NCBI GenBank assembly: GCA_016219965.1
Contig: JACRJM010000010.1
Span: forward strand, 124,001 to 188,000
Direction of reading: 5' to 3'
From: Candidatus Schekmanbacteria bacterium
Lineage (GTDB): Bacteria > Schekmanbacteria > GWA2-38-11 > J061
Length of the DNA: 64,000 nt
Shown: positions 1 to 64,000 of the stretch, piece by piece
Position numbering within the stretch: position 1 is the stretch's first letter
Layout: every line of letters starts with the position of its first letter
Notes under the pieces: model-generated
The model's database searches: none
The model's input: only the letters and a program-made list of their open reading frames with translations
What the model was told of the DNA's origin: nothing
Made by a program: the position numbers and the translations under genes

Positions 1-453
1 CCATTTGAGAAGATGCTCCTTGAGGAAAGCACTCTCAGCAGACAAGAGCTTTTCAACCTTCTTTTTATTATTTTTCTGGTACAACAATTTTTCCTCCTCT
101 TCACAAAGGCAAGCCATGAAGGCGAGCTCCAAGCCTATGTGGTCAGGAGGTCCATTATACTTCGCTGCATAGTTAAACTTAAACCGGCAATAGAATTGCT
201 TTACATTTATAGTGGATTCCCCCCAAAGTCTGCTGCTTCCATTTCTGAAAACAGACTCATAAGGTGTCACATAGGATTTGTAGGGGATTCTGAACAGCCG
301 CTGGTATTCCTGTACAAGCTCACTTTTTGAATCTGTTTCAAGCTCCGGAACAAATTCCTTTACGGCAGCGATAAACTCTTCATCAGGTGGCTCAAGAAAT
401 GCCCTTGCAAAAAAGGCATAGAATGAGTTTCGGTTTGCTGTTTCTTCCTTCAC
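1..453 (-). CDS. TorD/DmsD-type molybdoenzyme chaperone (3' end cut by window)
   Basis: This frame is open from a GTG at 453 to the window edge, 151 codons without a stop, so the C-terminus is missing. Members of this family bind the Tat leader of a molybdoenzyme and hold the apoprotein until the cofactor is inserted in the cytoplasm. The product reads as an all-helical TorD-like protein: an FYAFFARAFL opening helix, a YxxLF-type segment, a PYESV motif near residue 55 and the signature PDHIGLELAFMA near residue 100. The GTG overlaps the TGA stop of the Fe-S subunit gene by four bases (GTGA), so the two are probably translationally coupled. Its place at the end of a Tat-molybdoenzyme operon fits this role. 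Only the exact family branch is uncertain. Confidence 0.85.
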   Translation of the reverse strand, partial: MKEETANRNSFYAFFARAFLEPPDEEFIAAVKEFVPELETDSKSELVQEYQRLFRIPYKSYVTPYESVFRNGSSRLWGESTINVKQFYCRFKFNYAAKYNGPPDHIGLELAFMACLCEEEEKLLYQKNNKKKVEKLLSAESAFLKEHLLKW

Positions 454-1019
454 CAGGGTGTTATGTTCCAATCGTCACTCCCCCATTCAAATGTCACAGA
501 AGGATTGGTATGTTTTCTGTCTGAAAATTTGACAGGTGCTTCACCGGTATTCCCCACATCTTCACCAAAGCTGAGAGCTTTTCCTATGCAGGTGTTTGCA
601 CAGGCAGGCTTAAGCCCTGTGAGACTCGTACGCCCGGAATCAAGCACTCTGTGAACGCAAAATGTGCATTTTTCAACCTTGCCGGTCTCGCTGTTAAACT
701 GCGGAGCGCTATAAGGGCAAACCTTTGCGCAGTACTTACAACCTATGCACTTGTCCTGATCAATAAGCACTATCCCGAAATTGTCATCCTTTGATATGGC
801 GCCAACAGGGCACGACTTAAGGCAAGCAGGTTCGTCACAGTGGAAGCAGGACATCGTCACAAAGAGTCTCTTGGGGGCAGACTCGTCTCCTCCCTGCTTT
901 TCAATCACCTGCCTGTACCTTGCACCTTTATTAGTATTCAATTCAGCATTGCATGCCATGGCACATGCCCTGCATCCTACACACTTCCCTAAATTTATGG
1001 TCCATCCGAGCTGGCTCAT
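450..1019 (-). CDS. Four-cluster [4Fe-4S] electron-transfer subunit (DmsB/PsrB/ArrB type)
   Basis: 189-residue ferredoxin-like beta subunit that would carry electrons to or from the adjacent molybdopterin catalytic subunit. Four cysteine groups are visible: CVGCRACAMAC, CFHCDEPACLKSC, CIGCKYCAKVC and CTFC followed by PACANTC, the pattern of DmsB, PsrB and ArrB. There is no signal peptide, so it would leave the cell with the Tat-leader partner. The ATG at 1019 is chosen because AAAGGAGAG lies just upstream; a TTG six codons earlier falls before that ribosome site. The gene sits 31 bases after the catalytic gene and overlaps the chaperone gene by four bases. No NrfD-type membrane anchor is encoded beside it, so this enzyme may be soluble in the periplasm and pass electrons through the TIG-domain cytochrome. 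Confidence 0.9.
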   Translation of the reverse strand: MSQLGWTINLGKCVGCRACAMACNAELNTNKGARYRQVIEKQGGDESAPKRLFVTMSCFHCDEPACLKSCPVGAISKDDNFGIVLIDQDKCIGCKYCAKVCPYSAPQFNSETGKVEKCTFCVHRVLDSGRTSLTGLKPACANTCIGKALSFGEDVGNTGEAPVKFSDRKHTNPSVTFEWGSDDWNITPW

Positions 1020-1050
1020 ACTTATCTCTCCTTTCAATTTATTTTAATAA

Positions 1051-4000
1051 TCATATAGCTTTTTCAACTTTGACCTTGCTTATATAGAAACATGCCTGCC
1101 CTGAAATAGGGTCTGTCAGGCATGTATCTGCAAAATCCGGATCACCCCTCTGCACAAGATTTCCGTTCGGACCTGCTCCTATCTTGGCGTTATAGTCTGT
1201 GGCAGTGCTTCCAACAGTATAAGGCTGCGAGCCAAACCATTCCCTGCCGAAGTGATGGTCAACAACAACTGATTTTGCCCTAAGCCCTGCAATTACCCTA
1301 ACTTTCCCTTTTATGCTGCTGCCATTTGGAGATGATATTTCAACTATGTCTCCGGTCAGGACTCCGAGTTCGGCAGCATCGCTTGTATTGAGATATACAA
1401 ATCCCTCAGGCTGAATCTCAAGCGCCCATTCATTGCTTGTTGACCTAGACTGGGTATGCCATGCCCTTTTATATGTACTTAGAGTATATTCATATTCGGT
1501 ATCATCTATTTCCGCCCCCTTAAGTCCGACGTATGGCTCCTCCCATAAAGGCACTCCCGAATATTCTTCACCGCTAAATGCGTTCTTATAGTGGGCAACC
1601 TTCTCGCAGAATATATTTATCAGGTCGCCGTACTTATTCTTGACCCAGCCTGTAGCGCTTGAGTCTTCAACCTGTGCAGGGTTTTCCCATCTGCCTGCCA
1701 TTTGTATATATTCAACAGAACTGTCGCCCGGAACACCGGTTGCTCCTTCATCGCCAAGCCCCGATGAGAAATCTCCAAGCTTTAAAACTTCATCCCAGAT
1801 CTGATAAGCAGTATCAAGGTTCTTCCCTGTCCCCATTCCATCTGCCCCGAAGTTTGGAAGGTCGAGGAGCTTTGCCATCTGGACGAGCTGTTCATCATAA
1901 GGCATTGGTCCGCTCCATGCTGCAAGGAGCTCTGCTGCTGTGGCAAAGGAACTTCCCGTCAAAGTGGCATCTGCAGGCACATATATCCGCGCAGACCTTC
2001 CATCGATCGTGATTTCCTTGTACGTGCCTATTACGGGTCTTCTTATTGTGCCGGCTTTTGTCTTAAGAGTCGGATAGCTTGTGAATGGCAGTGAATATCT
2101 CTCAAAATATGTGGTATCAGGGAGAATATAGTCAGACAATGCCGCTGTTTCATCCATGAATATAGAACATGACACCAAAAGCGGTATCACATACTTTTCC
2201 CCATTTTTCTTTACAAGAGCATCCCTTACTCCCTGGCTGTTAGCCTGTGTGTATGCTGGGTTATGGCAGTAAATCACCATAGCTTTGCAATTATAGGGGT
2301 AGCCCACAGCAGCACTCGGTATAGTTTCTTGCGTTACAACGCCTGCAGCAGGATACCACTGTCTTGTGGGAGTTGTTGCAATGCCTTCATATGCTGAACC
2401 TGCCCTGTCAATTCTTATCCCGCTTGTAAGACTGCTTGATACAGGCTTCGAGGCATCTTTCCCTCCAAAGCGGGCACGTGTGCAATATCCTCCGATTCTG
2501 TCAACCCTTCCTATTATGGTGTTGAGAATCATCACTGCCCGCGCTGTCTGATAACCATTTGGATGTGCCCATGCTCCCCTGTAAGATTCCACGCAGGATT
2601 TTTTTGTACCTGATGACAACTCATCAGCAATAGCCTCTATAATAGTTGAGCTTACATCGCAGAGTGCTGCCCATTCGCTGACTGTCTTGCTTTCTATCTG
2701 TGTTTTAAGGAGCGTAAAGGAAGTTGCGCACTCAACACTGTTGACCGTACCCTCAAAATCAAGGGTTGCTGTGGAAGTTGAAGAATAGAGGGTTATAGTA
2801 CCGTCATCCTTCCTTACTGTAAAAGGAACTACCACTGATGCACCTGTTGACGCAGAAGCCGCCTTTGTATTAAAACTTGCCCTCGTGCATCCGCTTCCCG
2901 ATGTGCCAAGTGTGTTGCCTGTATCATCCTTTGCAGGATAATAGATTAATTCCGAGCCTATCTTTATAAATCCCTTAGCCGGGAATGTGCTTGAATCAGC
3001 TACAGGTATAACAGTAGTTGAAGTAGTTATATCTGAGGCAAGAGTCGTCACGCCGTCAGTGAGTCCAGCGGCAGAGGCGTCAAGGAATTTCTCGCCTTTC
3101 CCTTCCGCTGTTTCAACGAGATATGCGGCATCGGTATAGTTCTTGTAGCCCGCCGTATTTGCATCGGCCTCATTTGGTATGGAAAGATAACTGCTGCTAT
3201 GCGTGTTTTGGTCTAAAATCCTTCTCATAATACCCATTACCAGCGCAAGGTCTGTGCCGGGCTTTATGGGTATCCACTGGTCAGCTTTTGAAGCAGTGTG
3301 CGTAAAGAAGGGGTCAACCACTATGAGCTTTCCGCCCTTTGCCTTCATACTCATGAGCTTTCTTGCCCAATAATTGGTCGCAACATTTGCCTCAAGAGGG
3401 TTTGTCCCCAGAAGTACCAGATATTCCACGTTGTCAAGCTCAACTCTCAGGTAGTCGTAAGCTGCCTTCTTTGGCTTAGTGAATGTGGTCTTTGTAGGTA
3501 GCGCATAGTTTGTGTTGCAGAGGGAACTGTGCTCTATATGGTTTATAGTGCCATAGCTGTCATTAAACCTCTTTGTTATCTGGGATATCTGGTCTCTTCC
3601 TCTTATCCACACATACTGGTTTGCCTTGTAGCCAAAGTTTGAGGCATCCCCGCTTTTTGCCTCATCTGCATAATTTGTGTCTGATGATGTGAGTTTCTCT
3701 GATGCCCTTTTGGATGAATCAGGTGTTCCTCTTATGGCGCTCAATCCTTCGAACGCCCCCTCAGGAAGTGTTCCTCCGTTTATTATCTCATCAAATGCCT
3801 GACTCCATGAGATTTCCTCCCATTTCCCCTCACCTCTTGTGCCGGTCCTCTTCAACGGGTTCTTTATTCTGTAAGGATCATAGAGGGTTTTTATACCGGC
3901 ATTTCCCCTGCCGCATGGTGTTCCCGAGTTTTTATCAGGATCTGTAATATCAGAAAGAACCGCCTCTGCGCCTGCTGTTGAATAATCATTGGTGTGGGGG

Positions 4001-4278
4001 CAGAAGGGATTGCCTTCCACCTTCTGAACTATGCCGTTGATGTCAACTTTAACCTGTATACCGCATCCCGCATTGCACATCATGCATGCTGTTCTTATTA
4101 TCTTTACCCCGTCGGCATCAGCCAGCGGGTCAGGGTTTATGTCATCATCAAGGGCTGCAAGATTTCCAACCTTGAATCCGCCAATAAATGCTGTGGTTGT
4201 TGCTGCAACAGCACTTGTTTTCAGGAAAGTTCTTCTTGTCACAAAGAGTTTCTTCTTTTCTTTATCCGTTAAGCTCAT
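1051..4278 (-). CDS. Tat-exported molybdopterin oxidoreductase, catalytic subunit with inserted beta domain
   Basis: 1075-residue member of the DMSO reductase superfamily. A Tat leader (TRRTFLKT, residues 14-21) predicts folded export to the periplasm. The [4Fe-4S] site is CMMCNAGC near residue 66 with a later CGRG. The Mo-ligand region reads SSLCNTNY near residue 254, so Mo is probably bound by Cys, as in PsrA, PhsA, ArrA and TtrA, not Ser or Asp. The GTNPLEA and RPGTD-like (KPGTDLAL) cofactor motifs are present. It is longer than usual for ArrA (about 850) partly because of an extra block near residues 400-490 resembling repeat domains of secreted or phage-type proteins. GAGGAGGAG precedes the ATG. 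The operon has a cytochrome, an Fe-S subunit and a TorD chaperone. The substrate cannot be named; polysulfide, thiosulfate, tetrathionate or arsenate-type chemistry are all possible. Confidence 0.9.
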   Translation of the reverse strand: MSLTDKEKKKLFVTRRTFLKTSAVAATTTAFIGGFKVGNLAALDDDINPDPLADADGVKIIRTACMMCNAGCGIQVKVDINGIVQKVEGNPFCPHTNDYSTAGAEAVLSDITDPDKNSGTPCGRGNAGIKTLYDPYRIKNPLKRTGTRGEGKWEEISWSQAFDEIINGGTLPEGAFEGLSAIRGTPDSSKRASEKLTSSDTNYADEAKSGDASNFGYKANQYVWIRGRDQISQITKRFNDSYGTINHIEHSSLCNTNYALPTKTTFTKPKKAAYDYLRVELDNVEYLVLLGTNPLEANVATNYWARKLMSMKAKGGKLIVVDPFFTHTASKADQWIPIKPGTDLALVMGIMRRILDQNTHSSSYLSIPNEADANTAGYKNYTDAAYLVETAEGKGEKFLDASAAGLTDGVTTLASDITTSTTVIPVADSSTFPAKGFIKIGSELIYYPAKDDTGNTLGTSGSGCTRASFNTKAASASTGASVVVPFTVRKDDGTITLYSSTSTATLDFEGTVNSVECATSFTLLKTQIESKTVSEWAALCDVSSTIIEAIADELSSGTKKSCVESYRGAWAHPNGYQTARAVMILNTIIGRVDRIGGYCTRARFGGKDASKPVSSSLTSGIRIDRAGSAYEGIATTPTRQWYPAAGVVTQETIPSAAVGYPYNCKAMVIYCHNPAYTQANSQGVRDALVKKNGEKYVIPLLVSCSIFMDETAALSDYILPDTTYFERYSLPFTSYPTLKTKAGTIRRPVIGTYKEITIDGRSARIYVPADATLTGSSFATAAELLAAWSGPMPYDEQLVQMAKLLDLPNFGADGMGTGKNLDTAYQIWDEVLKLGDFSSGLGDEGATGVPGDSSVEYIQMAGRWENPAQVEDSSATGWVKNKYGDLINIFCEKVAHYKNAFSGEEYSGVPLWEEPYVGLKGAEIDDTEYEYTLSTYKRAWHTQSRSTSNEWALEIQPEGFVYLNTSDAAELGVLTGDIVEISSPNGSSIKGKVRVIAGLRAKSVVVDHHFGREWFGSQPYTVGSTATDYNAKIGAGPNGNLVQRGDPDFADTCLTDPISGQACFYISKVKVEKAI

Positions 4279-4310
4279 TTAATTTCTCCTCCTCTGAACT
4301 TTTTAATTTT

Positions 4311-5009
4311 TTATTCCATGTAAAACTTTGCATACGTTTTAGTCTTATGGCATGTCACACACAGCTCAACGTCAACATTCCTGCGGATGTTCTTGGCAGA
4401 GCCCTCAACAATATCAGTTGTTTTATGACAATATGTACATTTGACAGTTTTGGTTGCCCCCGGAATTGCCGGAAGCGAAAGCTTTTTCATATGAAATGTA
4501 GGTACCGATGCTTTAAGACTTTTTTCAGTCATAATGCTGAAATGGCACGCAAAATTTGTGCAGTCGTTCCTGTAAGATTGAGAAGTACTGTTATGAATTG
4601 AAACATAGGAACCTGTAAAATCCTCTATTTCAACAGTCGCTGATTTAACATTGAAAGCACCTGCCTTTGTATATTTCTTCCCGTTGGGGTTGGTTACAAT
4701 AATTTTCTTTTTCCCTAATGTTGCCTCAGGTCCTATTATCACACTTGCCTCGATAAGCTTGGAGGACTTATATTTTATAGAATTTACAACTAGCTGGGAA
4801 TCATTGAATTCTACATTTAATATGTTATTCCCTTTAGTCTTTGTAAAATTAGATCCCTTGATCTTTATCTTGACAGTCTTGCCGAGAGAGCCTGCCGAGG
4901 GTGTCACTGTTACGACTTTGGGTTTACCTGCAGAAAACACCATATATGCAGGTATTGAAAGGGCAAGAATAAAAAACCCTATTAACCATAACCTGTGTCT
5001 CTTGAGCAT
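4311..5009 (-). CDS. Secreted TIG/IPT-domain cytochrome c
   Basis: 232-residue exported protein: an N-terminal membrane/signal segment (LIGFFILALSIPAYMVF), an IPT/TIG immunoglobulin-like fold at about residues 30-125 (PKVVTVTPSAG start, GSNF and TNPNG turns), then a short heme region. Heme sites are one CX4CH (CTNFACH) and two CXXCH (CTYCH, CVTCH). It lies 32 bases before the molybdoenzyme gene and 17 bases after tatA, in the same orientation, so it is probably the redox partner of that enzyme in the periplasm. A TIG domain joined to a low-heme cytochrome is unusual; TIG folds normally mediate protein or surface contact. The role as electron partner is inferred from position. If cleavage is inefficient the leader could act as a membrane anchor. 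Confidence 0.8.
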   Translation of the reverse strand: MLKRHRLWLIGFFILALSIPAYMVFSAGKPKVVTVTPSAGSLGKTVKIKIKGSNFTKTKGNNILNVEFNDSQLVVNSIKYKSSKLIEASVIIGPEATLGKKKIIVTNPNGKKYTKAGAFNVKSATVEIEDFTGSYVSIHNSTSQSYRNDCTNFACHFSIMTEKSLKASVPTFHMKKLSLPAIPGATKTVKCTYCHKTTDIVEGSAKNIRRNVDVELCVTCHKTKTYAKFYME

Positions 5010-5026
5010 AATTCGACCTCCCCATA

Positions 5027-5185
5027 TTAATCATTTTGATTTGAATTGATTTCCTTCAAAGAGCTTTTGAAATTCTTTATCCCTTTCCCCAGTCCTTCGC
5101 CTATCTCCGGAAGTTTTCTCATTCCGAAAATCAAAAAAACTATTAATAAAATTACCAATAATTCCTGAATCCCAAGTCCTAACAT
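5027..5185 (-). CDS. tatA: TatA/TatE twin-arginine translocase subunit
   Basis: 52-residue protein with the classic TatA layout: a short N-terminus, one membrane helix ([15 protein letters not shown]), the hinge [17 protein letters not shown] and an amphipathic helix with a charged tail. TatA forms the pore for folded Tat substrates. The ATG at 5185 is preceded by CGGAGG at good spacing; longer readings back to 5338 would run through the promoter and are rejected. The gene is first in the molybdoenzyme operon, 17 bases before the cytochrome gene. This suggests a dedicated or dose-boosting Tat component expressed together with its cargo. No tatC is seen in the window. Confidence 0.93.
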
Positions 5186-5569
5186 TAAATTATCCTCCGA
5201 AAAATAGAACTCCTCTATTTCCATCCTCTTCCTCAAGGAACTTTGGAGGATACCTCTTGGAAGAGGGTGGAATAGATAAACCACAGTACCTAACCTGCTA
5301 ACTGCAGAAAACACTTTTGCAAAATATGTGCCAGTCATGCGGAAAGAAGTTTTTATTAAAGGCAGTAGAATAAAAGCAGGAAATTCAGAATGTTAAATTA
5401 TGGAATAATGAGAAACTCAGATGCGGATTATGACAAAGTGACGGAAAATATTCGATAAAGTTATGAGAGCCGGGCTCAATATATAAATAACATTTTGATT
5501 TATTGGACAAACATTGATAACGGATTCCCGGCTGAGTTTGAGCGGATAACCGTTAAAAAGGGGTACTAT
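5186..5569. other. Intergenic regulatory region between activator gene and tatA
   Basis: This 384-base AT-rich gap has no convincing gene on either strand. It holds the -24/-12 promoter at 5318-5333. About 140-200 bases upstream of that promoter are short inverted repeats (AGCCGGG near 5468 and CCCGGCT near 5527; AACGG and CCGTT flanking 5520-5555). These are possible activator binding sites, but I cannot show it. Confidence 0.4.
5318..5333 (-). promoter_or_regulatory. Sigma-54 (-24/-12) promoter of tatA-molybdoenzyme operon
   Basis: Read on the minus strand: TGGCACATATTTTGCA. GG and GC are exactly ten bases apart, and both the TGGCAC and TTGCA halves match the sigma-54 consensus. Transcription would start near 5306, giving a leader of about 120 bases before tatA. 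The adjacent gene at 5570-6946 encodes a sigma-54 activator. Confidence 0.78.
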
Positions 5570-6946
5570 TTACTCTTCCATCCCATGTTTCAATAATTTA
5601 TCGCAAAAAGTTGTTCTTTTCATTTTTAACAGGTTAGCTGCAGCAGTCTTGTTTCCATTGCCTTCTCTTAAAGCCCATTTCAATAATGCCTTTTCAGCAA
5701 GATCGATTATTTCTATGAAGCTTTTACTCTCATTAATCAGAGAAATGACATCTCCGAAAAATGAACTCTCATTTTCAGGCATAAATGAACGCACCATCTT
5801 TTCATCTATGGCTCTAACACTCTTATTCAATGTCACGAGCCGCTCCGTAAAATTCTCAAGCTCCCTCACATTCCCGGGCCAATTGTATGAAAAAAGAGGA
5901 GTCAATGCAGCACCACTAATTTCCGGAAAATTTACCTTCTCCCTTTCACAATATTTTTTCAGAAAAAAATTAAACAGCAGTGAGATATCCTCTTTTCTTG
6001 CCTTTAAAGGAGGAAGGTCTATTCTTACAACATTTATCCTGTAATAAAGGTCTTCCCTGAACTCACCTTTTTGCACTTTTGCTTTAAGGTCAACTTTGGT
6101 AGCTGCTACTATGCGAACATCAACAGATATTGGCTTGTTTCCCCCGACCCGTTCGATCTCTCTTTCCTGCAATACTCTCAGGAGTTTTACCTGTAAATCA
6201 AACGGCATGTCATCAATGTCATCAAGAAAGATTGTCCCGCGATGAGCCAATTCAAATTTTCCTGACTTTTCTCTTATAGCACCTGTAAAAGCTCCTTTTT
6301 CATGACCAAAAAGTTCAGATTCAAGAAGGTTAGGATTGAAAACAGAACAGTTTATCTTGATAAAAGGCCCGTTCTTTCGAACGCTATTATAATGTATAGC
6401 GTTTGCTACAAGTTCTTTCCCGGTTCCGCTTTCCCCCTTTATGAGAACAGTGCAGGAGCTGTCAGAAACTGAATCAATCAGCTCATAGACAGCCCGCATT
6501 TCTTTTGATTTGCCTACAATATTGCAGCAGTCATACTTATCTTCAAGCTTTTCCTTAAGCAGCAGATTTTCTGACTTTAACTCTTTTATCTTGATTAACC
6601 TTTCTATAATCACGAGCAGTTCTTCAAGCTCAAAGGGCTTTTTTATATAGTCAAAAGCCCCCTGCTTCATTGCTTCAACCGCTGTATCAACTGAGGCAAA
6701 AGCCGTCATTATGATAAAATCAAGCGAAGGCTTTATCTCCTTTGCTTTTTTCATCAAGGTTATCCCGTCAAAGGAGGGAAGCCTTAAATCTGACACTACA
6801 ATATCAGGGTCAAAATTCCCTATGTTCGAGAGTGTGGAGACAGGATTGTCAAATGCCAAAATATTAAATCCTTTCTCCTCAAGAAAGTCCTTTATAGTCT
6901 CTCTCTTTATCTCCTCATCTTCTACAACCATAATCTTCAATGTCAT
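5570..6946 (-). CDS. Sigma-54-dependent response regulator (NtrC family)
   Basis: 458 residues in three domains. The receiver spans about 1-120 with VVSDLRLP around the phospho-acceptor Asp and IKKPF at the conserved Lys. The AAA+ domain (about 145-375) has Walker A GESGTGKE, the sigma-54 contact loop GAFTGA and a Walker B segment in IFLDDID. The Fis-type helix-turn-helix at the C-terminus includes NKTAAANLLKMKRTTF. GAFTGA is intact, so it should activate sigma-54 promoters. It lies 30 bases after a histidine kinase gene and next to the -24/-12 promoter of the tatA-molybdoenzyme operon, which is the obvious target. Start at 6946 gives the standard MTLKIMVVEDEE opening. Confidence 0.93.
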   Translation of the reverse strand: MTLKIMVVEDEEIKRETIKDFLEEKGFNILAFDNPVSTLSNIGNFDPDIVVSDLRLPSFDGITLMKKAKEIKPSLDFIIMTAFASVDTAVEAMKQGAFDYIKKPFELEELLVIIERLIKIKELKSENLLLKEKLEDKYDCCNIVGKSKEMRAVYELIDSVSDSSCTVLIKGESGTGKELVANAIHYNSVRKNGPFIKINCSVFNPNLLESELFGHEKGAFTGAIREKSGKFELAHRGTIFLDDIDDMPFDLQVKLLRVLQEREIERVGGNKPISVDVRIVAATKVDLKAKVQKGEFREDLYYRINVVRIDLPPLKARKEDISLLFNFFLKKYCEREKVNFPEISGAALTPLFSYNWPGNVRELENFTERLVTLNKSVRAIDEKMVRSFMPENESSFFGDVISLINESKSFIEIIDLAEKALLKWALREGNGNKTAAANLLKMKRTTFCDKLLKHGMEE

Positions 6947-6976
6947 ATTAACAAAACCTCACACACATATATTATC

Positions 6977-8446
6977 TCACTGCGGGAGCAGTACCCTGAA
7001 AAGAGTACCATTCCCGTATTCGCTTTCAAACTCCATTTTACCGCCGTGCGCTTCAACAATGCCAAGGCTTATCGAGAGTCCGAGCCCGGTGCCTTCACGC
7101 GGTCCCTTGGTTGTAAAAAAAGGTTCAAAAATCTTATCCTTGTCCTCATCTTTGATACCGGCACCATTATCTTGAACCTCTATTGCGGCAAAGTTTACTT
7201 CGTTCCTTCTACAATCATAGACGCGCAGTGTTATTTCTCCGCTATTTTTATGCTCAAGGCTCTCTATACTGTTCATCAAAAGATTAATCAAAACCTGCTG
7301 CAGCTTTGCAGTGTCTGTCCTTATAACAGGGTTAGTCAGTATGTTTTCGACTGACAGATTTATTTTTTTTTCGCGCAGTTTATATTTCAAAAGCTCGGTG
7401 CTTGAAAACAATATATCTGATATGCTGACTTCCCGCATGTCAAAGGGGTGTTCACGGGCAAAGTCAAGCAATCCCCTTACAATTTCCTCGATCCGCTTCA
7501 AGCCGTCACGCGTCATCCTGAAATATTTTTTTCTTTTCTCCTCATCCCTGACTCCGCTCTCAAGCATTTGCACACAGTCCTTTATCCCGTCAAGAGGGTT
7601 GTTTATCTCATGAGCTATTCCCGCAGATAGCCTGCCAAGAGACGAAAACTTCTCCTGAGCTATCATCCTCCTCTGAGCTTCATGAACATTCTCTCTTGCT
7701 TCTTTTAACCTCTCCATGAAGCTGTTGAATTCCTCAGTAAGTGTTCCGACTTCGTCCCTGCTTTTAACTTCGATCCTCGAAAAATCATCAGCACTGCTTA
7801 TCCCTTTTATTTTTCCAGAAAGGCTTATAAGAGGTCCGGTCAGTCTGCTGAAAATGTAATTAATCGTGATGACAGACAAAACTATGGCAGCAAGCCCAAT
7901 GAGAATAATCCGCCTGTAGTAATAGTAAAGGACAGGCCTCACAAAATCGAGAGAAAAACCAACTTTCAGTGTCCCCCATCTTTTACCGGCAATGGAAAGC
8001 GGCGATGATATATCAAGAACCTCGCTTTTAGTGATGCTGTCATAATATACCTGCTCGATTGTTCTGTCAGAATTGAAAGAATTCAGGCTTACAATGTCCT
8101 TAAGCATCGTACCATGCATCTTAAAATCATTGCTCACTATCACCTGGTTGTTCTCATTGGCTATTATTGCATACTGTATATGAAGTTCTTTTTTCTCCAT
8201 AAGCTCATCTATGAAATTATCAAGGAGACCGCCCTCCTCTATCAGTCCCAGTTCCTGATAGAGCAGGGTGTTGGCACAGGACATGGCTATTGACTCTACT
8301 AGGATACGGCCATTCTCCAGTACTTTCCCGACAAGAAGCTCCTTCTGCGTCTCTTTTTGAATATAACCAGTAACAGCAAGCACTAATATTATAATGAGGG
8401 AGGTTGATATGAGAAACTTAGTCTTGAGATTTATCCATTTTCCCAA
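6977..8446 (-). CDS. Membrane sensor histidine kinase
   Basis: 489-residue kinase: a first membrane helix at about 10-25, a periplasmic sensor region of about 140 residues, a second helix (ILIGLAAIVLSVITINYIF), a HAMP linker, a HisKA dimerisation domain with AHEINNPLDG around the phospho-His, and a HATPase domain with the N box (NLLMNSIES), DNGAGI and GTGLGL. It would phosphorylate the receiver encoded just downstream. The start is probably TTG at 8446, with GGAG upstream, and overlaps the 3' end of the PhnD-like gene by 29 bases. The overlap and order suggest the three proteins work as one sensing unit, with the binding lipoprotein presenting its ligand state to the periplasmic domain. Confidence 0.9.
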   Translation of the reverse strand: MGKWINLKTKFLISTSLIIILVLAVTGYIQKETQKELLVGKVLENGRILVESIAMSCANTLLYQELGLIEEGGLLDNFIDELMEKKELHIQYAIIANENNQVIVSNDFKMHGTMLKDIVSLNSFNSDRTIEQVYYDSITKSEVLDISSPLSIAGKRWGTLKVGFSLDFVRPVLYYYYRRIILIGLAAIVLSVITINYIFSRLTGPLISLSGKIKGISSADDFSRIEVKSRDEVGTLTEEFNSFMERLKEARENVHEAQRRMIAQEKFSSLGRLSAGIAHEINNPLDGIKDCVQMLESGVRDEEKRKKYFRMTRDGLKRIEEIVRGLLDFAREHPFDMREVSISDILFSSTELLKYKLREKKINLSVENILTNPVIRTDTAKLQQVLINLLMNSIESLEHKNSGEITLRVYDCRRNEVNFAAIEVQDNGAGIKDEDKDKIFEPFFTTKGPREGTGLGLSISLGIVEAHGGKMEFESEYGNGTLFRVLLPQ

Positions 8447-9437
8447 TTCTTCTAGCTCCGTTTTTAAAGATATTTTTCGGATGGCAAGTGCCTCCGCAGC
8501 TTACCGGGATATCTTCTATCATCTTTCTTATAATTTCATAATCGCTGTTCCGAGCTTCCATAAAACCAAACTTGAACTCTTCATCCCAGTCCTTTACAAT
8601 ATTTCTGTCTCTGGTATTTACCGGGTTAACTTTAAGCAAGGCTTTCTTAATCCAGCTTACCATCTCCGGATCAGCATTACTTCGCACAACAATAGGAACA
8701 GAAGGTATTGGATCAGACCTGGAAATAACCTTAAGTCCCATACGGCTATATTTTTCAGCTTCAACATCTTTAAGGGCACCAGCAGCATACTTTCCTTTCA
8801 AAACCCCTGTTGCTACTGCATCATGGTGCTTAAGGTTAACATACTTTATGTCTTCAAGACCTATTCCGTTGTGCCAGAGAAGATACCTCGGAAACAGGTT
8901 CCCTGATGTTGACTTTATTGATGCAAAAGCAAATGTCTTGCCTTTTAGATCAGAGAGTTTGTTTATTCCGCTATCTTCTCTTGTAACTATATCGCTATAA
9001 TAAAACCCTTTGCCTGAGACGTTCTTGCTTCTCAGTATTGCTTTTGCCCCAAATGCAATCCATGACTCCACAAAGGTAACTCCACCAAGTGAAGCAACTT
9101 CGGTTTCTCCGTAATGAAGGTCCTCAACTGTCTCTTCATAGGTGGAACCAAGCTTTAATTCAAATTTGTAGGGAGTATTTTCAGTAAGATAATCCATTAT
9201 AGGCTGGTACCTCTTATACATGAGAACCGGGTTATAGCGGGAAATTACTCCAAATTTAACGATTGGTTTATTCTCTTTTTTTGCTCCTGGAATTATCCGG
9301 TGTTCTTGCGTTTCAATGAGCTTTTCTTCGCATGCAGATATCAACAAAAAGAAGGGAATTACAAAAACAAAGAAAAGTCTTAAAATAAATAGGTTAGTAG
9401 TCTTTTCCCCAACGAGATGTCCTGAAATTTTAACCAT
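8418..9437 (-). CDS. PhnD-like periplasmic binding lipoprotein with C-terminal CXXXCH
   Basis: 339-residue lipoprotein (lipobox LISAC near residue 36) of the phosphate/phosphonate-binding PhnD type: FGVISRYNPVLMYKRYQP opening, GEVASLGG-like pocket segment (TEVASLGGV) and the DLKGKTFAFAS hinge. No ABC transporter genes accompany it; instead it precedes a histidine kinase and sigma-54 activator. Stand-alone PhnD-like proteins coupled to two-component systems are known sensors (AioX for arsenite, TorT, ArrT, the TtrS domain). The tail carries CGGTCH, a CXXXCH motif that could attach heme or form a reactive Cys pair; this is atypical for the family. Upstream of the ATG I see no clear ribosome site, and the start codon lies in a perfect inverted repeat. 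Confidence 0.85.
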   Translation of the reverse strand: MVKISGHLVGEKTTNLFILRLFFVFVIPFFLLISACEEKLIETQEHRIIPGAKKENKPIVKFGVISRYNPVLMYKRYQPIMDYLTENTPYKFELKLGSTYEETVEDLHYGETEVASLGGVTFVESWIAFGAKAILRSKNVSGKGFYYSDIVTREDSGINKLSDLKGKTFAFASIKSTSGNLFPRYLLWHNGIGLEDIKYVNLKHHDAVATGVLKGKYAAGALKDVEAEKYSRMGLKVISRSDPIPSVPIVVRSNADPEMVSWIKKALLKVNPVNTRDRNIVKDWDEEFKFGFMEARNSDYEIIRKMIEDIPVSCGGTCHPKNIFKNGARRIGKMDKSQD

Positions 9438-9454
9438 AAGTTTTTCTTATGGTT
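9432..9454. promoter_or_regulatory. Perfect 9-bp inverted repeat over the PhnD-like start codon
   Basis: AACCATAAG and CTTATGGTT flank a five-base loop, and the ATG at 9437-9435 lies inside one arm. In the minus-strand transcript the start codon would be paired. It may damp translation or be an operator. On the plus strand it is followed by a short T-rich stretch, so a weak terminator for plus-strand transcription is another reading. Confidence 0.5.
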
Positions 9455-9471
9455 TATTTTATGCTCTATGT

Positions 9472-9594
9472 CTACTGTTTCTTGGTGCTGCTAAGCTCGA
9501 ATTTCTGCATCAAGTAAAGGCAGACAGTCCCAAGGCAGAGAATAAAGGTTATTATCCCAAAAGCCAATAAAACAGTTTTTAGTGCTGCAAACAT
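9472..9594 (-). CDS. Small single-helix membrane protein (40 aa)
   Basis: A 40-codon frame starts at an ATG preceded by AAGGAG and ends in TAG. The product is one membrane helix (about residues 5-28, FAALKTVLLAFGIITFILC start) with a short polar tail. It lies 40 bases after the six-heme cytochrome gene and 34 bases before the PhnD-like gene, in the same direction. No family is recognised. Size and place resemble the small accessory subunits of membrane respiratory complexes, so it may belong to the Rieske/Qrc-like complex encoded upstream. The strong ribosome site and lack of any competing frame support it as real. Confidence 0.65.
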   Translation of the reverse strand: MFAALKTVLLAFGIITFILCLGTVCLYLMQKFELSSTKKQ

Positions 9595-9634
9595 GATATT
9601 TATTTCTCCTTAAAAAATTCTCCTCACCATTTTT

Positions 9635-10195
9635 CTACCATTCATAGTGGCATTTGAGGCACGACTCTCTTGTGTCCTCTTTTTCATGGCACTTGAAACA
9701 GTTCTCCATGCGGGGCCTGTTAGTCTGCGGTTCCTCCTTGTCATGGGAAATGTTTGCATGGCAGTCAGTGCATTGCGCACCTACATCCTCAAGATGGAAC
9801 TTGTGCGGTATTTTAATATTAAGAGGATTAGTTTTAAACCCAATCTGCTCGTTAGTCTTTGTAATATTCTCGTGGCACCTGATGCAGTTAGGAGTTACCA
9901 TATTATCATCAGCTGAATAGTAGCGCGGGATTATCTGTTCATGTTTGGTGTGGCACTCAGGACATCTCACACTTTCCGGATGGACCTTGGATTCCCTCCA
10001 GAATTCGGAATAAGCCTGCTTATAGTGACAGCCCATGCAGAACTGCCGTCTCGTCGTAGTATATTGTTCTAAAACCACAAAAGACGTACTTCCTGCAATA
10101 ATGGCAATAACTCCTATCACACACCATCCCTTGAAGGTCAAGTGCGGTATCTTCCTCACAGTTTTTACAAAAAAATCAACAGCCTTATTAAACAC
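9635..10195 (-). CDS. Six-heme membrane-anchored cytochrome c (NapC/NrfH-like N-terminus)
   Basis: 186 residues with one N-terminal anchor helix (about 23-43) and six CXXCH sites: CMGCH, CPECH, CIRCH, CTDCH, CFKCH, CLKCH. The first part (FCMGCHYKQAYSEFW) matches the NapC/NrfH/NirT pattern, where a membrane tetraheme takes electrons from quinol. The rest is a compact triheme-like module. It follows the molybdopterin-like gene by 33 bases and is the last large gene of the Rieske/b/Qrc-like operon. It probably connects that complex with periplasmic carriers. AGGTGTTTA precedes the ATG. Confidence 0.88.
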   Translation of the reverse strand: MFNKAVDFFVKTVRKIPHLTFKGWCVIGVIAIIAGSTSFVVLEQYTTTRRQFCMGCHYKQAYSEFWRESKVHPESVRCPECHTKHEQIIPRYYSADDNMVTPNCIRCHENITKTNEQIGFKTNPLNIKIPHKFHLEDVGAQCTDCHANISHDKEEPQTNRPRMENCFKCHEKEDTRESCLKCHYEW

Positions 10196-10228
10196 CTCTA
10201 AACCTCCTTATTCGAATTGAAAATTTTT

Positions 10229-12550
10229 TTATGCCTTGCTTATCCTTACAACAGTGTCCATCCAGCTCTGACCGCCGCCTATGGGATCAGCTTTTAGAGC
10301 AATCACGGGATTAGGATTAACTCCGTTCCCTTCTTCTTCCCACCAGATGAAATCAGTGTTTGGATCTTCACTTTCGAAACTTTCAGCAAGAGCTACATGT
10401 CCATATTTGTTATGCCCGCAGCTGTCAGACACTGCAATTACCTGCGGATGAATGCCGTTAGTAAGCCATGCCTTTCCTGTAATACTCCCTTTTTTGGAAG
10501 TCAGTTTAACCATATCTTCTTTTTTTATTCCCATTTTTTCCGCAACATCAGCATTTATCCAGATTCCATTATGATGGATGATTTCTGAAAGCCACATGCA
10601 GTTTGATGTCCTGTCATGGGTATGGACATTGTACTGGAATTTAACAAGTATAAACTCATCCCCCTTAAGGCTTTTATGTTCTTCTATGGGATGATATGAA
10701 GGAAGCGGGTCAAACCCTGCTTTTTCAAGCCGTTCCGAGTAAATCTCTATTTTTCCGGAAGGAGTATTAAATCCCTTTTGCTTATAACTCTGGTATTCAG
10801 GAACAACGTTTGAATCAGCCCAGAAGCCATTTTGTGCAAGGTAGTCAATTCCGCCTGCTGCATCGAGCCCGGGTATTTTTGAGGCAATCTGCCTCACATA
10901 ATCTTTTGAATCCTTAAACGGGAAGGCTCCGGCAACTCCTTCTCCGACAACATTTGCAAGCTTGATAATGATATCTGTGAATGCCATGCTGTCACCCAGC
11001 GGCTTCACAACAGGCTGTCTTAAACTTACAAAAGGAATAAAGTTCATTGCAGGTGGAGATTCAAGCTCCCATCTTTCAAGATAGCTTGCAGACGGAAGGA
11101 TTAAGTCAGCAAGGTCACAAGTCTCCGAGTAATACGAATCTATGGCAACATGAAACGGGATAAGTTTCTCATCCTTAAGAACAGCGGCAGCGCCTACGTT
11201 GTCCGGAACCGAATACGCCGGGTTATAGTTATAAGTCATATAAACGCCGCACTTATATTTTCCTCCCGCTATTTTTGAAAGAACCTGGTCCTCAGGCTCA
11301 CCGGCAATAAACGGGGATTCACGGCGGTCAAGAATGCTGCTTTTTGCCGAAGGGGGCTGAGGTGCCGGTGCCAAATCTTCAAGCGCGAAGCACCGCGGCA
11401 TACAGTATCCTCCTTTTACATCAATATTCCCGGTAATAACATTAAGAAGGAATATACACCGTTCACTGTAAACTCCATTGACATGTTTTGTAACCCCTCC
11501 TGTGGATATGGTAGTTGCCGGCTTTGTCTCGGCAAACTCGAGTGCGACTCTCCTGATATCGTTAGCAGGAACACCGCTCTCTTTTTCCGCAAGGTCGAGG
11601 GTATATCTCTTAAGATGCAAAGCGAGCTTCTCCGGAGAATAGTTGGTCCATTTTTCTATAAACTCCCGATCATAAAGCCCGTCTTCCATAATTACATTCG
11701 CCATTGCAAGCGCCACAATCGCATCAGTTCCCGGCTTTATAGGATGCCATTCATCGCTTCTTCCTGCTGTCTGAGACATTCGCGCATCGAAGGTAACTAT
11801 CTTTGCAGGTTTATGGATCTTATTTTCATCAATCCTCTCTGACCTCGCCTCTACGATTCTCTGGACAAAGCTTGTCCTCAATATAAAAGCTTCATAAGGA
11901 TTGGAGCCGAAATTAAGGATATATTGTGTGTTGGCAACATCGCTTATGTCCAGATCAGAACCCCAGGAAAGCATATGAGCGACTTTCTTGTTGTTCCCGC
12001 CAAGAAAGGCATCAGCAAATACATTGGGTGAACCATAAGCATGGAGAAATCTTTTAGCCAGATTTTGTGTGGTTATATCGCGGGGGCTCTGAAAAATAAA
12101 CTCTTCCGGATGACCTTCAGTTTTAAGCTCTTTCAGCTTTGAAGCAGTCATATCCAGAGCATCCTGCCATGATATTTTCTCCCATTTTCCTTCGCCGCGT
12201 TTTCCCACTCTCTTCATGGGTGACAGGATCCGGTCAGGATCATAAACGAGATTTACACCGGCCTGCCCCTTGGCACAAAGCCTTCCTCTGCTGTTCGGGT
12301 GGGCGGGATTGCCTTCCAGCTTGGTTATTCTCCTGTATTCTACAAACCCCATGATTCCGCACCTGGCATAGCAGTTAAGGCATGTGGAAAATGTACCCTT
12401 TCTTTCTTTCTCAGTCGTCCTTGAAACACTGCGGCCTCCCATCTGGAGTTCCTGAGCTTCTATCTTCTTTTCTATGTAATTTCCCATAGCATAAGCAGAA
12501 GCACCTGCCGCAGAAACCTTTAAAAAATCCCTTCTTTTCATTGCACACAT
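10229..12550 (-). CDS. Tat-exported molybdopterin-like subunit lacking the usual Mo-ligand Cys/Ser
   Basis: 773-residue DMSO reductase superfamily protein with a Tat leader (KRRDFLKVS), a complete [4Fe-4S] motif (CLNCYARC, then LCAKG) and the cofactor-domain motifs FGSNPYEA and KPGTDAIVAL. Where relatives carry a Mo-binding Cys or Ser just before a GNKK-type motif, this protein reads FLGGNNKKVAH near residue 182, with Gly at the expected position. It sits between NrfD and a multiheme cytochrome. That is the setting of QrcB (quinone reductase complex) and of ActB, molybdopterin-family subunits that act as electron scaffolds without Mo. A role as an electron-relay subunit is therefore more likely than substrate catalysis, but unusual ligands cannot be excluded. 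The ATG at 12541 giving MKRRDF is an alternative start. Confidence 0.85.
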   Translation of the reverse strand: MCAMKRRDFLKVSAAGASAYAMGNYIEKKIEAQELQMGGRSVSRTTEKERKGTFSTCLNCYARCGIMGFVEYRRITKLEGNPAHPNSRGRLCAKGQAGVNLVYDPDRILSPMKRVGKRGEGKWEKISWQDALDMTASKLKELKTEGHPEEFIFQSPRDITTQNLAKRFLHAYGSPNVFADAFLGGNNKKVAHMLSWGSDLDISDVANTQYILNFGSNPYEAFILRTSFVQRIVEARSERIDENKIHKPAKIVTFDARMSQTAGRSDEWHPIKPGTDAIVALAMANVIMEDGLYDREFIEKWTNYSPEKLALHLKRYTLDLAEKESGVPANDIRRVALEFAETKPATTISTGGVTKHVNGVYSERCIFLLNVITGNIDVKGGYCMPRCFALEDLAPAPQPPSAKSSILDRRESPFIAGEPEDQVLSKIAGGKYKCGVYMTYNYNPAYSVPDNVGAAAVLKDEKLIPFHVAIDSYYSETCDLADLILPSASYLERWELESPPAMNFIPFVSLRQPVVKPLGDSMAFTDIIIKLANVVGEGVAGAFPFKDSKDYVRQIASKIPGLDAAGGIDYLAQNGFWADSNVVPEYQSYKQKGFNTPSGKIEIYSERLEKAGFDPLPSYHPIEEHKSLKGDEFILVKFQYNVHTHDRTSNCMWLSEIIHHNGIWINADVAEKMGIKKEDMVKLTSKKGSITGKAWLTNGIHPQVIAVSDSCGHNKYGHVALAESFESEDPNTDFIWWEEEGNGVNPNPVIALKADPIGGGQSWMDTVVRISKA

Positions 12551-12576
12551 ATTCTCTAACCCCTATTCTATAGTAA

Positions 12577-13491
12577 TCAGTGCAGAGGAAGACTCTGCCC
12601 CGCGATAACGACCACGACGCGCATTGAGTAAACACCCAACAATGTCAGCAAAGAAGCAAAAACTGTATTCCCCAGAGCTTTATTAAACTTGGGACTAAGC
12701 AGAATCACAAGCGGCACCAGCCCGCCTATGATCAACTCGACAAAAACAAACTCAAGACTGAAGTCACCAAAAAGAATAAGCTTTGCAACCCTTAGCGCTT
12801 CCTCCGTCGATGTAAGAAGGACGAGGATGTCGTTAAACACGAGGAAAAGATCAAAGAGGATCGCAAAGGCAAGATACGTGCCGAGCTGACATATAAGCGT
12901 TTTATCTGCCTCTCTCTGTTCCGATGTCATCTTCCCGTAAAAGTACTTGTTCCTTATTGCCGCAAGGACAATCATCATTGCAAAACCCGAAACCATTGCA
13001 GAAACAATGAAGAGGGTCGGCATGAGAGCCGTTGACCATAGAGCTCTTCCTTTACCAAGGGCAAGTATGAAACCTGTGTATCCATGAGTTGCAATAGCAA
13101 GAGGGATTCCTATGATACCAAGCCTCTTGGCTAGCTTGTCCCTTCCGGTAAAGAGGTAATATGCGTAGATAATACCGTTTATCGGATAGGCAGTAAGAAG
13201 AAAACTTCCGTATGTTATTGGCGATTTCGGATTGAGGTACAAGAAAAGGTGCCAGAACCGCAAAGGCTGTTCAAGGTCAACGATAAGGGTAGACGGCGCC
13301 AGCACGAGGAGTATTGGAGCCATTAAAGCGCCAATCCTCCCTATCGGTTTAAACTCTGTTTTCCCGCCAAGGGTAGAAAGAACAGAGATAACAAATGAAC
13401 CTGCACTCAATCCTGTAAGATAAAAATATGTTGCTATCCAGTAACCCAAAGGCATTTCATAAGGTGTATTGTATACGACATTCACATCCAT
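12577..13491 (-). CDS. NrfD/PsrC/QrcD-type quinone-interacting membrane subunit
   Basis: 304-residue integral membrane protein with about eight hydrophobic helices, starting YWIATYFYLTGLSAGSF as in NrfD-family proteins. Such subunits exchange electrons with the quinone pool next to a four-cluster Fe-S partner, and in Qrc and alternative complex III may help move charge. The gene begins three bases after the Fe-S gene and ends 26 bases before the molybdopterin-like gene, so the three form a tight FeS-NrfD-Mo module. No extra domains are visible. Confidence 0.92.
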   Translation of the reverse strand: MDVNVVYNTPYEMPLGYWIATYFYLTGLSAGSFVISVLSTLGGKTEFKPIGRIGALMAPILLVLAPSTLIVDLEQPLRFWHLFLYLNPKSPITYGSFLLTAYPINGIIYAYYLFTGRDKLAKRLGIIGIPLAIATHGYTGFILALGKGRALWSTALMPTLFIVSAMVSGFAMMIVLAAIRNKYFYGKMTSEQREADKTLICQLGTYLAFAILFDLFLVFNDILVLLTSTEEALRVAKLILFGDFSLEFVFVELIIGGLVPLVILLSPKFNKALGNTVFASLLTLLGVYSMRVVVVIAGQSLPLH

Positions 13492-13494
13492 GAC

Positions 13495-14097
13495 TTATTC
13501 TCTCCCTTTCATCGGATCCATAACCTCGAGATCTGCCGCAATGTAGAAAACATGCGGTTTTGTAGCCATATCAGGCTTTAAAACCTGCACCGGATTCGTT
13601 GCAAGCAGTTTTGAAATCTCTGAATCAGGATCTTTGATATTCCCGAAAATACGTGCATGCCCCAGACATGTAACAACACATGCCGGCGCTATCCCCTGAT
13701 CAACCCTGTGCTCGCAGAAATAACATTTCTGTACGATCCGCTTTATTGGATTTACAAAACGGACATCGTAAGGACATGATGCGATGCAGTACTTGCATGC
13801 TATGCACCGGTGAGGGTCAACCATAACTATGCCGTCCTCTCTCTGGTACGATGCCTGTGTAGGGCAGTTCTGTACGCAGATCGGTTTTTCACAGTTATTG
13901 CATAACGAGGGGAGAAAAGAACGGCTCACGTTCGGATACTGTCCCTTCTCAATTATTTTTACCCATGATCTGAAAACGCTTAACGGAACATCATTCTCAC
14001 TCTTGCAGGCGACAGAACAGCTGTGGCACCCGATACAGCGCCTCAGATCTATCACCATTGCATATCTTGGTGTTTTCTTTTCTTTAGTCTCTGCCAT
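13495..14097 (-). CDS. Four-cluster [4Fe-4S] subunit (PsrB/QrcC type)
   Basis: 200 residues with four cysteine groups: CIGCHSCSVAC, CNNCEKPICVQNC, CIACKYCIASC, and CYFC followed by PACVVTC. This is the DmsB/PsrB/QrcC arrangement for a wire of four cubane clusters. There is no export signal; it would travel with the Tat-leader partner. It is 19 bases downstream of the nine-heme cytochrome gene and three bases upstream of the NrfD gene. It probably carries electrons between the NrfD quinone site and the molybdopterin-like and heme subunits. Confidence 0.93.
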   Translation of the reverse strand: MAETKEKKTPRYAMVIDLRRCIGCHSCSVACKSENDVPLSVFRSWVKIIEKGQYPNVSRSFLPSLCNNCEKPICVQNCPTQASYQREDGIVMVDPHRCIACKYCIASCPYDVRFVNPIKRIVQKCYFCEHRVDQGIAPACVVTCLGHARIFGNIKDPDSEISKLLATNPVQVLKPDMATKPHVFYIAADLEVMDPMKGRE

Positions 14098-14116
14098 TGT
14101 TCAACCCATTATCCTT

Positions 14117-15409
14117 TCAACTCTTTTTTTTTGCTGTCCTCTCATACTCATCCGTTACCACCCTCAACTTCGCATAAAGAAGGATGACAATCAAAACTAT
14201 GATAACCAAATAATAGACAAGGTTCTTTTTCCTCATATCCAGTCCCTGCTTGAATTCCGAAACAGTCTGCTGAACCTTATCTGTGTTCGCCGTAATTTTT
14301 GTCTTCAACTCATTTATCTTCTCCAGGTTCAACGAATGGGTAAGAGGACCAATCTCCTTGTAATAAGTCCCCGCCTCATTCATAAGGTCCTCGATGTCCT
14401 GGTTGTTCCTTCCTGAATATTCTATGCTTAGTACTTCTTTGTTAGCTCTGTCAACCTCGCCCTTAGTATCCAGTATTACCGCGTAAATATCTTTTGCCAG
14501 TTGCTGGATGTCATTGCCCTGATGACAGGCGCCGCAATGTCCGGATTCAACTCCCTGGAACATCTCAGGGGCAAGCATCTTGTTCTTGTGACTTCCATGA
14601 CAGTCATAACATTTAGGGCTTCCGTTCTTCTGCAGTGCAGCATAATGAGGCCCTTCCCTGAACTTGTCGAGCACTGTGCCGTGACAGCTGCCGCAAACCT
14701 CTGCTACATCCTTAACTCCCGGAGGTGTTGCGCCATGAGTGCCGTGGCAAGTCGCACAGTTAGGAACCAGTGCAGGGTTCTTGTCCTTTACTTTCCCATA
14801 AAGAATCTGTCCATGATACCCTTCTTTGTAGAGAGCAAGCTGTTCGGCTTTGATCCCATATTTGCTCATAAGCTGAGAATCCGCATGGCACTTCCCGCAG
14901 GTATCGGGTACATTGGTATAATATACCGAAGAGCCGGGATCATTTACTTTCTTTATGTCATGGGCTCCATGACAGTTTGAGCAGACCGCTACATTTGTGT
15001 CCCCTTTTTCAAGCTGTATTCCGTGAATACTTGTCTTGTATTGATCATACTGGTCTGTTCTTACGTTGTACTTCCTCATCCTTACAGTGTCAGAATGGCA
15101 CTTCGCGCAAAGTTCAGGGACCGCTTTCTTAGACGGCTTTCCTATAAAACCTTTTGCCTGATACATTGCCTTGTCCATGTCATCATCTACAAGAGGGTTG
15201 CCGCCGTGACAATCCTGGCAATAAATCCCTTCTGCTTTATGTATACTTGTTTCCCACTGGGTAACTACCTTCTGAGCCTCTCCGTCAAGTCCCCTGTGGC
15301 AGGTAACACATCCATTGTTCTCTGCAAAAACAGGAGCAACAGCTATTACACTGCTGATTAGCAAAAGAGTACAAACTAACATTAGTGTCCTCTTTGGATT
15401 CATTTTCAT
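14117..15409 (-). CDS. Nine-heme cytochrome c with coiled coil and C-terminal anchor
   Basis: About 430 residues. After a signal sequence ending near VFAEN there are nine CXXCH sites (CVTCH, CQDCH, CAKCH, CSNCH, CGKCH, CATCH, CGSCH, CYDCH, CGACH) with interspersed SIHG and YHG histidines typical of distal ligands. A charged, heptad-like region follows (LAKDIYAVILDTKGEV onward), then a C-terminal helix (LVYYLVIIVLIVILLYA) anchoring it in the membrane. AAGGAATT precedes ATG codons at 15409 and 15403; the longer reading to 15478 would overlap the cytochrome b gene. It lies between the b-type subunits and the Fe-S/NrfD/Mo module, so it is a good candidate for the link between the two halves of this complex. 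Confidence 0.88.
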   Translation of the reverse strand: MKMNPKRTLMLVCTLLLISSVIAVAPVFAENNGCVTCHRGLDGEAQKVVTQWETSIHKAEGIYCQDCHGGNPLVDDDMDKAMYQAKGFIGKPSKKAVPELCAKCHSDTVRMRKYNVRTDQYDQYKTSIHGIQLEKGDTNVAVCSNCHGAHDIKKVNDPGSSVYYTNVPDTCGKCHADSQLMSKYGIKAEQLALYKEGYHGQILYGKVKDKNPALVPNCATCHGTHGATPPGVKDVAEVCGSCHGTVLDKFREGPHYAALQKNGSPKCYDCHGSHKNKMLAPEMFQGVESGHCGACHQGNDIQQLAKDIYAVILDTKGEVDRANKEVLSIEYSGRNNQDIEDLMNEAGTYYKEIGPLTHSLNLEKINELKTKITANTDKVQQTVSEFKQGLDMRKKNLVYYLVIIVLIVILLYAKLRVVTDEYERTAKKKS

Positions 15410-15459
15410 AATTCCTTTTTTTATTGGCATATTCCTTTTTTTGTTATTTGAATAATTGA

Positions 15460-15888
15460 TCAAGAATAATGACCCCATATTGTGAGGGCTGCAAATGAGA
15501 TAACGCCCACTATACCGAGCAGAATGGCAAACTTCCTCCTGCTGGGTTTACGTTCAGGGTTCTTATCAAAAAACGGAAACAATACGAGGAGTGCAAACAC
15601 TACTCCCTGACCGAGAACGCCAATTACCTTTGGCGCCCACTGTCCAAGAACATCAAGATACTCTGCCACTTTAAGCCACTGGTAAGCCGCAAGAAAATAC
15701 CATTCCGGTTTTATATGTTCCGGTGTTGTAAATGGATCTGCCGGTGGCTCCATCGGTGCAGGATACAAAGTGGCCAGAGTAATCAGACCGCCAAATACAA
15801 TAAATGCAACTATAATTTCTTTTAATATATGATTAGGAAAAAAAGGTATCCCTTTTTCCTCTTCATGTTTTTTTTCAGTATTACTCAT
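15460..15888 (-). CDS. Cytochrome b subunit IV-like C-terminal half (PEWY)
   Basis: 142 residues with three hydrophobic helices and the quinol-oxidation loop PEWYFL preceded by DPFTTPEHIK, the signature of the C-terminal part of cytochrome b and of b6f subunit IV. It completes the split cytochrome b encoded directly upstream at 15930-16649. With the Rieske protein it would form a quinol-oxidising core. The gene is followed 50 bases later by the nine-heme cytochrome, which takes the place of cytochrome f or c1 as probable acceptor. Confidence 0.93.
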   Translation of the reverse strand: MSNTEKKHEEEKGIPFFPNHILKEIIVAFIVFGGLITLATLYPAPMEPPADPFTTPEHIKPEWYFLAAYQWLKVAEYLDVLGQWAPKVIGVLGQGVVFALLVLFPFFDKNPERKPSRRKFAILLGIVGVISFAALTIWGHYS

Positions 15889-15929
15889 CCCAAATTTCCT
15901 CCGCTATTGGAGTAAAGCAATTGTTTTTC

Positions 15930-16649
15930 TTATAATGCCTCTGATATCCCCTGCCGTCTGATCATAAGGAAATGACTGATAAGAAAAACTGCTATTGCAG
16001 CCGGCAGAATCAGGACATGAATCGCAAAAAATCTTGTAAGTGTTGCCTGTGAAATATCACTACCACCCCTTATGAGCATTTTTATGAGATCACCGGCAAC
16101 CGGCATTGCACTCGGGACCTCTGTACCAACCGTTGTTGCCCAGTACGATATCTGGTTCCAGGGGAGGAGATATCCGGTAAAACCGAACCCCAGTGTAACA
16201 CAAAGGAGCATTACCCCTGTGACCCAGTTGAAGTCGCGGGGTGCCTTATAGGCTCCGTAGAAAAAGACCCTTAACATGTGTAAAAGACAGAACACACTCA
16301 TAAGGTTTGCCGCCCAGTGATGAATGCCGCGCATTAGCCATCCGAAGGGGACATTATTCGTTATATGAACAACACTTTTGTAAGCCTCGGCAGTAGTAGG
16401 TTGATAATACATGAGAAGAAGCACTCCTGTAAAAGCCTGAACTATAAAAAGCAGGAATGTCACTCCGCCAAAGCAGAACAACCAGTTAACATGATCAGGA
16501 ACGGGCTTTTTAAGATTTTTCTCAAGAGCCTCTCTAATGCTTAACCTATCATCAAGAGGACCATAAACAAAACCAGTAAGTGAAATCAGGTTTATAATTT
16601 CCCTGAAACTTGTCCGTTTTTCCAAATCCTTATGTTCATTGTCAGCCAT
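15930..16649 (-). CDS. Cytochrome b6-like diheme subunit of Rieske/cyt b complex
   Basis: 239 residues, four transmembrane helices. Heme-b ligands are visible as HHWAANLMSVFCLLH (His-X13-His) and IHVLILPAAIAVFLISH (His-X14-His); the X14 spacing is the b6 form. The GYLLPWNQISYWATTVGTE segment is the Qo-site cd region. Together with the PEWY subunit downstream this is a split cytochrome b as in b6f and in many Firmicutes and anaerobes. It sits 16 bases after the Rieske gene. It should move electrons across the membrane between quinone sites as part of a proton-translocating complex. Confidence 0.94.
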   Translation of the reverse strand: MADNEHKDLEKRTSFREIINLISLTGFVYGPLDDRLSIREALEKNLKKPVPDHVNWLFCFGGVTFLLFIVQAFTGVLLLMYYQPTTAEAYKSVVHITNNVPFGWLMRGIHHWAANLMSVFCLLHMLRVFFYGAYKAPRDFNWVTGVMLLCVTLGFGFTGYLLPWNQISYWATTVGTEVPSAMPVAGDLIKMLIRGGSDISQATLTRFFAIHVLILPAAIAVFLISHFLMIRRQGISEAL

Positions 16650-16665
16650 TTTATATTTAGCCTCC

Positions 16666-17109
16666 CTAACCTATTTTAATAACGTTCTCTTTAATTTCAG
16701 CTTTGAACGTCTCAAGGGGCTTGGGAGCAGGTCCTCCAAGCACATTTCCCCTCAAGTCAAACTTTGCAGCATGGCAGGGACACTCAATAAGTTTTTCCCC
16801 ATCATGCCAGTTCACAAGGCATCCAAGGTGAGGACACACAGCGGAAAGGGCAAAAACCCCTTCTTTGGTTCTCACTACGATTGCAGGATTAGCCTTGTAC
16901 CTGATTTTTCTCGAAGAGCCTTCAGGAACATCTGAGAGAGGAATCGAAACGGAATCTTCAGTATTAGTGCCAATCGATTTCTTCGATGGCCAAAGATATG
17001 CACCAGTCACATAAACAGTTAATAAAGCCCACGAGGTTACCCCGAACCCAATCATATAATCAAGAAACGTACGCCTCCCGAAAACATCACCCTTACTGCT
17101 CTCTTCCAT
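16666..17109 (-). CDS. Rieske [2Fe-2S] protein
   Basis: 147 residues: an N-terminal membrane helix (MIGFGVTSWALLTVYVTGAYLWP) and a Rieske fold with cluster ligands CPHLGC and CPCH plus the AKFDLRGNVLGGPAPKPL loop. It would take the first electron from quinol at the cytochrome b Qo site and pass it to a c-type heme. It starts 89 bases after the receiver-cytochrome fusion gene and is the first gene of the b6/IV unit. No Tat RR pair is evident in the leader (FGRRTFLDYMIG does contain RRTFLD, so Tat targeting, usual for Rieske proteins, is quite possible). Confidence 0.94.
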   Translation of the reverse strand: MEESSKGDVFGRRTFLDYMIGFGVTSWALLTVYVTGAYLWPSKKSIGTNTEDSVSIPLSDVPEGSSRKIRYKANPAIVVRTKEGVFALSAVCPHLGCLVNWHDGEKLIECPCHAAKFDLRGNVLGGPAPKPLETFKAEIKENVIKIG

Positions 17110-17198
17110 AATTTATTTCACCCCCTTTTTAAAATGCAAACCATTAAATATTGCATTTTTAGAATATTTAAAATCTCCAAACCTGTTACTTAAATTAA

Positions 17199-19001
17199 TT
17201 AAAGCTTAGCCGACTTCTGGCTCTTTTTAAAAAGCATTTCTCTTGCCTGATTTATATATTCCTTGGATTTATCCAAAAGAGCTATTGCATAGTCAATGTT
17301 GTGCACTCCTTTTGAATACTCTACGAATTCAATATTGTATTTTGCGTCATCATAAAGTTTCTTAATATTATCAGGAGCTCCTCCAACAAGCGGTGCAATC
17401 TGGCTGAGCAATGCCTTAGTTTCTTTAAGCTGTGCATTGACTGAATCTTTCCAATCCTTGAGTATCCCCTTATAGTCATTGCCATGACAGGAAATGCACC
17501 CATCCTCAGAAGGACGGAGAGTAAAACCGTCAAACTGGGTATGGTCATTTACCTTATCTTTATTTACATGACAGCCTATACAATCCACCTGGGCGATAAA
17601 CATGGGGCTTGGCATTTTCTCTACACCTCTGCCGCTAATACCCATATAAAGTTCTTTCTGTCCTGTATGTTTATCCTTGTGGCAGATATCACAGCTATAC
17701 TCAAGAGGTTTAACGCTCGTTTTTACGCTATGTTTGATCTCCGTGTGGCATCTGGTGCATTCAACCTTCTTATCTGTAACATGATGTTTATGGAGAAATT
17801 CAAAATCATTATATTTTGCAAGGCGCTCTGGCTCGCCGTGGCAGGTTACGCAAAACTCTTTAGGAACCTCTCCTAATCCTTTCACTACCTCAAGATGGCA
17901 TTTCTGGCAGGCAACCCCTTTGCCTGCAAAATCCTGATGATTGTATGTGATGCTTTCAAATTGAATATCCTGTGTTGGTATCTCATGGCAGATTGTACAT
18001 TTTGCTTGTGTTTCCCAAAGCGATGGGTCTTTTTCAAGACCGTTAAAATGACAGGTAAAACATGTTGTCTCAGTAACCGCAATATGCGACCCCTGAACTA
18101 TCTGCGAATGACATGACGTACATCTGAGCTTAATGCCTCCCCTCATCTGTGTAAGATGCGGTGTATGGTCAAAGACTATACCCTTTTTGAAAAGAACCTT
18201 GCCGCTTAAGAGCCTTGTCGCATGACACCCTGTGCGCAGACATGAAGCATCTTCTATCTGGGCATAGGGTTTTGTGCTGTATGTCCCGGTAAGGAATTTT
18301 ACAACCTGTGTTGCAGCCTGAAATTTTCCCTTTATCTCTTCCCTGAAGCCCGGAGGATAATGACAGTCAACACAGGCAACTGTATTATGTCTCGAATTTT
18401 TCCACATGTCATAGTAAGGCCTCATAATATGGCATGAATTGCAGAAGGTAGGACTCATACTGAATTGGATAAATCCAATGCTTCCCACTATAACAACAGC
18501 AAAAAAAATTCCTATGCTGTAATAAATCCTCTTTGAAACATGGATGACATCATCTTTTCCCACAGGGAAATGTATTCCGATAAAATCAAAAGACTTGCGC
18601 CACCATGCTCTTGATTTTATATTTCCTTCCTCAACTATCTTGTTTCTTTCAATCTGTTTTTTTGCAATTGAAACGAGCTTGTTGAGATTAACCGGTTTAA
18701 CAACGTAATCAGCCGCACCATAAGTGATTAGTTCGCCGCCAGATTCTTCAACAACTCCGGAAGCAACAATTATTACCCGCGTATCAGGGTTTATCCTGAG
18801 AATCTCTTTTAAAACATCAACACTGCTTCTGTCAGGAATGTTATAATCAAGGAAAACAACAGCAGGTATTTCTGAAGTCATCCTGATTAAAGCTTCAGAA
18901 GCCGTTGAAAAAACCTCGTATTCTAAACCTTCCCCATTGAATCTTGCAGCTACTGTCTTTTGAAAGCTCTCATCCGCATCGATTATGAAAATCTTCTTCA
19001 T
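17199..19001 (-). CDS. Receiver domain fused to a transmembrane 12-heme cytochrome c
   Basis: 600 residues with an unusual order. Residues 1-120 are a CheY-like receiver with acidic D8/D10, phospho-acceptor D52 in FLDYNIP, S81 and K102 in VVKPV, so the active site looks intact. A linker follows, then one membrane helix (about 159-179), then a NapC/NrfH-like and longer multiheme region in the periplasm: CNSCH starts at 187, eleven CXXCH in all plus one CX4CH (CLRTGCH). The C-terminal 90 residues are helical and heme-free. The cytochrome part is paralogous to the protein encoded at 19259-21244. No DNA-binding or enzymatic output domain is present, so phosphorylation might gate assembly or electron flow of the cytochrome itself. 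It has its own -24/-12 promoter and leads into the Rieske operon. Confidence 0.9.
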   Translation of the reverse strand: MKKIFIIDADESFQKTVAARFNGEGLEYEVFSTASEALIRMTSEIPAVVFLDYNIPDRSSVDVLKEILRINPDTRVIIVASGVVEESGGELITYGAADYVVKPVNLNKLVSIAKKQIERNKIVEEGNIKSRAWWRKSFDFIGIHFPVGKDDVIHVSKRIYYSIGIFFAVVIVGSIGFIQFSMSPTFCNSCHIMRPYYDMWKNSRHNTVACVDCHYPPGFREEIKGKFQAATQVVKFLTGTYSTKPYAQIEDASCLRTGCHATRLLSGKVLFKKGIVFDHTPHLTQMRGGIKLRCTSCHSQIVQGSHIAVTETTCFTCHFNGLEKDPSLWETQAKCTICHEIPTQDIQFESITYNHQDFAGKGVACQKCHLEVVKGLGEVPKEFCVTCHGEPERLAKYNDFEFLHKHHVTDKKVECTRCHTEIKHSVKTSVKPLEYSCDICHKDKHTGQKELYMGISGRGVEKMPSPMFIAQVDCIGCHVNKDKVNDHTQFDGFTLRPSEDGCISCHGNDYKGILKDWKDSVNAQLKETKALLSQIAPLVGGAPDNIKKLYDDAKYNIEFVEYSKGVHNIDYAIALLDKSKEYINQAREMLFKKSQKSAKL

Positions 19002-19106
19002 CTTCTCGTCCTTTCACATCCAGGTCTGTTTGAAATTAGTTCCATTAAAAATCACACTAAGCCCTATGGAAGTCAAGAAATTTATTATTGAGCGATGAAC
19101 AAGAAG

Positions 19107-19122
19107 AGCAAATACTGTGCCA
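19107..19122 (-). promoter_or_regulatory. Sigma-54 promoter before the receiver-cytochrome/Rieske operon
   Basis: Minus-strand reading TGGCACAGTATTTGCT has GG and GC ten bases apart and a full TGGCAC half. Transcription would start near 19096, about 95 bases before the start codon at 19001. A near-palindrome (CTGATAT and ATATCAG, 19157-19177) lies about 35 bases upstream and might be a regulator site. Confidence 0.75.
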
Positions 19123-19258
19123 AGGAATTTGAGAAACCTTAATCTAAGGCAAGAGACTGATATATTGAGTCATATCAGCAAAAAATAAATTTCAACGAAA
19201 TTTAAAGAAAAAAAATCATTAGACAAAATGTCAAAACAGAAGCTGAAGTGACATGATG

Positions 19259-21244
19259 TCAGGCTGTTGGGGAGACTTTTTTCTGCTGTGTAAAAAGTTG
19301 ATCCCATAATGCATTAAAAGTCCCCTCCACTTTATTCAGAGAAGCTTTTGCCTGCTCGAAATTGTGTACTGCCTGGCCTCTCTTTATAAATTCAATGACA
19401 TTTACACCATTCATAAAAGATTTCCTAAAGGCAGTCACATCCATTTTCTTTTCTCTTTCAGCGCCTTCAATGGCAATTTCAATTTTTTCCTTCATTTCTT
19501 CTATGCTTTTTATTTTTGCTTCTATTACCTTTTTCCATTCATCAGGCATGGTCCTGTATTTATCATCATGGCATCCTTTGCAACGCTCCAATCCAGATGA
19601 AGCAGGCTCACCCTTTGAAGGAAGGTGGCAGTCTGCGCAGCCGACACCCGCTGTTGCCATGGAATCAGGAGACATATCAGAGATATATTCTTTCCCTTTT
19701 CCATAGTAGAGCTTGTATTCCTGCTTGTGGCACCTGCTGCAGTCCGCTGTTTTGTCATCGCCGCCATGATGACAGGCTGCACAATCTTTAAGCGTAAGAG
19801 TCGTACTCTTGTGTTTTGTATTTGAATGGCATTCGGTACAATCTATGCCGAAATCAGATATATGCATATTATGAGGAAAATCAATGCTTCTGTAAGGGAA
19901 TACCTTATCGGTTTCTATATAGTTATGGCACAATGTGGCGCAATAGTTCCCCTTCATCTTGAGAATGCTGTCCTTGTCAGGGTCCTTCCCCTGATCCTTT
20001 ATTAAATTCTCCGCCACTCCGTCTGCCATTCCAAGAAGTTTCACCGCATACTCAATATTATGAAATCCCCCTGACTTTCTCACAAAATCAAGGTTGAAAA
20101 CCGCGTCATTGTACTCTTTAGAAGATTTGCCGGTTGAAACGAGCTTCAGCCTCCTGTCAACATAACCTGCAAGGGAATCCACTCCGCTCTTCCATGATCG
20201 CAGCATTAAATCATAACCTTTTTCATGGCAGGCAAGGCATGACTTTTCATTAGCGGCAGCGATTGCTTCGCCCAGCACATGCTTGCCGCCCACAACATGC
20301 ACTTCCGTATGACAACCGTCGCAGGCAACCTGAGCTGCAAACATACGACTTGGGACATCTGTTATCCCTTTTCCCATAACGCCCATATACATCTCTTTCT
20401 GATAGCCATGCATATTCTGATGGCACCCCTCGCACTTTACTTCAAGAGGATTAGTCATCTTTATATTGCCATGTTTTATTTTTTCATGGCAATAAAAGCA
20501 GTCTATCCCTTTTTCAGATACATGCTTGTCATGAATAAACTTATGATCATCATATTTCTCGACCCGTGACGGATGGCAGGAATAGCACTTGTCATGATTC
20601 ACTTCTCCTGTGCCGCTTACAACTGATGTATGGCAGCGATTGCACTCTATCCCGGTAGCTATATATTCTTTAAGGTTCACAGAGTAACCGCCATGGTTTA
20701 CCATCCCTTCAGGAACTCCATGACAGGAAGGACAACCTGTAAAAGCCTGATTAACCTGCATCCCCTTAAAATGACAAAGAAAGCAGACATCTTCAGTCAC
20801 ACCTACATGGCTCCCCTGCACTATCTGGGAATGACAGCTTGTACATCTCAGCATCTTTCCTCTCAGCATGGTACCCATGTGGAGTTTGTGGTCAAAAACT
20901 ATTTTCATTGCAAAAGCCTCTTTGCTGTTAATCATCCTGTCACTGTGACAGCCGCTTGCAAGACAGCTTTCATTTTTAACATCTCCGATAGGCCTTGGAT
21001 TATAGTAACCCATGAAATAGACTAAAGCGCTTGCCGTTATTTTCCCCATTTTATAATCATGACACTGAATGCATCCCACCTTGTTGTGTGTTGATTTCTG
21101 CCATTGTTCATAATAGGGTTTCATGTAATGGCATTTGAGGCAGAACTCCGGATTTTTAAAACTTCTGTGGAGTATTTGTGTAACCGCTATGGAAACAACA
21201 GCTATGATTGCAAAAACAATTAATATATTTTTTATAATTTTCAT
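19259..21244 (-). CDS. 18-heme membrane-anchored cytochrome c (NapC/NrfH-like, two modules)
   Basis: 661 residues: N-terminal anchor helix (about 5-25), then a NrfH-like start (FCLKCHYMKPYYEQW) and a long heme region. I count sixteen CXXCH, one CX4CH (CLASGCH) and one CX3CH (CATLCH). Residues 1-400 parallel the cytochrome part of the receiver fusion at 17199-19001, sharing the CX4CH, the CTSCHSQIVQGSH block, the KEMYMG block and a heme-free helical stretch with FHNIEYA. A second, shorter module of about five hemes follows and ends with another helical stretch (VHNFEQA). It is the last gene of the c/b operon, 15 bases after a cytochrome b gene, and could collect electrons from the three c/b units in the periplasm. 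Confidence 0.88.
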   Translation of the reverse strand: MKIIKNILIVFAIIAVVSIAVTQILHRSFKNPEFCLKCHYMKPYYEQWQKSTHNKVGCIQCHDYKMGKITASALVYFMGYYNPRPIGDVKNESCLASGCHSDRMINSKEAFAMKIVFDHKLHMGTMLRGKMLRCTSCHSQIVQGSHVGVTEDVCFLCHFKGMQVNQAFTGCPSCHGVPEGMVNHGGYSVNLKEYIATGIECNRCHTSVVSGTGEVNHDKCYSCHPSRVEKYDDHKFIHDKHVSEKGIDCFYCHEKIKHGNIKMTNPLEVKCEGCHQNMHGYQKEMYMGVMGKGITDVPSRMFAAQVACDGCHTEVHVVGGKHVLGEAIAAANEKSCLACHEKGYDLMLRSWKSGVDSLAGYVDRRLKLVSTGKSSKEYNDAVFNLDFVRKSGGFHNIEYAVKLLGMADGVAENLIKDQGKDPDKDSILKMKGNYCATLCHNYIETDKVFPYRSIDFPHNMHISDFGIDCTECHSNTKHKSTTLTLKDCAACHHGGDDKTADCSRCHKQEYKLYYGKGKEYISDMSPDSMATAGVGCADCHLPSKGEPASSGLERCKGCHDDKYRTMPDEWKKVIEAKIKSIEEMKEKIEIAIEGAEREKKMDVTAFRKSFMNGVNVIEFIKRGQAVHNFEQAKASLNKVEGTFNALWDQLFTQQKKVSPTA

Positions 21245-21259
21245 TTCATTCCTCTTTGT

Positions 21260-22228
21260 CTAATGCTTCCCTCGGTGTTTTTTGTCCTTCATTATCATTT
21301 CATATTCAAGCGGATGCTCTTCAATCATGTCCTCTTTGGAAATTTTCCCGTTCCACCAGACCCAGCTCATCGGGAAAACCTTGGGATTGAAATGAACATT
21401 ATAGAAATGCCATATAAGGATGGCCAACGTGCAAAGCAATCCTTCGTCGCTGTGAGCCTCCTTGCAGATATCAACAATTGTCTTGCCGAACATATTTATT
21501 GATTCTACTTCTACCCACATGAGAAAACCTGAACCTATCATTACAAGACAGCCCCAGTAAACAGCCCAGTAATCGAATTTTTCAATGTAGGAGAAACGTC
21601 CGAACTTTGGCTTCTCGGTAGCATATCCAAAAAAATATTTTATCATCTGGATTACATCAAAAATATCCTTTGGCCCCGGAAGAAGTTCAAGGAAATCCTT
21701 TCTCCCCTGCCGCGTAAAAGGCGTATAAATCAGAACATGATAGGTAAACATAGCTATAAGCCCAACTGCACCTATCCTGTGGATGAACGTGACAGTTCCC
21801 ATCCCTCCGATAAGTTTAATTAAGAACGAGGCAATTCCCGTATAATAAAACTTCTCAGGCATTCCGGTTAAAATAAGGATAATACAGCTTGAGAAAAGCA
21901 GCATATGCTGGGCCCTGAAGTTTATTCCGAATCTTACAAAGAAATCCTCACCTTCCTTTTCTGCCAATATTCCATGACTTGCCGCATCAGCCTTTGCTCT
22001 TTCCATTTTAGCTATTTCTTTAGCAGGCTGGTTTTTAATATAATCAAGAAGGGCTTTCTCCTTTATGCTTGCATAACCTTCAAGAATATCGGAAGCAATC
22101 TTTTCAACCTCCTCTTCCTTATAGCCATTGCCGTATTTCTCGCGCAATTCCTCTATGATCTGTTTTCTCACCTTGTCCCTGAGTTCATTTCCGTTATCTG
22201 CCAAGTCTTTATCATTTTTCTCGTTCAT
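21260..22228 (-). CDS. Cytochrome b (HydC/FdnI-like) subunit, third c/b module
   Basis: 322 residues. A charged, helical N-terminal extension of about 100 residues, rich in Glu and Lys, precedes a four-helix di-heme cytochrome b domain like that of formate dehydrogenase gamma and hydrogenase HydC: RAQHMLLF, IHRIGAV, the TYHVL segment and LIWHFYNVHFNP hold the candidate His ligands. The conserved tail FPMSWVWWNGKISKEDM is shared with the two sister genes. Start at 22228 is chosen because its ATG overlaps the TGA of the upstream cytochrome c (ATGA). The N-terminal extension is absent in the sisters. It probably exchanges electrons between quinol and the nine-heme partner encoded just before. 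Confidence 0.88.
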   Translation of the reverse strand: MNEKNDKDLADNGNELRDKVRKQIIEELREKYGNGYKEEEVEKIASDILEGYASIKEKALLDYIKNQPAKEIAKMERAKADAASHGILAEKEGEDFFVRFGINFRAQHMLLFSSCIILILTGMPEKFYYTGIASFLIKLIGGMGTVTFIHRIGAVGLIAMFTYHVLIYTPFTRQGRKDFLELLPGPKDIFDVIQMIKYFFGYATEKPKFGRFSYIEKFDYWAVYWGCLVMIGSGFLMWVEVESINMFGKTIVDICKEAHSDEGLLCTLAILIWHFYNVHFNPKVFPMSWVWWNGKISKEDMIEEHPLEYEMIMKDKKHRGKH

Positions 22229-23307
22229 TCTCTGTTTTCCTTCCTTTTTTGCATCCTTTTTCGCAAATCGAGCATTATGTGAATTATGAGAACAAGCATT
22301 GTAGAAATCGTAAGAACCATAAAAGCCTTGGAAATATAATATACGATGCCCGATTCCTTGCTCTTGGGATTTATATGGACTTTCCCCTTTGCGAAATTTA
22401 CATTTGCTCCCGGATGGCATTTACCGCAAGTCTTAGGAATGTTGTTTATATTTATGGAAGACCCGGGATCCTCTGAAGCCCTTATATCATGATACCCGTG
22501 ACAGCTTGAACAGTTTGCCGCCTTCTTTACTCCGAATTCTACGGCTATCCCATGAAAGCTCTCATCGTAAGTCGCAACCTGTTCAGTGGGTATGCCGTAT
22601 TTCTCCATTATCTGCACTTTATCATGACAGGCTGAACATGTTTTTGTAATATGAGCGGCAGAAACCGTTGACCTTGCATCTTCGGGTTTGAATATATTAT
22701 GTTCGCCATGACAGCTTGTACATACTGGAACATCTTTGTTTCCTGCTTTGAATTGGGTGCCATGGATACTTGTATTGAAATCCACATATTCCTGAAGGTG
22801 GCACTTACCGCAGGTCTTGGGGATATTTTCCCTCGCATCAGCAGACCTTAAATCTGAAGGCTTGAATATATTGTGTTTGCCGTGGCAGTCCTGGCATTGC
22901 GGTGCAGACTGGTTCCCTGCAAAAAGAGCTTTGCCATGAATGCTGTTCTTGTATTCTATATATTTCACAGTCTCAGGAGCGCCGGACGGATTGCCGAGGA
23001 AATGGCACTGGTTTGCGCAGTTTACCTTACCTATCACATTTCTGTGCGGTATCTGTTTCACATCTGTGTGACAGTCAGTACAAAGCTTCTTTCCATGAAC
23101 AGTTTCGGAAAACTCTTTAAAGTTGATATAAAGACTAATAACTTTTCCGGTCTTCAGAGGATTAGCAAAACCTACTTTGCCGTGACAGACAAAACACTTT
23201 GAGTTTTCCTCATCTGCATGGACTGTTGCAGGAATGACAAAGAAAGCACAAAAGAGTGAAGCCATGAAAAAAAATCCTCTAAATTTTTCTGCTGCCTTAA
23301 GATCCAT
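22225..23307 (-). CDS. Nine-heme cytochrome c with C-terminal anchor, third c/b module
   Basis: 360 residues: a signal sequence ending near VHADE, eight CXXCH plus one CX3CH (CANQCH), and repeated blocks of the form SIHG/FHG ... CxxCHGxHxI ... TCGKCH. A C-terminal membrane helix (AFMVLTISTMLVLIIHIML) and basic tail keep it at the inner membrane. It begins directly at the stop of the preceding cytochrome b gene (TAAATG) and overlaps the following one by four bases. It is homologous to the N-terminal part of the fused protein at 25240-27201, so the pair with 21260-22228 is a split version of that protein. Confidence 0.88.
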   Translation of the reverse strand: MDLKAAEKFRGFFFMASLFCAFFVIPATVHADEENSKCFVCHGKVGFANPLKTGKVISLYINFKEFSETVHGKKLCTDCHTDVKQIPHRNVIGKVNCANQCHFLGNPSGAPETVKYIEYKNSIHGKALFAGNQSAPQCQDCHGKHNIFKPSDLRSADARENIPKTCGKCHLQEYVDFNTSIHGTQFKAGNKDVPVCTSCHGEHNIFKPEDARSTVSAAHITKTCSACHDKVQIMEKYGIPTEQVATYDESFHGIAVEFGVKKAANCSSCHGYHDIRASEDPGSSININNIPKTCGKCHPGANVNFAKGKVHINPKSKESGIVYYISKAFMVLTISTMLVLIIHIMLDLRKRMQKRKENRE

Positions 23308-24003
23308 TTATCTGCCTCCCTTAACCGCTTCACTCATCAGTCTATCGTATTCAAGAGGATGCTCTTTCCGCAACCGTTCCACATCTATCATGCCATCAAG
23401 CCACACACTGTCCATGGGGAATACGGAAGGATTAAGATGCACATTATATTGATGCCAAATGAAAAGAACAAGAAATGTTACTACTCCCTCATAACCGTGC
23501 AAAGCTATCAAGGTGTCAATCGCCCACTTGGGGATAACCGCCATGGATATATCCTTAAACCAGAGGACCAATCCTGACATTATCATTGCTATCATGCCAA
23601 CCGCTACACCCCAGTATTGAAATTTCTGGATGAAGTTAAACTTGTCAAAATTTGGGAAGGATTTTTTCCCTCCCAGATAATAAGCTATGGTGTTGAAAAA
23701 ATCTTTTACATCACTTATAGAGGGAATAATCTTTAAGAATTCATCATGGGCTTTTTTCGAGAATAAAACATAGAGGTAATGCCATATGCAAACTGCAATA
23801 AGAACGATCGCTGAAATACGATGAATTAAAGCCCTTGACTCATATCCTCCCAGAAAGTTTATTATAAATTTCCCCGCCTCGCTTTTATGCATTAGCAGTG
23901 CATATCCTGTTACGGCAAGCACAAGGGCGGAAACCATCAGAGATATATGTTGTGTTCTAAAAATCAGATTGACTCTTAAGACTTTTTCGCCTTCCTTTGC
24001 CAT
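23308..24003 (-). CDS. Cytochrome b (HydC/FdnI-like) subunit, second c/b module
   Basis: 231 residues, a bare four-helix di-heme cytochrome b domain: FRTQHISLMV, LIHRISAIVLIAVCIWHYLYVLF and LFIWHQYNVHLNPSVFPMD carry the His ligands. The end (RLRKEHPLEYDRL) matches the sister proteins. Its ATG overlaps the stop of the eleven-heme cytochrome gene (TGATG), and the next cytochrome c gene starts at its own stop, so these genes are tightly coupled. It should connect the quinone pool with the eleven-heme partner. Confidence 0.9.
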   Translation of the reverse strand: MAKEGEKVLRVNLIFRTQHISLMVSALVLAVTGYALLMHKSEAGKFIINFLGGYESRALIHRISAIVLIAVCIWHYLYVLFSKKAHDEFLKIIPSISDVKDFFNTIAYYLGGKKSFPNFDKFNFIQKFQYWGVAVGMIAMIMSGLVLWFKDISMAVIPKWAIDTLIALHGYEGVVTFLVLFIWHQYNVHLNPSVFPMDSVWLDGMIDVERLRKEHPLEYDRLMSEAVKGGR

Positions 24004-25247
24004 CAGCTCTCTCCCTTTTTCTTTTTTGATCTGTAATTAAAAATTTCGAGGAGCACATAAGACGCAAAAATCACAATAAGTATCCCTATGAACCAGATAT
24101 AGAATTTTCTTACATAATACTTGCCGGCGGAACTCTCTTTCTTGGCTTCTATATGGATCTTAGCATTTTTGAATTTTACTCCGGCTTGCGGATGGCATTT
24201 GCCGCAGGTGACAGGAAGGTTTTCAGGATTTACACTTGAAGCAGGGTCGGAAGGCGGAAGGATCTTGTGTACCCCATGACAGCTTCCGCAATTGGCAGCT
24301 TTAGCTTCTCCATATTCAAGAAGAACTCCATGGAAGCTTTCCATATATGTTTTATATCTGTTTGAAGACATGCCAAATACTTCCGTAAGTGTTACGTCTT
24401 CATGGCATTTCGAGCACATAGTTGGAACATTTGCCGTGTAGACAGAAGAGTTCTTGTCCTGCGGTGAGAGTATGCGGTGTTCTCCATGACAGTCGGTACA
24501 GACAGGGCTCTCCTTTTTTCCGTTTTCAATACCCTTCCAGTGAATTCCGTCCATATATTCTATCTCCACAGTCTTATGGCATCTTCCGCAGAGAGCAGGA
24601 ACATCTTTCTTGAATTCAAGGCTCCCCCGATTATCTACAGCCTTTATGCCGTGCGAACCATGACAATCGCTGCATACCGCTGCAACCAGAAGTCCTTTTT
24701 CCTCTATTGCTTTACCGTGTACGCTCTTTTCATATGACCTTATAAATTCGACCGATGGGAGTCCGTAGTCCTTCACAACCTCTTCATCTTCATGGCATTT
24801 AATGCAGATCTTTATCTGATTTATGGGCGATACATTGCAGTCCGGCTCACTTGTACATGATATATAATGACTCCCATGACAGTCACTGCAGTATGGAGGC
24901 GATGATTTTTTCGATTTCCTCGCCCATCCATGCACGCTCTGGCGGTATGTTTCAAATTCCTTGTCGTGGCAGTTCTCGCAGGATACTTTGGTATTCTTGT
25001 CATGTTCAAGGGAGCTTTTCACTTCACCCATCTCCGAGTGACAGTCACGGCATCCGAGTTTCCCGTGTATGGCAGAAGAATATTTTTCAACATCTATATA
25101 GAGCTTCTCTCCTTTGGAAGCTTTCATAATGCTTTTTTCTCCATGGCACTTCAGACATTCATCAGAAGCCAAAGCGCTGAAGGCAAACACAATAAAAACC
25201 ACAAGCAGCAGACAAAGCCTGATTTCAACATTTCTCGTTTTATTCAT
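24003..25247 (-). CDS. Eleven-heme cytochrome c with C-terminal anchor, second c/b module
   Basis: 414 residues from an ATG at 25247 with GAGGTCGG upstream; a longer reading from 25283 lies inside the previous gene. After the signal sequence (ending near ALASDE) there are eleven CXXCH sites with SIHG, SVHG and SFHG histidines between them, then a C-terminal helix (FYIWFIGILIVIFASYVLLEI). The block order matches the cytochrome part of the fused protein encoded upstream. An extra CTSEPDC pair after the fourth heme is not a heme motif and may be a disulfide or metal loop. Partner of the cytochrome b at 23308-24003. Confidence 0.9.
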   Translation of the reverse strand: MNKTRNVEIRLCLLLVVFIVFAFSALASDECLKCHGEKSIMKASKGEKLYIDVEKYSSAIHGKLGCRDCHSEMGEVKSSLEHDKNTKVSCENCHDKEFETYRQSVHGWARKSKKSSPPYCSDCHGSHYISCTSEPDCNVSPINQIKICIKCHEDEEVVKDYGLPSVEFIRSYEKSVHGKAIEEKGLLVAAVCSDCHGSHGIKAVDNRGSLEFKKDVPALCGRCHKTVEIEYMDGIHWKGIENGKKESPVCTDCHGEHRILSPQDKNSSVYTANVPTMCSKCHEDVTLTEVFGMSSNRYKTYMESFHGVLLEYGEAKAANCGSCHGVHKILPPSDPASSVNPENLPVTCGKCHPQAGVKFKNAKIHIEAKKESSAGKYYVRKFYIWFIGILIVIFASYVLLEIFNYRSKKKKGES

Positions 25248-27201
25248 TGCCGACCTCTTTCGTTTCCTGTTCAATTTTTTCAAGTTCCAGAGGGTGTTCT
25301 TCTTCCATCTCTTCCCTTGATATCTTACCGGTAAGCCATGTCCAGTTCATTGGATAAACATCGGGATTGAAAATTACGTAGTAAATATGCCAAACAAGTA
25401 TGGCAAGAGTGGCAAGCCATGCTTCATAATAGTGGATGACCTCTGAGACGTCAAATAAGAGCTTCGGTAAATACATCATCACTTCATTTTCGAACCATAG
25501 TACAGCCCCTGTTGCCGCCATCACAAAGGTCCCCCATACAAGTGCCCAGTATTCGCTTTTTTCTATATAATTAAACCGGTCATATTTTGGTCTTTCTCCT
25601 TTGCCAAGAGCCATATACATGAGATTCATCAATGCATCCTTAGCATCTTTAAATACAGGGATCATTCCCTTAAGAAAAGATCTTCCTCTTTTTGTGACAA
25701 TGATGAAATAGACATGATAGAGAGCTGCGGCTGTCATGACTGCAGCTGCTATCCTATGAACAAGGCCTCTCATAGATGCCCCACCCTCGATGATCTTGAA
25801 CGGATAGCTCCACCATGAGTCCGGGAACTTAAGGGCAAACCCTGTTATTACAAGCACAATGAAAGATGTGAGGAGCATCAGATGCTGAACTCTTTCGCTT
25901 AAGCTCATCCTCTCGTAGTATATTCCAGACCTATGCGCATGAGGGATTTCTCCACGGTACTTTTTCTGCGCTTTCCTTATAAAATCGAGGAGGTTGTGTG
26001 CTCCCATTCCGGCAATGGTCGCGATAATCAAGAAGATGTAAAACCACTTCAGATAAAGAGTGACCCTGCTCTCCATAGAGTTGCCGGCTTCCGACGCCAT
26101 CAGATGGATGCTCCCTTTCATGAAATTTTCGCTTGAACCGGCATGGCATTGTCCGCAGGTCTTTGCCAGGTTGTTCTTGCTCACCATTGACTCAGGGTTA
26201 CTTGAAGGGAGCACAGAATGGACTCCGTGACAGCTTCCGCAGTCTGCAACCGTAAGCTCACCCTGCCTTGCAGCAAGTCCGTGATAGCTGTCCATATAGC
26301 TTGTCACGCGCTCAGCAGATACTGTAAATTCCTTTGAAAGCCTTAAATCACCATGACACCTGGCACAGGAGTTAAAGACTATCTCACGCCCGCCGTTCCC
26401 TTTCTCATCAGATTTAAGCGCGCTTATTGTATGAATCCCGTGGCAGTTAGTACACACAGGGGAAGACGATATCCCCTTCATTGCAGCAGTATAGTGTATG
26501 CTGTTCACGTACTGTTTTAATATGCCGTAATGACATTTGCCGCATGTTTCAGGAACTTTTACCCTTGAAACCGTTGAATCCTGCTCAACAGGGCTTTTGA
26601 TGCTGTGCGAGCCATGGCAGTCGGTACACACTGCAGCAGCCATCACTCCTTTTTCAATGGACTGTCCGTGAATGCTGTTGTTGTATTCAACATATACCTT
26701 TTTCGAGTAAACACCTCCGGTGACAGCAACGAATTTAAGATCTGAGTGGCAGACCGCACAGGCTTTTGGAATTTCAGCACGGAGAAGGTCGCGTCCTTTG
26801 TTTCCCATGGTAAATATCTTATGATTCCCGTGACAGGACACACAGTCCGGCGGACGAACATCTTTTCCCTTCATCACTCCTGTATGGATACTGCTATTAA
26901 GATCCTTCGCTTCTTTTTCATGGCAACCGCTGCAAATCTCCAGCGGTGCAAGCTTGCTCCTTGAATGAGGGTCTTCAGTAAATTTTATATCCTGATGACA
27001 GTCCGCGCATTCCATACCATCATGGGCATAAGGGATATCGCCTTTCTCGGCTTTAATATCATGGCAGTCTATGCAGGCAGGATGCTCTGGCTCTGAAGCG
27101 GATTCAGACAATCCGGGAAAAGAAAGGAAAAAAAATAATGCAATAACAAAACAAACAATAAATTTTGCTTTATGATTATGAATACCTGCAGCTCCTCTCA
27201 T
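25240..27201 (-). CDS. CbcL-like fusion: eleven-heme cytochrome c plus cytochrome b
   Basis: 653 residues. A signal sequence is followed by eleven CXXCH sites (CIDCH to CGQCH, roughly residues 45-350), one membrane helix (FYIFLIIATIAGMGA), a basic linker and a HydC/FdnI-like four-helix cytochrome b (SLSERVQHLMLLTS, LVHRIAAAV, ILVWHIYYVIFNP). This is the domain plan of CbcL, the Geobacter inner-membrane quinol dehydrogenase used with low-potential extracellular acceptors. The ATG at 27201 follows GGGAGGGGG and overlaps the stop of the small upstream gene by four bases. It is the first and only fused member of three tandem c/b modules. Direction of electron flow cannot be read from sequence. 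Confidence 0.9.
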   Translation of the reverse strand: MRGAAGIHNHKAKFIVCFVIALFFFLSFPGLSESASEPEHPACIDCHDIKAEKGDIPYAHDGMECADCHQDIKFTEDPHSRSKLAPLEICSGCHEKEAKDLNSSIHTGVMKGKDVRPPDCVSCHGNHKIFTMGNKGRDLLRAEIPKACAVCHSDLKFVAVTGGVYSKKVYVEYNNSIHGQSIEKGVMAAAVCTDCHGSHSIKSPVEQDSTVSRVKVPETCGKCHYGILKQYVNSIHYTAAMKGISSSPVCTNCHGIHTISALKSDEKGNGGREIVFNSCARCHGDLRLSKEFTVSAERVTSYMDSYHGLAARQGELTVADCGSCHGVHSVLPSSNPESMVSKNNLAKTCGQCHAGSSENFMKGSIHLMASEAGNSMESRVTLYLKWFYIFLIIATIAGMGAHNLLDFIRKAQKKYRGEIPHAHRSGIYYERMSLSERVQHLMLLTSFIVLVITGFALKFPDSWWSYPFKIIEGGASMRGLVHRIAAAVMTAAALYHVYFIIVTKRGRSFLKGMIPVFKDAKDALMNLMYMALGKGERPKYDRFNYIEKSEYWALVWGTFVMAATGAVLWFENEVMMYLPKLLFDVSEVIHYYEAWLATLAILVWHIYYVIFNPDVYPMNWTWLTGKISREEMEEEHPLELEKIEQETKEVGNE

Positions 27202-27383
27202 CTCTGTCCCCCTCCCTCTTTCTTCTGCTGGTAAACAGGACAACTTTTGAAATTCCCGGACAGGCAGAATTCCATTATTTCCTTCTTGCTTGGAAATTTA
27301 ATGCCTTCCTTAAATCCCAGGCATTTCACCACTGCCTCTTCGCTGTAGTAGGTACAGCGTATAGTTACATTCAGTTTATCCAT
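27198..27383 (-). CDS. Small Cys-containing cytoplasmic protein coupled to the CbcL-like gene
   Basis: 61 residues with no signal or membrane helix. Four cysteines stand out: C10, C21 and the pair in FCLSGNFKSCPVY near the C-terminus. The TGA overlaps the ATG of the CbcL-like gene (ATGA), a sign of translational coupling and so of real expression. AGGG stands seven bases before the ATG. I do not recognise the family; the CxxGxFxxCPVY ending resembles short Cys motifs seen in small proteins near redox genes, possibly a metal, cluster or thiol-redox site. A regulatory or assembly role for the downstream cytochromes is only a guess. Confidence 0.7.
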   Translation of the reverse strand: MDKLNVTIRCTYYSEEAVVKCLGFKEGIKFPSKKEIMEFCLSGNFKSCPVYQQKKEGGGQR

Positions 27384-27395
27384 ATAAAGCCCTAT

Positions 27396-27411
27396 AGCAG
27401 TTTTTATGCCA
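27396..27411 (-). promoter_or_regulatory. Possible sigma-54 promoter before the c/b operon
   Basis: Minus-strand TGGCATAAAAACTGCT has GG and GC ten bases apart. The predicted start of transcription, near 27385, leaves only about two bases before the ATG at 27383 and would lose its AGGG ribosome site. Either the small gene is read leaderless from this promoter, or another promoter upstream serves it, or this match is by chance. Confidence 0.45.
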
Positions 27412-27599
27412 GAATTTTTCTGTCTATTTTGCGAGACTAACCACTTGTTATTTTTAGCAATATTTTAGTGCAGCTGATTGGGAGAGGCAAGAAATTCCCA
27501 GTATTGACAGATATTTTCCCGAAATTGACTTAATGAGATTATAAATATGAGCAGTAATCGTAAATTACTTAATCTTCTAAGGAGTTAGCAAACACATAT

Positions 27600-27622
27600 A
27601 ATAAAAGATGAAACAATCATCT
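27600..27622 (-). terminator. Weak hairpin with T-rich tail after the second activator gene
   Basis: AGATGA and TCATCT flank a five-base loop and are followed on the minus strand by TTTATTATA. It lies about 23 bases past the stop of the response-regulator gene. The stem is only six pairs and AT-rich, so this is a tentative call. Confidence 0.35.
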
Positions 27623-27644
27623 GATACTTATTACTGTTAGAATG

Positions 27645-29021
27645 CTATTGCCCTTCTTCGAAATCAGAGCGCTTGATGTTGTATTTTTTGATTTTCCTGT
27701 AGAAGGTCTTGGTCCCAACGCCGGCCTGCCTTATGGCACTTGCCACGTTTCCGCGATATTTTGCCATTATTTCCCGCAGATAATTGCTCTCATAGATATC
27801 AAGCCATTGAGGAAGCGAATAACCTGTTATATCCACTGTCTTTTTGACATTTTCTCTTGAATCATCGGGAAGATCCAGTTTTGAAATGGTGTTGCCATGT
27901 TCAAGTATTACGCCCCTCTCTATTATATTCTCAAGCTCCCTCACATTGCCGGGCCATCTGTAGCGCATCATCTTATCGAGTACATCCTGAGATATGGCGG
28001 ATATATCCTTACCCATCTTTTCAGCATTTTTCCTCAGGAAATGGAGGGCAAGAATCGGTACATCTTCCATCCTTTCGCGCAGCGGCGGGATATGGATGGG
28101 AACTACGTTTATCCTGTAGAAAAGATCTTCCCTGAAATTTCCTTTTTTTACCTCTTCCACAAGGTTTTTGTTTGTGGCGCAGATTATCCTGACATTCACT
28201 TTTATGGTGGAGTTTCCGCCAACCCTTTCAAACTCCATTTCCTGAACAAACCTTAAAAGCTTCACCTGCATGGTTTGTGTTATATCCCCTATCTCATCGA
28301 GAAAAACCGTGCCTCCGTCTGCAAATTCGAATTTGCCCAACTTCTGCCGCACAGCACCGGTAAATGACCCCTTTTCATGTCCGAAGAGTTCGCTTTCGAG
28401 CAGCGTTTCCGGAAGCGCCCCGCAGTTTATGGTCACAAACCTTTTGGATTTTCTGTAGCTGTTAAAATGCACAGCCCTTGCCACGAGTTCCTTGCCTGTG
28501 CCGGTTTCTCCTGTAATCATTACAGTCGAATCCGTAGGAGCAACCGTGGTTATGAGATCAAAGATGGATTTAATCTTGTGGTTCTGGCTGATTATATTGC
28601 CAAAGCGGTTTTTTTCTTCGACCTGGCTTTTAAGATATATATTCTCTTCGAGGAGTTTTAACCTCTCCAGAACTCTTTCAATGACAAGGAGTATCTCTTC
28701 AGACTCAAAGGGTTTGGCAAGATAGTCAACGGCTCCTCTTTTCATGGAGCTTACAGCTGTCTCGATGCTGCCGTGGGCTGTCATGATTATCACGGCTGTT
28801 TCAGGATATTTATTTTTTATAATATCGAGAAGTTCCAGCCCATCCATCTCAGGCATCCTTATATCAACCACAGCAACGCTGAACTGTTTAGCCTCAAGGA
28901 CTTTTAAAGCCTCTTTGCCGTTAAATGCAATTTCCACTTCATAGCCTTCCTTCTCAAGCACTCTTTTCAGGTGCTGGCATATAATACGCTCATCATCAAC
29001 AACAAGTATCTTCTGTCTCAT
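27645..29021 (-). CDS. Sigma-54-dependent response regulator (NtrC family)
   Basis: 458 residues from the ATG at 29021, which has GGAGG just upstream; an ATG five codons earlier precedes that site. Receiver (about 1-120) with VAVVDIRMP at the phospho-acceptor and LAKPF at the Lys; AAA+ domain with Walker A GETGTGKE and sigma-54 loop GSFTGA (Ser replaces the first Ala of GAFTGA, a known tolerated form); C-terminal Fis-type helix-turn-helix ([20 protein letters not shown]). It follows the CXXCH-containing kinase by a short gap and precedes the c/b operon. Likely targets are the -24/-12 promoters at 27396, 19107 or elsewhere in this island. Confidence 0.93.
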
Positions 29022-29047
29022 TATCGCCTCCGTCATTTTAATACACC

Positions 29048-31156
29048 TTATGCCTCATGATGAACCTCATCTGTAAATACGATAGTAAACTCAGTCCAGC
29101 TTCCTTCTTTACTCTCAACAGATATTGTCCCTTTATGAAGTTCAATTATCCTTTTTACTATTGCCATTCCAAGTCCCACACCCTTGCTTTTTGTAGTAAA
29201 GAACGGATCGAATACCTTGTATATATTCTCCCTGCTTATACCTATACCGGAATCCCTGATTTTCACAGTTACCTTTTTCTTCCCATCTTCTTCATCAGAA
29301 ATTGACGTCACTACTATTATACCACCTTTTGGCATTGCTTCAGCAGCATTCTGGAGGAGATTTGAAAAAACCTGTTTTATCTTGAAGGCATCCAGTTTTA
29401 TTACCGGCTCATGTAAGGCACCTTTCTGATAATTCTTTTTAATAGAAATCCCCTTAAGTGCAAACTCCTGTTCAAATTCCGAAAGCACTTCGTCGAGCAC
29501 TTCATTGATGTTATAATCAAAGACCTCGATGTTAAGAGGACGTGAAAAATCAAGAAGGTCCGAGACTATGGTGTTAAGCTTTTTTACACCCTCTGAAACG
29601 CCTTCAAGTGTTTTCCGGCTTTCGATATTATCTCCAAAATCATACTTTAAAAGCGATATGCCCATGCTGACGTTTTGCAATGGATTTTTTATCTCATGTG
29701 CTATACCTGCAATCATCTGTCCCACTGCTGAAAGCCTCTTTGAAAGTTCCAGTTCTTCTCCTATTCTTTTCTGAGCCGTTATATCCCTTACGTATTTAAT
29801 TACCTGAAAAACATCCCCATCCGCATTTCTTATGGGAAAGGTATATATCATCCAGTGTCTTATCTTTTTACTGTCACTATCGGAAAGCTCTCTTTCAATC
29901 TGGTAAGGCTTTCCCGTGGTAAGAGTATCCTTGACCGGGCAGACATCGCAGACATTGTCCCTTTTTGCAAATTGTTTATAACAGAAATCAGATTCATATG
30001 CATCTCCTTCCACATCCATCATCTCTTCCATTGCCCTGTTCATTGTAATTATTCTGTAATCCTTGTCAATTATACATATACCATCGGTTATACCATCAAA
30101 AAGGGTCTCAAGACGGTTCTTTGTTTCTATTATCTCCCTGCTCCATTTCATCATCTCCTCAATCCTTACCCTTCTTGAATTTATAACTATTGTATACATG
30201 CCAACAAAAAATATGAGGATAATAGAGGCACCGGAGAGAATGATTATATTCCTGTTAACAGAGGCAATGAAATGTGTGACATCAGTATAAGGTACTGATA
30301 TAGCGATAGCCCATGACTTTCCAGTATCGCGCGATTCTTTCCTGACAGATATCAGATTAATCGGGTAATAAACAACAAGCTTATCCTCGTTCCCTTTTAT
30401 GCCATATACAGCAGTGCCGCTATTGCCTGAAAGCATTTTTCTCTCTGTTTCAAACCTGTTTGTATGGCAGTCAAAACATTCCTCTGTATTTTTTAAAATA
30501 TTTCTTCCTTCCATTTCCTTGTGGAATGGATGGTGGACGAGGTTGCCATCACTTCCAATGATCCATGCGTAACTGCGTTCACTGGTCTTTAGCGGCTTTG
30601 CAAATTGCTCTGCAAGTCCTGTCACATCTATAAGGCAGCCTATGATATATTCATTGTCAGTATCCGGCGCGGAGTTATAACTTCCCGTAGGAAGAATAAT
30701 CATCTGCCTCTGTCTTGACCCCGGGATTAATGACTGAAGTTGTCTGTCTCCCTGCTGTGTTAATTTTATCGCTTCCCTGAGCGCTTTCCTGTCAATTGAT
30801 CTGCATTTATTTTCTTTAGGAAAAAATCTGAGCTCATTATTCCCGATTATAAAAACCGCACAAATATTTTCAATGTTCATAAAATAGCCGGAAAGAAAAA
30901 GGACATCCTTTTCGAAACCATTTCCCGAGTTAAGAGTACTTCCTGAAATTACATAATTTGCAAGATTAAGGTCATCTTCAATCCCTTTCAGGAACCTCCC
31001 GATTGAATATGAAACCTCGCGGGCAACAAGAATTTGCTGGTCAGAATACCGCTTAACAAGCTCTTCCTCAGATGACTTCTGGAGTCTTATTGAAAGGATG
31101 AATATCGAAGGGATAACCAGCAATATTATTACAAATGGAATTATATTTTTTTTCAT
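29048..31156 (-). CDS. Sensor histidine kinase with a c-heme motif in its periplasmic CACHE domain
   Basis: 702 residues. Membrane helices at about 5-22 and 298-322 bracket a 275-residue periplasmic double-CACHE region (membrane-distal to proximal, ending GSDGNLVHHPFHKEMEG). Just after that comes CFDCH at residues 227-231, a c-heme attachment site. A PAS domain follows with the Cys cluster CYKQF...CDVCP common in anaerobe PAS kinases, then HisKA (AHEIKNPLQN) and HATPase (NLLQNAAEAM, DSGIGI, GVGLGM). The first gene downstream is its response regulator. Heme in a periplasmic sensor domain suggests redox or ligand (NO, CO, O2) sensing outside the membrane, fitting control of the surrounding cytochrome genes. 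Periplasmic c-heme PAS sensors are known in Geobacter chemoreceptors. Confidence 0.9.
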   Translation of the reverse strand: MKKNIIPFVIILLVIPSIFILSIRLQKSSEEELVKRYSDQQILVAREVSYSIGRFLKGIEDDLNLANYVISGSTLNSGNGFEKDVLFLSGYFMNIENICAVFIIGNNELRFFPKENKCRSIDRKALREAIKLTQQGDRQLQSLIPGSRQRQMIILPTGSYNSAPDTDNEYIIGCLIDVTGLAEQFAKPLKTSERSYAWIIGSDGNLVHHPFHKEMEGRNILKNTEECFDCHTNRFETERKMLSGNSGTAVYGIKGNEDKLVVYYPINLISVRKESRDTGKSWAIAISVPYTDVTHFIASVNRNIIILSGASIILIFFVGMYTIVINSRRVRIEEMMKWSREIIETKNRLETLFDGITDGICIIDKDYRIITMNRAMEEMMDVEGDAYESDFCYKQFAKRDNVCDVCPVKDTLTTGKPYQIERELSDSDSKKIRHWMIYTFPIRNADGDVFQVIKYVRDITAQKRIGEELELSKRLSAVGQMIAGIAHEIKNPLQNVSMGISLLKYDFGDNIESRKTLEGVSEGVKKLNTIVSDLLDFSRPLNIEVFDYNINEVLDEVLSEFEQEFALKGISIKKNYQKGALHEPVIKLDAFKIKQVFSNLLQNAAEAMPKGGIIVVTSISDEEDGKKKVTVKIRDSGIGISRENIYKVFDPFFTTKSKGVGLGMAIVKRIIELHKGTISVESKEGSWTEFTIVFTDEVHHEA

Positions 31157-31221
31157 GATTTTCCCTCATCAGAACAGAAGGGGAAGAACCTTCTCACAGG
31201 GAGGTTAAACCTTAATCCGTA

Positions 31222-32739
31222 TTACCTGATTACAGCACCCGGCACATCGGTTCCGGTAATTTTTTTGTAGGAAATCTGAAGCAATCTTACAGCATATTCA
31301 GTGTTATGCACACCCCGGCTTTTATCAGAGTCAACAAAAGACCAGTTGAAGGCACTCTGTTTTTCCTCATCAGTTGCACTGGAAGAAAATATAAAATAGG
31401 ATCTGCTAAATGAATCTGCTCCTTCAGTTACATTGCCTGATTTCAGTATCTCAGTTTTCAACAGCGCCAGCAATCCATCAATTTCACTCTGTATTCCCTC
31501 TTTAGTTCCATCTCCATCATAATCTCCGCGGGCAGTCCTGTTGAATGTCTCAAGTCCATCATGGCACTGCTGACATGCTGAAAAAAGCTTATTCCCGTCT
31601 TTATCTATCACCCTGAATGTATGCCCACCAATTGTGTTATGTCCTGTCTCACCATCAGCAGGAGTATCAAAACCATGACAGTCAAGGCATTTATTATCAA
31701 AACTGGAATGGGCGGAGTCGTCTATCGTTTCGCCGAATTCGTAGGCCCCGGTACCTGAAAACATCTGCGCCTGATTGAATCTTGGAGTCACGCCTTCGGA
31801 TACTGCATCATCAACATTTTCTATCTGGTCATTGTGGCATGTATAGCAAATTGCGCCTTTGCCCGCGCTTACAGTCGTATTGGTGATAGGTCCGGGAAGG
31901 TCCACATCTCCCTGTGCTCTTAACTGAAAATCATTGCCTGAACCATGAGGTGAATGGCATGCCCCGCATGTTACAGCATTTCGGGCTTCCCCCAAAGTAA
32001 CGGAGCTGTCATAAATTTTATCAGCACTGTGACATTTAAGACATGAATTATTTACCTCAGGATGCCCCTCTAAATTCTCAAGAGAATTAGGGAAAGGAGA
32101 GTTGACCCACATGTCATACTGTCCTTTAGACACGGAATCATCAACATTTTTTGTATGGCAATATCCGCAGACCTCTGCTTTTAAAGCCAGAAGTGTTCTG
32201 CTGGATAAACCCCTTGCTGAGCGCGCCGTATAGTGCGGTGCATATTTTGCTCCTGCCAGATGGCAGGATTCACATCCCACGTTCTCAAGCTTATTAACCG
32301 GATTTTCATCATAGCCGCCATTATCTGCGGATTTACTGAAACCTGTCGTATGACAGCGGTAGCATTCGTTACTTCCACCGGCAACAACAGCAAAGGCATT
32401 TGCATGTTTGGTAGTTTCCCATATTTCTCCTGTTCCTTCATGGCAATATATACATCTGCTTGAACCGATATAAGTCCTGCCAAGAAATGGGGCCTTGGTA
32501 ACTCCCTTTTTATCAGAACTGCTCGTGCTTCCTCCTCCCCCGCCGCTACACCCTGCAAAGGAAAAAATCAGCAGAGAAAATATTATAAATGTTGAAATTA
32601 CCTGAACAGCTACGGTCAGCAAGGAAAGGTTTTTCCCTTTCTCTCCTAGTACTTCCAAAGGAATATCCTGTCTGCCTGACTTTAGAGAGCATGGAGCACC
32701 TTCAATAATAACAAATAGCCGTTGAAGAGAATCAAACAT
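31222..32739 (-). CDS. Nine-heme outer-membrane-type cytochrome lipoprotein (c554-like start)
   Basis: 505 residues with nine CXXCH sites: CIYCH, CYRCH, CESCH, CGYCH, CLKCH, CGACH, CYTCH, CLDCH, CQQCH. The lipobox SFAGC is followed by a Gly/Ser linker typical of surface lipoproteins. The segment YIGSSRCIYCHEGTGEIW resembles cytochrome c554-type repeats. The ATG at 32739 has AGGA upstream but gives an n-region of over 40 residues before the hydrophobic core; an internal start would give a more normal leader. It lies eight bases after the twelve-heme lipoprotein gene and downstream of the porin. It may be the outer-surface terminal cytochrome of a porin-cytochrome conduit. Confidence 0.85.
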   Translation of the reverse strand: MFDSLQRLFVIIEGAPCSLKSGRQDIPLEVLGEKGKNLSLLTVAVQVISTFIIFSLLIFSFAGCSGGGGGSTSSSDKKGVTKAPFLGRTYIGSSRCIYCHEGTGEIWETTKHANAFAVVAGGSNECYRCHTTGFSKSADNGGYDENPVNKLENVGCESCHLAGAKYAPHYTARSARGLSSRTLLALKAEVCGYCHTKNVDDSVSKGQYDMWVNSPFPNSLENLEGHPEVNNSCLKCHSADKIYDSSVTLGEARNAVTCGACHSPHGSGNDFQLRAQGDVDLPGPITNTTVSAGKGAICYTCHNDQIENVDDAVSEGVTPRFNQAQMFSGTGAYEFGETIDDSAHSSFDNKCLDCHGFDTPADGETGHNTIGGHTFRVIDKDGNKLFSACQQCHDGLETFNRTARGDYDGDGTKEGIQSEIDGLLALLKTEILKSGNVTEGADSFSRSYFIFSSSATDEEKQSAFNWSFVDSDKSRGVHNTEYAVRLLQISYKKITGTDVPGAVIR

Positions 32740-32747
32740 TTTAATTC

Positions 32748-33662
32748 CTACTTAACAAGTTTTTTGAAGTTTATCCTATGGCATTCCTGACAAAATTCTC
32801 TTTCATGGCAGACAACACATGATCTTCCATCCCTGCTTGCTACAGTCCTGTGATTTGGAACCCAATCAGGTTCATAATGTGTCGTAGGTCTTTGCTCATG
32901 GCAACGGCTGCAGAAATCTGCCTGATGACATACGGCGCACTTATCCCTGTCCTGCGTTGCATATCTGCCATGTATATCCTGCTTCCATGAAAGGCTATGG
33001 GAAGATGGCCTTACCTTTGTATGGCATTCTTCACAACTTGCAGACTTATGACATAAGAGACAGTCATCTGAGTCAGTTCTGGCACTCCTTCCATGAAACT
33101 CTTTCCAGGAGCTGTCGTGTGATACCGGAATTGTATGGTCAATGGGCTTACGTCCCTCCCTTATTTCATCGTGGCATGTACTGCATTCCGAAACTGTCAT
33201 ACGATGGCATTTGGAACAGACTTCCATTTCAGGTATGTCTTCAACCGAAGTTTTATCTCTTGTCTTGATCTCAGGATGGCATTCAAGGCATCCAAAGCCC
33301 AAATCAATATGCACCTTGTGGTAAAACTTCACATCTTTTATCATCATCTGCATGTCACGCAGGAAAACCTTGTTGTCTTCCCTTGTGTGACATGATGAAC
33401 ATTTGTCAGGTGGATCTGATTCGTTTATCTCATGGCATTGGGAACATTGTTCGTGATTGGGAAGCGTCATCTTTTTTCCATCAGCATTTGTCTCATGACA
33501 CTGGCTGCATTCAGCCCCGACTGCTCCTCCTGTTTCAGTATGGAACTTATGTGAAAAAACGAGGCCCAGCTCGTCTTCTCTGCATCCCTGGATAAATATA
33601 CAAAGAAGCAGTACTGCAAATATGAATGAGCAGATTAGCGTTATATTTTTTTTATCTAACAT
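32748..33662 (-). CDS. Twelve-heme cytochrome c lipoprotein
   Basis: 304 residues with twelve CXXCH sites, one heme per 25 residues. A hydrophobic leader ends in FIQGC, an acceptable though imperfect lipobox. His-rich spacers (FSHKFH, FYHKVH, HDSSWKEFHG, HSLSWKQDIHG) supply distal ligands; the repeats in the last half (CxxCH...CxxCH about every 11 and 35 residues) suggest internal duplication. Encoded 19 bases after the porin gene, it is the best candidate for the heme wire inside the porin, equivalent in role to OmaB or MtrA, though heme number and order do not prove homology. Confidence 0.87.
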   Translation of the reverse strand: MLDKKNITLICSFIFAVLLLCIFIQGCREDELGLVFSHKFHTETGGAVGAECSQCHETNADGKKMTLPNHEQCSQCHEINESDPPDKCSSCHTREDNKVFLRDMQMMIKDVKFYHKVHIDLGFGCLECHPEIKTRDKTSVEDIPEMEVCSKCHRMTVSECSTCHDEIREGRKPIDHTIPVSHDSSWKEFHGRSARTDSDDCLLCHKSASCEECHTKVRPSSHSLSWKQDIHGRYATQDRDKCAVCHQADFCSRCHEQRPTTHYEPDWVPNHRTVASRDGRSCVVCHEREFCQECHRINFKKLVK

Positions 33663-33681
33663 TACACCACCCCTTAAAACC

Positions 33682-35073
33682 TTAAAAATTAAGTCCCAGC
33701 TCTACCCTCACACCCTGCAGGTAATCCAGCTTAGAATAAGGCACGGCAAGCTTATCATCCTCTTCATAAGAATATGAAACAAGAAAATCAAGATTGTCGG
33801 TTATATATCCCTTGAAATAGGATGTAAGTCCATAGGTCTGGTATTTTTTCAAGTTATAATCATAAACCCTGTAAAACCCTCTGACATTGAATGATACATT
33901 ATTGAGGTTCTTGCCGAACAGCTTGTTGATAGAAGAGAAGCTTTGATCCAGCTGCTGACTAAACTCTCCGCTAATCTCCTGCGATTCAGTTTGAAACCTT
34001 TTAGAACGCCTGCTGTCCTGATAGTGTCTCCACTCCACAAGTATATCAGAACCCTTTAATGGTAAATTCTTGCAGTCAAGTCCTGCTGTGTATTCCTGAG
34101 AATCAGAGTTATACTGGTTTCCCTCATTATTATTTATGAGGTTTTGTATCTTGTAAGATGCACTCACGCCAAAATAATCAAGGAATGGCTGATGGACCAT
34201 AACATAATAATCTTCGAATGGCTGAAGCCGGAGTAATCCCAGCCTCGGCACTTTGAATCCCTTTAAGCCTCGGTTTTCCGCTGAAGTGTAGTCGAATTCA
34301 TACTCATCAGAACTGCTTCCGCCAAGCCTTCTGTAATATTCGAAGAGAACCCTTGTGCCGTACTTTCTCGATGAATAGTTTGCACTTACATCAATGTCCT
34401 TGGGGTCTTCATTGATGGCAGCAAACTTGATATCCATATCAAGGTTCTTTGTTATTTCCTGATAAATAGTAAAATCAGAACTGTAGTCAAGATACTTTAC
34501 CATTCTGACTTCCAGTCTGGTATCCTTCACAGGTTTAAAACCAAGGTTGCCTCCCCATATCTCATTTTTTCTGGGCTCGTATCTAAGACTTACACGACTG
34601 CCGCCGAAGGCGCTGAAATCAACATAGGGAATATTCTTTACCGCAATCTCAGCCCCATCAAAGTGCGCTACCTCGGCACCATAAAAATACTGCCTTCCTG
34701 CTTTCACGCTTGCTATGTTGAAAATGTTTTTATATTCTGCCCATGCGCTGTAAATCTCGCTCAGTTTGTCGCTTCCGCTATAAGTGTTTTTTACATCCCG
34801 GAAATAGTCTCTCCTCATGGTATCGCCGATATCCCAGGCAATCCTCCCTGAAATAAAGGTTTCAAGATTTTCGAGACCGTAGCCATCGCTTCTGAATGTT
34901 ACATACTGGTAAAAATCGTGGTCTTCGTCATTGGTCCTTATATCTTCATAGCGGGCAGACCTGAAATCATAGATAGTCTTAAGATTCAGGCTGTAATCTT
35001 TGGAAAATACGCAAATCGGAGTAAATAAAATCCAGAAGAAACACAGAACTGCCTTGAGCAATGTTCTTTTCAT
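33682..35073 (-). CDS. Outer-membrane beta-barrel porin of a putative porin-cytochrome conduit
   Basis: 463 residues: a Sec signal (ending near VFSKD), then alternating beta-strand sequence rich in Tyr, Asp, Arg and Gly, ending in ELGLNF with the terminal Phe typical of BAM substrates. It has no MtrB/PioB-type N-terminal CXXC. Extended strands such as YLDYSSDFTIYQE and FNVRGFYRVYDYN are amphipathic. The ATG at 35073 follows GAGGATATTG; the TTG before it is rejected. Two multiheme lipoproteins follow directly, the arrangement of Geobacter ombB-omaB-omcB. The porin would sheathe the heme wire across the outer membrane. It might instead be an ordinary porin that merely sits in the operon. Confidence 0.85.
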   Translation of the reverse strand: MKRTLLKAVLCFFWILFTPICVFSKDYSLNLKTIYDFRSARYEDIRTNDEDHDFYQYVTFRSDGYGLENLETFISGRIAWDIGDTMRRDYFRDVKNTYSGSDKLSEIYSAWAEYKNIFNIASVKAGRQYFYGAEVAHFDGAEIAVKNIPYVDFSAFGGSRVSLRYEPRKNEIWGGNLGFKPVKDTRLEVRMVKYLDYSSDFTIYQEITKNLDMDIKFAAINEDPKDIDVSANYSSRKYGTRVLFEYYRRLGGSSSDEYEFDYTSAENRGLKGFKVPRLGLLRLQPFEDYYVMVHQPFLDYFGVSASYKIQNLINNNEGNQYNSDSQEYTAGLDCKNLPLKGSDILVEWRHYQDSRRSKRFQTESQEISGEFSQQLDQSFSSINKLFGKNLNNVSFNVRGFYRVYDYNLKKYQTYGLTSYFKGYITDNLDFLVSYSYEEDDKLAVPYSKLDYLQGVRVELGLNF

Positions 35074-35134
35074 CAATATCCTCTGGGTTATCAGTAAAAT
35101 TTAATTTTAAAATTGGTTAAAAAATATCACAATA

Positions 35135-36598
35135 TTATTTATTGTGTAAAGCAATTTCAATATCATTAAGAAGATAAAGCCTTGTTTCATCATCCTTGAA
35201 ATATTTTTCAATTGTTTCCAGCATCTGGTCTATCATATCCTTTGAGGCAAAATCTGACAAAGCCTTAGCGGTTGCAGATACAACTGACTTATCGCTGTCT
35301 TTCAGCATTTTTAATAGTTCCGGGGCACCATCCTTTCCTTTCACTTTCCCCCATGAGTAGACAGCACCTGCACGCACATCAGGTTCATCATCATTTAATA
35401 AAGTCTTCAGCGTCTCTTCAACCCTGGCACCTTTAAGTTCTGCAAGCGACCAGGCTACAGAACTTCTCATCTCGAAATTCTGATCTTTAGCCCTGCTTAT
35501 GAGCTCATCCTCTAAACCTTCAAATCCCATTTTTTTAAGCGACGATGCCGCCTCTGTACGTACATCAAAATCATCATCATCAAGAGATGGAACAAGCTGT
35601 TTCGCCACTGTCCTGTCTTCTAAAATACCGAGCGCTTTTACTGCTTCAAGCCTTACAAACTCATCTTCATTGTCAAGTATTTTCAATATATCAGGAACAG
35701 CCTGCATAACCTTTGATGCGCCTAAAAGCTCGCATGCCATGCTTTTTATGTCTGTATCATTATCCTTTAACGACTTCATGAGAAGATCTTTCCCGCCTTT
35801 ATCTCCTGTCTTCATCAGTGAAGCGGCAGCGTGCAGTCTCACTTCATCATCTTCATCTTTGTTATTTAAAAGCTTTCTGAGGCTGTCTGCAAGGTCTCCG
35901 ATATTGATTTCACCGATAAGATCGCAGGCTGTAACTTTTACATCAATATCTTCATCACCAAGGGCTTTTTTTATACTCTCAGCAAAACTTTTGCCTTTGG
36001 CAGTTGAGAGTTTTTTAAGAGCATACATTCTGTTCCATTCATCGTTTTTATCTAAAAGCATTTTATTAAGTTCATCTTCGCTAAGCTTCTCACCTGTTTT
36101 TTCAAGCACCTCTGCTGCTGCGTTTCTTACCTCGTAATCTTCACCGTAAGTGCTGCGCACTTTTTTCAGTATTTCCACTGCAGAGGCATCTTTCATCCTT
36201 TCAACGCTCTCTATGGCTATAAGTTTGAGGTCTATATTATTACCGGTAAGGAATTCTATTATGCTCCTTTTGGCAACTTCATCAAGGAAGGAGTCATCCT
36301 TTATACCTTTCTTTTTTAGCTCCATATATGATTCAAGTGCTTTTTTTGTTTTTCCTCTTTTGAGCATAATCTCAGCCTTGACAACAAGCGCATCGCTGTT
36401 GCGGGGATCTTTTTTCAAAAGTTCATTTATCACCTTGTCTGCTTCCTCAGTCTTACCTTCGGCGATAAGCGACTTTGCCTGCTTTATCAATCTTTCCCCT
36501 CCGATAACACATCCTCTTCCGCATGACGACAGGGACAATGCAAGGATAGCGCAAAATGCCAGAAGCTTCAGAAATGGTCTCTTTTTTCTTTCATTCAT
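35135..36598 (-). CDS. Lipoprotein with TPR and HEAT-like repeats
   Basis: 487 residues. The lipobox LSLSSC is followed by one or two TPR units (about 35-105: AKSLIAEGKTEEADKVI, AEIMLKRGKTKKALESY) and about ten HEAT/PBS-lyase-like repeats, each near 30 residues with a D-DV-R-AA pattern (DDEVRLHAAASL, DEFVRLEAVKAL, DFDVRTEAASSL, EPDVRAGAVYSW). Such solenoids bind partner proteins. The gene is 61 bases upstream of the porin gene on the same strand, so it may help assembly of the conduit. It follows a strong terminator, suggesting expression partly separate from the gene before it. No catalytic function is evident. Confidence 0.88.
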   Translation of the reverse strand: MNERKKRPFLKLLAFCAILALSLSSCGRGCVIGGERLIKQAKSLIAEGKTEEADKVINELLKKDPRNSDALVVKAEIMLKRGKTKKALESYMELKKKGIKDDSFLDEVAKRSIIEFLTGNNIDLKLIAIESVERMKDASAVEILKKVRSTYGEDYEVRNAAAEVLEKTGEKLSEDELNKMLLDKNDEWNRMYALKKLSTAKGKSFAESIKKALGDEDIDVKVTACDLIGEINIGDLADSLRKLLNNKDEDDEVRLHAAASLMKTGDKGGKDLLMKSLKDNDTDIKSMACELLGASKVMQAVPDILKILDNEDEFVRLEAVKALGILEDRTVAKQLVPSLDDDDFDVRTEAASSLKKMGFEGLEDELISRAKDQNFEMRSSVAWSLAELKGARVEETLKTLLNDDEPDVRAGAVYSWGKVKGKDGAPELLKMLKDSDKSVVSATAKALSDFASKDMIDQMLETIEKYFKDDETRLYLLNDIEIALHNK

Positions 36599-36621
36599 AG
36601 TTTTAAGTCAGCCTTTATTTT

Positions 36622-36657
36622 TTAATAAAAAAGCCGCCGGAATATTCTTCCGGCGGC
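36622..36657 (-). terminator. Strong rho-independent terminator after the TIG-BACON heme protein gene
   Basis: On the minus strand a perfect ten-pair stem (GCCGCCGGAA with TTCCGGCGGC) around a five-base loop is followed by TTTTTTATTA. It lies 40 bases past the stop of the gene at 36697-38766 and just before the HEAT lipoprotein gene. Confidence 0.93.
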
Positions 36658-36696
36658 CTTTGTTCATCTGCTTTGGACGCTTACGATCTTACTGCT

Positions 36697-38766
36697 CTAT
36701 TCTATAAGCAAGCTCTTAAGCGCGATACCCTTATGGTTTGCAGTCGAATTATCAGTTACTGCCAAACCGAAATTATAGGTATTGCCTGTTTCGAATACTA
36801 CGTCTCCTACATTTCCTGTATCGAGTTTTCTTGTAATTAATACATTCCATGTTCCGGTTATATAGGCGGATTCAACACTTAAGTCTTTATTTCCGCCTAC
36901 TGCACCTCTGTCATCGAACAGTATATTTCTGGCAATATGTCCTGTTGTAATGGTTATTACCCCATCCTTATTGTAATAGTCGCCCGATCCAACTGTGCCA
37001 CTAAATACTGCAAGTGAGCCGTCAAGCCATATATCTGATGTTGTATAAATTGAATAACCATCGTTATCGAATAACTTACTTGCAGGAATCAGATCATTGG
37101 CGCCAAGTGATATACTTGTCCATATGAACTGAGGTATTACAGTTGATGTAACAGGAAGAAGATTTGAAATCGTAAGGCTTCCTCCGTCATCAGCAGTGGC
37201 AATCGGGAAGGCAGAGTTTGCATCCCTTGCTAAGCCGAGAGGTGCTGTATTTGCCGCTTTCCATTCCCAAACATCAAGTACGCCGCCTGTACCTGCACCC
37301 ATTGTCTGCGCAGCCAATGGAGTAAGAACAACATTGTTAAAACTCCTGTCAGCATGGCAGTCTGTGCATGTTTCAGTCAATGGATCTACTGATGGATGGA
37401 CGAAAGCAAGGTCCTGTACATCATCTGAGTTATTATGACACATGGCACAATTGGCGAGCGGTGCAACAGTGTTAGTTATAACGCCACTGTCATTTTTGGT
37501 CAGATGGCATGTTGATGCGCATCCTGCCTGAGCAAATGTCAATCCGGCCCTTCCGGCACTGTCTGTTATCGGGAACATCATGTACAACTTGTCTTCGTTT
37601 GTTTGCGCAGGATCAAAATTTACCCATCCTGTACCATTATATCCAAGTACTCCAGCAGTTGCACTATTGGTAGCATCTGGCCAGGTTGCCTTTATATACA
37701 GGTTCTGTGAATCATGTGCTGCCTGAAGTGTAACAGTGATCAAATCATCAAAAAGTGCACCATGACCACCGCCTACAACGTTTCCTTTGGTGGGGAATGG
37801 AACAGGAGTTATTACACCCCATATCAGAGAGCTAAGCTCGCTGTTTGTAACTGAATCTGATACCACAGTTGCAATCAGGTCAGCTGCCAATGCACTTTGA
37901 GCTATAGTGAATACTTTATCTTCTACTGTTATAACTGAAGTACGTATGTCTCCGGTGTTAGCTGACACAGCGTAGGAAATTACTCCAGGTCCTGTTCCTG
38001 AGAGGGTTTCCAGTGATATGGTGATCCATGGAGCGCCCGGTGTAGCAGTCCAGTCGCAGGTAACATCCGTTGTAACTGTTATTACGCCCTCACCCCCTGG
38101 TGCATCGAATAAAGCCGGTAATGGATCACCACTAAGCAGGAATATACACTCACCGCTTGCAGCAGGAACCTGAACTATTGTAATGACTTGATCTTCTACA
38201 TTTATAGCAGCCTCACGAGCTTCAGTTACCACATTCTCAGCAACCGTAAAACTGATTACACCTGTGCCTGTGCCTGAATCTGTATTTAAAGTAATCCAGT
38301 CAGCTTCTGTTGTTGCAAGCCACGGGCAATTAGCTTCCGTTGAGACTGTGATTATACCGTCAGCGCCAACTGCCGGGAATTCAGGTGGGTTAGGAACAGG
38401 TATAAGTGTGAATGTACATGCTTCCGAAATTTCAAATGCATTCTTTTTTGTAGCTTTCTTACTTCCAACTTTTACAACAACACTCTTTTTACCGATTGTT
38501 GCAGTATCTTTAACAGTATATGTTCCTTTGATTGTTGTTCTTGTGATTTTTCCTGTCTTTTTGAAGGTCACTCCCGAGATTGTTACCTTTGCCTTTGACG
38601 TAAACCCGTTACCTTTGATTGTAATCGTGCCCTCACCCCCTATAGTGGCCGGGGTAGGTGAGTAGGTTACCTTGCTGATCTTAAGCGCTGCTTCTGATGC
38701 TGTTACTCCAATTGCAAAAACAAATAACATGATACAGAAAATACCGACTGCTTTTTTAAAACCCAT
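36697..38766 (-). CDS. Exported TIG-BACON-BACON protein with ethylbenzene-dehydrogenase-like heme domain
   Basis: 689 residues from an ATG at 38766 with GGAGGG upstream. Order: Sec signal (ending near ASEA); IPT/TIG fold (about 27-115, ISKVTYSPTPATIGGEG); two BACON-type domains (about 118-292, each with CPWLAT or CDWTAT, a WIT step and an ITVED or INVED strand); then a domain like the heme-b subunit of ethylbenzene dehydrogenase and related cytochromes (LYIKATWPDATN, FDDRG). Inside it are three c-heme sites: CASTCH (CX3CH), CAMCH and CTDCH, near residues 415-465. The beta modules suggest surface or matrix attachment, the heme domain an electron-transfer role. Flanked by a sigma-70 promoter and a strong terminator, it appears to be a single-gene unit. 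Confidence 0.85.
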   Translation of the reverse strand: MGFKKAVGIFCIMLFVFAIGVTASEAALKISKVTYSPTPATIGGEGTITIKGNGFTSKAKVTISGVTFKKTGKITRTTIKGTYTVKDTATIGKKSVVVKVGSKKATKKNAFEISEACTFTLIPVPNPPEFPAVGADGIITVSTEANCPWLATTEADWITLNTDSGTGTGVISFTVAENVVTEAREAAINVEDQVITIVQVPAASGECIFLLSGDPLPALFDAPGGEGVITVTTDVTCDWTATPGAPWITISLETLSGTGPGVISYAVSANTGDIRTSVITVEDKVFTIAQSALAADLIATVVSDSVTNSELSSLIWGVITPVPFPTKGNVVGGGHGALFDDLITVTLQAAHDSQNLYIKATWPDATNSATAGVLGYNGTGWVNFDPAQTNEDKLYMMFPITDSAGRAGLTFAQAGCASTCHLTKNDSGVITNTVAPLANCAMCHNNSDDVQDLAFVHPSVDPLTETCTDCHADRSFNNVVLTPLAAQTMGAGTGGVLDVWEWKAANTAPLGLARDANSAFPIATADDGGSLTISNLLPVTSTVIPQFIWTSISLGANDLIPASKLFDNDGYSIYTTSDIWLDGSLAVFSGTVGSGDYYNKDGVITITTGHIARNILFDDRGAVGGNKDLSVESAYITGTWNVLITRKLDTGNVGDVVFETGNTYNFGLAVTDNSTANHKGIALKSLLIE

Positions 38767-38823
38767 ATTATCCCTCCAGTTAATTTTTAATAAAATGATA
38801 GTGAAAATATGATACTTGGTGTC

Positions 38824-38853
38824 ATAATAGTTTGAATGCAATCCATTCGTCAA
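38824..38853 (-). promoter_or_regulatory. Sigma-70-type promoter for the TIG-BACON heme protein gene
   Basis: On the minus strand TTGACG and TATTAT are separated by 18 bases, close to the vegetative consensus. Transcription would start near 38817, giving a 50-base leader. A second, weaker pair (TTGACA and TAACAA, 17 apart) lies at 38882-38910, so tandem promoters are possible. Confidence 0.65.
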
Positions 38854-38953
38854 GTATCTTTTCATTAAAAGTATACTTTTTTTGTTACCACCTGACTTTA
38901 ACAGTGTCAAACATTTTTTTTATTTTTTAAAATATTTCAATCTAAAAACAATT

Positions 38954-41068
38954 TTATTCTTTTTCTATCCTGCAAAGAAGTCCCCTCAACTGATAAGAAC
39001 CAAAAGCATTATCATAGGGCGGCTGATTGCTGGTAAGCACATTGGCATTCGACTCCCATACACCGTAATCAGGGCCTTTTAGCTCAGGATACCACCAGCC
39101 ATGATCAATGCTGATTACCCTCGGGTGTATATCATCTGTAATGACGGCTTTCATTCTTGCTCTGCCTCTCGGGGAACTTATGATAATCCAGTCTCCTGAA
39201 TTTATATTGTATCTGTCTGCAACTTCTCTATGGATTTCAGCCTGCGGGAAAGGTCTTTTACTCCTAAGCGATGAGATCTGCCTTCCTTCGCTGTGAAAGA
39301 GCTCCATCTTACGGCTTCCGGTAATAAGTATATAAGGAAATTCTTTGGCTGTCTCCGGAGCGCTCTCCGGACTCTCAGGGGGCTCCTTATATAATGGAAG
39401 AGGGTCATAGCCCATCCTCTCAAGTGTCTTGCAATATAACTCAACCTTTCGCGACGGTGTCCTGAAACCTTTTATCTCATATTTTCTGTATTCATGAGGA
39501 GGGTAAATAAAATGCCTTTCCAATAATTGCGTGTAATTAATCCCCAAAGGTTGAAGCTGGTAATTCATTATATCCTGTAAACTCTCTTCACTTGCCGGAA
39601 GGGAGAGCCTTTTTGCAAGCTCGTTCATTATCCATTCATCCTGTCTCGCTTCTCCGAAGCTTGTTATCTTGGGTTGTGCTATAACCATATTCTCAACAAC
39701 AAGGGGGTAGCCGATGACCTGCTCTACTTCAGGCCAGAATGCTGCAGGAAGGACATAATCAGCGTGAGCTGCGGTAGGAGTCATGAAGAGGTCGGTGACA
39801 ACGAGAAGATCAAGCTTTATTAGGCTCTCATATACCTCTTTTGCATTTGCAACCGTAGTAAGGGGATTTCCTCCGAAGATAAGAAGCGCTCTTATCCTGT
39901 AAGGTTCTCCTGTCCTCATAGCTTTGAAAAGCGCAGGTATGTGCGCTGACGGCATGAAAGCGCGCCACCCTCCAAGGAGTTTAAACTCATCCGCTCCGAG
40001 CCGTTTCTTAGACATCCCCTCCGGAAGTTTATCCTTCAGGGTAGGATAGCTGTTTATTATGTTCATGCCAAAGATGTCGCCGCCTGGAATATCAATGTTG
40101 CCTGTAAGCCCTCTTAATATGGCAATAGCCCTTACGGTCTGAAGGGAGTTTATATTCTGCTCCAGCCCTAAACCCCATTCAAGTATTGCCGGCTTGTTCA
40201 GCGCATATGTCCTTGCCGCCTCTCTAATGTCATCTGCAGGGACACCTGTTATCATTTCCGCCCATTGAGGGGTGCATTCTTTTACCCGCTCTTTAAGCTC
40301 ATTAAATCCTATTGTCCATTTCTCAACAAAGCCCCTGTCATATATTTCCTCATTTATTATTACGTAGATCATGGCAAGGGCAAGGGCTGCATCAGTGCCG
40401 GGACGCACAGGGAGCCATTGCCCGCAGAGCTTTGCTGTCTCAGACCTCCTCGGGTCTATGGCAATGGTTTTGCATCCCTTGCGGAGAGCACGCCTCACAA
40501 CTATGGAAAGCTCTCCATCAGGGCCTGACACAACAGGGTTATGCCCCCAGAACATTATACATCTGGGGGGAACTTCACCGTAATAATCGCCGGTCACAAA
40601 TCCGCCGTAGGTGAGATTGCTTACCGTTATGCGCGGGATGAAACACTGGGCAAGCCCGGGCTCATACCAGTTGGGAGTGCCAAGCTGGTTTGCAAATCTT
40701 ACGGTGTGCATATAATGATGGCGTCCGGTCCCCTGCCCGAGGGCGATGGATTCCGCCCCTAGCTCTTTGCGGAACCTATCAAGCTTTGATGCTATCTCAC
40801 CTAACGCATCATCCCATGATATCTTTTCCCATTGGCAGCTTCCTCTTTCACCTTTTCGGCGCAATGGATGTGAGAGTCTTTCCGGATGGTTTGCAATCTC
40901 AGCAGTTGCAAGCCCTTTTACACACATCCACCCTTTGCTCATGGGTGATTCCGGGTTTCCCCGGACTTTTACCACTTTTCCGTCTTTCACATGGACAAGT
41001 GTGCCGCATCCGCCGTGACATATCCTGCATACGCTTTTAAAAACTCTATCTGAGCTTGATGGATTCAC
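38954..41068 (-). CDS. Cytoplasmic molybdopterin oxidoreductase, orphan
   Basis: 704-residue DMSO reductase superfamily enzyme without a Tat leader, so cytoplasmic. The Fe-S motif is CRICHGGC with a later MCVKG; the Mo or W ligand is probably Cys in GLAQCFIPR, near residue 141. WGHNPVVS, RPGTDAALALA and the C-terminal cofactor domain (ISIDHGWWYPE) are intact. No partner subunits, chaperone or Fe-S protein lie beside it. It is probably a stand-alone enzyme in the general family with formate dehydrogenase-like and acetylene-hydratase-like proteins; the acetylene hydratase Asp beside the cluster is not present here. Translation likely starts at GTG 41068, with GAGG close upstream. The divergent 269-base gap to the EF-hand gene could hold its promoter. 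Confidence 0.87.
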   Translation of the reverse strand: MNPSSSDRVFKSVCRICHGGCGTLVHVKDGKVVKVRGNPESPMSKGWMCVKGLATAEIANHPERLSHPLRRKGERGSCQWEKISWDDALGEIASKLDRFRKELGAESIALGQGTGRHHYMHTVRFANQLGTPNWYEPGLAQCFIPRITVSNLTYGGFVTGDYYGEVPPRCIMFWGHNPVVSGPDGELSIVVRRALRKGCKTIAIDPRRSETAKLCGQWLPVRPGTDAALALAMIYVIINEEIYDRGFVEKWTIGFNELKERVKECTPQWAEMITGVPADDIREAARTYALNKPAILEWGLGLEQNINSLQTVRAIAILRGLTGNIDIPGGDIFGMNIINSYPTLKDKLPEGMSKKRLGADEFKLLGGWRAFMPSAHIPALFKAMRTGEPYRIRALLIFGGNPLTTVANAKEVYESLIKLDLLVVTDLFMTPTAAHADYVLPAAFWPEVEQVIGYPLVVENMVIAQPKITSFGEARQDEWIMNELAKRLSLPASEESLQDIMNYQLQPLGINYTQLLERHFIYPPHEYRKYEIKGFRTPSRKVELYCKTLERMGYDPLPLYKEPPESPESAPETAKEFPYILITGSRKMELFHSEGRQISSLRSKRPFPQAEIHREVADRYNINSGDWIIISSPRGRARMKAVITDDIHPRVISIDHGWWYPELKGPDYGVWESNANVLTSNQPPYDNAFGSYQLRGLLCRIEKE

Positions 41069-41235
41069 TTTCCTCTTTCGCTATCTTCTGCTGTTATTAT
41101 TCTCAGCCTCTTAAACTACTGATAGGCAAACTTTACCATATATATAATGAGAAAGTCAGCTCTATTTGTAACATCACCAAATGCCTTTTTATAAAAAAGT
41201 CTTTAAATTTAATATGTTAACCAATAATGCTCAGA

Positions 41236-41251
41236 TGGCATGCTGCTTGCA
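41236..41251 (+). promoter_or_regulatory. Sigma-54 promoter of the EF-hand gene
   Basis: Plus-strand TGGCATGCTGCTTGCA has GG and GC ten bases apart and the complete TTGCA half. Transcription would begin near 41263, about 75 bases before the ATG at 41338. Two sigma-54 activators are encoded in this window. Confidence 0.78.
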
Positions 41252-41337
41252 TAGTACTCGTATGAAAGCTTTTTCAAGTTACGCATTAGTCTAATCATTA
41301 GTCTAATCAATGAGTCTAACAATTAAAGGAGAACAAA

Positions 41338-41865
41338 ATGAATGGAATTTCAAGTGTAGATTTTTCATCATCCGTCAATAAGTATTATGACGGAAAGAAT
41401 AAAAGCGAAGCAAGCAGTAATAATACTTTCTCAAGCCAGGTAGATTCCCAGATAGATTCCCAAATAGATTCAATGACTGCAACCCTGATAAAAGACAAAG
41501 ATTCTGACGGGGACAAAGTCCTTTCCTCTGAAGAGCTTAACATGGATAGCGATACTTTCTCGCAGGTTGACACAAATAAGGATGGTAAGGCCGACAGAGC
41601 TGAACTCAATGCATTCTTTCCTGTAAACCAGATAGACTTTATGTCTTCAAGAGTAATATCGGACAAAGATTCTGACGGAGACAAAGCCCTCAGTGCTCTT
41701 GAGCTTAACGCGGACAGTGAAACTTTCGGCAAAATCGATACAAACGGGGACGGCAAGGCTGACAGAGCTGAACTGAACGCATACTGGCAGACAATGAACA
41801 ACGCGAATCAGACAGCAAGTGATATTAATCCGTCAACTGAAGCGACAGTTAATATAAAAGTGTAA
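41338..41865 (+). CDS. EF-hand calcium-binding protein
   Basis: 175 residues, the only convincing plus-strand gene. AAAGGAG precedes the ATG. Two paired EF-hand units are visible: DSDGDKVLSSEE with DTNKDGKADRAE, and DSDGDKALSALE with DTNGDGKADRAE; the second pair is a near copy of the first, so an internal duplication is likely. The N-terminal 50 residues are low-complexity, rich in Ser, Asn and Gln, with DSQIDSQIDS. No Sec or Tat signal and no membrane helix is seen. The function is not known; it could be a calcium buffer, a signal protein or be secreted by a leaderless route. Its sigma-54 promoter suggests coregulation with the respiratory or surface genes around it. Confidence 0.88.
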   Translation: MNGISSVDFSSSVNKYYDGKNKSEASSNNTFSSQVDSQIDSQIDSMTATLIKDKDSDGDKVLSSEELNMDSDTFSQVDTNKDGKADRAELNAFFPVNQIDFMSSRVISDKDSDGDKALSALELNADSETFGKIDTNGDGKADRAELNAYWQTMNNANQTASDINPSTEATVNIKV

Positions 41866-41869
41866 CCGG

Positions 41870-42829
41870 CTAAAATACAAGTCCCCATATTACGCCGCAC
41901 CCTATTGAGAGGGCTCTCAGCATTAGCATGAATGGAGCAGTCATTGCTACGGGGAGATCTTTTTTAAAAGCAAAGATTATAAATGGCAAACTTATCGTGA
42001 AAAAACCTATTGCCGGTATAATCACAAAATATGCTCCCGCCAGAGGATAAAAGAGCGAAATGAAAGCTCCGGCGGCAACAAGGAATAAAAAAAGGATCTG
42101 AAGTTTAAGCGACTGCGGCGTATATGTGTCCTTCATCATCTTGTCAGGAAACCGCCTGTAAACTACCATTCTCCAGTATCCGCGCCAGAACTTAAGCCTT
42201 GTGTAACGCAATACCGTATCAGGGTGATTAAGGTGGCAAACAATTGCATCCGGATTAAACACCATTTTAACGCCAAGTCCAGAAAGCTTATAGGAAAGTT
42301 CCGTATCCTCATTATTTGCAACCGGGAAACTTCTGTCAAACCCCCCGGCTTTTAAGAATATTTCTTTTCTGTAACCGGCTGAATATGTATCAACCATGTC
42401 AATCGAGTCTGCCTTCTTTAACATCTCAAATCGTTCTTCAAACTCAACCTGTGCAAAGCGGGCAACAAGACTTCTCTGCTCCGTCCTGTAAGCTCCCTTG
42501 ACTGCTCCGGTCTCGCTGTCTTCGAAAGGAGCTGTCATCTGTGCTATCCAGTCTTTGGCAGGGACACAATCAGAATCAGTAAAAAGAATGATATCACCTT
42601 TCGCTTCATCAACCCCGCGATTTCTCGCAGCCGCAGGACCAGCGTTTTTCTGCCTTATAACTTTTGCTCCCAGCGACTCAGCAATCCCGGCAGTTTTATC
42701 AGTGGAACCGTCATCCACAACGATTACTTCATAACTTTCCCTTCCATAGGTCTGATCAAGCAATGCCTTAAGACATTCACCTATGGTTTTCTCAGCATTA
42801 TAAGCAGGGATGATGATTGAAATTTTCAT
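41870..42829 (-). CDS. Family 2 glycosyltransferase
   Basis: 319 residues. The GT-A fold opens with SIIIPAYNAEKTIGECL, has the nucleotide site VVDDGSTDKT and the metal motif FTDSDC, followed by the acceptor-side NEDTELSYKL motif (ED in place of the usual EDxDL). Two or three membrane helices at the C-terminus (from about residue 240) tie it to the inner membrane. It would add one sugar to a lipid-linked glycan. It is the last gene of the polysaccharide locus and converges with the EF-hand gene, four bases apart. Confidence 0.9.
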   Translation of the reverse strand: MKISIIIPAYNAEKTIGECLKALLDQTYGRESYEVIVVDDGSTDKTAGIAESLGAKVIRQKNAGPAAARNRGVDEAKGDIILFTDSDCVPAKDWIAQMTAPFEDSETGAVKGAYRTEQRSLVARFAQVEFEERFEMLKKADSIDMVDTYSAGYRKEIFLKAGGFDRSFPVANNEDTELSYKLSGLGVKMVFNPDAIVCHLNHPDTVLRYTRLKFWRGYWRMVVYRRFPDKMMKDTYTPQSLKLQILFLFLVAAGAFISLFYPLAGAYFVIIPAIGFFTISLPFIIFAFKKDLPVAMTAPFMLMLRALSIGCGVIWGLVF

Positions 42830-42880
42830 TTAGAAAACCACTTTCTATTTAATCGGCTCAGAAAAAATCTTTTTTTTAGC

Positions 42881-42953
42881 GGTGGCAATTGGCTTGGCAG
42901 TTCCTGTGGAAGGCACCTGCTGTTTAGTGCCGGAACAGGACTGACAAGCCACC
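42881..42953. repeat. Long imperfect hairpin, copy A
   Basis: Core 42891-42950 folds into an almost continuous stem: GGCTTG with CAAGCC, CAGT with ACTG, CCTGT with ACAGG, GGCAC with GTGCC, closing on a short loop. GGT and ACC extend it outside. The 60-base core is 57/60 identical to copy B at 45885-45944. One pair differs as T-A here and C-G in B, a compensatory change. Lies in the 235-base gap between the GT2 and radical SAM genes. Confidence 0.8.
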
Positions 42954-42995
42954 TCTCGTCTTAATTCACATTTAAAATATCTTAATTCCATGCTA

Positions 42996-43063
42996 AGCTG
43001 GTTTGGCGGATTCCCCCGAAGGCGCATGAAGCTTTAAGCCTGAGGGGGACCGGCAAGCCAGCT
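42996..43063. repeat. Long imperfect hairpin, copy C (different sequence, same plan)
   Basis: AGCTGGTTTG pairs with CAAGCCAGCT (one G-T), CGG with CCG, CCCCC with GGGGG, GGC with GCC. The helix order, mismatch placement and the terminal TTGGC and CAAGCC parts resemble copies A and B although the inner stem and loop differ. It ends two bases from the stop codon of the radical SAM gene, so it might also act in 3'-end formation. Confidence 0.7.
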
Positions 43064-43064
43064 C

Positions 43065-44528
43065 TTACTCTTTTTCACTGATATCTGAACCCTTTACCAG
43101 ATACTTGATAAACGTCCTTGCGCTCTTTGCAGTCCTTTTTATCTCTTCCGGATGCATTATCATCTGCATCATCTTATATAGGAGATATCCGGGGCGCAGA
43201 TAAAAAGACCGTCTGGCATAATCACAGAATTTTACAATTTCAGCCGAAGAAAGTTTCTCAGTCCTTATTACCGTGTTGTGAAGACCATCAGGGGTAAGCC
43301 ACTTCGAAAAATCATCTGTGGAGATCAAGCCCCGCTCCTTGTACCAGTTGTAAGCCTCTGTACCCGGATAGATCATCACCGGATAGAACTGCACTGTGTC
43401 GGGCTTTAATCTTTTTGCAAGCTCAAGGGTTTCCATGAGAGTCTCTTTTGTCTCCCCCGGGAGCCCTGCCATGAAACAGCCGTGAATAAGGATGCCGGCT
43501 CTTCTGGCATTTTTCATAAACCCTTCCATGTCTTCAACGGTGATTTTCTTTTTCATATTCTCGAGGATCAACTGACTGCCGCTCTCAAAGCCAACACAGA
43601 AACAGCGGCACCCGGCCTCTTTCATTATCTTCATGGTATCATAATCAAGCCCCACGCGTGCATTGGCTGTCCATGAGATATTTATCTTTTCCCTGATTAT
43701 GGACTTCGCAAGCTCTTCACATCTTTTTTTATTTACTGTAATGGTATCATCTTCAAAAAAGACCGCTTTTGCCTGCGGGAAATTTTCAACTATATATTTC
43801 ATCTCAGCTACAACACTCTCTATGGAGCGGAGCCTGAACTTTCTCCCCATGAGGGTTTGCGGATAAACGCAGAATGTGCAGGGGAAAGGACATCCCCTGC
43901 TTGTAGTGATAGTCACCATTGGATAAAGGGCATTTGGGTTAAAGTAATTCTCTATTTTAAGGAACTTCTTGTAAACCGAACTCACAAATGGAAAAGCATC
44001 AAGGTCTTCCGTAAAAGCCCTCTGTGGATTGTGAATGATTTTATCGCCGTCACGAAAACTTAAACCTGATACTTCCTTTAAATCTTTTTTCCCGGAAAGT
44101 ACTGCTGCAAGCTCAACCAATGTCTGGTCATATTCGTAACGTGCAACGGCATCAACCCTGCCGTCAATGCGGATCACTTCGTCAGAAAGCGCCGACACAT
44201 GTGTTCCCACAAGGACAATGAATGATGAGGGGAATATGTCCTTCAACCTTCCTGCAACATCAACATCATTATAAATGCTCGGAGTGCTCGTATCGAGGAC
44301 TATAAGATCAGGAGAAAATCTTTTCCCCCGCTCAATAACTTCTTCAAAGGAATACCCGTCAGCAGGGGCATCTATTAGGTCAATCTCATGTCCCGCCTTT
44401 TGAAGCGCCCCGGCAGCATAGGCAAGCCACATCGGGTAATAGAGTGTGCCGCTCTTGGTGACAGCAGGGCTTCTCTGCGGACGGGAAAATTTTTTAAGAT
44501 ATGGAGGATTAAGCAGAAGTACATTCAT
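43065..44528 (-). CDS. B12-binding radical SAM protein
   Basis: 487 residues. An N-terminal cobalamin-binding Rossmann-like domain (LLNPPYLKKF, LAYAAGALQKAGHEIDLID, with ILVGTHVSAL-type strand) precedes a radical SAM barrel with the cluster motif CPFPCTFC near residue 215 and the following GRKFRLRS segment. Members of this class modify lipids, hopanoids, sugars or secondary metabolites; the substrate is unknown here. It starts directly at the end of the DUF362 gene and both lie within the polysaccharide locus. Confidence 0.88.
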   Translation of the reverse strand: MNVLLLNPPYLKKFSRPQRSPAVTKSGTLYYPMWLAYAAGALQKAGHEIDLIDAPADGYSFEEVIERGKRFSPDLIVLDTSTPSIYNDVDVAGRLKDIFPSSFIVLVGTHVSALSDEVIRIDGRVDAVARYEYDQTLVELAAVLSGKKDLKEVSGLSFRDGDKIIHNPQRAFTEDLDAFPFVSSVYKKFLKIENYFNPNALYPMVTITTSRGCPFPCTFCVYPQTLMGRKFRLRSIESVVAEMKYIVENFPQAKAVFFEDDTITVNKKRCEELAKSIIREKINISWTANARVGLDYDTMKIMKEAGCRCFCVGFESGSQLILENMKKKITVEDMEGFMKNARRAGILIHGCFMAGLPGETKETLMETLELAKRLKPDTVQFYPVMIYPGTEAYNWYKERGLISTDDFSKWLTPDGLHNTVIRTEKLSSAEIVKFCDYARRSFYLRPGYLLYKMMQMIMHPEEIKRTAKSARTFIKYLVKGSDISEKE

Positions 44529-45767
44529 TTATGTTACCTTTCTTGTTATTTCATCATATTGTCTAAGCTGTTCCGCGAGGAACCCCTGCTTCCCTTTGAA
44601 CTCAATCGCATGAACAGGGCAGACAAGAAAACAGTATAGACATCCTATACAACCGTTATCTGTGTTTTCCAGCTCAATAGGAAGACTAATGCCGACAGGG
44701 CAGTAATCCGCACATTTCCTGCATCCTTCAAGGCAAAGGTCCTCTCTGAACCTTAGCCCTTCAAGAAACATCTCCTCCTTTATATAGTTGTCCTGCCTTA
44801 ACCCTGTCTTAAAAAGAATAGCCCCGAAGAAGGATGTTGTGCAAAGATAGTTGAAAAGTGCTGTATTGCGGACCGCCAGAAAATACTTCTGCCGCTTCGG
44901 GCTGTGTATGAAAGATGCAAAAAAGTTAGCCTTAGGCTCAATGAATTTTTTCGATATCCCTGAAAGGTCAAACTCATCTGCAAATTTGCGGTGCTCCGGT
45001 GTTATTAAACCTGAATCAGCGGCAGCTTTAAGTACTCCGATCTTTTTGTAATCAAAAGTGGCGATCTTTGCACAGACCAGGTCTATGAGGTATGGGTCAG
45101 TTCCGGTAATAATTACACCTGTTCTTACGGGCGTTCCGCGCGTAGGTCCGAGCCCCTCCATTGATATTATGCCGTCAACTATATGGAGATGTGGTTTTAC
45201 AACTTTATTAATATTAAGAATATTGCGGGCAAGGCTCTTATGGGCCTTTTTTTTATTGTCCTGTCCTACAAGGCATCCTATAAGATTTTTAATGGAAAGA
45301 CTCATCCCTGCCTCAAAGTGGGTCTTGATCTTTGGCATATTTATAAAAAAATCTGCCTCAACACATTCCCTTGCGACATCCGCTTTTATCCCATTTTCAA
45401 AATCTATCTCCAATTTATCAGAATAATTGAGGTCAATTACTTTCACACCATAATGATTTGCAAGCCTGTCAACGGCAAGCCTTGAGATAACGCTGATATT
45501 GCTCCTGTAAAATCCGCTGTTCGTCCCTTCCCCGATGGTAATGTCCCCGTATCCCTTCTCCCTGAGATATTCTATCATGGCAGCGACAATCCGCAGATCT
45601 GTAGTGTTACCTGTGAGTGCATTCATGTTGCTATTCAGATTTGGCTTGATCAGTATCTTCGCTGACTTTGAAGAAGGGAAAAGGTCGTTATAGGTCTCAA
45701 GGGTATTAAAGAGCTTCTCCCTTATCTCCCCCCTTGATCCCACCTTTAATAGATCAAACCTAAACAT
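44529..45767 (-). CDS. DUF362-type protein with two [4Fe-4S] ferredoxin motifs
   Basis: 412 residues. The N-terminal 300 residues match the DUF362 pattern (ILIKPNLNS, GEGTN, NMPKIKTH, LSIKNLIG, IVDGIISMEGLGPTRGTP, DLVCAKIA). The C-terminus holds two cluster motifs, CLEGCRKCADYCP and CIGCLYCFLVCP. Proteins of this kind are thought to handle redox reactions with an Fe-S tail but most have no known substrate. Adjacent to a B12 radical SAM gene, it may supply electrons to that enzyme or to the other three in this locus. That link is inferred only from position. Confidence 0.87.
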   Translation of the reverse strand: MFRFDLLKVGSRGEIREKLFNTLETYNDLFPSSKSAKILIKPNLNSNMNALTGNTTDLRIVAAMIEYLREKGYGDITIGEGTNSGFYRSNISVISRLAVDRLANHYGVKVIDLNYSDKLEIDFENGIKADVARECVEADFFINMPKIKTHFEAGMSLSIKNLIGCLVGQDNKKKAHKSLARNILNINKVVKPHLHIVDGIISMEGLGPTRGTPVRTGVIITGTDPYLIDLVCAKIATFDYKKIGVLKAAADSGLITPEHRKFADEFDLSGISKKFIEPKANFFASFIHSPKRQKYFLAVRNTALFNYLCTTSFFGAILFKTGLRQDNYIKEEMFLEGLRFREDLCLEGCRKCADYCPVGISLPIELENTDNGCIGCLYCFLVCPVHAIEFKGKQGFLAEQLRQYDEITRKVT

Positions 45768-45806
45768 AGTTTTTCCAGTAATCCCAAAAAATAGTTTTTG
45801 TTAATC

Positions 45807-45875
45807 CAGAAGCGGCAGCGATTTGCACTCTGCACTGAACAGCAGGTGCTCCCGTGCAAACCACAGCCGCTTCTG
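45807..45875. repeat. Long hairpin, copy D (inverted apical sequence)
   Basis: CAGAAGCGGC pairs with GCCGCTTCTG (ten perfect pairs), TTTGCAC with GTGCAAA, GCAC with GTGC. Read on the minus strand, its tip is GCACCTGCTGTTCAGTGC, the same as the tip of copies A and B with one change, while its outer stem is unrelated. It lies nine bases from copy B in the 191-base gap between the DUF362 and GT9 genes. Confidence 0.75.
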
Positions 45876-45884
45876 TGCTCAGAT

Positions 45885-45944
45885 GGCTTGGCAGTTCCTG
45901 CGGAAGGCACCTGCTGTTTAGTACCGGAGCAGGACTGACAAGCC
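45885..45944. repeat. Long imperfect hairpin, copy B
   Basis: Same 60-base core as copy A with three differences. Two of these (C at 45901 and G at 45929) restore a pair that is T-A in copy A; the third (A in GTACC) breaks one inner pair. Outer stem GGCTTG with CAAGCC. Lies just before the 3' end of the GT9 gene. Confidence 0.8.
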
Positions 45945-45958
45945 AGCTGCTAGATTTA

Positions 45959-47134
45959 TCAACATAGAATCTCATCTATTGCATTTTTAACATCTTCTGT
46001 CTTCACTGCCAAGATGCAGTTTTCCCCTTTATCTATATATGGGCACTCCTTCTCATTGCACGGGCAGCAGGGATATTCTTTTTTCAGTATAATGCACCTG
46101 TTCCCTATGGGCCGCCACTGTGCCACCGACTCCGGACCAGAAATCAAAACAACGGGCACGCCGGCACAGGCTGCGATATGTGACGGACCGCTGCTTGTAC
46201 CAATAAAAAGCCGGCACATATCAAAAATCGCCTTTAACTCTTTTAATGAACCGGTTGTTCCTGCCGCGGAAATAACAGAGCTATCGCAACCTATCATTTC
46301 TCTTAGTCTGTCAACAACCGGAGCTTCACCATAAGCACCTGTCAGAATTATCTTTGCCCCATGATTTGATACAAGATAACGGCCAACTTCGCCATATCTC
46401 TCAAGCGGCCACTGCTTCAGGGGAAGTCTTGCACCCTGATGAATCACAACCGTAACATCATTATTATTGATATTATACCTGCTAAAAAATAATTTTGCGA
46501 ATCCCCTCTCTTTTTCTCCAATGAACATCTCCGGCAAAGCCGTCTTATCAACCTTAGCGCCAAGAGTCTCCGCTATGATTGTGTGATATGCTGATTCATG
46601 TGTGTGCGGCGGATAATCGGCTACGGTAGTAAGTAAAAACCATCCCCCTGATGAGGCAAAGCTCACCCTGAACGGTATCCTTCCAAGGACAGTCAAAAGA
46701 AAGATGTTGCGTGCATCACCGCGAAAGTCAGCGGCAAGGGTAAAACGCTCTTTTCTTATCAATGACAAAACACTCCTGTACTCGCTTAAAGCAGTTTTAA
46801 AGTCTTTTTTAAAAAACCATGGTGGATCATAGGTTATAATTCTGTCTATATAAGGGTTGCCTTCAAGCACTTCGCGCGACTTAGATGACACAAGGTAAGA
46901 GATATGCGATTGGGGGAACCTTTCTCTTATCCCTTTCAATGTATGGGTTGTGAGCAGGACATCACCGATGTAGTCTGCGCGGATAAGTAGGATTTTCTGA
47001 GGACTATCCGGAACAGGCTTTCTCCCGACTATCTTCCATGGCATAAAAATATGACACAAAGCCCATAAGAAAAATCCTGCAAGGTCTATAAAAAAAACTA
47101 TTATCTTTGTCCGAGTATTTACAAATTTATACAA
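45959..47134 (-). CDS. Family 9 (heptosyltransferase-like) glycosyltransferase
   Basis: 391 residues of GT-B type: ILLIRADYIGDVLLTTHTLKGIRERFP at the start of the first Rossmann domain, a second-domain VVIHQGARLPLKQWPLERY and the donor-site FIGTSSGPSHIAACAGVPVVLISGPE. GT9 enzymes add heptose or similar sugars to LPS cores. An N-terminal hydrophobic stretch (IIVFFIDLAGFFLWALC) may hold it at the inner membrane. Four Cys near the C-terminus (CCPCNEKECPY) form a motif common in anaerobe GT9 proteins. Its 5' end overlaps the next upstream gene by 16 bases. Confidence 0.9.
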   Translation of the reverse strand: MYKFVNTRTKIIVFFIDLAGFFLWALCHIFMPWKIVGRKPVPDSPQKILLIRADYIGDVLLTTHTLKGIRERFPQSHISYLVSSKSREVLEGNPYIDRIITYDPPWFFKKDFKTALSEYRSVLSLIRKERFTLAADFRGDARNIFLLTVLGRIPFRVSFASSGGWFLLTTVADYPPHTHESAYHTIIAETLGAKVDKTALPEMFIGEKERGFAKLFFSRYNINNNDVTVVIHQGARLPLKQWPLERYGEVGRYLVSNHGAKIILTGAYGEAPVVDRLREMIGCDSSVISAAGTTGSLKELKAIFDMCRLFIGTSSGPSHIAACAGVPVVLISGPESVAQWRPIGNRCIILKKEYPCCPCNEKECPYIDKGENCILAVKTEDVKNAIDEILC

Positions 47135-48504
47135 TGTTGATCCCGGTTCTCCACCACATTATCGAGAAAAGCCCCCGCCAGCACCATGAGGAACCCGTCT
47201 ATGAGCCACCTGTAGCGGCTTAGTACAAAAAAATTAGCATATAATGCCGTAAACAAAATTAGTATAAAAAAGATAAATGACAGCTCTCTCCATTTTTTTC
47301 TGCTTACATATATTCCGCCAGCCGCAAGAGGGAAAAGGAACATATAATGAACTATATAAATTACATTCCCTGGGAAAGAGGCGAAGGCGGGTTTTCGCCC
47401 TTCGGGAGGTCTGTATATCCAGAAGTAAAAACACTTTGTTGCCACTCTCTTTACATATAATAAAGGTTCATCTAAAACATAATCAATTCCTGCCTTATAC
47501 AAAAGACTTTCCAACTCTGTTTCCGAAATATCTCCTACTCTCTCTCTTATCTCATTTGGAAGATAGGCACGTGTCCTGCTCGTCACAAATGACTGGAACT
47601 CTGCGGGCGACTTGATTTTATCCGGTACATCTTTCCGGGTTACAGCGGGGTCAGGCTCTCTTCCTCCGATATATTTTTTATATGCCTCCACATCTACATC
47701 CCAGCCTGTATCCATTGTAAAAGGGTTATTGCCCATCCAGAAATTGAACCCGCCATTGGTAGAAATATTGGTAATCCTTCCATGCTCTTGATAATTTCGA
47801 ATACACCAGGGAATGATTATTATGATGTATAGACAAACGAGTATTAACCCCTTCCTCAATACATAGCTGCTTTTGTTCATACGCCAGTATAAAATAGCAA
47901 ATGGGATGAAAATTAAAGCCTGGGGATAGCTTAAAGTCATTATGCCAAGCGATACTCCTGCATAGAGGGCAACCGGCATGGAAAAATTCTTACTGCATCT
48001 GATAATTAACAAAACAGAAAGCGCAATCATGAATATGTCGCATGTCAAAGGATAAAAAGATGTGGCAGATGAAATAATAAATGGAGGATAGAACGAGGCA
48101 AGCCCCATTGCTATTAATGAAGCCCTCCTGCTGAAAAATTCCCTGCTGATAAAGAAAATCAGAGCACAGGTGATGACTGATAGGATAATTTGTAAAATCA
48201 GAAGATACAGATAGGGATGGTCAAAGGTTTCACGGGAAAAAACCATAAGATAAGGATAGAAGGGCGGGAAAAAAGATTTCAACTCAGCTCCGTTCCTTAA
48301 CCCGTAAAAATCAAAGGCAAAACCTTTCCCTGCTATTATATTGTCAGCGATCTGTCCATATTCAAGGGTAACAGGGATCTTCCATGACCTGCCGGCCATC
48401 AATGCGATAAGCCTTAACAAAAAAGCGGCAAAGAGAAGGCCAAAAAATGATGGGCCGTAAAAGATGTTGGAATCACTTTTATGTCTCAGCAATTCCTGCT
48501 CCAT
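47119..48504 (-). CDS. ArnT/PMT-like membrane glycosyltransferase
   Basis: 461 residues with about eleven hydrophobic helices and a large hydrophilic loop near residues 260-350 before the last helices. The first loop carries the acidic pair and FPPFYPYLMVF seen in GT39/GT83-type enzymes that use polyprenyl-phosphate sugars in the periplasm. WNMGN-like NGGFNFWMGNNPF is characteristic of this family. It would decorate lipid A, glycan or protein. It overlaps the O-antigen-ligase-like gene by 26 bases upstream and the GT9 gene by 16 downstream. Confidence 0.85.
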   Translation of the reverse strand: MEQELLRHKSDSNIFYGPSFFGLLFAAFLLRLIALMAGRSWKIPVTLEYGQIADNIIAGKGFAFDFYGLRNGAELKSFFPPFYPYLMVFSRETFDHPYLYLLILQIILSVITCALIFFISREFFSRRASLIAMGLASFYPPFIISSATSFYPLTCDIFMIALSVLLIIRCSKNFSMPVALYAGVSLGIMTLSYPQALIFIPFAILYWRMNKSSYVLRKGLILVCLYIIIIIPWCIRNYQEHGRITNISTNGGFNFWMGNNPFTMDTGWDVDVEAYKKYIGGREPDPAVTRKDVPDKIKSPAEFQSFVTSRTRAYLPNEIRERVGDISETELESLLYKAGIDYVLDEPLLYVKRVATKCFYFWIYRPPEGRKPAFASFPGNVIYIVHYMFLFPLAAGGIYVSRKKWRELSFIFFILILFTALYANFFVLSRYRWLIDGFLMVLAGAFLDNVVENRDQHCINL

Positions 48505-49891
48505 TTTTTTTAGCCAGCCTGACTATTGCCATTCCGAACGCAAGCTGCAGCCAGATCATTCCATAAACATATTCAAAATCCGTAAGACCATTGACAAGAA
48601 TCCCACTTAGATTGGCGATAAAGGCGAGTATCATCGTCCTGTAGTATTTGTCTGTCGTTACTCTGTAAACATCAACTGACTTTTTCATCGCATAGCCGAG
48701 AATGGCAAGCCAGATGATAAGCCCGGTAAATCCGAGGTCATAGAGAGTGGAAAAATATATGCTGTGGGAATGGGGCCATGGATAAAATTCATGCTGCATT
48801 CCCCCCATGCCTACTCCGATGCCATAGGTTTCAAAAATTTTCACAATCCCTTTTTTCCAGAACATCATCCTGTAAGAAACAGACGTTGTCCCCGATGAAG
48901 TAGACATGGTACGCAGGATTCCGAACTCGATGGTCCTGCTCAGGTCGTCTATGTGGGAAGCGAGAAAACCAAAAAGTATGAGAGACAACATAACCAGATA
49001 AGAGGTAAATATCCTTTTCTTAAGAAATTCGTTTCTGAATATAAAAACAGTCGCTATTGCCAGAAGCCCAAGCAAGCTCCCCTTTGTAATGGTTGAAAGA
49101 TGTCCTGTAAAAAGAAACATGAGAACAACAAACATTATAAATTTTATTATCTTCTTCCTGCAAAGGAGAATTACGGCAAAGGTGTATGAGATTACCGTGT
49201 TAAGATAGAAGGCCGTGGCAGGCGGTGAAAGGATGCCGTGCCCCCTCATGATTTCAGGCCGGGGGTTGAAGGTGAAGGCTAAGATCAGATTCCTGTAGTT
49301 ATAGTATATTTCTCCCGGGTAATCTAAACCCATTGAATAAAGCGCAATAACAGTTGTGATTACACCTGCAGCTACCGTAGCCCCTATAAGCCAGTTAAGG
49401 TATCTCTTTGTCTTTATGATAAGATAGCAGGAGACTATCATCATTCCGTCGATCACAAAGTTATATGTTTTAAAATATCCGTTTGACCTGTCAGCTGACC
49501 AGAAAAGTGTCAGACACCCCCATAAAAAGAAAAGCAGATAGAGAAAAAAGAACTTGTCTTTTTCCAGAGATTTAATCCTCTTATTCCCTAAAGTAAGAGC
49601 AGCCAGAGATGATATAAAAGCAATTACTGCAAAAACATGATAGATAAGAAAAGTTTCAACTACATTGCTGCCAAGAATGAGATAAAGAGCTGCCTGTTCA
49701 ACTGAAATGGTAAACACTACCAGAAACAAAGAAATCTCAGGAACAGAAAAAATGAATGCCATAAAGAATATGGAAACAACAGCGGCCGCAAAATAATAAT
49801 TAGGATATAAAAGAAGCAGAACAGCGATTAAGAGCTGAAAGACTATTATTTCAATCCAGAGAATTTTTTTATTTATTACGTCAGACTGCAT
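48479..49891 (-). CDS. O-antigen ligase/polymerase-like membrane protein (Wzy_C)
   Basis: 470 residues, about ten or more membrane helices and one long periplasmic loop (about 315-380) containing GIGVGMGGMQHEFYPWPHSHSIYFSTLYDLGFTGL; the H and the GxG run are typical of WaaL and Wzy ligases. Such proteins join glycans to lipid A core or polymerise repeat units. It begins at the stop codon of the glycosidase-like gene (TAATG) and continues into the ArnT-like gene, so the four genes are coupled. Which of the two reactions it performs cannot be decided by sequence alone. Confidence 0.86.
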   Translation of the reverse strand: MQSDVINKKILWIEIIVFQLLIAVLLLLYPNYYFAAAVVSIFFMAFIFSVPEISLFLVVFTISVEQAALYLILGSNVVETFLIYHVFAVIAFISSLAALTLGNKRIKSLEKDKFFFLYLLFFLWGCLTLFWSADRSNGYFKTYNFVIDGMMIVSCYLIIKTKRYLNWLIGATVAAGVITTVIALYSMGLDYPGEIYYNYRNLILAFTFNPRPEIMRGHGILSPPATAFYLNTVISYTFAVILLCRKKIIKFIMFVVLMFLFTGHLSTITKGSLLGLLAIATVFIFRNEFLKKRIFTSYLVMLSLILFGFLASHIDDLSRTIEFGILRTMSTSSGTTSVSYRMMFWKKGIVKIFETYGIGVGMGGMQHEFYPWPHSHSIYFSTLYDLGFTGLIIWLAILGYAMKKSVDVYRVTTDKYYRTMILAFIANLSGILVNGLTDFEYVYGMIWLQLAFGMAIVRLAKKNGAGIAET

Positions 49892-51453
49892 TACTTCTTC
49901 TCAAACACTATGACCTGAACAGATGGTAGAGTAATGTCTCTTTCAATTTTCACGGTTGTGGAACCGCTTATGGTATTACTTTCTATTACTTCAAGGTTGT
50001 GGGCATCATCTACGCTGTAGATTTTATACGAAATCTGTTCCCCGCTGCTCCAGGGAAAATTTTCGAGAGTAAGAGAAAGCTTTCCATAAGTTGTAGGGCT
50101 TGAAATGCTTAAGTCCGTTAATGCCTGATCATAATTCTTCATTTGCTTAGGTATAGCAGCAGTGTCTCCCTTTCTCTTTGTCACATATGTATTCATATAG
50201 AAATCAACATCAAAGTTGGCTGCCACAACTGTAATCTTTTTGTTGTCGCCTGAAATACCGGCAAGGACAGCAGCATTAAGGTTTTTGCCGGCAGCAGAGT
50301 CTTTAAGGATGTAAGGTGTATCCTGCAGCATGTTAAATCCTTTGAAAGCATAATAGACAGGCTTGGGTTCATAATTATTGAATACCATAGAGTAATCATG
50401 ACCCGGAAAATCTGTTCCTCCATATCTTATTGAAAGCTCAAGCCCTGATTTCACCATATTGATAAGAGCCAGAATATTGTTGGAAGCCAGATCCGTTGTG
50501 TCAAACTCAAGGTTATATCTTCCACTCCACTGGTCCCCCACCATGACATTCCATTCGTCGTTGCCAACCTTCGGGGTACCGTAAAGAGGGCTCATGTTAG
50601 GATATTTCTCAAGATTTCTCTTTATTGTGCTTATCTGATCATTGAAAAGCGGATAAACAACCGGAGAATAACCGTGAACCGTAAAATAGTCCACCGGGAC
50701 ATTGTACTTGTTGCAGTAATTTAAAAAGTCCTTGGCCCAACTGCTTGCTTCAGAAGACGATATAGAGAATCTGCCCGATGCCCTGTCAGCGATGACGGCA
50801 TTCCCAAAAACAAGCCCCGGTCCTACAACTATAAAATTTGGATCAACATTTTTTACAGCCTTTGCCCAAACCGCGAAGGCCTTGAAAAATTCATCTTTAG
50901 TCCCATTCCAGTACATGGGATTGTCAGGTTCATTCCCGAACCTGAACATCCTTATCTTGTAGTTGTGCCCCCCCTGTTTGCCTTTTGTAAGATATTTCAG
51001 CATGCTTTGCGTATAAGTACGAAACCCGTCAAGGTCTTTAAAAGGCTGAGGAGGGTTGTTGAACCATAGCATTGGTTCTATGCCAAGCTCGATAGCCCTT
51101 TCTATATGATCCTCTGCAATCTTGATAAATCTTAAACTGCCTATACTGTTAGACTTTGAAAAAAGCCTGTCATCAGCAGGCACAAGTGTTTCTATAAGCC
51201 GGAAGCGGGCATCACTCAAAAGATTAAAACTTTTAGTCACTTCATCAGGATTGGTAAAGACACCAAATACATTGTCATTTATTTTTCCCTTTTTAGACGC
51301 ACAGTCAATGTTTGCCGTAAAAACAGAATTACCGGCAACACGTTTAACAGGAATTGATTTCACCTTTGCAAAAGCTCCGCAGTTAAAAGAAAGAAAGCTG
51401 CTTAAAAAAAAGAATATCATCATTAATTTTAAAGCATTTTTTTTTCTAACCAT
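49891..51453 (-). CDS. Secreted glycoside hydrolase-like (beta/alpha)8 protein, GH39-related
   Basis: 520 residues with a signal sequence (LMMIFFFLSSFLSFNCGAFA; a lipobox-like FNC is possible). The central barrel has FRFGNEPDNPMYW, with the NEP acid/base Glu, DYFTVHGYS, and NDEWN with a candidate nucleophile Glu, the two-Glu pattern of clan GH-A families such as GH39 and GH51. A C-terminal beta domain follows. It probably cleaves or remodels the polysaccharide made by the locus in the periplasm. AAGGAG precedes the ATG. The first gene of a coupled set with the ligase, ArnT-like and GT9 genes. Confidence 0.82.
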   Translation of the reverse strand: MVRKKNALKLMMIFFFLSSFLSFNCGAFAKVKSIPVKRVAGNSVFTANIDCASKKGKINDNVFGVFTNPDEVTKSFNLLSDARFRLIETLVPADDRLFSKSNSIGSLRFIKIAEDHIERAIELGIEPMLWFNNPPQPFKDLDGFRTYTQSMLKYLTKGKQGGHNYKIRMFRFGNEPDNPMYWNGTKDEFFKAFAVWAKAVKNVDPNFIVVGPGLVFGNAVIADRASGRFSISSSEASSWAKDFLNYCNKYNVPVDYFTVHGYSPVVYPLFNDQISTIKRNLEKYPNMSPLYGTPKVGNDEWNVMVGDQWSGRYNLEFDTTDLASNNILALINMVKSGLELSIRYGGTDFPGHDYSMVFNNYEPKPVYYAFKGFNMLQDTPYILKDSAAGKNLNAAVLAGISGDNKKITVVAANFDVDFYMNTYVTKRKGDTAAIPKQMKNYDQALTDLSISSPTTYGKLSLTLENFPWSSGEQISYKIYSVDDAHNLEVIESNTISGSTTVKIERDITLPSVQVIVFEKK

Positions 51454-51581
51454 TGGACATCTCCTTTCTTCCTTAAATAAGATATGCAGGAAGTATTCTC
51501 ATGAAAAAAATTCTCATGTTTATTAACAAGCTAAAGTATTTAAGTGGAAAAAACAACATACTAAAAAGGATAAAGAAGCTG

Positions 51582-52922
51582 TCAAGACCCGCCCCCCCGC
51601 AATACCCTTTTTACTCCTTTTATAATCCGTGAAAAATTCAACATTATCGTATTGGCAATCTTTAAAGATGGATTCACATAAAAAAGTTTCGAAAGCTCCT
51701 CATCTCTTTTGGGCAGCAGTTCATCTTCAGTAAGGCTCACTCCTTCTTCAATGGCCATTCTGTAAATATCAGTATGCGGCTCAAGCCGCGGGTTATTGAG
51801 AGGAACATTGATATTTCCCCTTGCTATATAATTATACCATACAGACAGCAGGAAAAGCTTAATAAATGAGATAAGGTCCTGTCCCGGAGGATTAAAAAAG
51901 AAGCAAAAAATGAAATTAATATCCTTATTTCTTGAGGCTAATTTAAACGTCCTTTTAATCTCGCTGACATCAATTGGTTTCTTAAGTAGCTTCAATGATT
52001 TCTCAGAATTTCCATCAGGAGAAAAAAACACCAGATCGCACCCGCTTTTTTTTAAGAGGCCAGCAAACTCATCGTCAAATCCAATCTCTGTGAAATAAGC
52101 ACCCCATTTCATTTCAAGCTTTCTTCTTATTATTTCATTGCAGATTTCTACGGCATGTTTTTTGGGAAGATTGAAAATCGCATCAGCGAACATGAAAGTC
52201 TTCACCCCATAGTTTGCTGATAGGTTTTCCAGTTCATCAACTATATCCTGCGGAGGCCTTTCCCTTATTCTAAGGCCATTCAAAAAAGAATAATTGCAGT
52301 AAATGCACTTTAACGAGCAGCCGCGTTTTGCAAGTACACCGAGGCTGTAAGGATCCCTGTAATTGGATGGAGGCAACAGATCCCGTCTCGGATGTTTTTC
52401 CCGTTCAAAGTCCGGCAATTCCCTTCTGCCGGTAAACTTAATATCCGTACCATCCCTGTAATAGACCCCCTTAACATTCCCGGGAGTCTCAAAGTTTGAA
52501 AGCAGCTCAGGAAACGTTTCCTCTCCTTCGAGAAACACGCCGAAGTCAAGTTCCCTGTACCTTCCCATTATCTGAGGAGCAAATATGGAAAAGCCCGGCC
52601 CGCCAATGACAATCTTTGCACCCGGGACAATCTCTTTTATTATGGAAAGCGAAGGGGAGAGCGTTTTGAGATAATAAAAGTTATCGCTGAAGGTAAGCGT
52701 ATCAACATTTCTTACAGATATGCCAACTACATCAGGATTAAAATCTTTAAGACCCTTCCTCAGTCCTTCGTAGGGGTCACCGGAAGTATTAGGATCATAG
52801 ATCCTTACCTCATGACCATCAAGCCTGCTTGCAATATAGGAAAGACCTAAGGGGTAGAGGACAAGCTCTTTTCTTCCGAGATATGACTGGAATAGGAATA
52901 TCTTCGTTGTGATTTCATCCTT
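51582..52922 (-). CDS. B12-binding radical SAM protein without a canonical start codon
   Basis: The frame from 52922 to 51582 encodes a full protein of this class: a cobalamin domain starting TKIFLFQSYLGRKE and YPLGLSYIASRLDGHEV, VIGGPGFS, GEETFPELL, and a radical SAM motif CSLKCIYC. The first ATG in frame is at 52568, which would remove the conserved N-terminal 115 residues. Between the upstream stop (52925-52923) and that ATG there is no ATG, GTG or TTG. Good ribosome-like AAAAGGATGA lies just before an ATC at 52913. Either a rare start codon is used, or it is made by frameshift from the overlapping upstream gene, or an indel broke the start. Product modifies an unknown lipid or sugar. Confidence 0.75.
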   Translation of the reverse strand, partial: KDEITTKIFLFQSYLGRKELVLYPLGLSYIASRLDGHEVRIYDPNTSGDPYEGLRKGLKDFNPDVVGISVRNVDTLTFSDNFYYLKTLSPSLSIIKEIVPGAKIVIGGPGFSIFAPQIMGRYRELDFGVFLEGEETFPELLSNFETPGNVKGVYYRDGTDIKFTGRRELPDFEREKHPRRDLLPPSNYRDPYSLGVLAKRGCSLKCIYCNYSFLNGLRIRERPPQDIVDELENLSANYGVKTFMFADAIFNLPKKHAVEICNEIIRRKLEMKWGAYFTEIGFDDEFAGLLKKSGCDLVFFSPDGNSEKSLKLLKKPIDVSEIKRTFKLASRNKDINFIFCFFFNPPGQDLISFIKLFLLSVWYNYIARGNINVPLNNPRLEPHTDIYRMAIEEGVSLTEDELLPKRDEELSKLFYVNPSLKIANTIMLNFSRIIKGVKRVLRGGGS

Positions 52923-54367
52923 TTATATGAGTTTAACAACCAGTAAAGCATCTTCCCTGTGCTTTTTCTATCAAAAAACCACACTGCAAAATCGCTGACC
53001 AGCATGGCAACTATAAAGCCCGGAATGGGGAAGTTGATAAGATGAAGCATGAAGTTCATGTAAGTCTCTTTCTCAAAATTGAACTGTTTCCTGAACCCCT
53101 TAATAATATCACTTTCCTTGAGCAAGCCGTCTTCCAATGCCCTGTAGTAAAGCTGGGTCCCGGGGAAAAACACGAGTGAAAAAACCTGGATATGACGAGG
53201 TCTAGGAAGACTTGCAGCAAACCTCAGGGTAGTAAGGAAATCCTCTTTCTTTTCGTAGGGGTTGTCAGTTATGAAATCATAAAAAGGCATAAGACGGGCT
53301 TTGAACTTGTTAACCGTATTCACAGAATCCAGAACCTTTTTATTCGTTATGCTCCTGTTGTATATCTTTCTTGTCCCTTCGCTTGCTGTCTCGATGCCAA
53401 TCTGTATCTGAAAGAGTCCGGCATCGACAAGACAGGCGAGTTTTTCTTCGTTCACTGTCGCAGGACTGCCAAGACACCTGAAAGGGAGAGATATCTTTTT
53501 ACTGTAAAGCCCGGCAAATTTTTTTATCTCCTCCTCCGGTATGGCAAAGAATGAATCATCGCTTATAAGCATTATCTCGAACTTCCTGAACTTCATTTTA
53601 ATCTCTTCCATTTCAAAAATGACATTCTCCGCAGACCTGTGCCTCAGATACTTTTCCCCCTTGTAAAAATTCCTGAATGTAAAACAATATGTGCAGCTGT
53701 GAGGACACCCTCTGGTAACCATGGTCTGATAGATGGGCTTGCCGTTTTCCGGGTCCCTGAAAATGAATTTCATAAGAAGCTCTTCATCCATTTTGAAGAT
53801 GCTGTCCTTGTCTTTATCAAAAATATAATGCTCATCAAGGGAATAATCAGGAACAGGAAGATCATCGAGGCTTCCTTTAAGAGGCATCATCGGATTTTTT
53901 ATAATCTCGCCGTTCTTCTTTACCCAGAGCCCCGGGACAGTATGGTAATCGCGTCCTTCCGAAATGCGCCGAGTGAGTTCCAAAAGCGTGTCCTCCCCCT
54001 CTCCAAGACAGATGATATCGCTGTGTTCAATGCAATACTCAGGTGCAGCTGTGGGATGCACTCCTCCCCAGATTACCGGGGCATCAACATGTTCTTTGAG
54101 ATAATCAGTAAGCTGAATTGCCCTGTCGAAATGACATGAGAAAAGAGATATCCCGACCAGCATGGAATCCTTGCACAGCTCCGCAACCTGTCCAAGCACT
54201 TTGTCGCTGTATCTGTAAATCTCGTTTTCATTCGCCTCCATATCAAACTTCATGTCCGGAAGGAATATGAGCTTCGTAGGAATCCCGTTTTTTTTCAGAT
54301 ATGCTGAGAGAGACCTGATGCCAAAAGCACTTATGTCGCTCTGCGGAGATATCAAGGTTACAGTCAT
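52847..54367 (-). CDS. B12-binding radical SAM protein, tandem copy 2
   Basis: 506 residues: cobalamin domain (TVTLISPQSD, then IWGGVHPTAAPEYC and CLGEGEDTLLEL), then radical SAM motif GCPHSCTYCFT. The first 30 residues and much of the rest match the gene directly upstream (54364-55872), so the two arose by tandem duplication. C-terminal hydrophobic stretch (FPIPGFIVAMLVSDFAVWF) suggests membrane contact. Its ATG overlaps the TGA of copy 1 (ATGA). The last 25 codons overlap the next radical SAM frame. The substrate is unknown; position in a glycolipid locus suggests a lipid or sugar carrier. Confidence 0.88.
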   Translation of the reverse strand: MTVTLISPQSDISAFGIRSLSAYLKKNGIPTKLIFLPDMKFDMEANENEIYRYSDKVLGQVAELCKDSMLVGISLFSCHFDRAIQLTDYLKEHVDAPVIWGGVHPTAAPEYCIEHSDIICLGEGEDTLLELTRRISEGRDYHTVPGLWVKKNGEIIKNPMMPLKGSLDDLPVPDYSLDEHYIFDKDKDSIFKMDEELLMKFIFRDPENGKPIYQTMVTRGCPHSCTYCFTFRNFYKGEKYLRHRSAENVIFEMEEIKMKFRKFEIMLISDDSFFAIPEEEIKKFAGLYSKKISLPFRCLGSPATVNEEKLACLVDAGLFQIQIGIETASEGTRKIYNRSITNKKVLDSVNTVNKFKARLMPFYDFITDNPYEKKEDFLTTLRFAASLPRPRHIQVFSLVFFPGTQLYYRALEDGLLKESDIIKGFRKQFNFEKETYMNFMLHLINFPIPGFIVAMLVSDFAVWFFDRKSTGKMLYWLLNSYKRMKSQRRYSYSSHISEEKSLSSTP

Positions 54368-55872
54368 ATTTGTTTTTCTCTCTTCAATGAATTAATAGCT
54401 GAAGCTCTCTGTTTAGCCTGAATCTTTTTATAGTAATAATAAGCTCTGTAAAGCAACTTTCCTATGCTTTCCCTGTCGAGAACCCATACAGCAAAATCGC
54501 TGAGTAAAATACTGAACACAAATTTCGGAAGCGGGATATTTATAAGATGAAGCATGAAGTTCATATAATTCTTTTTTTCAAAATGGAACTGTTTCCTGAA
54601 CATCTTCATGATGTCGCTTTCCTTTATCAGACCTTCTTTAAGGGCCCTGTAGTAAAGCTGGGTCCCTGGGAAAAGCACGAGAGAAAAGATCTGAAGATAA
54701 TAGGGCCTTGGAAGATTGGCGGCAAATCTAAGCGTTGTAAGGAAATCTTCCTTTTTCTCGTAAGGATTGTCAGTTATAAAATCATAATAAGGCATAAGCC
54801 TGCCATTGAACTTGTTAATAGCATAAGCAGATTCCATCACCTTGCTATTCGTAATAGTCCGGTTATATATCTTCCGCGTTGCTTCGCTTGCTGTCTCTAT
54901 CCCCATCTGTATCTGAAAAAGACCAGCGTCTACAAGATAACCAAGTTTCTTTTCAGTAACGGTTGAAGGACTTCCAAGACACCGCATGGGGAGGGATATC
55001 TTCTGCCTGTATAGTTCGGCAAACTTTTTAATCTCCTCTTCCGGTATGGCAAAAAAAGAATCATCGCTTATGACAACCATCTCAATCTTCCTGAACCTGC
55101 TTCTTATTTCCTCGAGCTCAGAGACAACATCCCCGGCAGACCTGTGTCTCAGATACTTTTCACCTTTATAAAAATTCTTGAAGGTAAAACAATAGGCACA
55201 GTTGTGCGGACATCCTCTTGTCACCATGGTTTGATAGGTAGGCTTTCCGCTTTCAGGGTCCTTGGGAAGAAACCTTATAAGGGAATCTTCGTCCATCTTG
55301 GATATTCTGTCCTCACCGCTGTCGAATAAATAGTGTTCCTCAAGCGAATAATCAGGATGCGGGAGCTGATCCAGGTCACTTTTCAATGGCATCATGGGGT
55401 TTTTTATAATTTCCCTGTCCTTATTTATCCAGAGACCGGGAACTGAAAGATAATCATCGCCTTTAGAAATTCGCTGTGCAAGTTGAAGAAGGGTATCTTC
55501 CCCTTCGCCGATGCAGATGATATCACTGTATTCAAGAGAATGCTCGGGTGCGGCTGTCGGATGTATCCCTCCCCAGACTACCGGGGAGCTGATATGTTCC
55601 TTTAAATAATTCGTAAGTTCTATGGCCCTGTCGAAATGGCATGAAAAAAGTGATATCCCGACCAGAACGGAATCCCTGCAAAGCTCTGCGACCTGTCCAA
55701 GAACAGATTCACTATAACGATAAGCCCTGTCTCCATTATCCCCTGTATCGAACTTAATGTCCGGAAGGAATATGAGTCTTGTGGGAATTCCGTTCTTTTT
55801 AAGGTATGCTGAAAGCGACCTTATGCCAAAGGCGCTGATATCGCTCTGCGGTGATATCAATGTTACCGTCAT
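54364..55872 (-). CDS. B12-binding radical SAM protein, tandem copy 1
   Basis: 502 residues with the same plan as its neighbour: cobalamin domain (VWGGIHPTAAPEHS, CIGEGEDTLLQLAQR) and CX3CX2C motif in GCPHNCAYCFT. Differences are spread through the length, with the C-terminal 40 residues the most diverged. Such divergence after duplication fits two related but different substrates or two successive steps. It lies 63 bases downstream of the acyltransferase gene. Confidence 0.88.
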   Translation of the reverse strand: MTVTLISPQSDISAFGIRSLSAYLKKNGIPTRLIFLPDIKFDTGDNGDRAYRYSESVLGQVAELCRDSVLVGISLFSCHFDRAIELTNYLKEHISSPVVWGGIHPTAAPEHSLEYSDIICIGEGEDTLLQLAQRISKGDDYLSVPGLWINKDREIIKNPMMPLKSDLDQLPHPDYSLEEHYLFDSGEDRISKMDEDSLIRFLPKDPESGKPTYQTMVTRGCPHNCAYCFTFKNFYKGEKYLRHRSAGDVVSELEEIRSRFRKIEMVVISDDSFFAIPEEEIKKFAELYRQKISLPMRCLGSPSTVTEKKLGYLVDAGLFQIQMGIETASEATRKIYNRTITNSKVMESAYAINKFNGRLMPYYDFITDNPYEKKEDFLTTLRFAANLPRPYYLQIFSLVLFPGTQLYYRALKEGLIKESDIMKMFRKQFHFEKKNYMNFMLHLINIPLPKFVFSILLSDFAVWVLDRESIGKLLYRAYYYYKKIQAKQRASAINSLKREKQI

Positions 55873-55935
55873 ATTATTCTCGTGTATGTCCTGTTAATTA
55901 ATTTACAACTAAAATGTATGCAATATATGAAACAT

Positions 55936-56898
55936 CTAAACATCCTGGAAGATATGCTGATTTCCCTGTACAGGGTTTTTTCTAGCCACATACAGAAACA
56001 TCCCATAGTGAGAAGGATATTTTTCAATGTAACTGGCCAGAATTCCTGCAAAAGACTGCGTTGCCTTTAGTATTGCATCATCTTTTGGAATTTCATTGTC
56101 AATACCTATAGGCTCTCCCAAAATTATCCTGTGTCTTTTGTCGCTTCCGCGTACCATAAAAGCCGGTACCAGAGAAGCTCCTGTCTTCATTGCTATCTCT
56201 ATCGCCCCTGTTGAAAGAAGTACCTTGCGGTCAAGAAGATCAACTCTTGTCCGCCTTGCTCCGGCAACCCCATCCATGGACATTACTACTATCTCATTTT
56301 TTTTAAGGGCCTCAAATATTGATTTTAAAAACCGGTCAATATAAAGGAATTTGACCGGAAGCTTTTTTTCCGACTCGTACTCCATCTCCATTATCCTGTT
56401 ATCAACAGCATTGCTCCATCCATCTTTTACAAACGATGTGGGCCTTATGGCAACCTGATTAACAGGATAGCCTTCAAAGCCAAGCACAGGAAGGATCATT
56501 TTGTATGAGCCGAAATGGGAAAGGCATATCATTACTCCTTTCCCGTTCTTAAGCGCATTGTCAAGGTTCTCTTTCCCTTCTATCTCTGAAATCCTTCTTA
56601 CTCTTTCCTTATTCATCCTGCTGAACTGCCAGATGTCAAAGGCGTTTTTTCTGAAATTTCTGAAGCAGTCGCGCACTATGATATCAATGTCTTTTCCGTC
56701 AAGTCGCCTTCCAAGAAGAGCCCGGAGTTCTGCTTCAACTATTCCTCTCTTATGTTTTTCTATGGCAAATGACAATGAGCCTGTTATATCGCCTAACAAA
56801 CAGCTCAGGTTGTAAGGAAAGAGTTTGAAAATATTTCCAACAGTGTAAAGAAAAAAAAGTTTTAAAATCCTCTTTATGTTTTCAGCAATTCCAGACAT
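55936..56898 (-). CDS. LpxL/HtrB-like lipid acyltransferase with altered active-site motif
   Basis: 320 residues, one N-terminal membrane helix, and the lysophospholipid acyltransferase-like fold of the lipid A late acyltransferases. The catalytic His is in MICLSHFGSYKM. LpxL-type enzymes have HX4(D/E); here the sixth position is Lys. Downstream blocks (MSMDGVAGARRTRVDLLDRKV and PAFMVRGSDKRHRIILGEPI) resemble the substrate-site motifs of the family. It may acylate lipid A or another lipid, or be a divergent member with different chemistry. Lies 33 bases after the phosphodiesterase-like gene. Confidence 0.82.
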   Translation of the reverse strand: MSGIAENIKRILKLFFLYTVGNIFKLFPYNLSCLLGDITGSLSFAIEKHKRGIVEAELRALLGRRLDGKDIDIIVRDCFRNFRKNAFDIWQFSRMNKERVRRISEIEGKENLDNALKNGKGVMICLSHFGSYKMILPVLGFEGYPVNQVAIRPTSFVKDGWSNAVDNRIMEMEYESEKKLPVKFLYIDRFLKSIFEALKKNEIVVMSMDGVAGARRTRVDLLDRKVLLSTGAIEIAMKTGASLVPAFMVRGSDKRHRIILGEPIGIDNEIPKDDAILKATQSFAGILASYIEKYPSHYGMFLYVARKNPVQGNQHIFQDV

Positions 56899-56931
56899 TA
56901 CCTTTTCTCACCTATAACTAATATTACATCA

Positions 56932-58566
56932 TCATCCCATGTATCCAAGCCCTTTAAGGCGATCCTTTATATTTTCAGTTTCATCTTTTCCCTCTCCCGA
57001 TGCGGAATAGCCGGACAGGTTATCTGATGTATAAACAGGTTTTCTTCCTTCAGTAACGCTCTCCTCGAAAGCATCAACAAGAACTTTTCCATCCAGATTG
57101 TCGGGGATTGGTATACCCAGGATATAGAACAGTGTAGGCATGATATCTATAATCTCTGCACCCTTAATTTCATTTTCTTTTTTAATCCCCCCACCGCTCA
57201 TTATTAAAATACCATTGGGCTCATGGTCTGAGGACCATCTGTTGTCCTTCCAGAAAAAATCATCAACAAGGTTGCAGCTGCTTATAACCTTCCCCTCTAC
57301 GAGCACATCATTGCAGGTGTAACCGGTTTCGATCTCGAGGACTATGTCAGAAGCCTTTTCAAGCATCTGCCCTGAATAGATTTCCTCTCTTTTATGTGCC
57401 TTTCTTATCACTTTTAATCCTGTTTCAGGGTCAACGAGCGACGAAAGCTCCGAAATCACCTTGTCCCGCAAACTCTCATACTCCTCCCCTGTATTTACTA
57501 TTCCCTGCGGGTTTCTCCCCTGAAGATTAATATAAATGTTGCCGGCAGGCCCAAAATGAAATACTTTTGTTTTCCCCCAGTCTATATTTATCAACTGCAA
57601 AGCAGGGATCTCGTTTACTTCCACTTTAAAGACAGCTTTAAGCTTTTTCTTAATACTTTCAGGGAACATACTTTTAATAAACATGAAAGGCTTAAATATG
57701 TACTTCCTCAAAGCCCCCGGATTTTTATATTTAAGGTATCCTCTCTTTTCAAGGAATTTATTGATGACAATTGTTTTTGAAACAGTTGCTGAGCCATGGT
57801 CTGAAACTATTATCTTATGTGATTTTTCAGAGGCTTTATCCAGCAGAGCTCCAACTGAGCGGTCAACTTCCTTATATACTGAAAATACCGCATTATCATT
57901 TCCCGGAGCTTCAAGCATATCCTGCCAGAAATCATGCTGAACCCTGTCGGTTGCCACAAAAACTATGACAAAAACATCCCATGCATAATCCTCCATAAGC
58001 TTAAGCGCTGTGTCGGTCCTAAGCCTGTTCATGGCTATCACGTCAGCAACATATTTCTCCCGGTCAAGAATCTGATTAGAGTCAAGGGTGATGTCAACAA
58101 CATATTTTCTAACCTTACTTTCAATCTGCTCATAGATTTCCTTGGGATATGTATAATCATCAACGCCTTCAGGAGCATCCATCCCTGATATCATGACGCT
58201 TTCAACCTTGTCAGGGGGATATGTCATTGGTACATTTATTATGATATTTTTAAGCCCTTCCCGCGATGTGTACATCCAGAATGGAGGCATCCCCCTGTCC
58301 TGAGATTTTACGAACTTTACAAACCTCGGATCTTTCTCTGACAGTTCACCGAAATTTAGTATCCCATGTTTTCCAGGGTTTGCTCCTGTCATGAAGGAAG
58401 TCCATGCACAGGGGCTTAAAGGGGGAATAGATGATTTAAGTTTTCCATGCGTCCCTTCATTAAGTAATCTTTCGATATTGGGAAGATGCCCTTCCTTCAC
58501 CCATGGGTCAATGAGGTCAAAGGTAGCGCCGTCTATTCCAATTATAACTACTTTGTTCTCAGCCAA
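56932..58566 (-). CDS. Alkaline-phosphatase superfamily phosphodiesterase (type I PDE/NPP-like)
   Basis: 544 residues. Metal-binding and nucleophile motifs are present: IGIDGATFD (first Asp), SPCAWTSFMTG (Thr or Ser nucleophile), ATDRVQHDFW (Asp and His), VSDHGS (Asp-His) and SSDHEPNG (last His). No signal peptide is seen, so it is probably cytoplasmic unless exported otherwise. Family members cleave phosphodiesters and pyrophosphates or transfer phospho-groups. Proteins like this are common in exopolysaccharide loci. It overlaps the flippase gene by eight bases. Confidence 0.88.
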   Translation of the reverse strand: MAENKVVIIGIDGATFDLIDPWVKEGHLPNIERLLNEGTHGKLKSSIPPLSPCAWTSFMTGANPGKHGILNFGELSEKDPRFVKFVKSQDRGMPPFWMYTSREGLKNIIINVPMTYPPDKVESVMISGMDAPEGVDDYTYPKEIYEQIESKVRKYVVDITLDSNQILDREKYVADVIAMNRLRTDTALKLMEDYAWDVFVIVFVATDRVQHDFWQDMLEAPGNDNAVFSVYKEVDRSVGALLDKASEKSHKIIVSDHGSATVSKTIVINKFLEKRGYLKYKNPGALRKYIFKPFMFIKSMFPESIKKKLKAVFKVEVNEIPALQLINIDWGKTKVFHFGPAGNIYINLQGRNPQGIVNTGEEYESLRDKVISELSSLVDPETGLKVIRKAHKREEIYSGQMLEKASDIVLEIETGYTCNDVLVEGKVISSCNLVDDFFWKDNRWSSDHEPNGILIMSGGGIKKENEIKGAEIIDIMPTLFYILGIPIPDNLDGKVLVDAFEESVTEGRKPVYTSDNLSGYSASGEGKDETENIKDRLKGLGYMG

Positions 58567-60049
58567 GTCTCTCCCCTTTTTTCAAAACTATCTTTTTGAA
58601 AATATCTATATCTTCTTTATCTATTGCGCCTGAAAGGAACAATGTGATGGTACAGAAGACAATGCCGGCAATGACTGATAAGGGAATATTCATACCCTTA
58701 AACAGGAAAAATCCTGCAGCAAGAGATAGGGCTGAAACAAGAGATTTTGCAAGCATTGAAAAAAAAGCGAACGTAAAAACATGACTGAAAGCAAAATACA
58801 GAATCAGGAAAAAGTAAAAAGCCGAACCTGCCGCATAGGCAATTCCTGCTCCAAGATTGCCGTAAGCCGGAATTAACCAGAGATCAAAAGGAACCTTTAA
58901 CGCTATTGTTACAAGGGAGCAGAAAAAAACTATTATCTCCTTGTTCGCAGCTGCCATCAGCAGGCTGAACAGCGGCACAAGAAATGTAAAAAAAATATTG
59001 AGAGAAACTATCGAAAAAACACCGCCGGCAGCATCATACTTGGCTCCGAAGATGATATCTATTATCTGATTGGAAAAAGAAAAACAGACGACTCCGCCGA
59101 GCAGTCCTCCCATAGCAAGGAGTTTACAGATTTTACTGAAAAGGAATATAAGCTTCTCTTTCTCTTCCTGGCTTCCCTTAATCATCCTTGACATTACAGG
59201 AAAGAAAGATGTGATCATAACGGTCGGTATAAACTGCGCCGCTGAAAGGATGGAATAAGGGGCATAGAAGAGAGATATTTCCTCGTTATCAGCAAGATAT
59301 TTAAGGAAGAATATTTCCATATTGTTGCAGCACGCCATAGAAAGAGCGATTAATCCCATGACATAAGTATATTTAAAAAAAACGCCAAGCTTCACCTTGT
59401 CGAAATGGAATACGGGTTTGATAAAAACTCTTCTGACTACTATAAAAACTGCAATGAATCTTAAAACCGAAGCAAGAGCCTGCGAGTAAAAAATAAACAG
59501 GAAACCTAAATTCAGGTAACATGCAAAGGCTATAAATATGAGGTTTATTGCCTGGAAAAATATCGTGATATATGCATCATACTCCATCCTTTCAAAAGCC
59601 TTGAAAACAGCCTGATACATCATGGAAGAAGCAATGAGGATACGCGTTACTGCAACAATAAAAACAGCAAGGGAACCCTCAGGTGTGAGATGTAAAAATG
59701 GGATAGATGCAAGAATAAAGATGAACACTGCACCGGAAAGGCCCCAGCGGATCGTAAGAGCGTTTCCCAACGCAAGCGGAGCAGCTTCCCTGTCACAGGC
59801 CATTTCCCTAATGCTCACTATCTCAAGACCAAAATAAGTCACAGTTACCGCAGTGGTGACAAAAGAAACTATAAAACCATACCTGCCGTAATCCTCTAAT
59901 GACAGGTATCTTGTTATTATAAGTATAACAGCTAAGTTGCCGGCAATATCCAGGATACGGGCTATCGCGGTTGCAATGAAGTTTCCTACAAGTCCGCTGT
60001 TTTGCCCATTGATTGCTGCTTTTGATGATTCTGCCCGAGCTGTCGTCAT
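58559..60049 (-). CDS. Wzx-type polysaccharide flippase (MOP superfamily)
   Basis: 496 residues with about twelve to fourteen membrane helices, opening NFIATAIARILDIAGNLAVILIITRYLSLEDYGRYG, the typical start of RfbX/Wzx proteins, and the paired architecture of the MOP superfamily. It would flip lipid-linked glycan units across the inner membrane for the periplasmic ligase and polymerase encoded nearby. Located 22 bases after the Wzz/kinase gene. Confidence 0.9.
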   Translation of the reverse strand: MTTARAESSKAAINGQNSGLVGNFIATAIARILDIAGNLAVILIITRYLSLEDYGRYGFIVSFVTTAVTVTYFGLEIVSIREMACDREAAPLALGNALTIRWGLSGAVFIFILASIPFLHLTPEGSLAVFIVAVTRILIASSMMYQAVFKAFERMEYDAYITIFFQAINLIFIAFACYLNLGFLFIFYSQALASVLRFIAVFIVVRRVFIKPVFHFDKVKLGVFFKYTYVMGLIALSMACCNNMEIFFLKYLADNEEISLFYAPYSILSAAQFIPTVMITSFFPVMSRMIKGSQEEKEKLIFLFSKICKLLAMGGLLGGVVCFSFSNQIIDIIFGAKYDAAGGVFSIVSLNIFFTFLVPLFSLLMAAANKEIIVFFCSLVTIALKVPFDLWLIPAYGNLGAGIAYAAGSAFYFFLILYFAFSHVFTFAFFSMLAKSLVSALSLAAGFFLFKGMNIPLSVIAGIVFCTITLFLSGAIDKEDIDIFKKIVLKKGERLG

Positions 60050-60071
60050 TTAATGTCCTGCTTATGCATTA

Positions 60072-61841
60072 TTAATAGAGACTGAAGGAAGTTCTTATAT
60101 CTCTGGCCCGGTTTATAACAATTCCGTAAGGTGGGATTCCGCTGTCGCTGAGTATGTTCAAAGATTCTTTGAAATGGTTTGCTTCAGTCTTGAAAAGCGA
60201 AACTACCATGACAGGAATCTCTACGTGGGAAGCAAGAGAGTTTGTAAAGATATTTCTTCTTACAAGAGAAGTGCAGTCCATGATTATAAAATCGTATTTA
60301 CTCTTTAGCTCATCAATAAGTTCCTTGAATTCCGGCATCCCCAAATACATGGAAGGAAGGTTTTTACCTTTCCCAAGGGGAATGATGTCAAGCCCCTTTA
60401 TATTTGAACTCTTAATAACTTCCTCAAGCGATGCCTTCTTGTCGAGGTAATCCTTAAGGCCTGGCTTTGATTTAAGACGGAAATATCTTTTAAGTCTGCT
60501 CTGGAAAAAATCAGCATCAATAAGTACCACCCTTTTGCCGCGTTCAGCTATTACACGGGCAAGATATGAAGATATAACCGATTTCCCGTCACCTTGTGTG
60601 GGGCTGAAGATGCCTGTAACTTTATTGCCTGTTTTTATAATACCTGAACCAATATCCCCTATGCTGTCAAGAAACCGCTTGTTCCAGTAGAAAGTGACCC
60701 ATCTTACAAAAGGCCATGACACCAGAGGCACGATCCCCAATATAAGTCCGCTGAAATCTTTTCTTACCGGGTCAATGGCCTTGTATGTGGTATCAAAGTA
60801 TTCTAAAGTGAAAATAAGGAACAACCCTATTACTATGCTGAGTCCGCCCCCTATGCCGAGCACCATACCTGTATTGGGAAGATAAATGTCATTGGCAGGA
60901 TCGAAGGAAGGTTTTGCCCTTTGAATGAGAATTGCATTCGTTATATCCATTTCTGAAAGCATCTCAGCAATAGCAATTTGTTCATCAATCATCTTATTAC
61001 TGTTATCAAGCACATCCATTTTTCTCTGTATTTCGTTAAGTCTCATCTGCATCACAGGTATGGCAGCAAGCTGTTTCTTTACAGTTTCAATCTGTTTAAT
61101 TATAGAAAGTACATCAGGGTGTTTTTCAGTAAGCTCAATCTTAAGGGCAGGAAGTTTAGTCTCAAGCGAAACAAGCTGTTCTTCCAGCTGTTCCTTCTTC
61201 GTGCTTAAGTCAGCAAAGCCTCCTTTAAACATGATATCGCTTACGTCACTTTCATATTCATCCAATTTTTTGACTATCACTTTCTGCCTGGCTTTTAATA
61301 CAGCAGCAGTTTTAGTCATCTCAGCCCTGTTGAGATTGAAATAAAAATCCATGGTCTTTTCGCTGACCCTGTTTGCAATTGCTACAGCCTCTTCAGGATT
61401 GCTTGAATAGCCGGTTATTGAAAAAATTTCAGCGCTCTCTATCTGTGCAACCTTCACCCCTTTTTTCTGTGAACTCAAAAGCTTATATATGCTGAAAGTG
61501 TCAATAAAGAATTTGTCACCTTCAATAAGTTTTCCGTCCTCATTTTTCAGGTTTAGCTCTTTGATAACCGGGTCAACTACAGTTCTGGTCCTGATAAGTG
61601 TTTGATAAGTATCAATTACATTTTTCTCCTGAATATAATTAAACTTCCCAAGATCATCCGGGCTATTTGAAAATATCTGGGGTTTATAGTCTTTGATATT
61701 TATCATGAGCTTTGATGTAGCGCTGTATATTGGGATTACTTTCTTTGAAAGAAAAATGGGAAGCGCTACAAGTATCAGCACTGATATTATAAGGACGTAT
61801 TTTCTTCGCCAGATTATCTCAAGATATTTTATCAGTTCCAT
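60072..61841 (-). CDS. Wzz chain-length regulator fused to a BY-kinase-like ATPase
   Basis: 589 residues. Wzz domain with N-terminal helix (YVLIISVLILVALPIFL), a periplasmic coiled-coil region (about 170-290) and a second helix near residue 325, then a cytoplasmic ParA/MinD-like ATPase with Walker A FSPTQGDGKS, Walker A' VVLIDADFF and Walker B FIIMDCTS. This is the one-chain bacterial tyrosine-kinase (BY-kinase) plan. The C-terminus is short (TSFSLY) with one Tyr instead of the usual Tyr cluster, so autophosphorylation may be limited. It controls glycan chain length and export. The 95-base gap upstream contains no gene. Confidence 0.88.
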   Translation of the reverse strand: MELIKYLEIIWRRKYVLIISVLILVALPIFLSKKVIPIYSATSKLMINIKDYKPQIFSNSPDDLGKFNYIQEKNVIDTYQTLIRTRTVVDPVIKELNLKNEDGKLIEGDKFFIDTFSIYKLLSSQKKGVKVAQIESAEIFSITGYSSNPEEAVAIANRVSEKTMDFYFNLNRAEMTKTAAVLKARQKVIVKKLDEYESDVSDIMFKGGFADLSTKKEQLEEQLVSLETKLPALKIELTEKHPDVLSIIKQIETVKKQLAAIPVMQMRLNEIQRKMDVLDNSNKMIDEQIAIAEMLSEMDITNAILIQRAKPSFDPANDIYLPNTGMVLGIGGGLSIVIGLFLIFTLEYFDTTYKAIDPVRKDFSGLILGIVPLVSWPFVRWVTFYWNKRFLDSIGDIGSGIIKTGNKVTGIFSPTQGDGKSVISSYLARVIAERGKRVVLIDADFFQSRLKRYFRLKSKPGLKDYLDKKASLEEVIKSSNIKGLDIIPLGKGKNLPSMYLGMPEFKELIDELKSKYDFIIMDCTSLVRRNIFTNSLASHVEIPVMVVSLFKTEANHFKESLNILSDSGIPPYGIVINRARDIRTSFSLY

Positions 61842-61936
61842 TTATTATATTTATTCTGCCTCAAGGCACAAAAAAAACAAAAATTAAATCATTAATTTAT
61901 TATACACTGATTCAATGGATTGAGGAATTTATTTAA

Positions 61937-63100
61937 TCAAATTCTAATGATTATTTTGCCATCTGTACAGTGTGATGACAATTCCAATGCTTCCATAACC
62001 CTGTCAAACGGATAGCGGGATGTTACCATTTTCTCAACTTTAAGCCTGCCCGAAGCAATAAGCCGTATAATGTTCGGATAAATCCCATATCCGGAATGTC
62101 CCCTTGAACCTATTAGGCTGTTAGCCCCCGATACAAACAAATCCAGATTAACAGGTGTACTGCATGCTGCTCTGCCAAGATATATGATCTTCCCGTTAAG
62201 CGACATGGATTTCTCCATTTCAGGGACAGTAAGAGGAGCCGCACCGGCTGCTTCCACCTGCACATCTGCTCCAAAACCATCAGTCAGTTCCATAACCCTT
62301 TGGGAGGCTTCACCTTTCACCATTTTTTCAACATTAAAAACATGGTCTGCCCCCATTTGAGAGGCAATATTCAGCCTTTCATCAACCCTGTCAAAGGCTA
62401 TTATACTGCTTGCTCCTGCAGCCCGGGCAAGTGAAATTGCACCAAGTCCTATGGGACCTGTACCATAAACAGCAACCACTGCACCGGGAGCAAATCCTCC
62501 TCCGGCAATAAAAATACCATTGTAAGCACAACCAACAGGTTCGATAAGCGCTCCCACATCAAAAAGCTCATCACCCGGATATATTTTCTCAAACTCATTA
62601 ATCTTCCAGCAGTACCTCTCCTTTACTGCTGCAAACTCTGCAAGCGCTCCGTCGGAACTTAATCCTAAAAGTTCTATATTCCTGCACTGGTTTGGAGCCC
62701 CTCCCCTGCACGACCTGCATATTCCGCACCACATAATGCTTTCAACTGCAACCTTGTCGCCAACTTTAAGGGTCTTCACAAGAGACCCTGTCTTTTCCAC
62801 TATTCCGGAAAATTCGTGACCTAAAATGCAGGGAAATTTGGCGAGACCTGAAAAGATTATGTACTTCTCTTCATCCGTCTTGTAGACATGAGTATCGGAG
62901 CCGCAGATTCCGCAACTTTTAACCCTTATCAGGACTTCATCATCTCCGGTCTCCGGAACCGGCACGTTCCTGATTTCGAATCCGGGGTTTTTCCATACCA
63001 TATTCCCATTGACAGCTCTCTTCCTTTTTTTTTCATCTTCACTCAATTTATAGGAATTACGAGGCTGCCATTCGGCGTTGGCAATGAAGGCTTTCATCAT
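61937..63100 (-). CDS. Zinc-dependent medium-chain alcohol/polyol dehydrogenase
   Basis: 387 residues: catalytic zinc site from CGICGSDTHV and GHEFSG, structural zinc loop CGICRSCRGGAPNQC, and a Rossmann domain (VYGTGPIGLGAISLARAAGA). Related to threonine and sorbitol dehydrogenases. The N-terminal 45 residues before the family start (VPVPETGDDEVLIRVKSCG) are an extension with no clear domain. Eight bases separate it from the acyl-CoA-ligase-like gene. It may oxidise or reduce a precursor used by the locus. Confidence 0.88.
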   Translation of the reverse strand: MMKAFIANAEWQPRNSYKLSEDEKKRKRAVNGNMVWKNPGFEIRNVPVPETGDDEVLIRVKSCGICGSDTHVYKTDEEKYIIFSGLAKFPCILGHEFSGIVEKTGSLVKTLKVGDKVAVESIMWCGICRSCRGGAPNQCRNIELLGLSSDGALAEFAAVKERYCWKINEFEKIYPGDELFDVGALIEPVGCAYNGIFIAGGGFAPGAVVAVYGTGPIGLGAISLARAAGASSIIAFDRVDERLNIASQMGADHVFNVEKMVKGEASQRVMELTDGFGADVQVEAAGAAPLTVPEMEKSMSLNGKIIYLGRAACSTPVNLDLFVSGANSLIGSRGHSGYGIYPNIIRLIASGRLKVEKMVTSRYPFDRVMEALELSSHCTDGKIIIRI

Positions 63101-63107
63101 CAGAAGA

Positions 63108-64000
63108 TCACAATGCCTTTCTGTTAACTTTTCCGCTGCCGGTTTTTGGAAGGGATTCTCTGAGTTCTATCTCCCTTGGAAGTTTGTAACGAGGAAGGAG
63201 ATTCTTGCAAAAGCTTAGAATCTCATCTGCTTCTATATTTTTCCCGGGCATAGGGACTATGATAGCCTTTGGAACTTTTCCTCTCAGTCTGTCATCAAGA
63301 GCAACTACTGCAACTTCCCTGATATCAGGATGTTCAAGCAACGCCCGTTCTATCTCCAGCGGATAAACTTTGAGCCCGGCAATCTTCATCATTCCCATCT
63401 TTCTTTCAATAAAATAAAAATTACCATCATTGTCGCATTTGCCAAGGTCACTGCTGTAATACCAGCCGTTGCGAAAGCATGAACTTGTAGTTATATCATC
63501 ACCATAATATCCGCTTACAACAGCAGGACCCTTGAATACCATCTCCCCTGTTCTTCCGGGAGGAAGCTCCCTTCCTCTGTCATCTACTATTTTCACTTCA
63601 TATGATTTGCAAGGTTTGCCTACTGAACCTGCCGGCGCTAATCTCCCCGGTTTCACTGCAAGGGCAATTCCGGTTGTCTCAGTACTTCCCCAGACAGGGA
63701 TAATTGGAATCCCAACCCTCTGCACAAATCTTTCAATCAGCTTAACAGGTGTATACATCCCGCCGCTTTCAGGAACTCTTAAAGAACTCATGTCATATTC
63801 TTTGTGGTCAAGAACTTCAAGGAGGTTTTCATACATCGGGACAAGCCCCATCATGCATGTTACCTTATGATTTGCAATTGCCTCAGCTATGGACTTGGGA
63901 TAGATTTTATCGACAAGCACCATTGTCCCTCCAAGATAGACCGGTCTTGCAAATATTTCGTGAGGGTGGGCAAAGGGGGCAAACATACAGAGATGTATGT
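63108..64000 (-). CDS. Acyl-CoA synthetase/AMP-dependent ligase, C-terminal part (5' end outside window)
   Basis: The frame stays open to the window edge, so the gene starts beyond 64000; about 297 residues are present. They cover the middle and C-terminal ANL domains: PVWGSTETTGIAL (the adenylation A5-type motif), YSSDLG near A7, KIAGLKVYPLEIE near A8, and PKTGSGKVNRKAL with the catalytic Lys near A10. It would activate a carboxylic acid as acyl-AMP and then thioester. Acid unknown. The tight spacing to the dehydrogenase suggests a shared pathway. Confidence 0.9.
   Translation of the reverse strand, partial: IHLCMFAPFAHPHEIFARPVYLGGTMVLVDKIYPKSIAEAIANHKVTCMMGLVPMYENLLEVLDHKEYDMSSLRVPESGGMYTPVKLIERFVQRVGIPIIPVWGSTETTGIALAVKPGRLAPAGSVGKPCKSYEVKIVDDRGRELPPGRTGEMVFKGPAVVSGYYGDDITTSSCFRNGWYYSSDLGKCDNDGNFYFIERKMGMMKIAGLKVYPLEIERALLEHPDIREVAVVALDDRLRGKVPKAIIVPMPGKNIEADEILSFCKNLLPRYKLPREIELRESLPKTGSGKVNRKAL

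Follow-up and report, generated by a model that had tools for sequence, protein, structure and literature searches.

What does a response-regulator receiver do when it is encoded in one reading frame with a membrane-anchored multihaem cytochrome? Two-component systems are generally considered to influence respiration chiefly via transcription, and the attachment of a receiver to the haem wire of a bc-like complex would directly link the signalling and electron-transport machinery. The gene that raises this question lies in a 64,000-nucleotide stretch of Candidatus Schekmanbacteria DNA (hereafter the window), and its features are as follows.

17199..19001, minus strand: fusion gene, predicted pseudo-receiver plus membrane helix plus NapC/NrfH-like dodecahaem cytochrome (600 aa, ATG start)
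18642..19001, minus strand: receiver fold, residues 1-120 (Pfam Response_reg, AlphaFold, Foldseek, residue table)
18582..18686, minus strand: alpha5 and its extension, residues 106-140, one continuous predicted helix (DSSP on the model)
18531..18605, minus strand: juxtamembrane segment, residues 133-157, FIGIHFPVGKDDVIHVSKR (kept in orthologues and in the receiver-free relative G1400)
18462..18530, minus strand: single membrane helix, residues 158-180 (hydropathy and model)
17484..18443, minus strand: twelve haem motifs, residues 187-506, 11 CXXCH plus CX4CH at 254 (motif positions)
17202..17480, minus strand: C-terminal haem-free helical part, residues 508-600 (AlphaFold model)

The reading frame was uninterrupted over all 600 residues. 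Pfam matched Response_reg (PF00072) at residues 4-112 (E 4e-15, 56 bits, above cut-off) and Cytochrom_NNT (NapC/NirT, PF03264) at residues 163-244 (42.5 bits against a gathering cut-off of 24.1), while cytochrome c7/c3 families also matched above their Pfam cut-offs. The architecture was thus as the original prediction had described it, a receiver joined to a transmembrane multihaem cytochrome. The one membrane helix placed there at residues 159-179 coincided with the hydropathy maximum (about 159-182) and with a helix of the AlphaFold model (157-179), and our count of 11 CXXCH motifs and one CX4CH motif was the same. The first haem site has the NapC/NrfH-like start CNSCHIM, and the CX4CH motif is CLRTGCH. 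All 12 motifs lie C-terminal of the membrane helix and stood at matching places in the alignment of four orthologues. Against the tetrahaem NrfH equivalog TIGR03153 the protein scored 58.4 bits, below the cut-off of 134.2. In the AlphaFold model, for which window proteins and receivers of loci L001-L007 were used, the receiver blocks mostly reached 89-97 pLDDT (one block 65), and alpha5 extended as one helix to residue 140, followed by a short loop and then the membrane helix; the haem domain fell below 50 pLDDT, with no usable structure there. Foldseek matched the receiver model to NtrC1 and other receivers at TMt ~0.9. It is established that the dodecahaem cytochrome is membrane-anchored and that a receiver-fold domain precedes its membrane helix. 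The CX4CH form of the third haem site (18222-18242, minus strand) was also seen in the neighbouring paralogue at 19259-21244 and in homologues from the phylum of locus L004; in WOR-3 locus L022 the same site is CXXCH.

An assembly error or frameshift had been named in advance as an outcome that would undo the fusion. We give an artefact of this kind, chimaera included, a negligible probability, since orthologues were found in four of four genomes examined from the window's phylum (the window and G001-G003, spanning two families of one order), each time preceded by a sigma-54 promoter and directly followed by the genes for the Rieske protein, cytochrome b6 and subunit IV. The identical join was present, at full length and in open frame, in each of these separate genomes, where linker and synteny are also conserved, and the three other proteins were 71, 63 and 60% identical to that of the window. 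A TGA within the G003 match was considered as a disruption and rejected, as it is that gene's own stop codon near the 3' end. The receiver is less conserved than the haem part (45-58% vs 66-83% identity, for the window or G003 against the other orthologues). Synonymous divergence was saturated for most orthologue pairs; for G001/G002 the receiver gave dN 0.23-0.25 with dS ~1.5 (dN/dS ~0.15-0.17), compared with dN 0.07-0.08 for the haem part. From these values the fused receiver is under purifying selection, less strongly than the haem part.

We aligned the active site of the fused receivers, ungapped around the site, with CheY and 29 receivers of this and other genomes. D8 (DD1), D52, P56 (the proline at D+4), the aromatic switch Y99 and K102 were invariant in all four fused receivers. 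D8 aligned to CheY D12 and A9 to CheY D13, which places the second acidic position at an alanine.

18975..18977, minus strand: DD2 site A9, not acidic (residue table)

This DD2 site was Ala, Ser, Val or Asn across the four orthologues, whereas all 30 comparison receivers have Asp there. The position of CheY T87, the Thr site, corresponded to A80 in the window, not to S81, and read A, A, S and S across the orthologues. D10 was rejected as a member of the DD pair: the ungapped spacing sets it one position too late, at a third position that is D or E in 25 of the 30 ordinary receivers. The receiver had been called intact, which was wrong. Among the residues cited for it, D8 as DD1, D52 and K102 held, and D10 as a DD residue and S81 as the Thr site did not, so that the full DD, D, T/S and K set of a phosphorylatable receiver is incomplete at DD2 and, in two of the four orthologues, at the T site. 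DD2 binds the metal directly, and a domain without any one of the five active-site residues is classed as a pseudo-receiver (Bourret et al., 2025, PMC12632262). DD2 is non-acidic in about 80% of pseudo-receivers, whose mechanisms, according to the same 2025 review, remain a mystery (PMC12632262). Since the domain matches PF00072 and DD2 is missing in all four orthologues, the fused receiver is, judged by its residues, a pseudo-receiver under this definition. With a key metal-binding residue missing, an ordinary phosphate-switch role appears unlikely.

The gating by phosphorylation proposed in the original prediction called on kinases encoded in the window. One pair of two-component genes lies upstream of the fusion.

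27645..29036, minus strand: NtrC-type sigma-54 activator, conserved in G001 (Pfam, synteny)
29048..31156, minus strand: sensor kinase with CFDCH in its N-terminal, probably periplasmic, part (Pfam, synteny)

The kinase carries PAS, HisKA and ATPase domains, and its G001 orthologue (L068, 6735-8882) has the motif CFQCH. Because a single CXXCH occurs in the N-terminal sensor part in both genomes, the kinase is plausibly a haem-c sensor. Under phospho-gating, a histidine kinase, perhaps this one, would phosphorylate D52 and thereby switch quinol access, assembly or conduction. The presence of an upstream kinase and NtrC regulator, conserved in G001, is consistent with such a scheme, as is the invariant P56, and we keep it as a possibility because D52, K102 and Y99 never vary. 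We consider it unlikely, however: DD2 was lost in four of four fused receivers and the T residue in two of four, and the candidate kinase has an adjacent regulator of its own. Helix alpha1 is the main kinase-docking surface of receivers. Between window and G001, 2 of 11 alpha1 residues were kept in the fused receiver vs 7 of 11 in the receiver of the neighbouring NtrC regulator, a comparison that is suggestive only, since whole-receiver identity is lower for the fused domain as well (44% vs 63%). The beta3 loop, alpha4 and the beta5-alpha5 loop were kept about equally in the two. Gating by the window kinases was therefore weakened, the receiver being a pseudo-receiver by the usual criteria, with a poorly kept alpha1, and each of the two window kinases adjoining its own NtrC-type regulator; the conserved D52 and K102 still speak for it. 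The second kinase, at 6977-8446, belongs to a module at 5570-9437 (minus strand), at the end of the fusion operon, in which it is accompanied by a phosphonate-type binding protein and an NtrC regulator. This module resembles a TtrS/TtrR-like sensing module and had no counterpart in the G001 stretch compared.

The surrounding genes point to the complex on which the receiver would act.

19259..21244, minus strand: receiver-free NapC-like multihaem paralogue, upstream neighbour of the fusion (Pfam)
16666..17109, minus strand: Rieske iron-sulfur protein, PetC/QcrA type (profile match, synteny)
15930..16649, minus strand: cytochrome b6 (profile match, synteny)
15460..15888, minus strand: subunit IV-like C-terminal cytochrome b part (position and sequence; no NCBIfam match)
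14117..15478, minus strand: multihaem cytochrome c (Pfam, synteny)
13495..14097, minus strand: 4Fe-4S ferredoxin subunit, TtrB/DsrO/NrfC like (profile match)
12577..13491, minus strand: NrfD/DsrP-like membrane subunit (profile match)
10229..12550, minus strand: molybdopterin oxidoreductase, PhsA-like, below the PhsA cut-off (profile match)
9635..10195, minus strand: small multihaem cytochrome c (synteny)

In all four phylum genomes the fusion gene is followed, in this order, by the genes for the Rieske protein, cytochrome b6, subunit IV and the multihaem cytochrome. Beyond these, G001 and G002 share with the window the genes for the Fe-S protein, NrfD and the molybdopterin enzyme; synteny in G003 was traced only to the multihaem gene. 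From this gene order, the fusion cytochrome would most likely be a subunit of a Rieske/cytochrome b respiratory complex, and it may hand electrons on to periplasmic cytochromes. What had been called a periplasmic heme wire can thereby be specified as the encoded multihaem component of a Rieske/cytochrome b operon. Further upstream, at 21260-27243 (minus strand), b561-type and multihaem cytochrome genes recur in a row that is kept in G001-G003 and in WOR-3 loci L089-L091; it includes a multihaem-b561 fusion gene at 25240-27243 (minus strand). The cytochrome b at 21260-22420 (minus strand) carries about 100 or more extra residues at its N-terminus, a charged extension that overlaps the preceding gene, and the start codon may lie further in. 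At 36697-41068 (minus strand) an ethylbenzene-dehydrogenase-like haem domain protein adjoins another molybdopterin oxidoreductase.

The promoter region of the fusion gene contains a recognisable motif.

19107..19122, minus strand: sigma-54 promoter motif TGGCACAGTATTTGCT, 121 bp before the fusion ATG (motif match)

Searching for TGGCAC-N5-TTGC, we found this motif before all four fusion genes, with 1 mismatch in G003 and 0 in the window, G001 and G002. Among such regions of shuffled sequence, no more than 0.4% contained a match with 1 mismatch or fewer; within 300 bp of 37 other window genes no such match was found. From their adjacency, the haem-c kinase/NtrC pair probably drives the fusion promoter. 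A second exact motif lies at 5318-5333 (minus strand), 309 bp or more before an ORF at 4311-5009 that has no Pfam match, and it also precedes a TtrA-like molybdopterin protein at 1051-4278. The regulatory setting bears on the possibility that the receiver signals inward, such that a redox change at the haems or the quinol site would alter the receiver, which would sequester or modulate the kinase or NtrC regulator and so feed back on transcription. By its promoter the operon is sigma-54 dependent in four genomes, the haem-c kinase and NtrC regulator are encoded nearby in two, and the review discusses pseudo-receivers whose target is the kinase or regulator of the same system (PMC12632262). The signal would, however, have to pass from a rigid haem domain along a single membrane helix, and we regard inward signalling as improbable.

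The reading that we prefer, with a probability of about 0.42, is that the pseudo-receiver serves as a phosphorylation-independent (or weakly phosphorylation-dependent) docking and dimerisation module affecting how the complex assembles or works. The fused domain keeps the receiver fold with its Asp, Lys and switch Tyr and has lost the Mg2+-ligand Asp. It would dock and dimerise in the cytoplasm through alpha5 and its extension, and a soluble partner would control complex assembly or activity without a stable phospho-Asp. Protein supply would be set by the sigma-54 promoter, probably via the haem-c sensor kinase and NtrC regulator encoded nearby. Both the docking of a partner and the direction of control are steps that we infer. 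Because D52, K102 and Y99 are invariant despite the divergence of the receiver, there is room for residual phosphorylation. The same three residues bear on whether the receiver might be a mere scaffold for assembly, stability or dimerisation, or a relic, with no signalling at all. Its faster evolution relative to the haem part and its pseudo-receiver residues would fit a scaffold or relic, but it is full length in four genomes, the G001/G002 dN/dS is low, and the invariance of D52, K102 and Y99 at 44% receiver identity (four sequences) exceeds what a pure scaffold needs. We therefore think this quite unlikely. A wider picture, in which a Rieske/cytochrome b complex has its electron-carrying subunit controlled from the cytoplasm by a built-in receiver, through post-translational gating or redox feedback to transcription, is one that we think less likely than not.

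Several known systems share parts of this design. The NrfH/NapC-NirT quinol dehydrogenases (PF03264, TIGR03153), with NrfH 2j7a as the closest solved chain of the NapC type, have in common with the fusion the N-terminal membrane helix, the CX2CHxM first haem site and the first-haem motif order. The fusion differs in having 12 haems rather than 4, in scoring below the NrfH cut-off, in its added cytoplasmic receiver, and in being encoded with Rieske/b6 rather than with NrfA. Receivers of the NtrC/DctD type with a long alpha5 linker helix (1qkk, 1ny5, 4l4u) were among the best sequence and fold matches and likewise show an extended alpha5, but in the fusion a membrane helix follows instead of an AAA+ or HTH domain. 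Pseudo-receivers and atypical response regulators such as FrzS, the second receiver of PleD and CmrT (PMC12632262) also have a receiver fold lacking at least one active-site residue; the fusion departs from them in that its output is a transmembrane respiratory cytochrome and in that phospho-acceptor Asp, Lys and switch Tyr are all kept. It is thus a natural test case for pseudo-receiver action outside transcription factors. The original prediction knew of no described protein with a receiver on a multihaem cytochrome, and in the open-access papers that we searched we likewise found no published fusion of this kind.

The cytochrome of the fusion was scattered in other phyla, in several cases beside Rieske and b6 genes, and lacked a receiver wherever examined, including 78 cytochrome ORFs of other phyla (61 + 17; some are paralogues or repeat views of one locus). 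The receiver-free form occurred in 20 of 296 sampled genomes from the phylum of Nitrospiraceae locus L004, 12 of 147 from that of WOR-3 locus L005 and 1 of 192 from that of Bacteriovoracaceae locus L006; 349 genomes from the phylum of Marinisporobacter locus L001 gave 5 distant receiver-free matches, the cytochrome was not found in 399 from the phylum of Woeseia locus L007, and 17 further genomes across the whole domain had it without receiver. A scan of genome contigs for the fusion returned receiver-only matches, and a plasmid search gave no match covering 80%; because the query was the fusion protein and few candidates were scored per genome, these searches would miss a receiver fused to an unrelated cytochrome. 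The parts are known, and it appears that their combination is new and, within the searched genomes, restricted to one small phylum.

The four fusions formed one clade (support 100/99). NapC-type multihaem cytochromes without a receiver stand beside Rieske/cytochrome b genes at, for example, G1400 L106 and locus L092 of a WOR-3 MAG. The closest receiver-free relative, that of G1400, was 54% identical over residues 135-583. Like the fusion, it has 12 haems and adjacent Rieske and b6 genes, and it starts with the same segment directly before the membrane helix (VIGIHVPVDRKDILHFSPRF vs FIGIHFPVGKDDVIHVSKRI); it differs in having no receiver. Since this relative already has the conserved juxtamembrane segment, the receiver was set before a pre-existing tail, and by these sequence comparisons it is a single gain, in the ancestor of the small phylum, ahead of that conserved cytoplasmic tail. 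Receiver-free relatives with the same tail provide a ready-made control for what the receiver contributes.

Follow-up and report, generated by a model that had tools for sequence, protein, structure and literature searches.

A gene trio on the minus strand of the 64,000-nucleotide stretch of Candidatus Schekmanbacteria DNA analysed here (the window), at positions 31222-35073, very probably encodes a trans-outer-membrane conduit of the Pcc class, in which a 12-heme cytochrome would serve as a wire inside a barrel and a 9-heme cytochrome as the outer subunit passing electrons outward. The conduit kind itself is already known; its notable trait is the outer subunit, which is OcwA-like. The genes are transcribed in the order barrel, 12-heme lipoprotein and 9-heme lipoprotein (Table 1). 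A preliminary description of this DNA had proposed a porin-cytochrome conduit made of a Phe-ending barrel followed by these two lipoproteins; the open-reading frames and heme counts were confirmed, and homology, gene pairing and co-divergence all speak for the conduit reading.

Table 1. The conduit trio and its neighbours in the window
Feature	Coordinates	Strand	Remarks
Putative outer-membrane barrel (porin)	33682..35073	(-)	ATG at 35073, 463 aa, N-terminal signal peptide
12-heme cytochrome, probable lipoprotein, presumed wire within barrel	32748..33662	(-)	304 aa
9-heme lipoprotein, OcwA-like, presumed outer terminal cytochrome	31222..32739	(-)	505-aa ORF
Histidine kinase, Cache-like sensor part with one CXXCH	29048..31156	(-)	Neighbour
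Sigma-54-type response regulator	27645..29036	(-)	Neighbour
11-heme c + cytochrome b561-type membrane protein	25240..27243	(-)	PF01292, TIGR01583 and c7 matches; 51% identical in G002 block
Rest of 13-gene respiratory block	14117..25283	(-)	Colinear in G002, 45-76% identity
HEAT-repeat lipoprotein, directly upstream of barrel	35135..36598	(-)	34% identical homolog also upstream in G003
TIG/BACON/EB_dh protein	36697..38910	(-)	2 CXXCH + 1 CX3CH

The heme content of both cytochromes is far above chance, with 12 CXXCH motifs in the 12-heme protein (mean 0.19 and maximum 3 in 2000 composition shuffles) and nine in the 9-heme protein (mean 0.02, maximum 1, same number of shuffles). The motifs FIQGC in the former and SFAGC in the latter are presumably lipoboxes, judged by a sequence rule. 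The 12-heme protein contains exactly 12 His beyond its CXXCH motifs, enough for bis-His ligation of all hemes, and 10 of these 12 are kept in at least 17 of the 19 aligned 12-heme sequences. A search of viral contigs for this protein returned 70 pattern stretches, none confirmed, and a search of plasmids returned nine records, none with 80% coverage.

Alternating hydrophobicity and a terminal Phe support the assignment of the first gene product as beta-barrel-like. Its C-terminus reads LGLNF, its alternating hydrophobicity in a 20-member alignment is 0.80 as against 0.59 +/- 0.05 in shuffled columns, and a home-made scan found 25 amphipathic peaks, 23 once merged, as against 14.5 +/- 2.9 in shuffles. 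Searching the PDB with the barrel profile produced no matches at E 10, and the MtrB_PioB family PF11854 did not match the barrel at E 0.1 and was found in none of the four Schekmanbacteria genomes. The comparison with known conduits that had been called for at the outset was carried out on the MtrB side, where hhalign of the four Schekmanbacteria barrels against eight MtrB/PioB proteins gave a probability of 17.9% over 49 columns. The 16 partner barrels from outside the phylum, described below, showed a distant link to MtrB (92.9% over 235 columns), so that the barrels of this family and MtrB may, by profile comparison, have a remote common origin. The barrel has no CXXC, and the absence of the MtrB N-terminal CXXC had been put forward as an argument for a new lineage; this mark was discarded, since seven of eight PF11854 (MtrB/PioB) proteins from other genomes likewise have none.

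As judged by homology, the trio is not isolated and is part of a widespread family of barrel/11-14-heme pairs. A profile built from the three 12-heme proteins of the phylum had matches in 64 of the 386 genomes sampled (threshold 1e-15); many of the lower matches to it are short 5-heme-type proteins. Inspection of the neighbourhoods of the 18 best 12-heme-homolog loci outside the phylum found a barrel homolog adjoining the cytochrome at all 18. At 16 of these loci, a 400-565-aa ORF lies directly beside the cytochrome on the same strand, and with the Schekmanbacteria barrel profile all 16 partner ORFs scored higher than every one of the 107 controls (16 reversed, 16 shuffled and 75 other ORFs), with 9.5 bits for the weakest partner and 2.2 for the best control. 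The remaining two loci, both GC-rich, carry barrel homologs scoring 85.0 and 68.8 bits with a 20-barrel profile. Alignment of the four Schekmanbacteria barrels with the 16 partners by hhalign gave a probability of 100 (E 1.3e-38, 399 columns), as against 2.9 for reversed sequences. The four-barrel profile alone matched 24 of the 386 genomes, 20 of them outside the phylum, and a multiheme cytochrome adjoins the barrel in 17 of those 20; among the other three, a contig end truncates one locus, the readable side of another holds no multiheme cytochrome and the third match is not barrel-like. Some of the outside sets combine a 6-10-heme inner cytochrome with a large lipoprotein, which is the Omb-Oma-Omc layout.

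Barrel and 12-heme protein also diverge together. Their pairwise identities correlate with r 0.83 over 19 pairs (0/5000 permutations) and with r 0.61 over the 14 pairs that exclude near relatives (0/5000 permutations), a correlation that owes part of its strength to shared species history, and the main clades match between the FastTree trees of the two proteins. In these trees, Schekmanbacteria form their own well separated branch, with support of 0.984 for the 12-heme protein and 0.997 for the barrel. The proposal of a new lineage thus stands as far as this separate branch is concerned, but the branch lies inside the widespread family of barrel/11-14-heme pairs.

Within the phylum, the barrel was present in all four genomes examined and the full-length 12-heme protein in three of them. 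The complete trio, with its gene order unchanged, occurs in the window, in G001 (locus L005) and in G002 (locus L007). Compared with the window proteins, the phylum relatives show identities of 42-55% (barrel), 48-56% (12-heme protein) and 46-60% (third protein). In G003, a genome that is 70% complete, the barrel is present, a transposase-like ORF follows it and the 12-heme gene was not found. The third protein of G002 has seven hemes and no lipobox Cys, indicating that surface anchoring of this subunit is not conserved. In a barrel scan with two peptide patterns, a method that detects close relatives only, 74 stretches matched a pattern, and the genome contigs of Candidatus Schekmanbacteria bacterium GWA2_38_11 were the only record with a confirmed barrel relative.

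The 9-heme protein begins with a c554-like domain, as had been noted at first sight (PF13435, 47.1 bits versus a cut-off of 20.8), and continues into an NrfA-like C-terminal part (PF02335, 28.9 bits versus a cut-off of 24.1). The closest solved structure is PDB 6i5b, that of OcwA (E 3.4e-13 with the single sequence, 9.5e-20 with a three-row profile); the alignment runs over three colinear stretches and takes in the C-terminal helix-bundle region, a bundle here by alignment only. All nine counted heme motifs are CXXCH, and neither the sequence nor the profile alignment places His opposite the His-His pairs of OcwA hemes 2 and 5. Translated from the ATG used here, the ORF has a leader of ~64 residues, which is unusually long, and the true start of the protein is therefore uncertain. 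The same three-row profile found strong relatives at five other conduit loci (124-211 bits, with the C-terminal helix part covered), compared to 17.8 bits for the best of 360 heme-preserving shuffles, and weaker relatives at two further conduit loci, indicating that the combination of an OcwA-like cytochrome with a barrel/inner-cytochrome pair is a recurring one. OcwA is a nonaheme surface protein of Thermincola and has been characterised as a terminal reductase (PMC6703420).

Downstream of the trio in the window lie a histidine kinase, possibly a c-type heme sensor, its response regulator and a respiratory gene block. The 11-heme c/cytochrome b561-type protein has a CbcL-like layout and is a candidate quinol-oxidising feeder; the rest of the block encodes 11-heme, cytochrome b561, 8-heme, 16-heme, receiver-multiheme fusion, Rieske, cytochrome b and 9-heme proteins. 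The same 13 genes, with the kinase at their head, are colinear in G002 at 42-76% identity, tens of kb from the conduit on the same contig. Since the kinase heads the G002 block away from the conduit, the kinase pair is, from its gene order, part of the 13-gene respiratory block and not of the conduit. Its position after the trio had been taken as a further sign of a new lineage; the pair is indeed there, but its separation from the conduit in G002 takes away from that argument. Outside this family, the kinase pair shows no linkage to the conduit; in G001 the conduit is followed, at the contig end, by part of a kinase (32% over 139 residues). Upstream of the G001 conduit lie genes for a 5-heme cytochrome, a molybdopterin protein, an FeS protein, NrfD and a cytochrome c. 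A scan for sigma-54 promoters gave 39 matches versus 34.1 expected, none of them just upstream of the conduit. On the other side of the trio, the TIG/BACON/EB_dh protein is possibly a further periplasmic or surface redox partner.

From these data, we infer complex formation, surface exposure, a quinol source, an outward direction and the type of acceptor. Electrons would probably derive from menaquinol by way of the CbcL-like protein and the Rieske/cytochrome b block, and would cross the periplasm from the membrane cytochromes to the 12-heme protein. The barrel would span the outer membrane and sheathe this lipid-anchored cytochrome, whose closely spaced bis-His hemes would carry electrons through it, and the OcwA-like 9-heme lipoprotein on the outer face would hand them to an extracellular acceptor, for instance humics, a partner cell or a mineral containing Fe(III) or Mn(IV).

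The same conduit could instead work inward, carrying electrons from Fe(II), a cathode or a syntrophic partner into the quinone pool. The G001 conduit is coupled with a Qrc-like set potentially able to reduce menaquinone, while the adjoining block in the window contains a Rieske protein and a cytochrome b, which are typical of quinol oxidation and speak for the opposite direction. Mto and Pio, discussed in PMC4245776, show that porin-cytochrome complexes serve both directions, and the characterisation of the OcwA-type outer subunit as a terminal reductase (PMC6703420) again argues for outward flow, leaving inward flow rather unlikely.

The outward conduit could, on the other hand, feed an enzyme rather than minerals, if the third protein were a soluble-substrate (N- or S-oxide) reductase of the NrfA/HAO/MccA superfamily. 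The NrfA-like C half is consistent with this, as is the finding that OcwA also reduces nitrite and hydroxylamine (PMC6703420); nine of nine CXXCH motifs and the missing His counterparts of the OcwA heme 2 and 5 pairs count against such an enzyme, which appears quite improbable. A reading with no trans-membrane wire, in which the barrel serves as an ordinary porin and both cytochromes stay in the periplasm, is very improbable. This reading draws on a barrel nature deduced from sequence only, AlphaFold2 having returned no usable model (pLDDT 28.7 from a two-row alignment), and on the lack of conserved anchoring of the outer protein in G002, but the barrel and the 12-heme protein are paired and diverge together across the family, which speaks against it.

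Taking the outward conduit as the preferred reading, we tentatively propose, as an idea with somewhat less than even support, that it represents a recurring, undescribed subclass with an OcwA-type nonaheme outer cytochrome of the NrfA/c554 superfamily, which would join the Gram-positive Thermincola surface-reductase line to the Gram-negative porin-cytochrome line and, being phylum-wide in Schekmanbacteria, would imply ancestral extracellular respiration. An uncultured phylum would gain a concrete, testable extracellular respiration, and the pattern points to barrel and inner cytochrome as a conserved module carrying varied surface reductases. The OcwA-like subunit also makes the sharing of terminal reductases between Gram-positive and Gram-negative bacteria testable with defined proteins. 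In the literature on Schekmanbacteria and on OcwA- or nonaheme-type porin-cytochromes, covered mostly at the level of listings, no description of this conduit was met.

Among known systems, the closest in architecture is the Pcc class, which is described in PMC4245776 and PMC6148476 as having a small barrel of 18-22 predicted strands, an inner cytochrome with 5-14 hemes that co-evolves with the barrel and an exchangeable outer cytochrome, most clusters having an outer-membrane c-cytochrome; its members there include OmbB-OmaB-OmcB, ExtABCD, ExtEFG and clusters of Anaeromyxobacter, Kuenenia and Ignavibacterium. The trio shares the small barrel (463 aa here), the adjacent inner cytochrome within the 5-14-heme range, the variable outer cytochrome and the co-divergence of barrel and inner cytochrome. 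It differs in that its 12-heme protein is a probable lipoprotein and its outer subunit is OcwA-like with nine hemes. Architecture and homologous pairs fit membership in the Pcc class, the named Geobacter proteins being compared by description only; the ExtKL family was above cut-off in none of the 386 genomes. With MtrCAB, MtoAB and PioAB, the trio shares the working principle of a cytochrome inside a barrel, but the inner cytochrome has 12 rather than 10 hemes and, compared to MtrCAB, the outer subunit is not of MtrC build. Membership in the Mtr group was rejected on the absence of PF11854, the low hhalign probability to MtrB and an inner cytochrome that is not decaheme. The gene set preceding the conduit in G001 has a layout like that of the quinone-linked complexes Qrc or ACIII. 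PMC12016550 mentions, in Geoalkalibacter, a protein that resembles MtrA, OmhA and OcwA to about the same degree and lies beside an OmcB homolog, a possible precedent. OcwA of Thermincola potens (PDB 6I5B), a Gram-positive metal-respiring bacterium, shares with the 9-heme protein the nine CXXCH motifs, the c554-like N half, the NrfA-like C half and the helix-bundle end, whereas the two distal His-His motifs of OcwA are missing from the 9-heme protein and its gene, unlike that of OcwA, comes after those for the barrel and the 12-heme cytochrome.

The histidine kinase next to the predicted barrel, 12-heme and 9-heme conduit carries a CXXCH motif in its sensor region that is conserved in two homologs from G002, another genome of the phylum, and the kinase is possibly, judging from its sequence, a c-type heme redox sensor. 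On either side of the window's cytochrome region lie genes for molybdopterin oxidoreductases, three in all.

Respiratory and regulatory features of the window
Feature	Position	Strand	Remark
Molybdopterin oxidoreductase gene	1051-4278	-	flanks cytochrome region
Molybdopterin oxidoreductase gene	10229-12550	-	flanks cytochrome region
13-gene block: kinase, regulator, multiheme cytochromes, cytochrome b, Rieske	14117-31156	-	same gene order in G002
Receiver-multiheme fusion ORF, 600 aa	17199-19001	-	receiver domain + NapC/NrfH-like cytochrome
Histidine kinase, CXXCH within Cache-like sensor region	29048-31156	-	motif kept in two G002 homologs
Molybdopterin oxidoreductase gene	38954-41068	-	flanks cytochrome region

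The sampled genome G377 contains four copies (L097, L107) of a set comprising a barrel, a 6-heme protein, a large protein and a probable FeS protein, and a fifth copy in which the barrel frame is split. The large protein has a twin-arginine-like N-terminal start, and the arrangement suggests an amplified conduit wired to a putative molybdoenzyme. In Schekmanbacteria GWA2_38_11 (L008 / L006), an ORF judged by eye to be transposase-like follows the barrel, occupying the place expected for the 12-heme gene.

In the fusion ORF, a response-regulator receiver domain is joined to a membrane-anchored cytochrome with 11 CXXCH motifs. Full-length homologs (60-71% identity) were found in all three other phylum genomes, and a consensus scan placed a perfect sigma-54 match ~100 bases upstream. 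A quinol-side cytochrome open to phosphorylation would be unusual.
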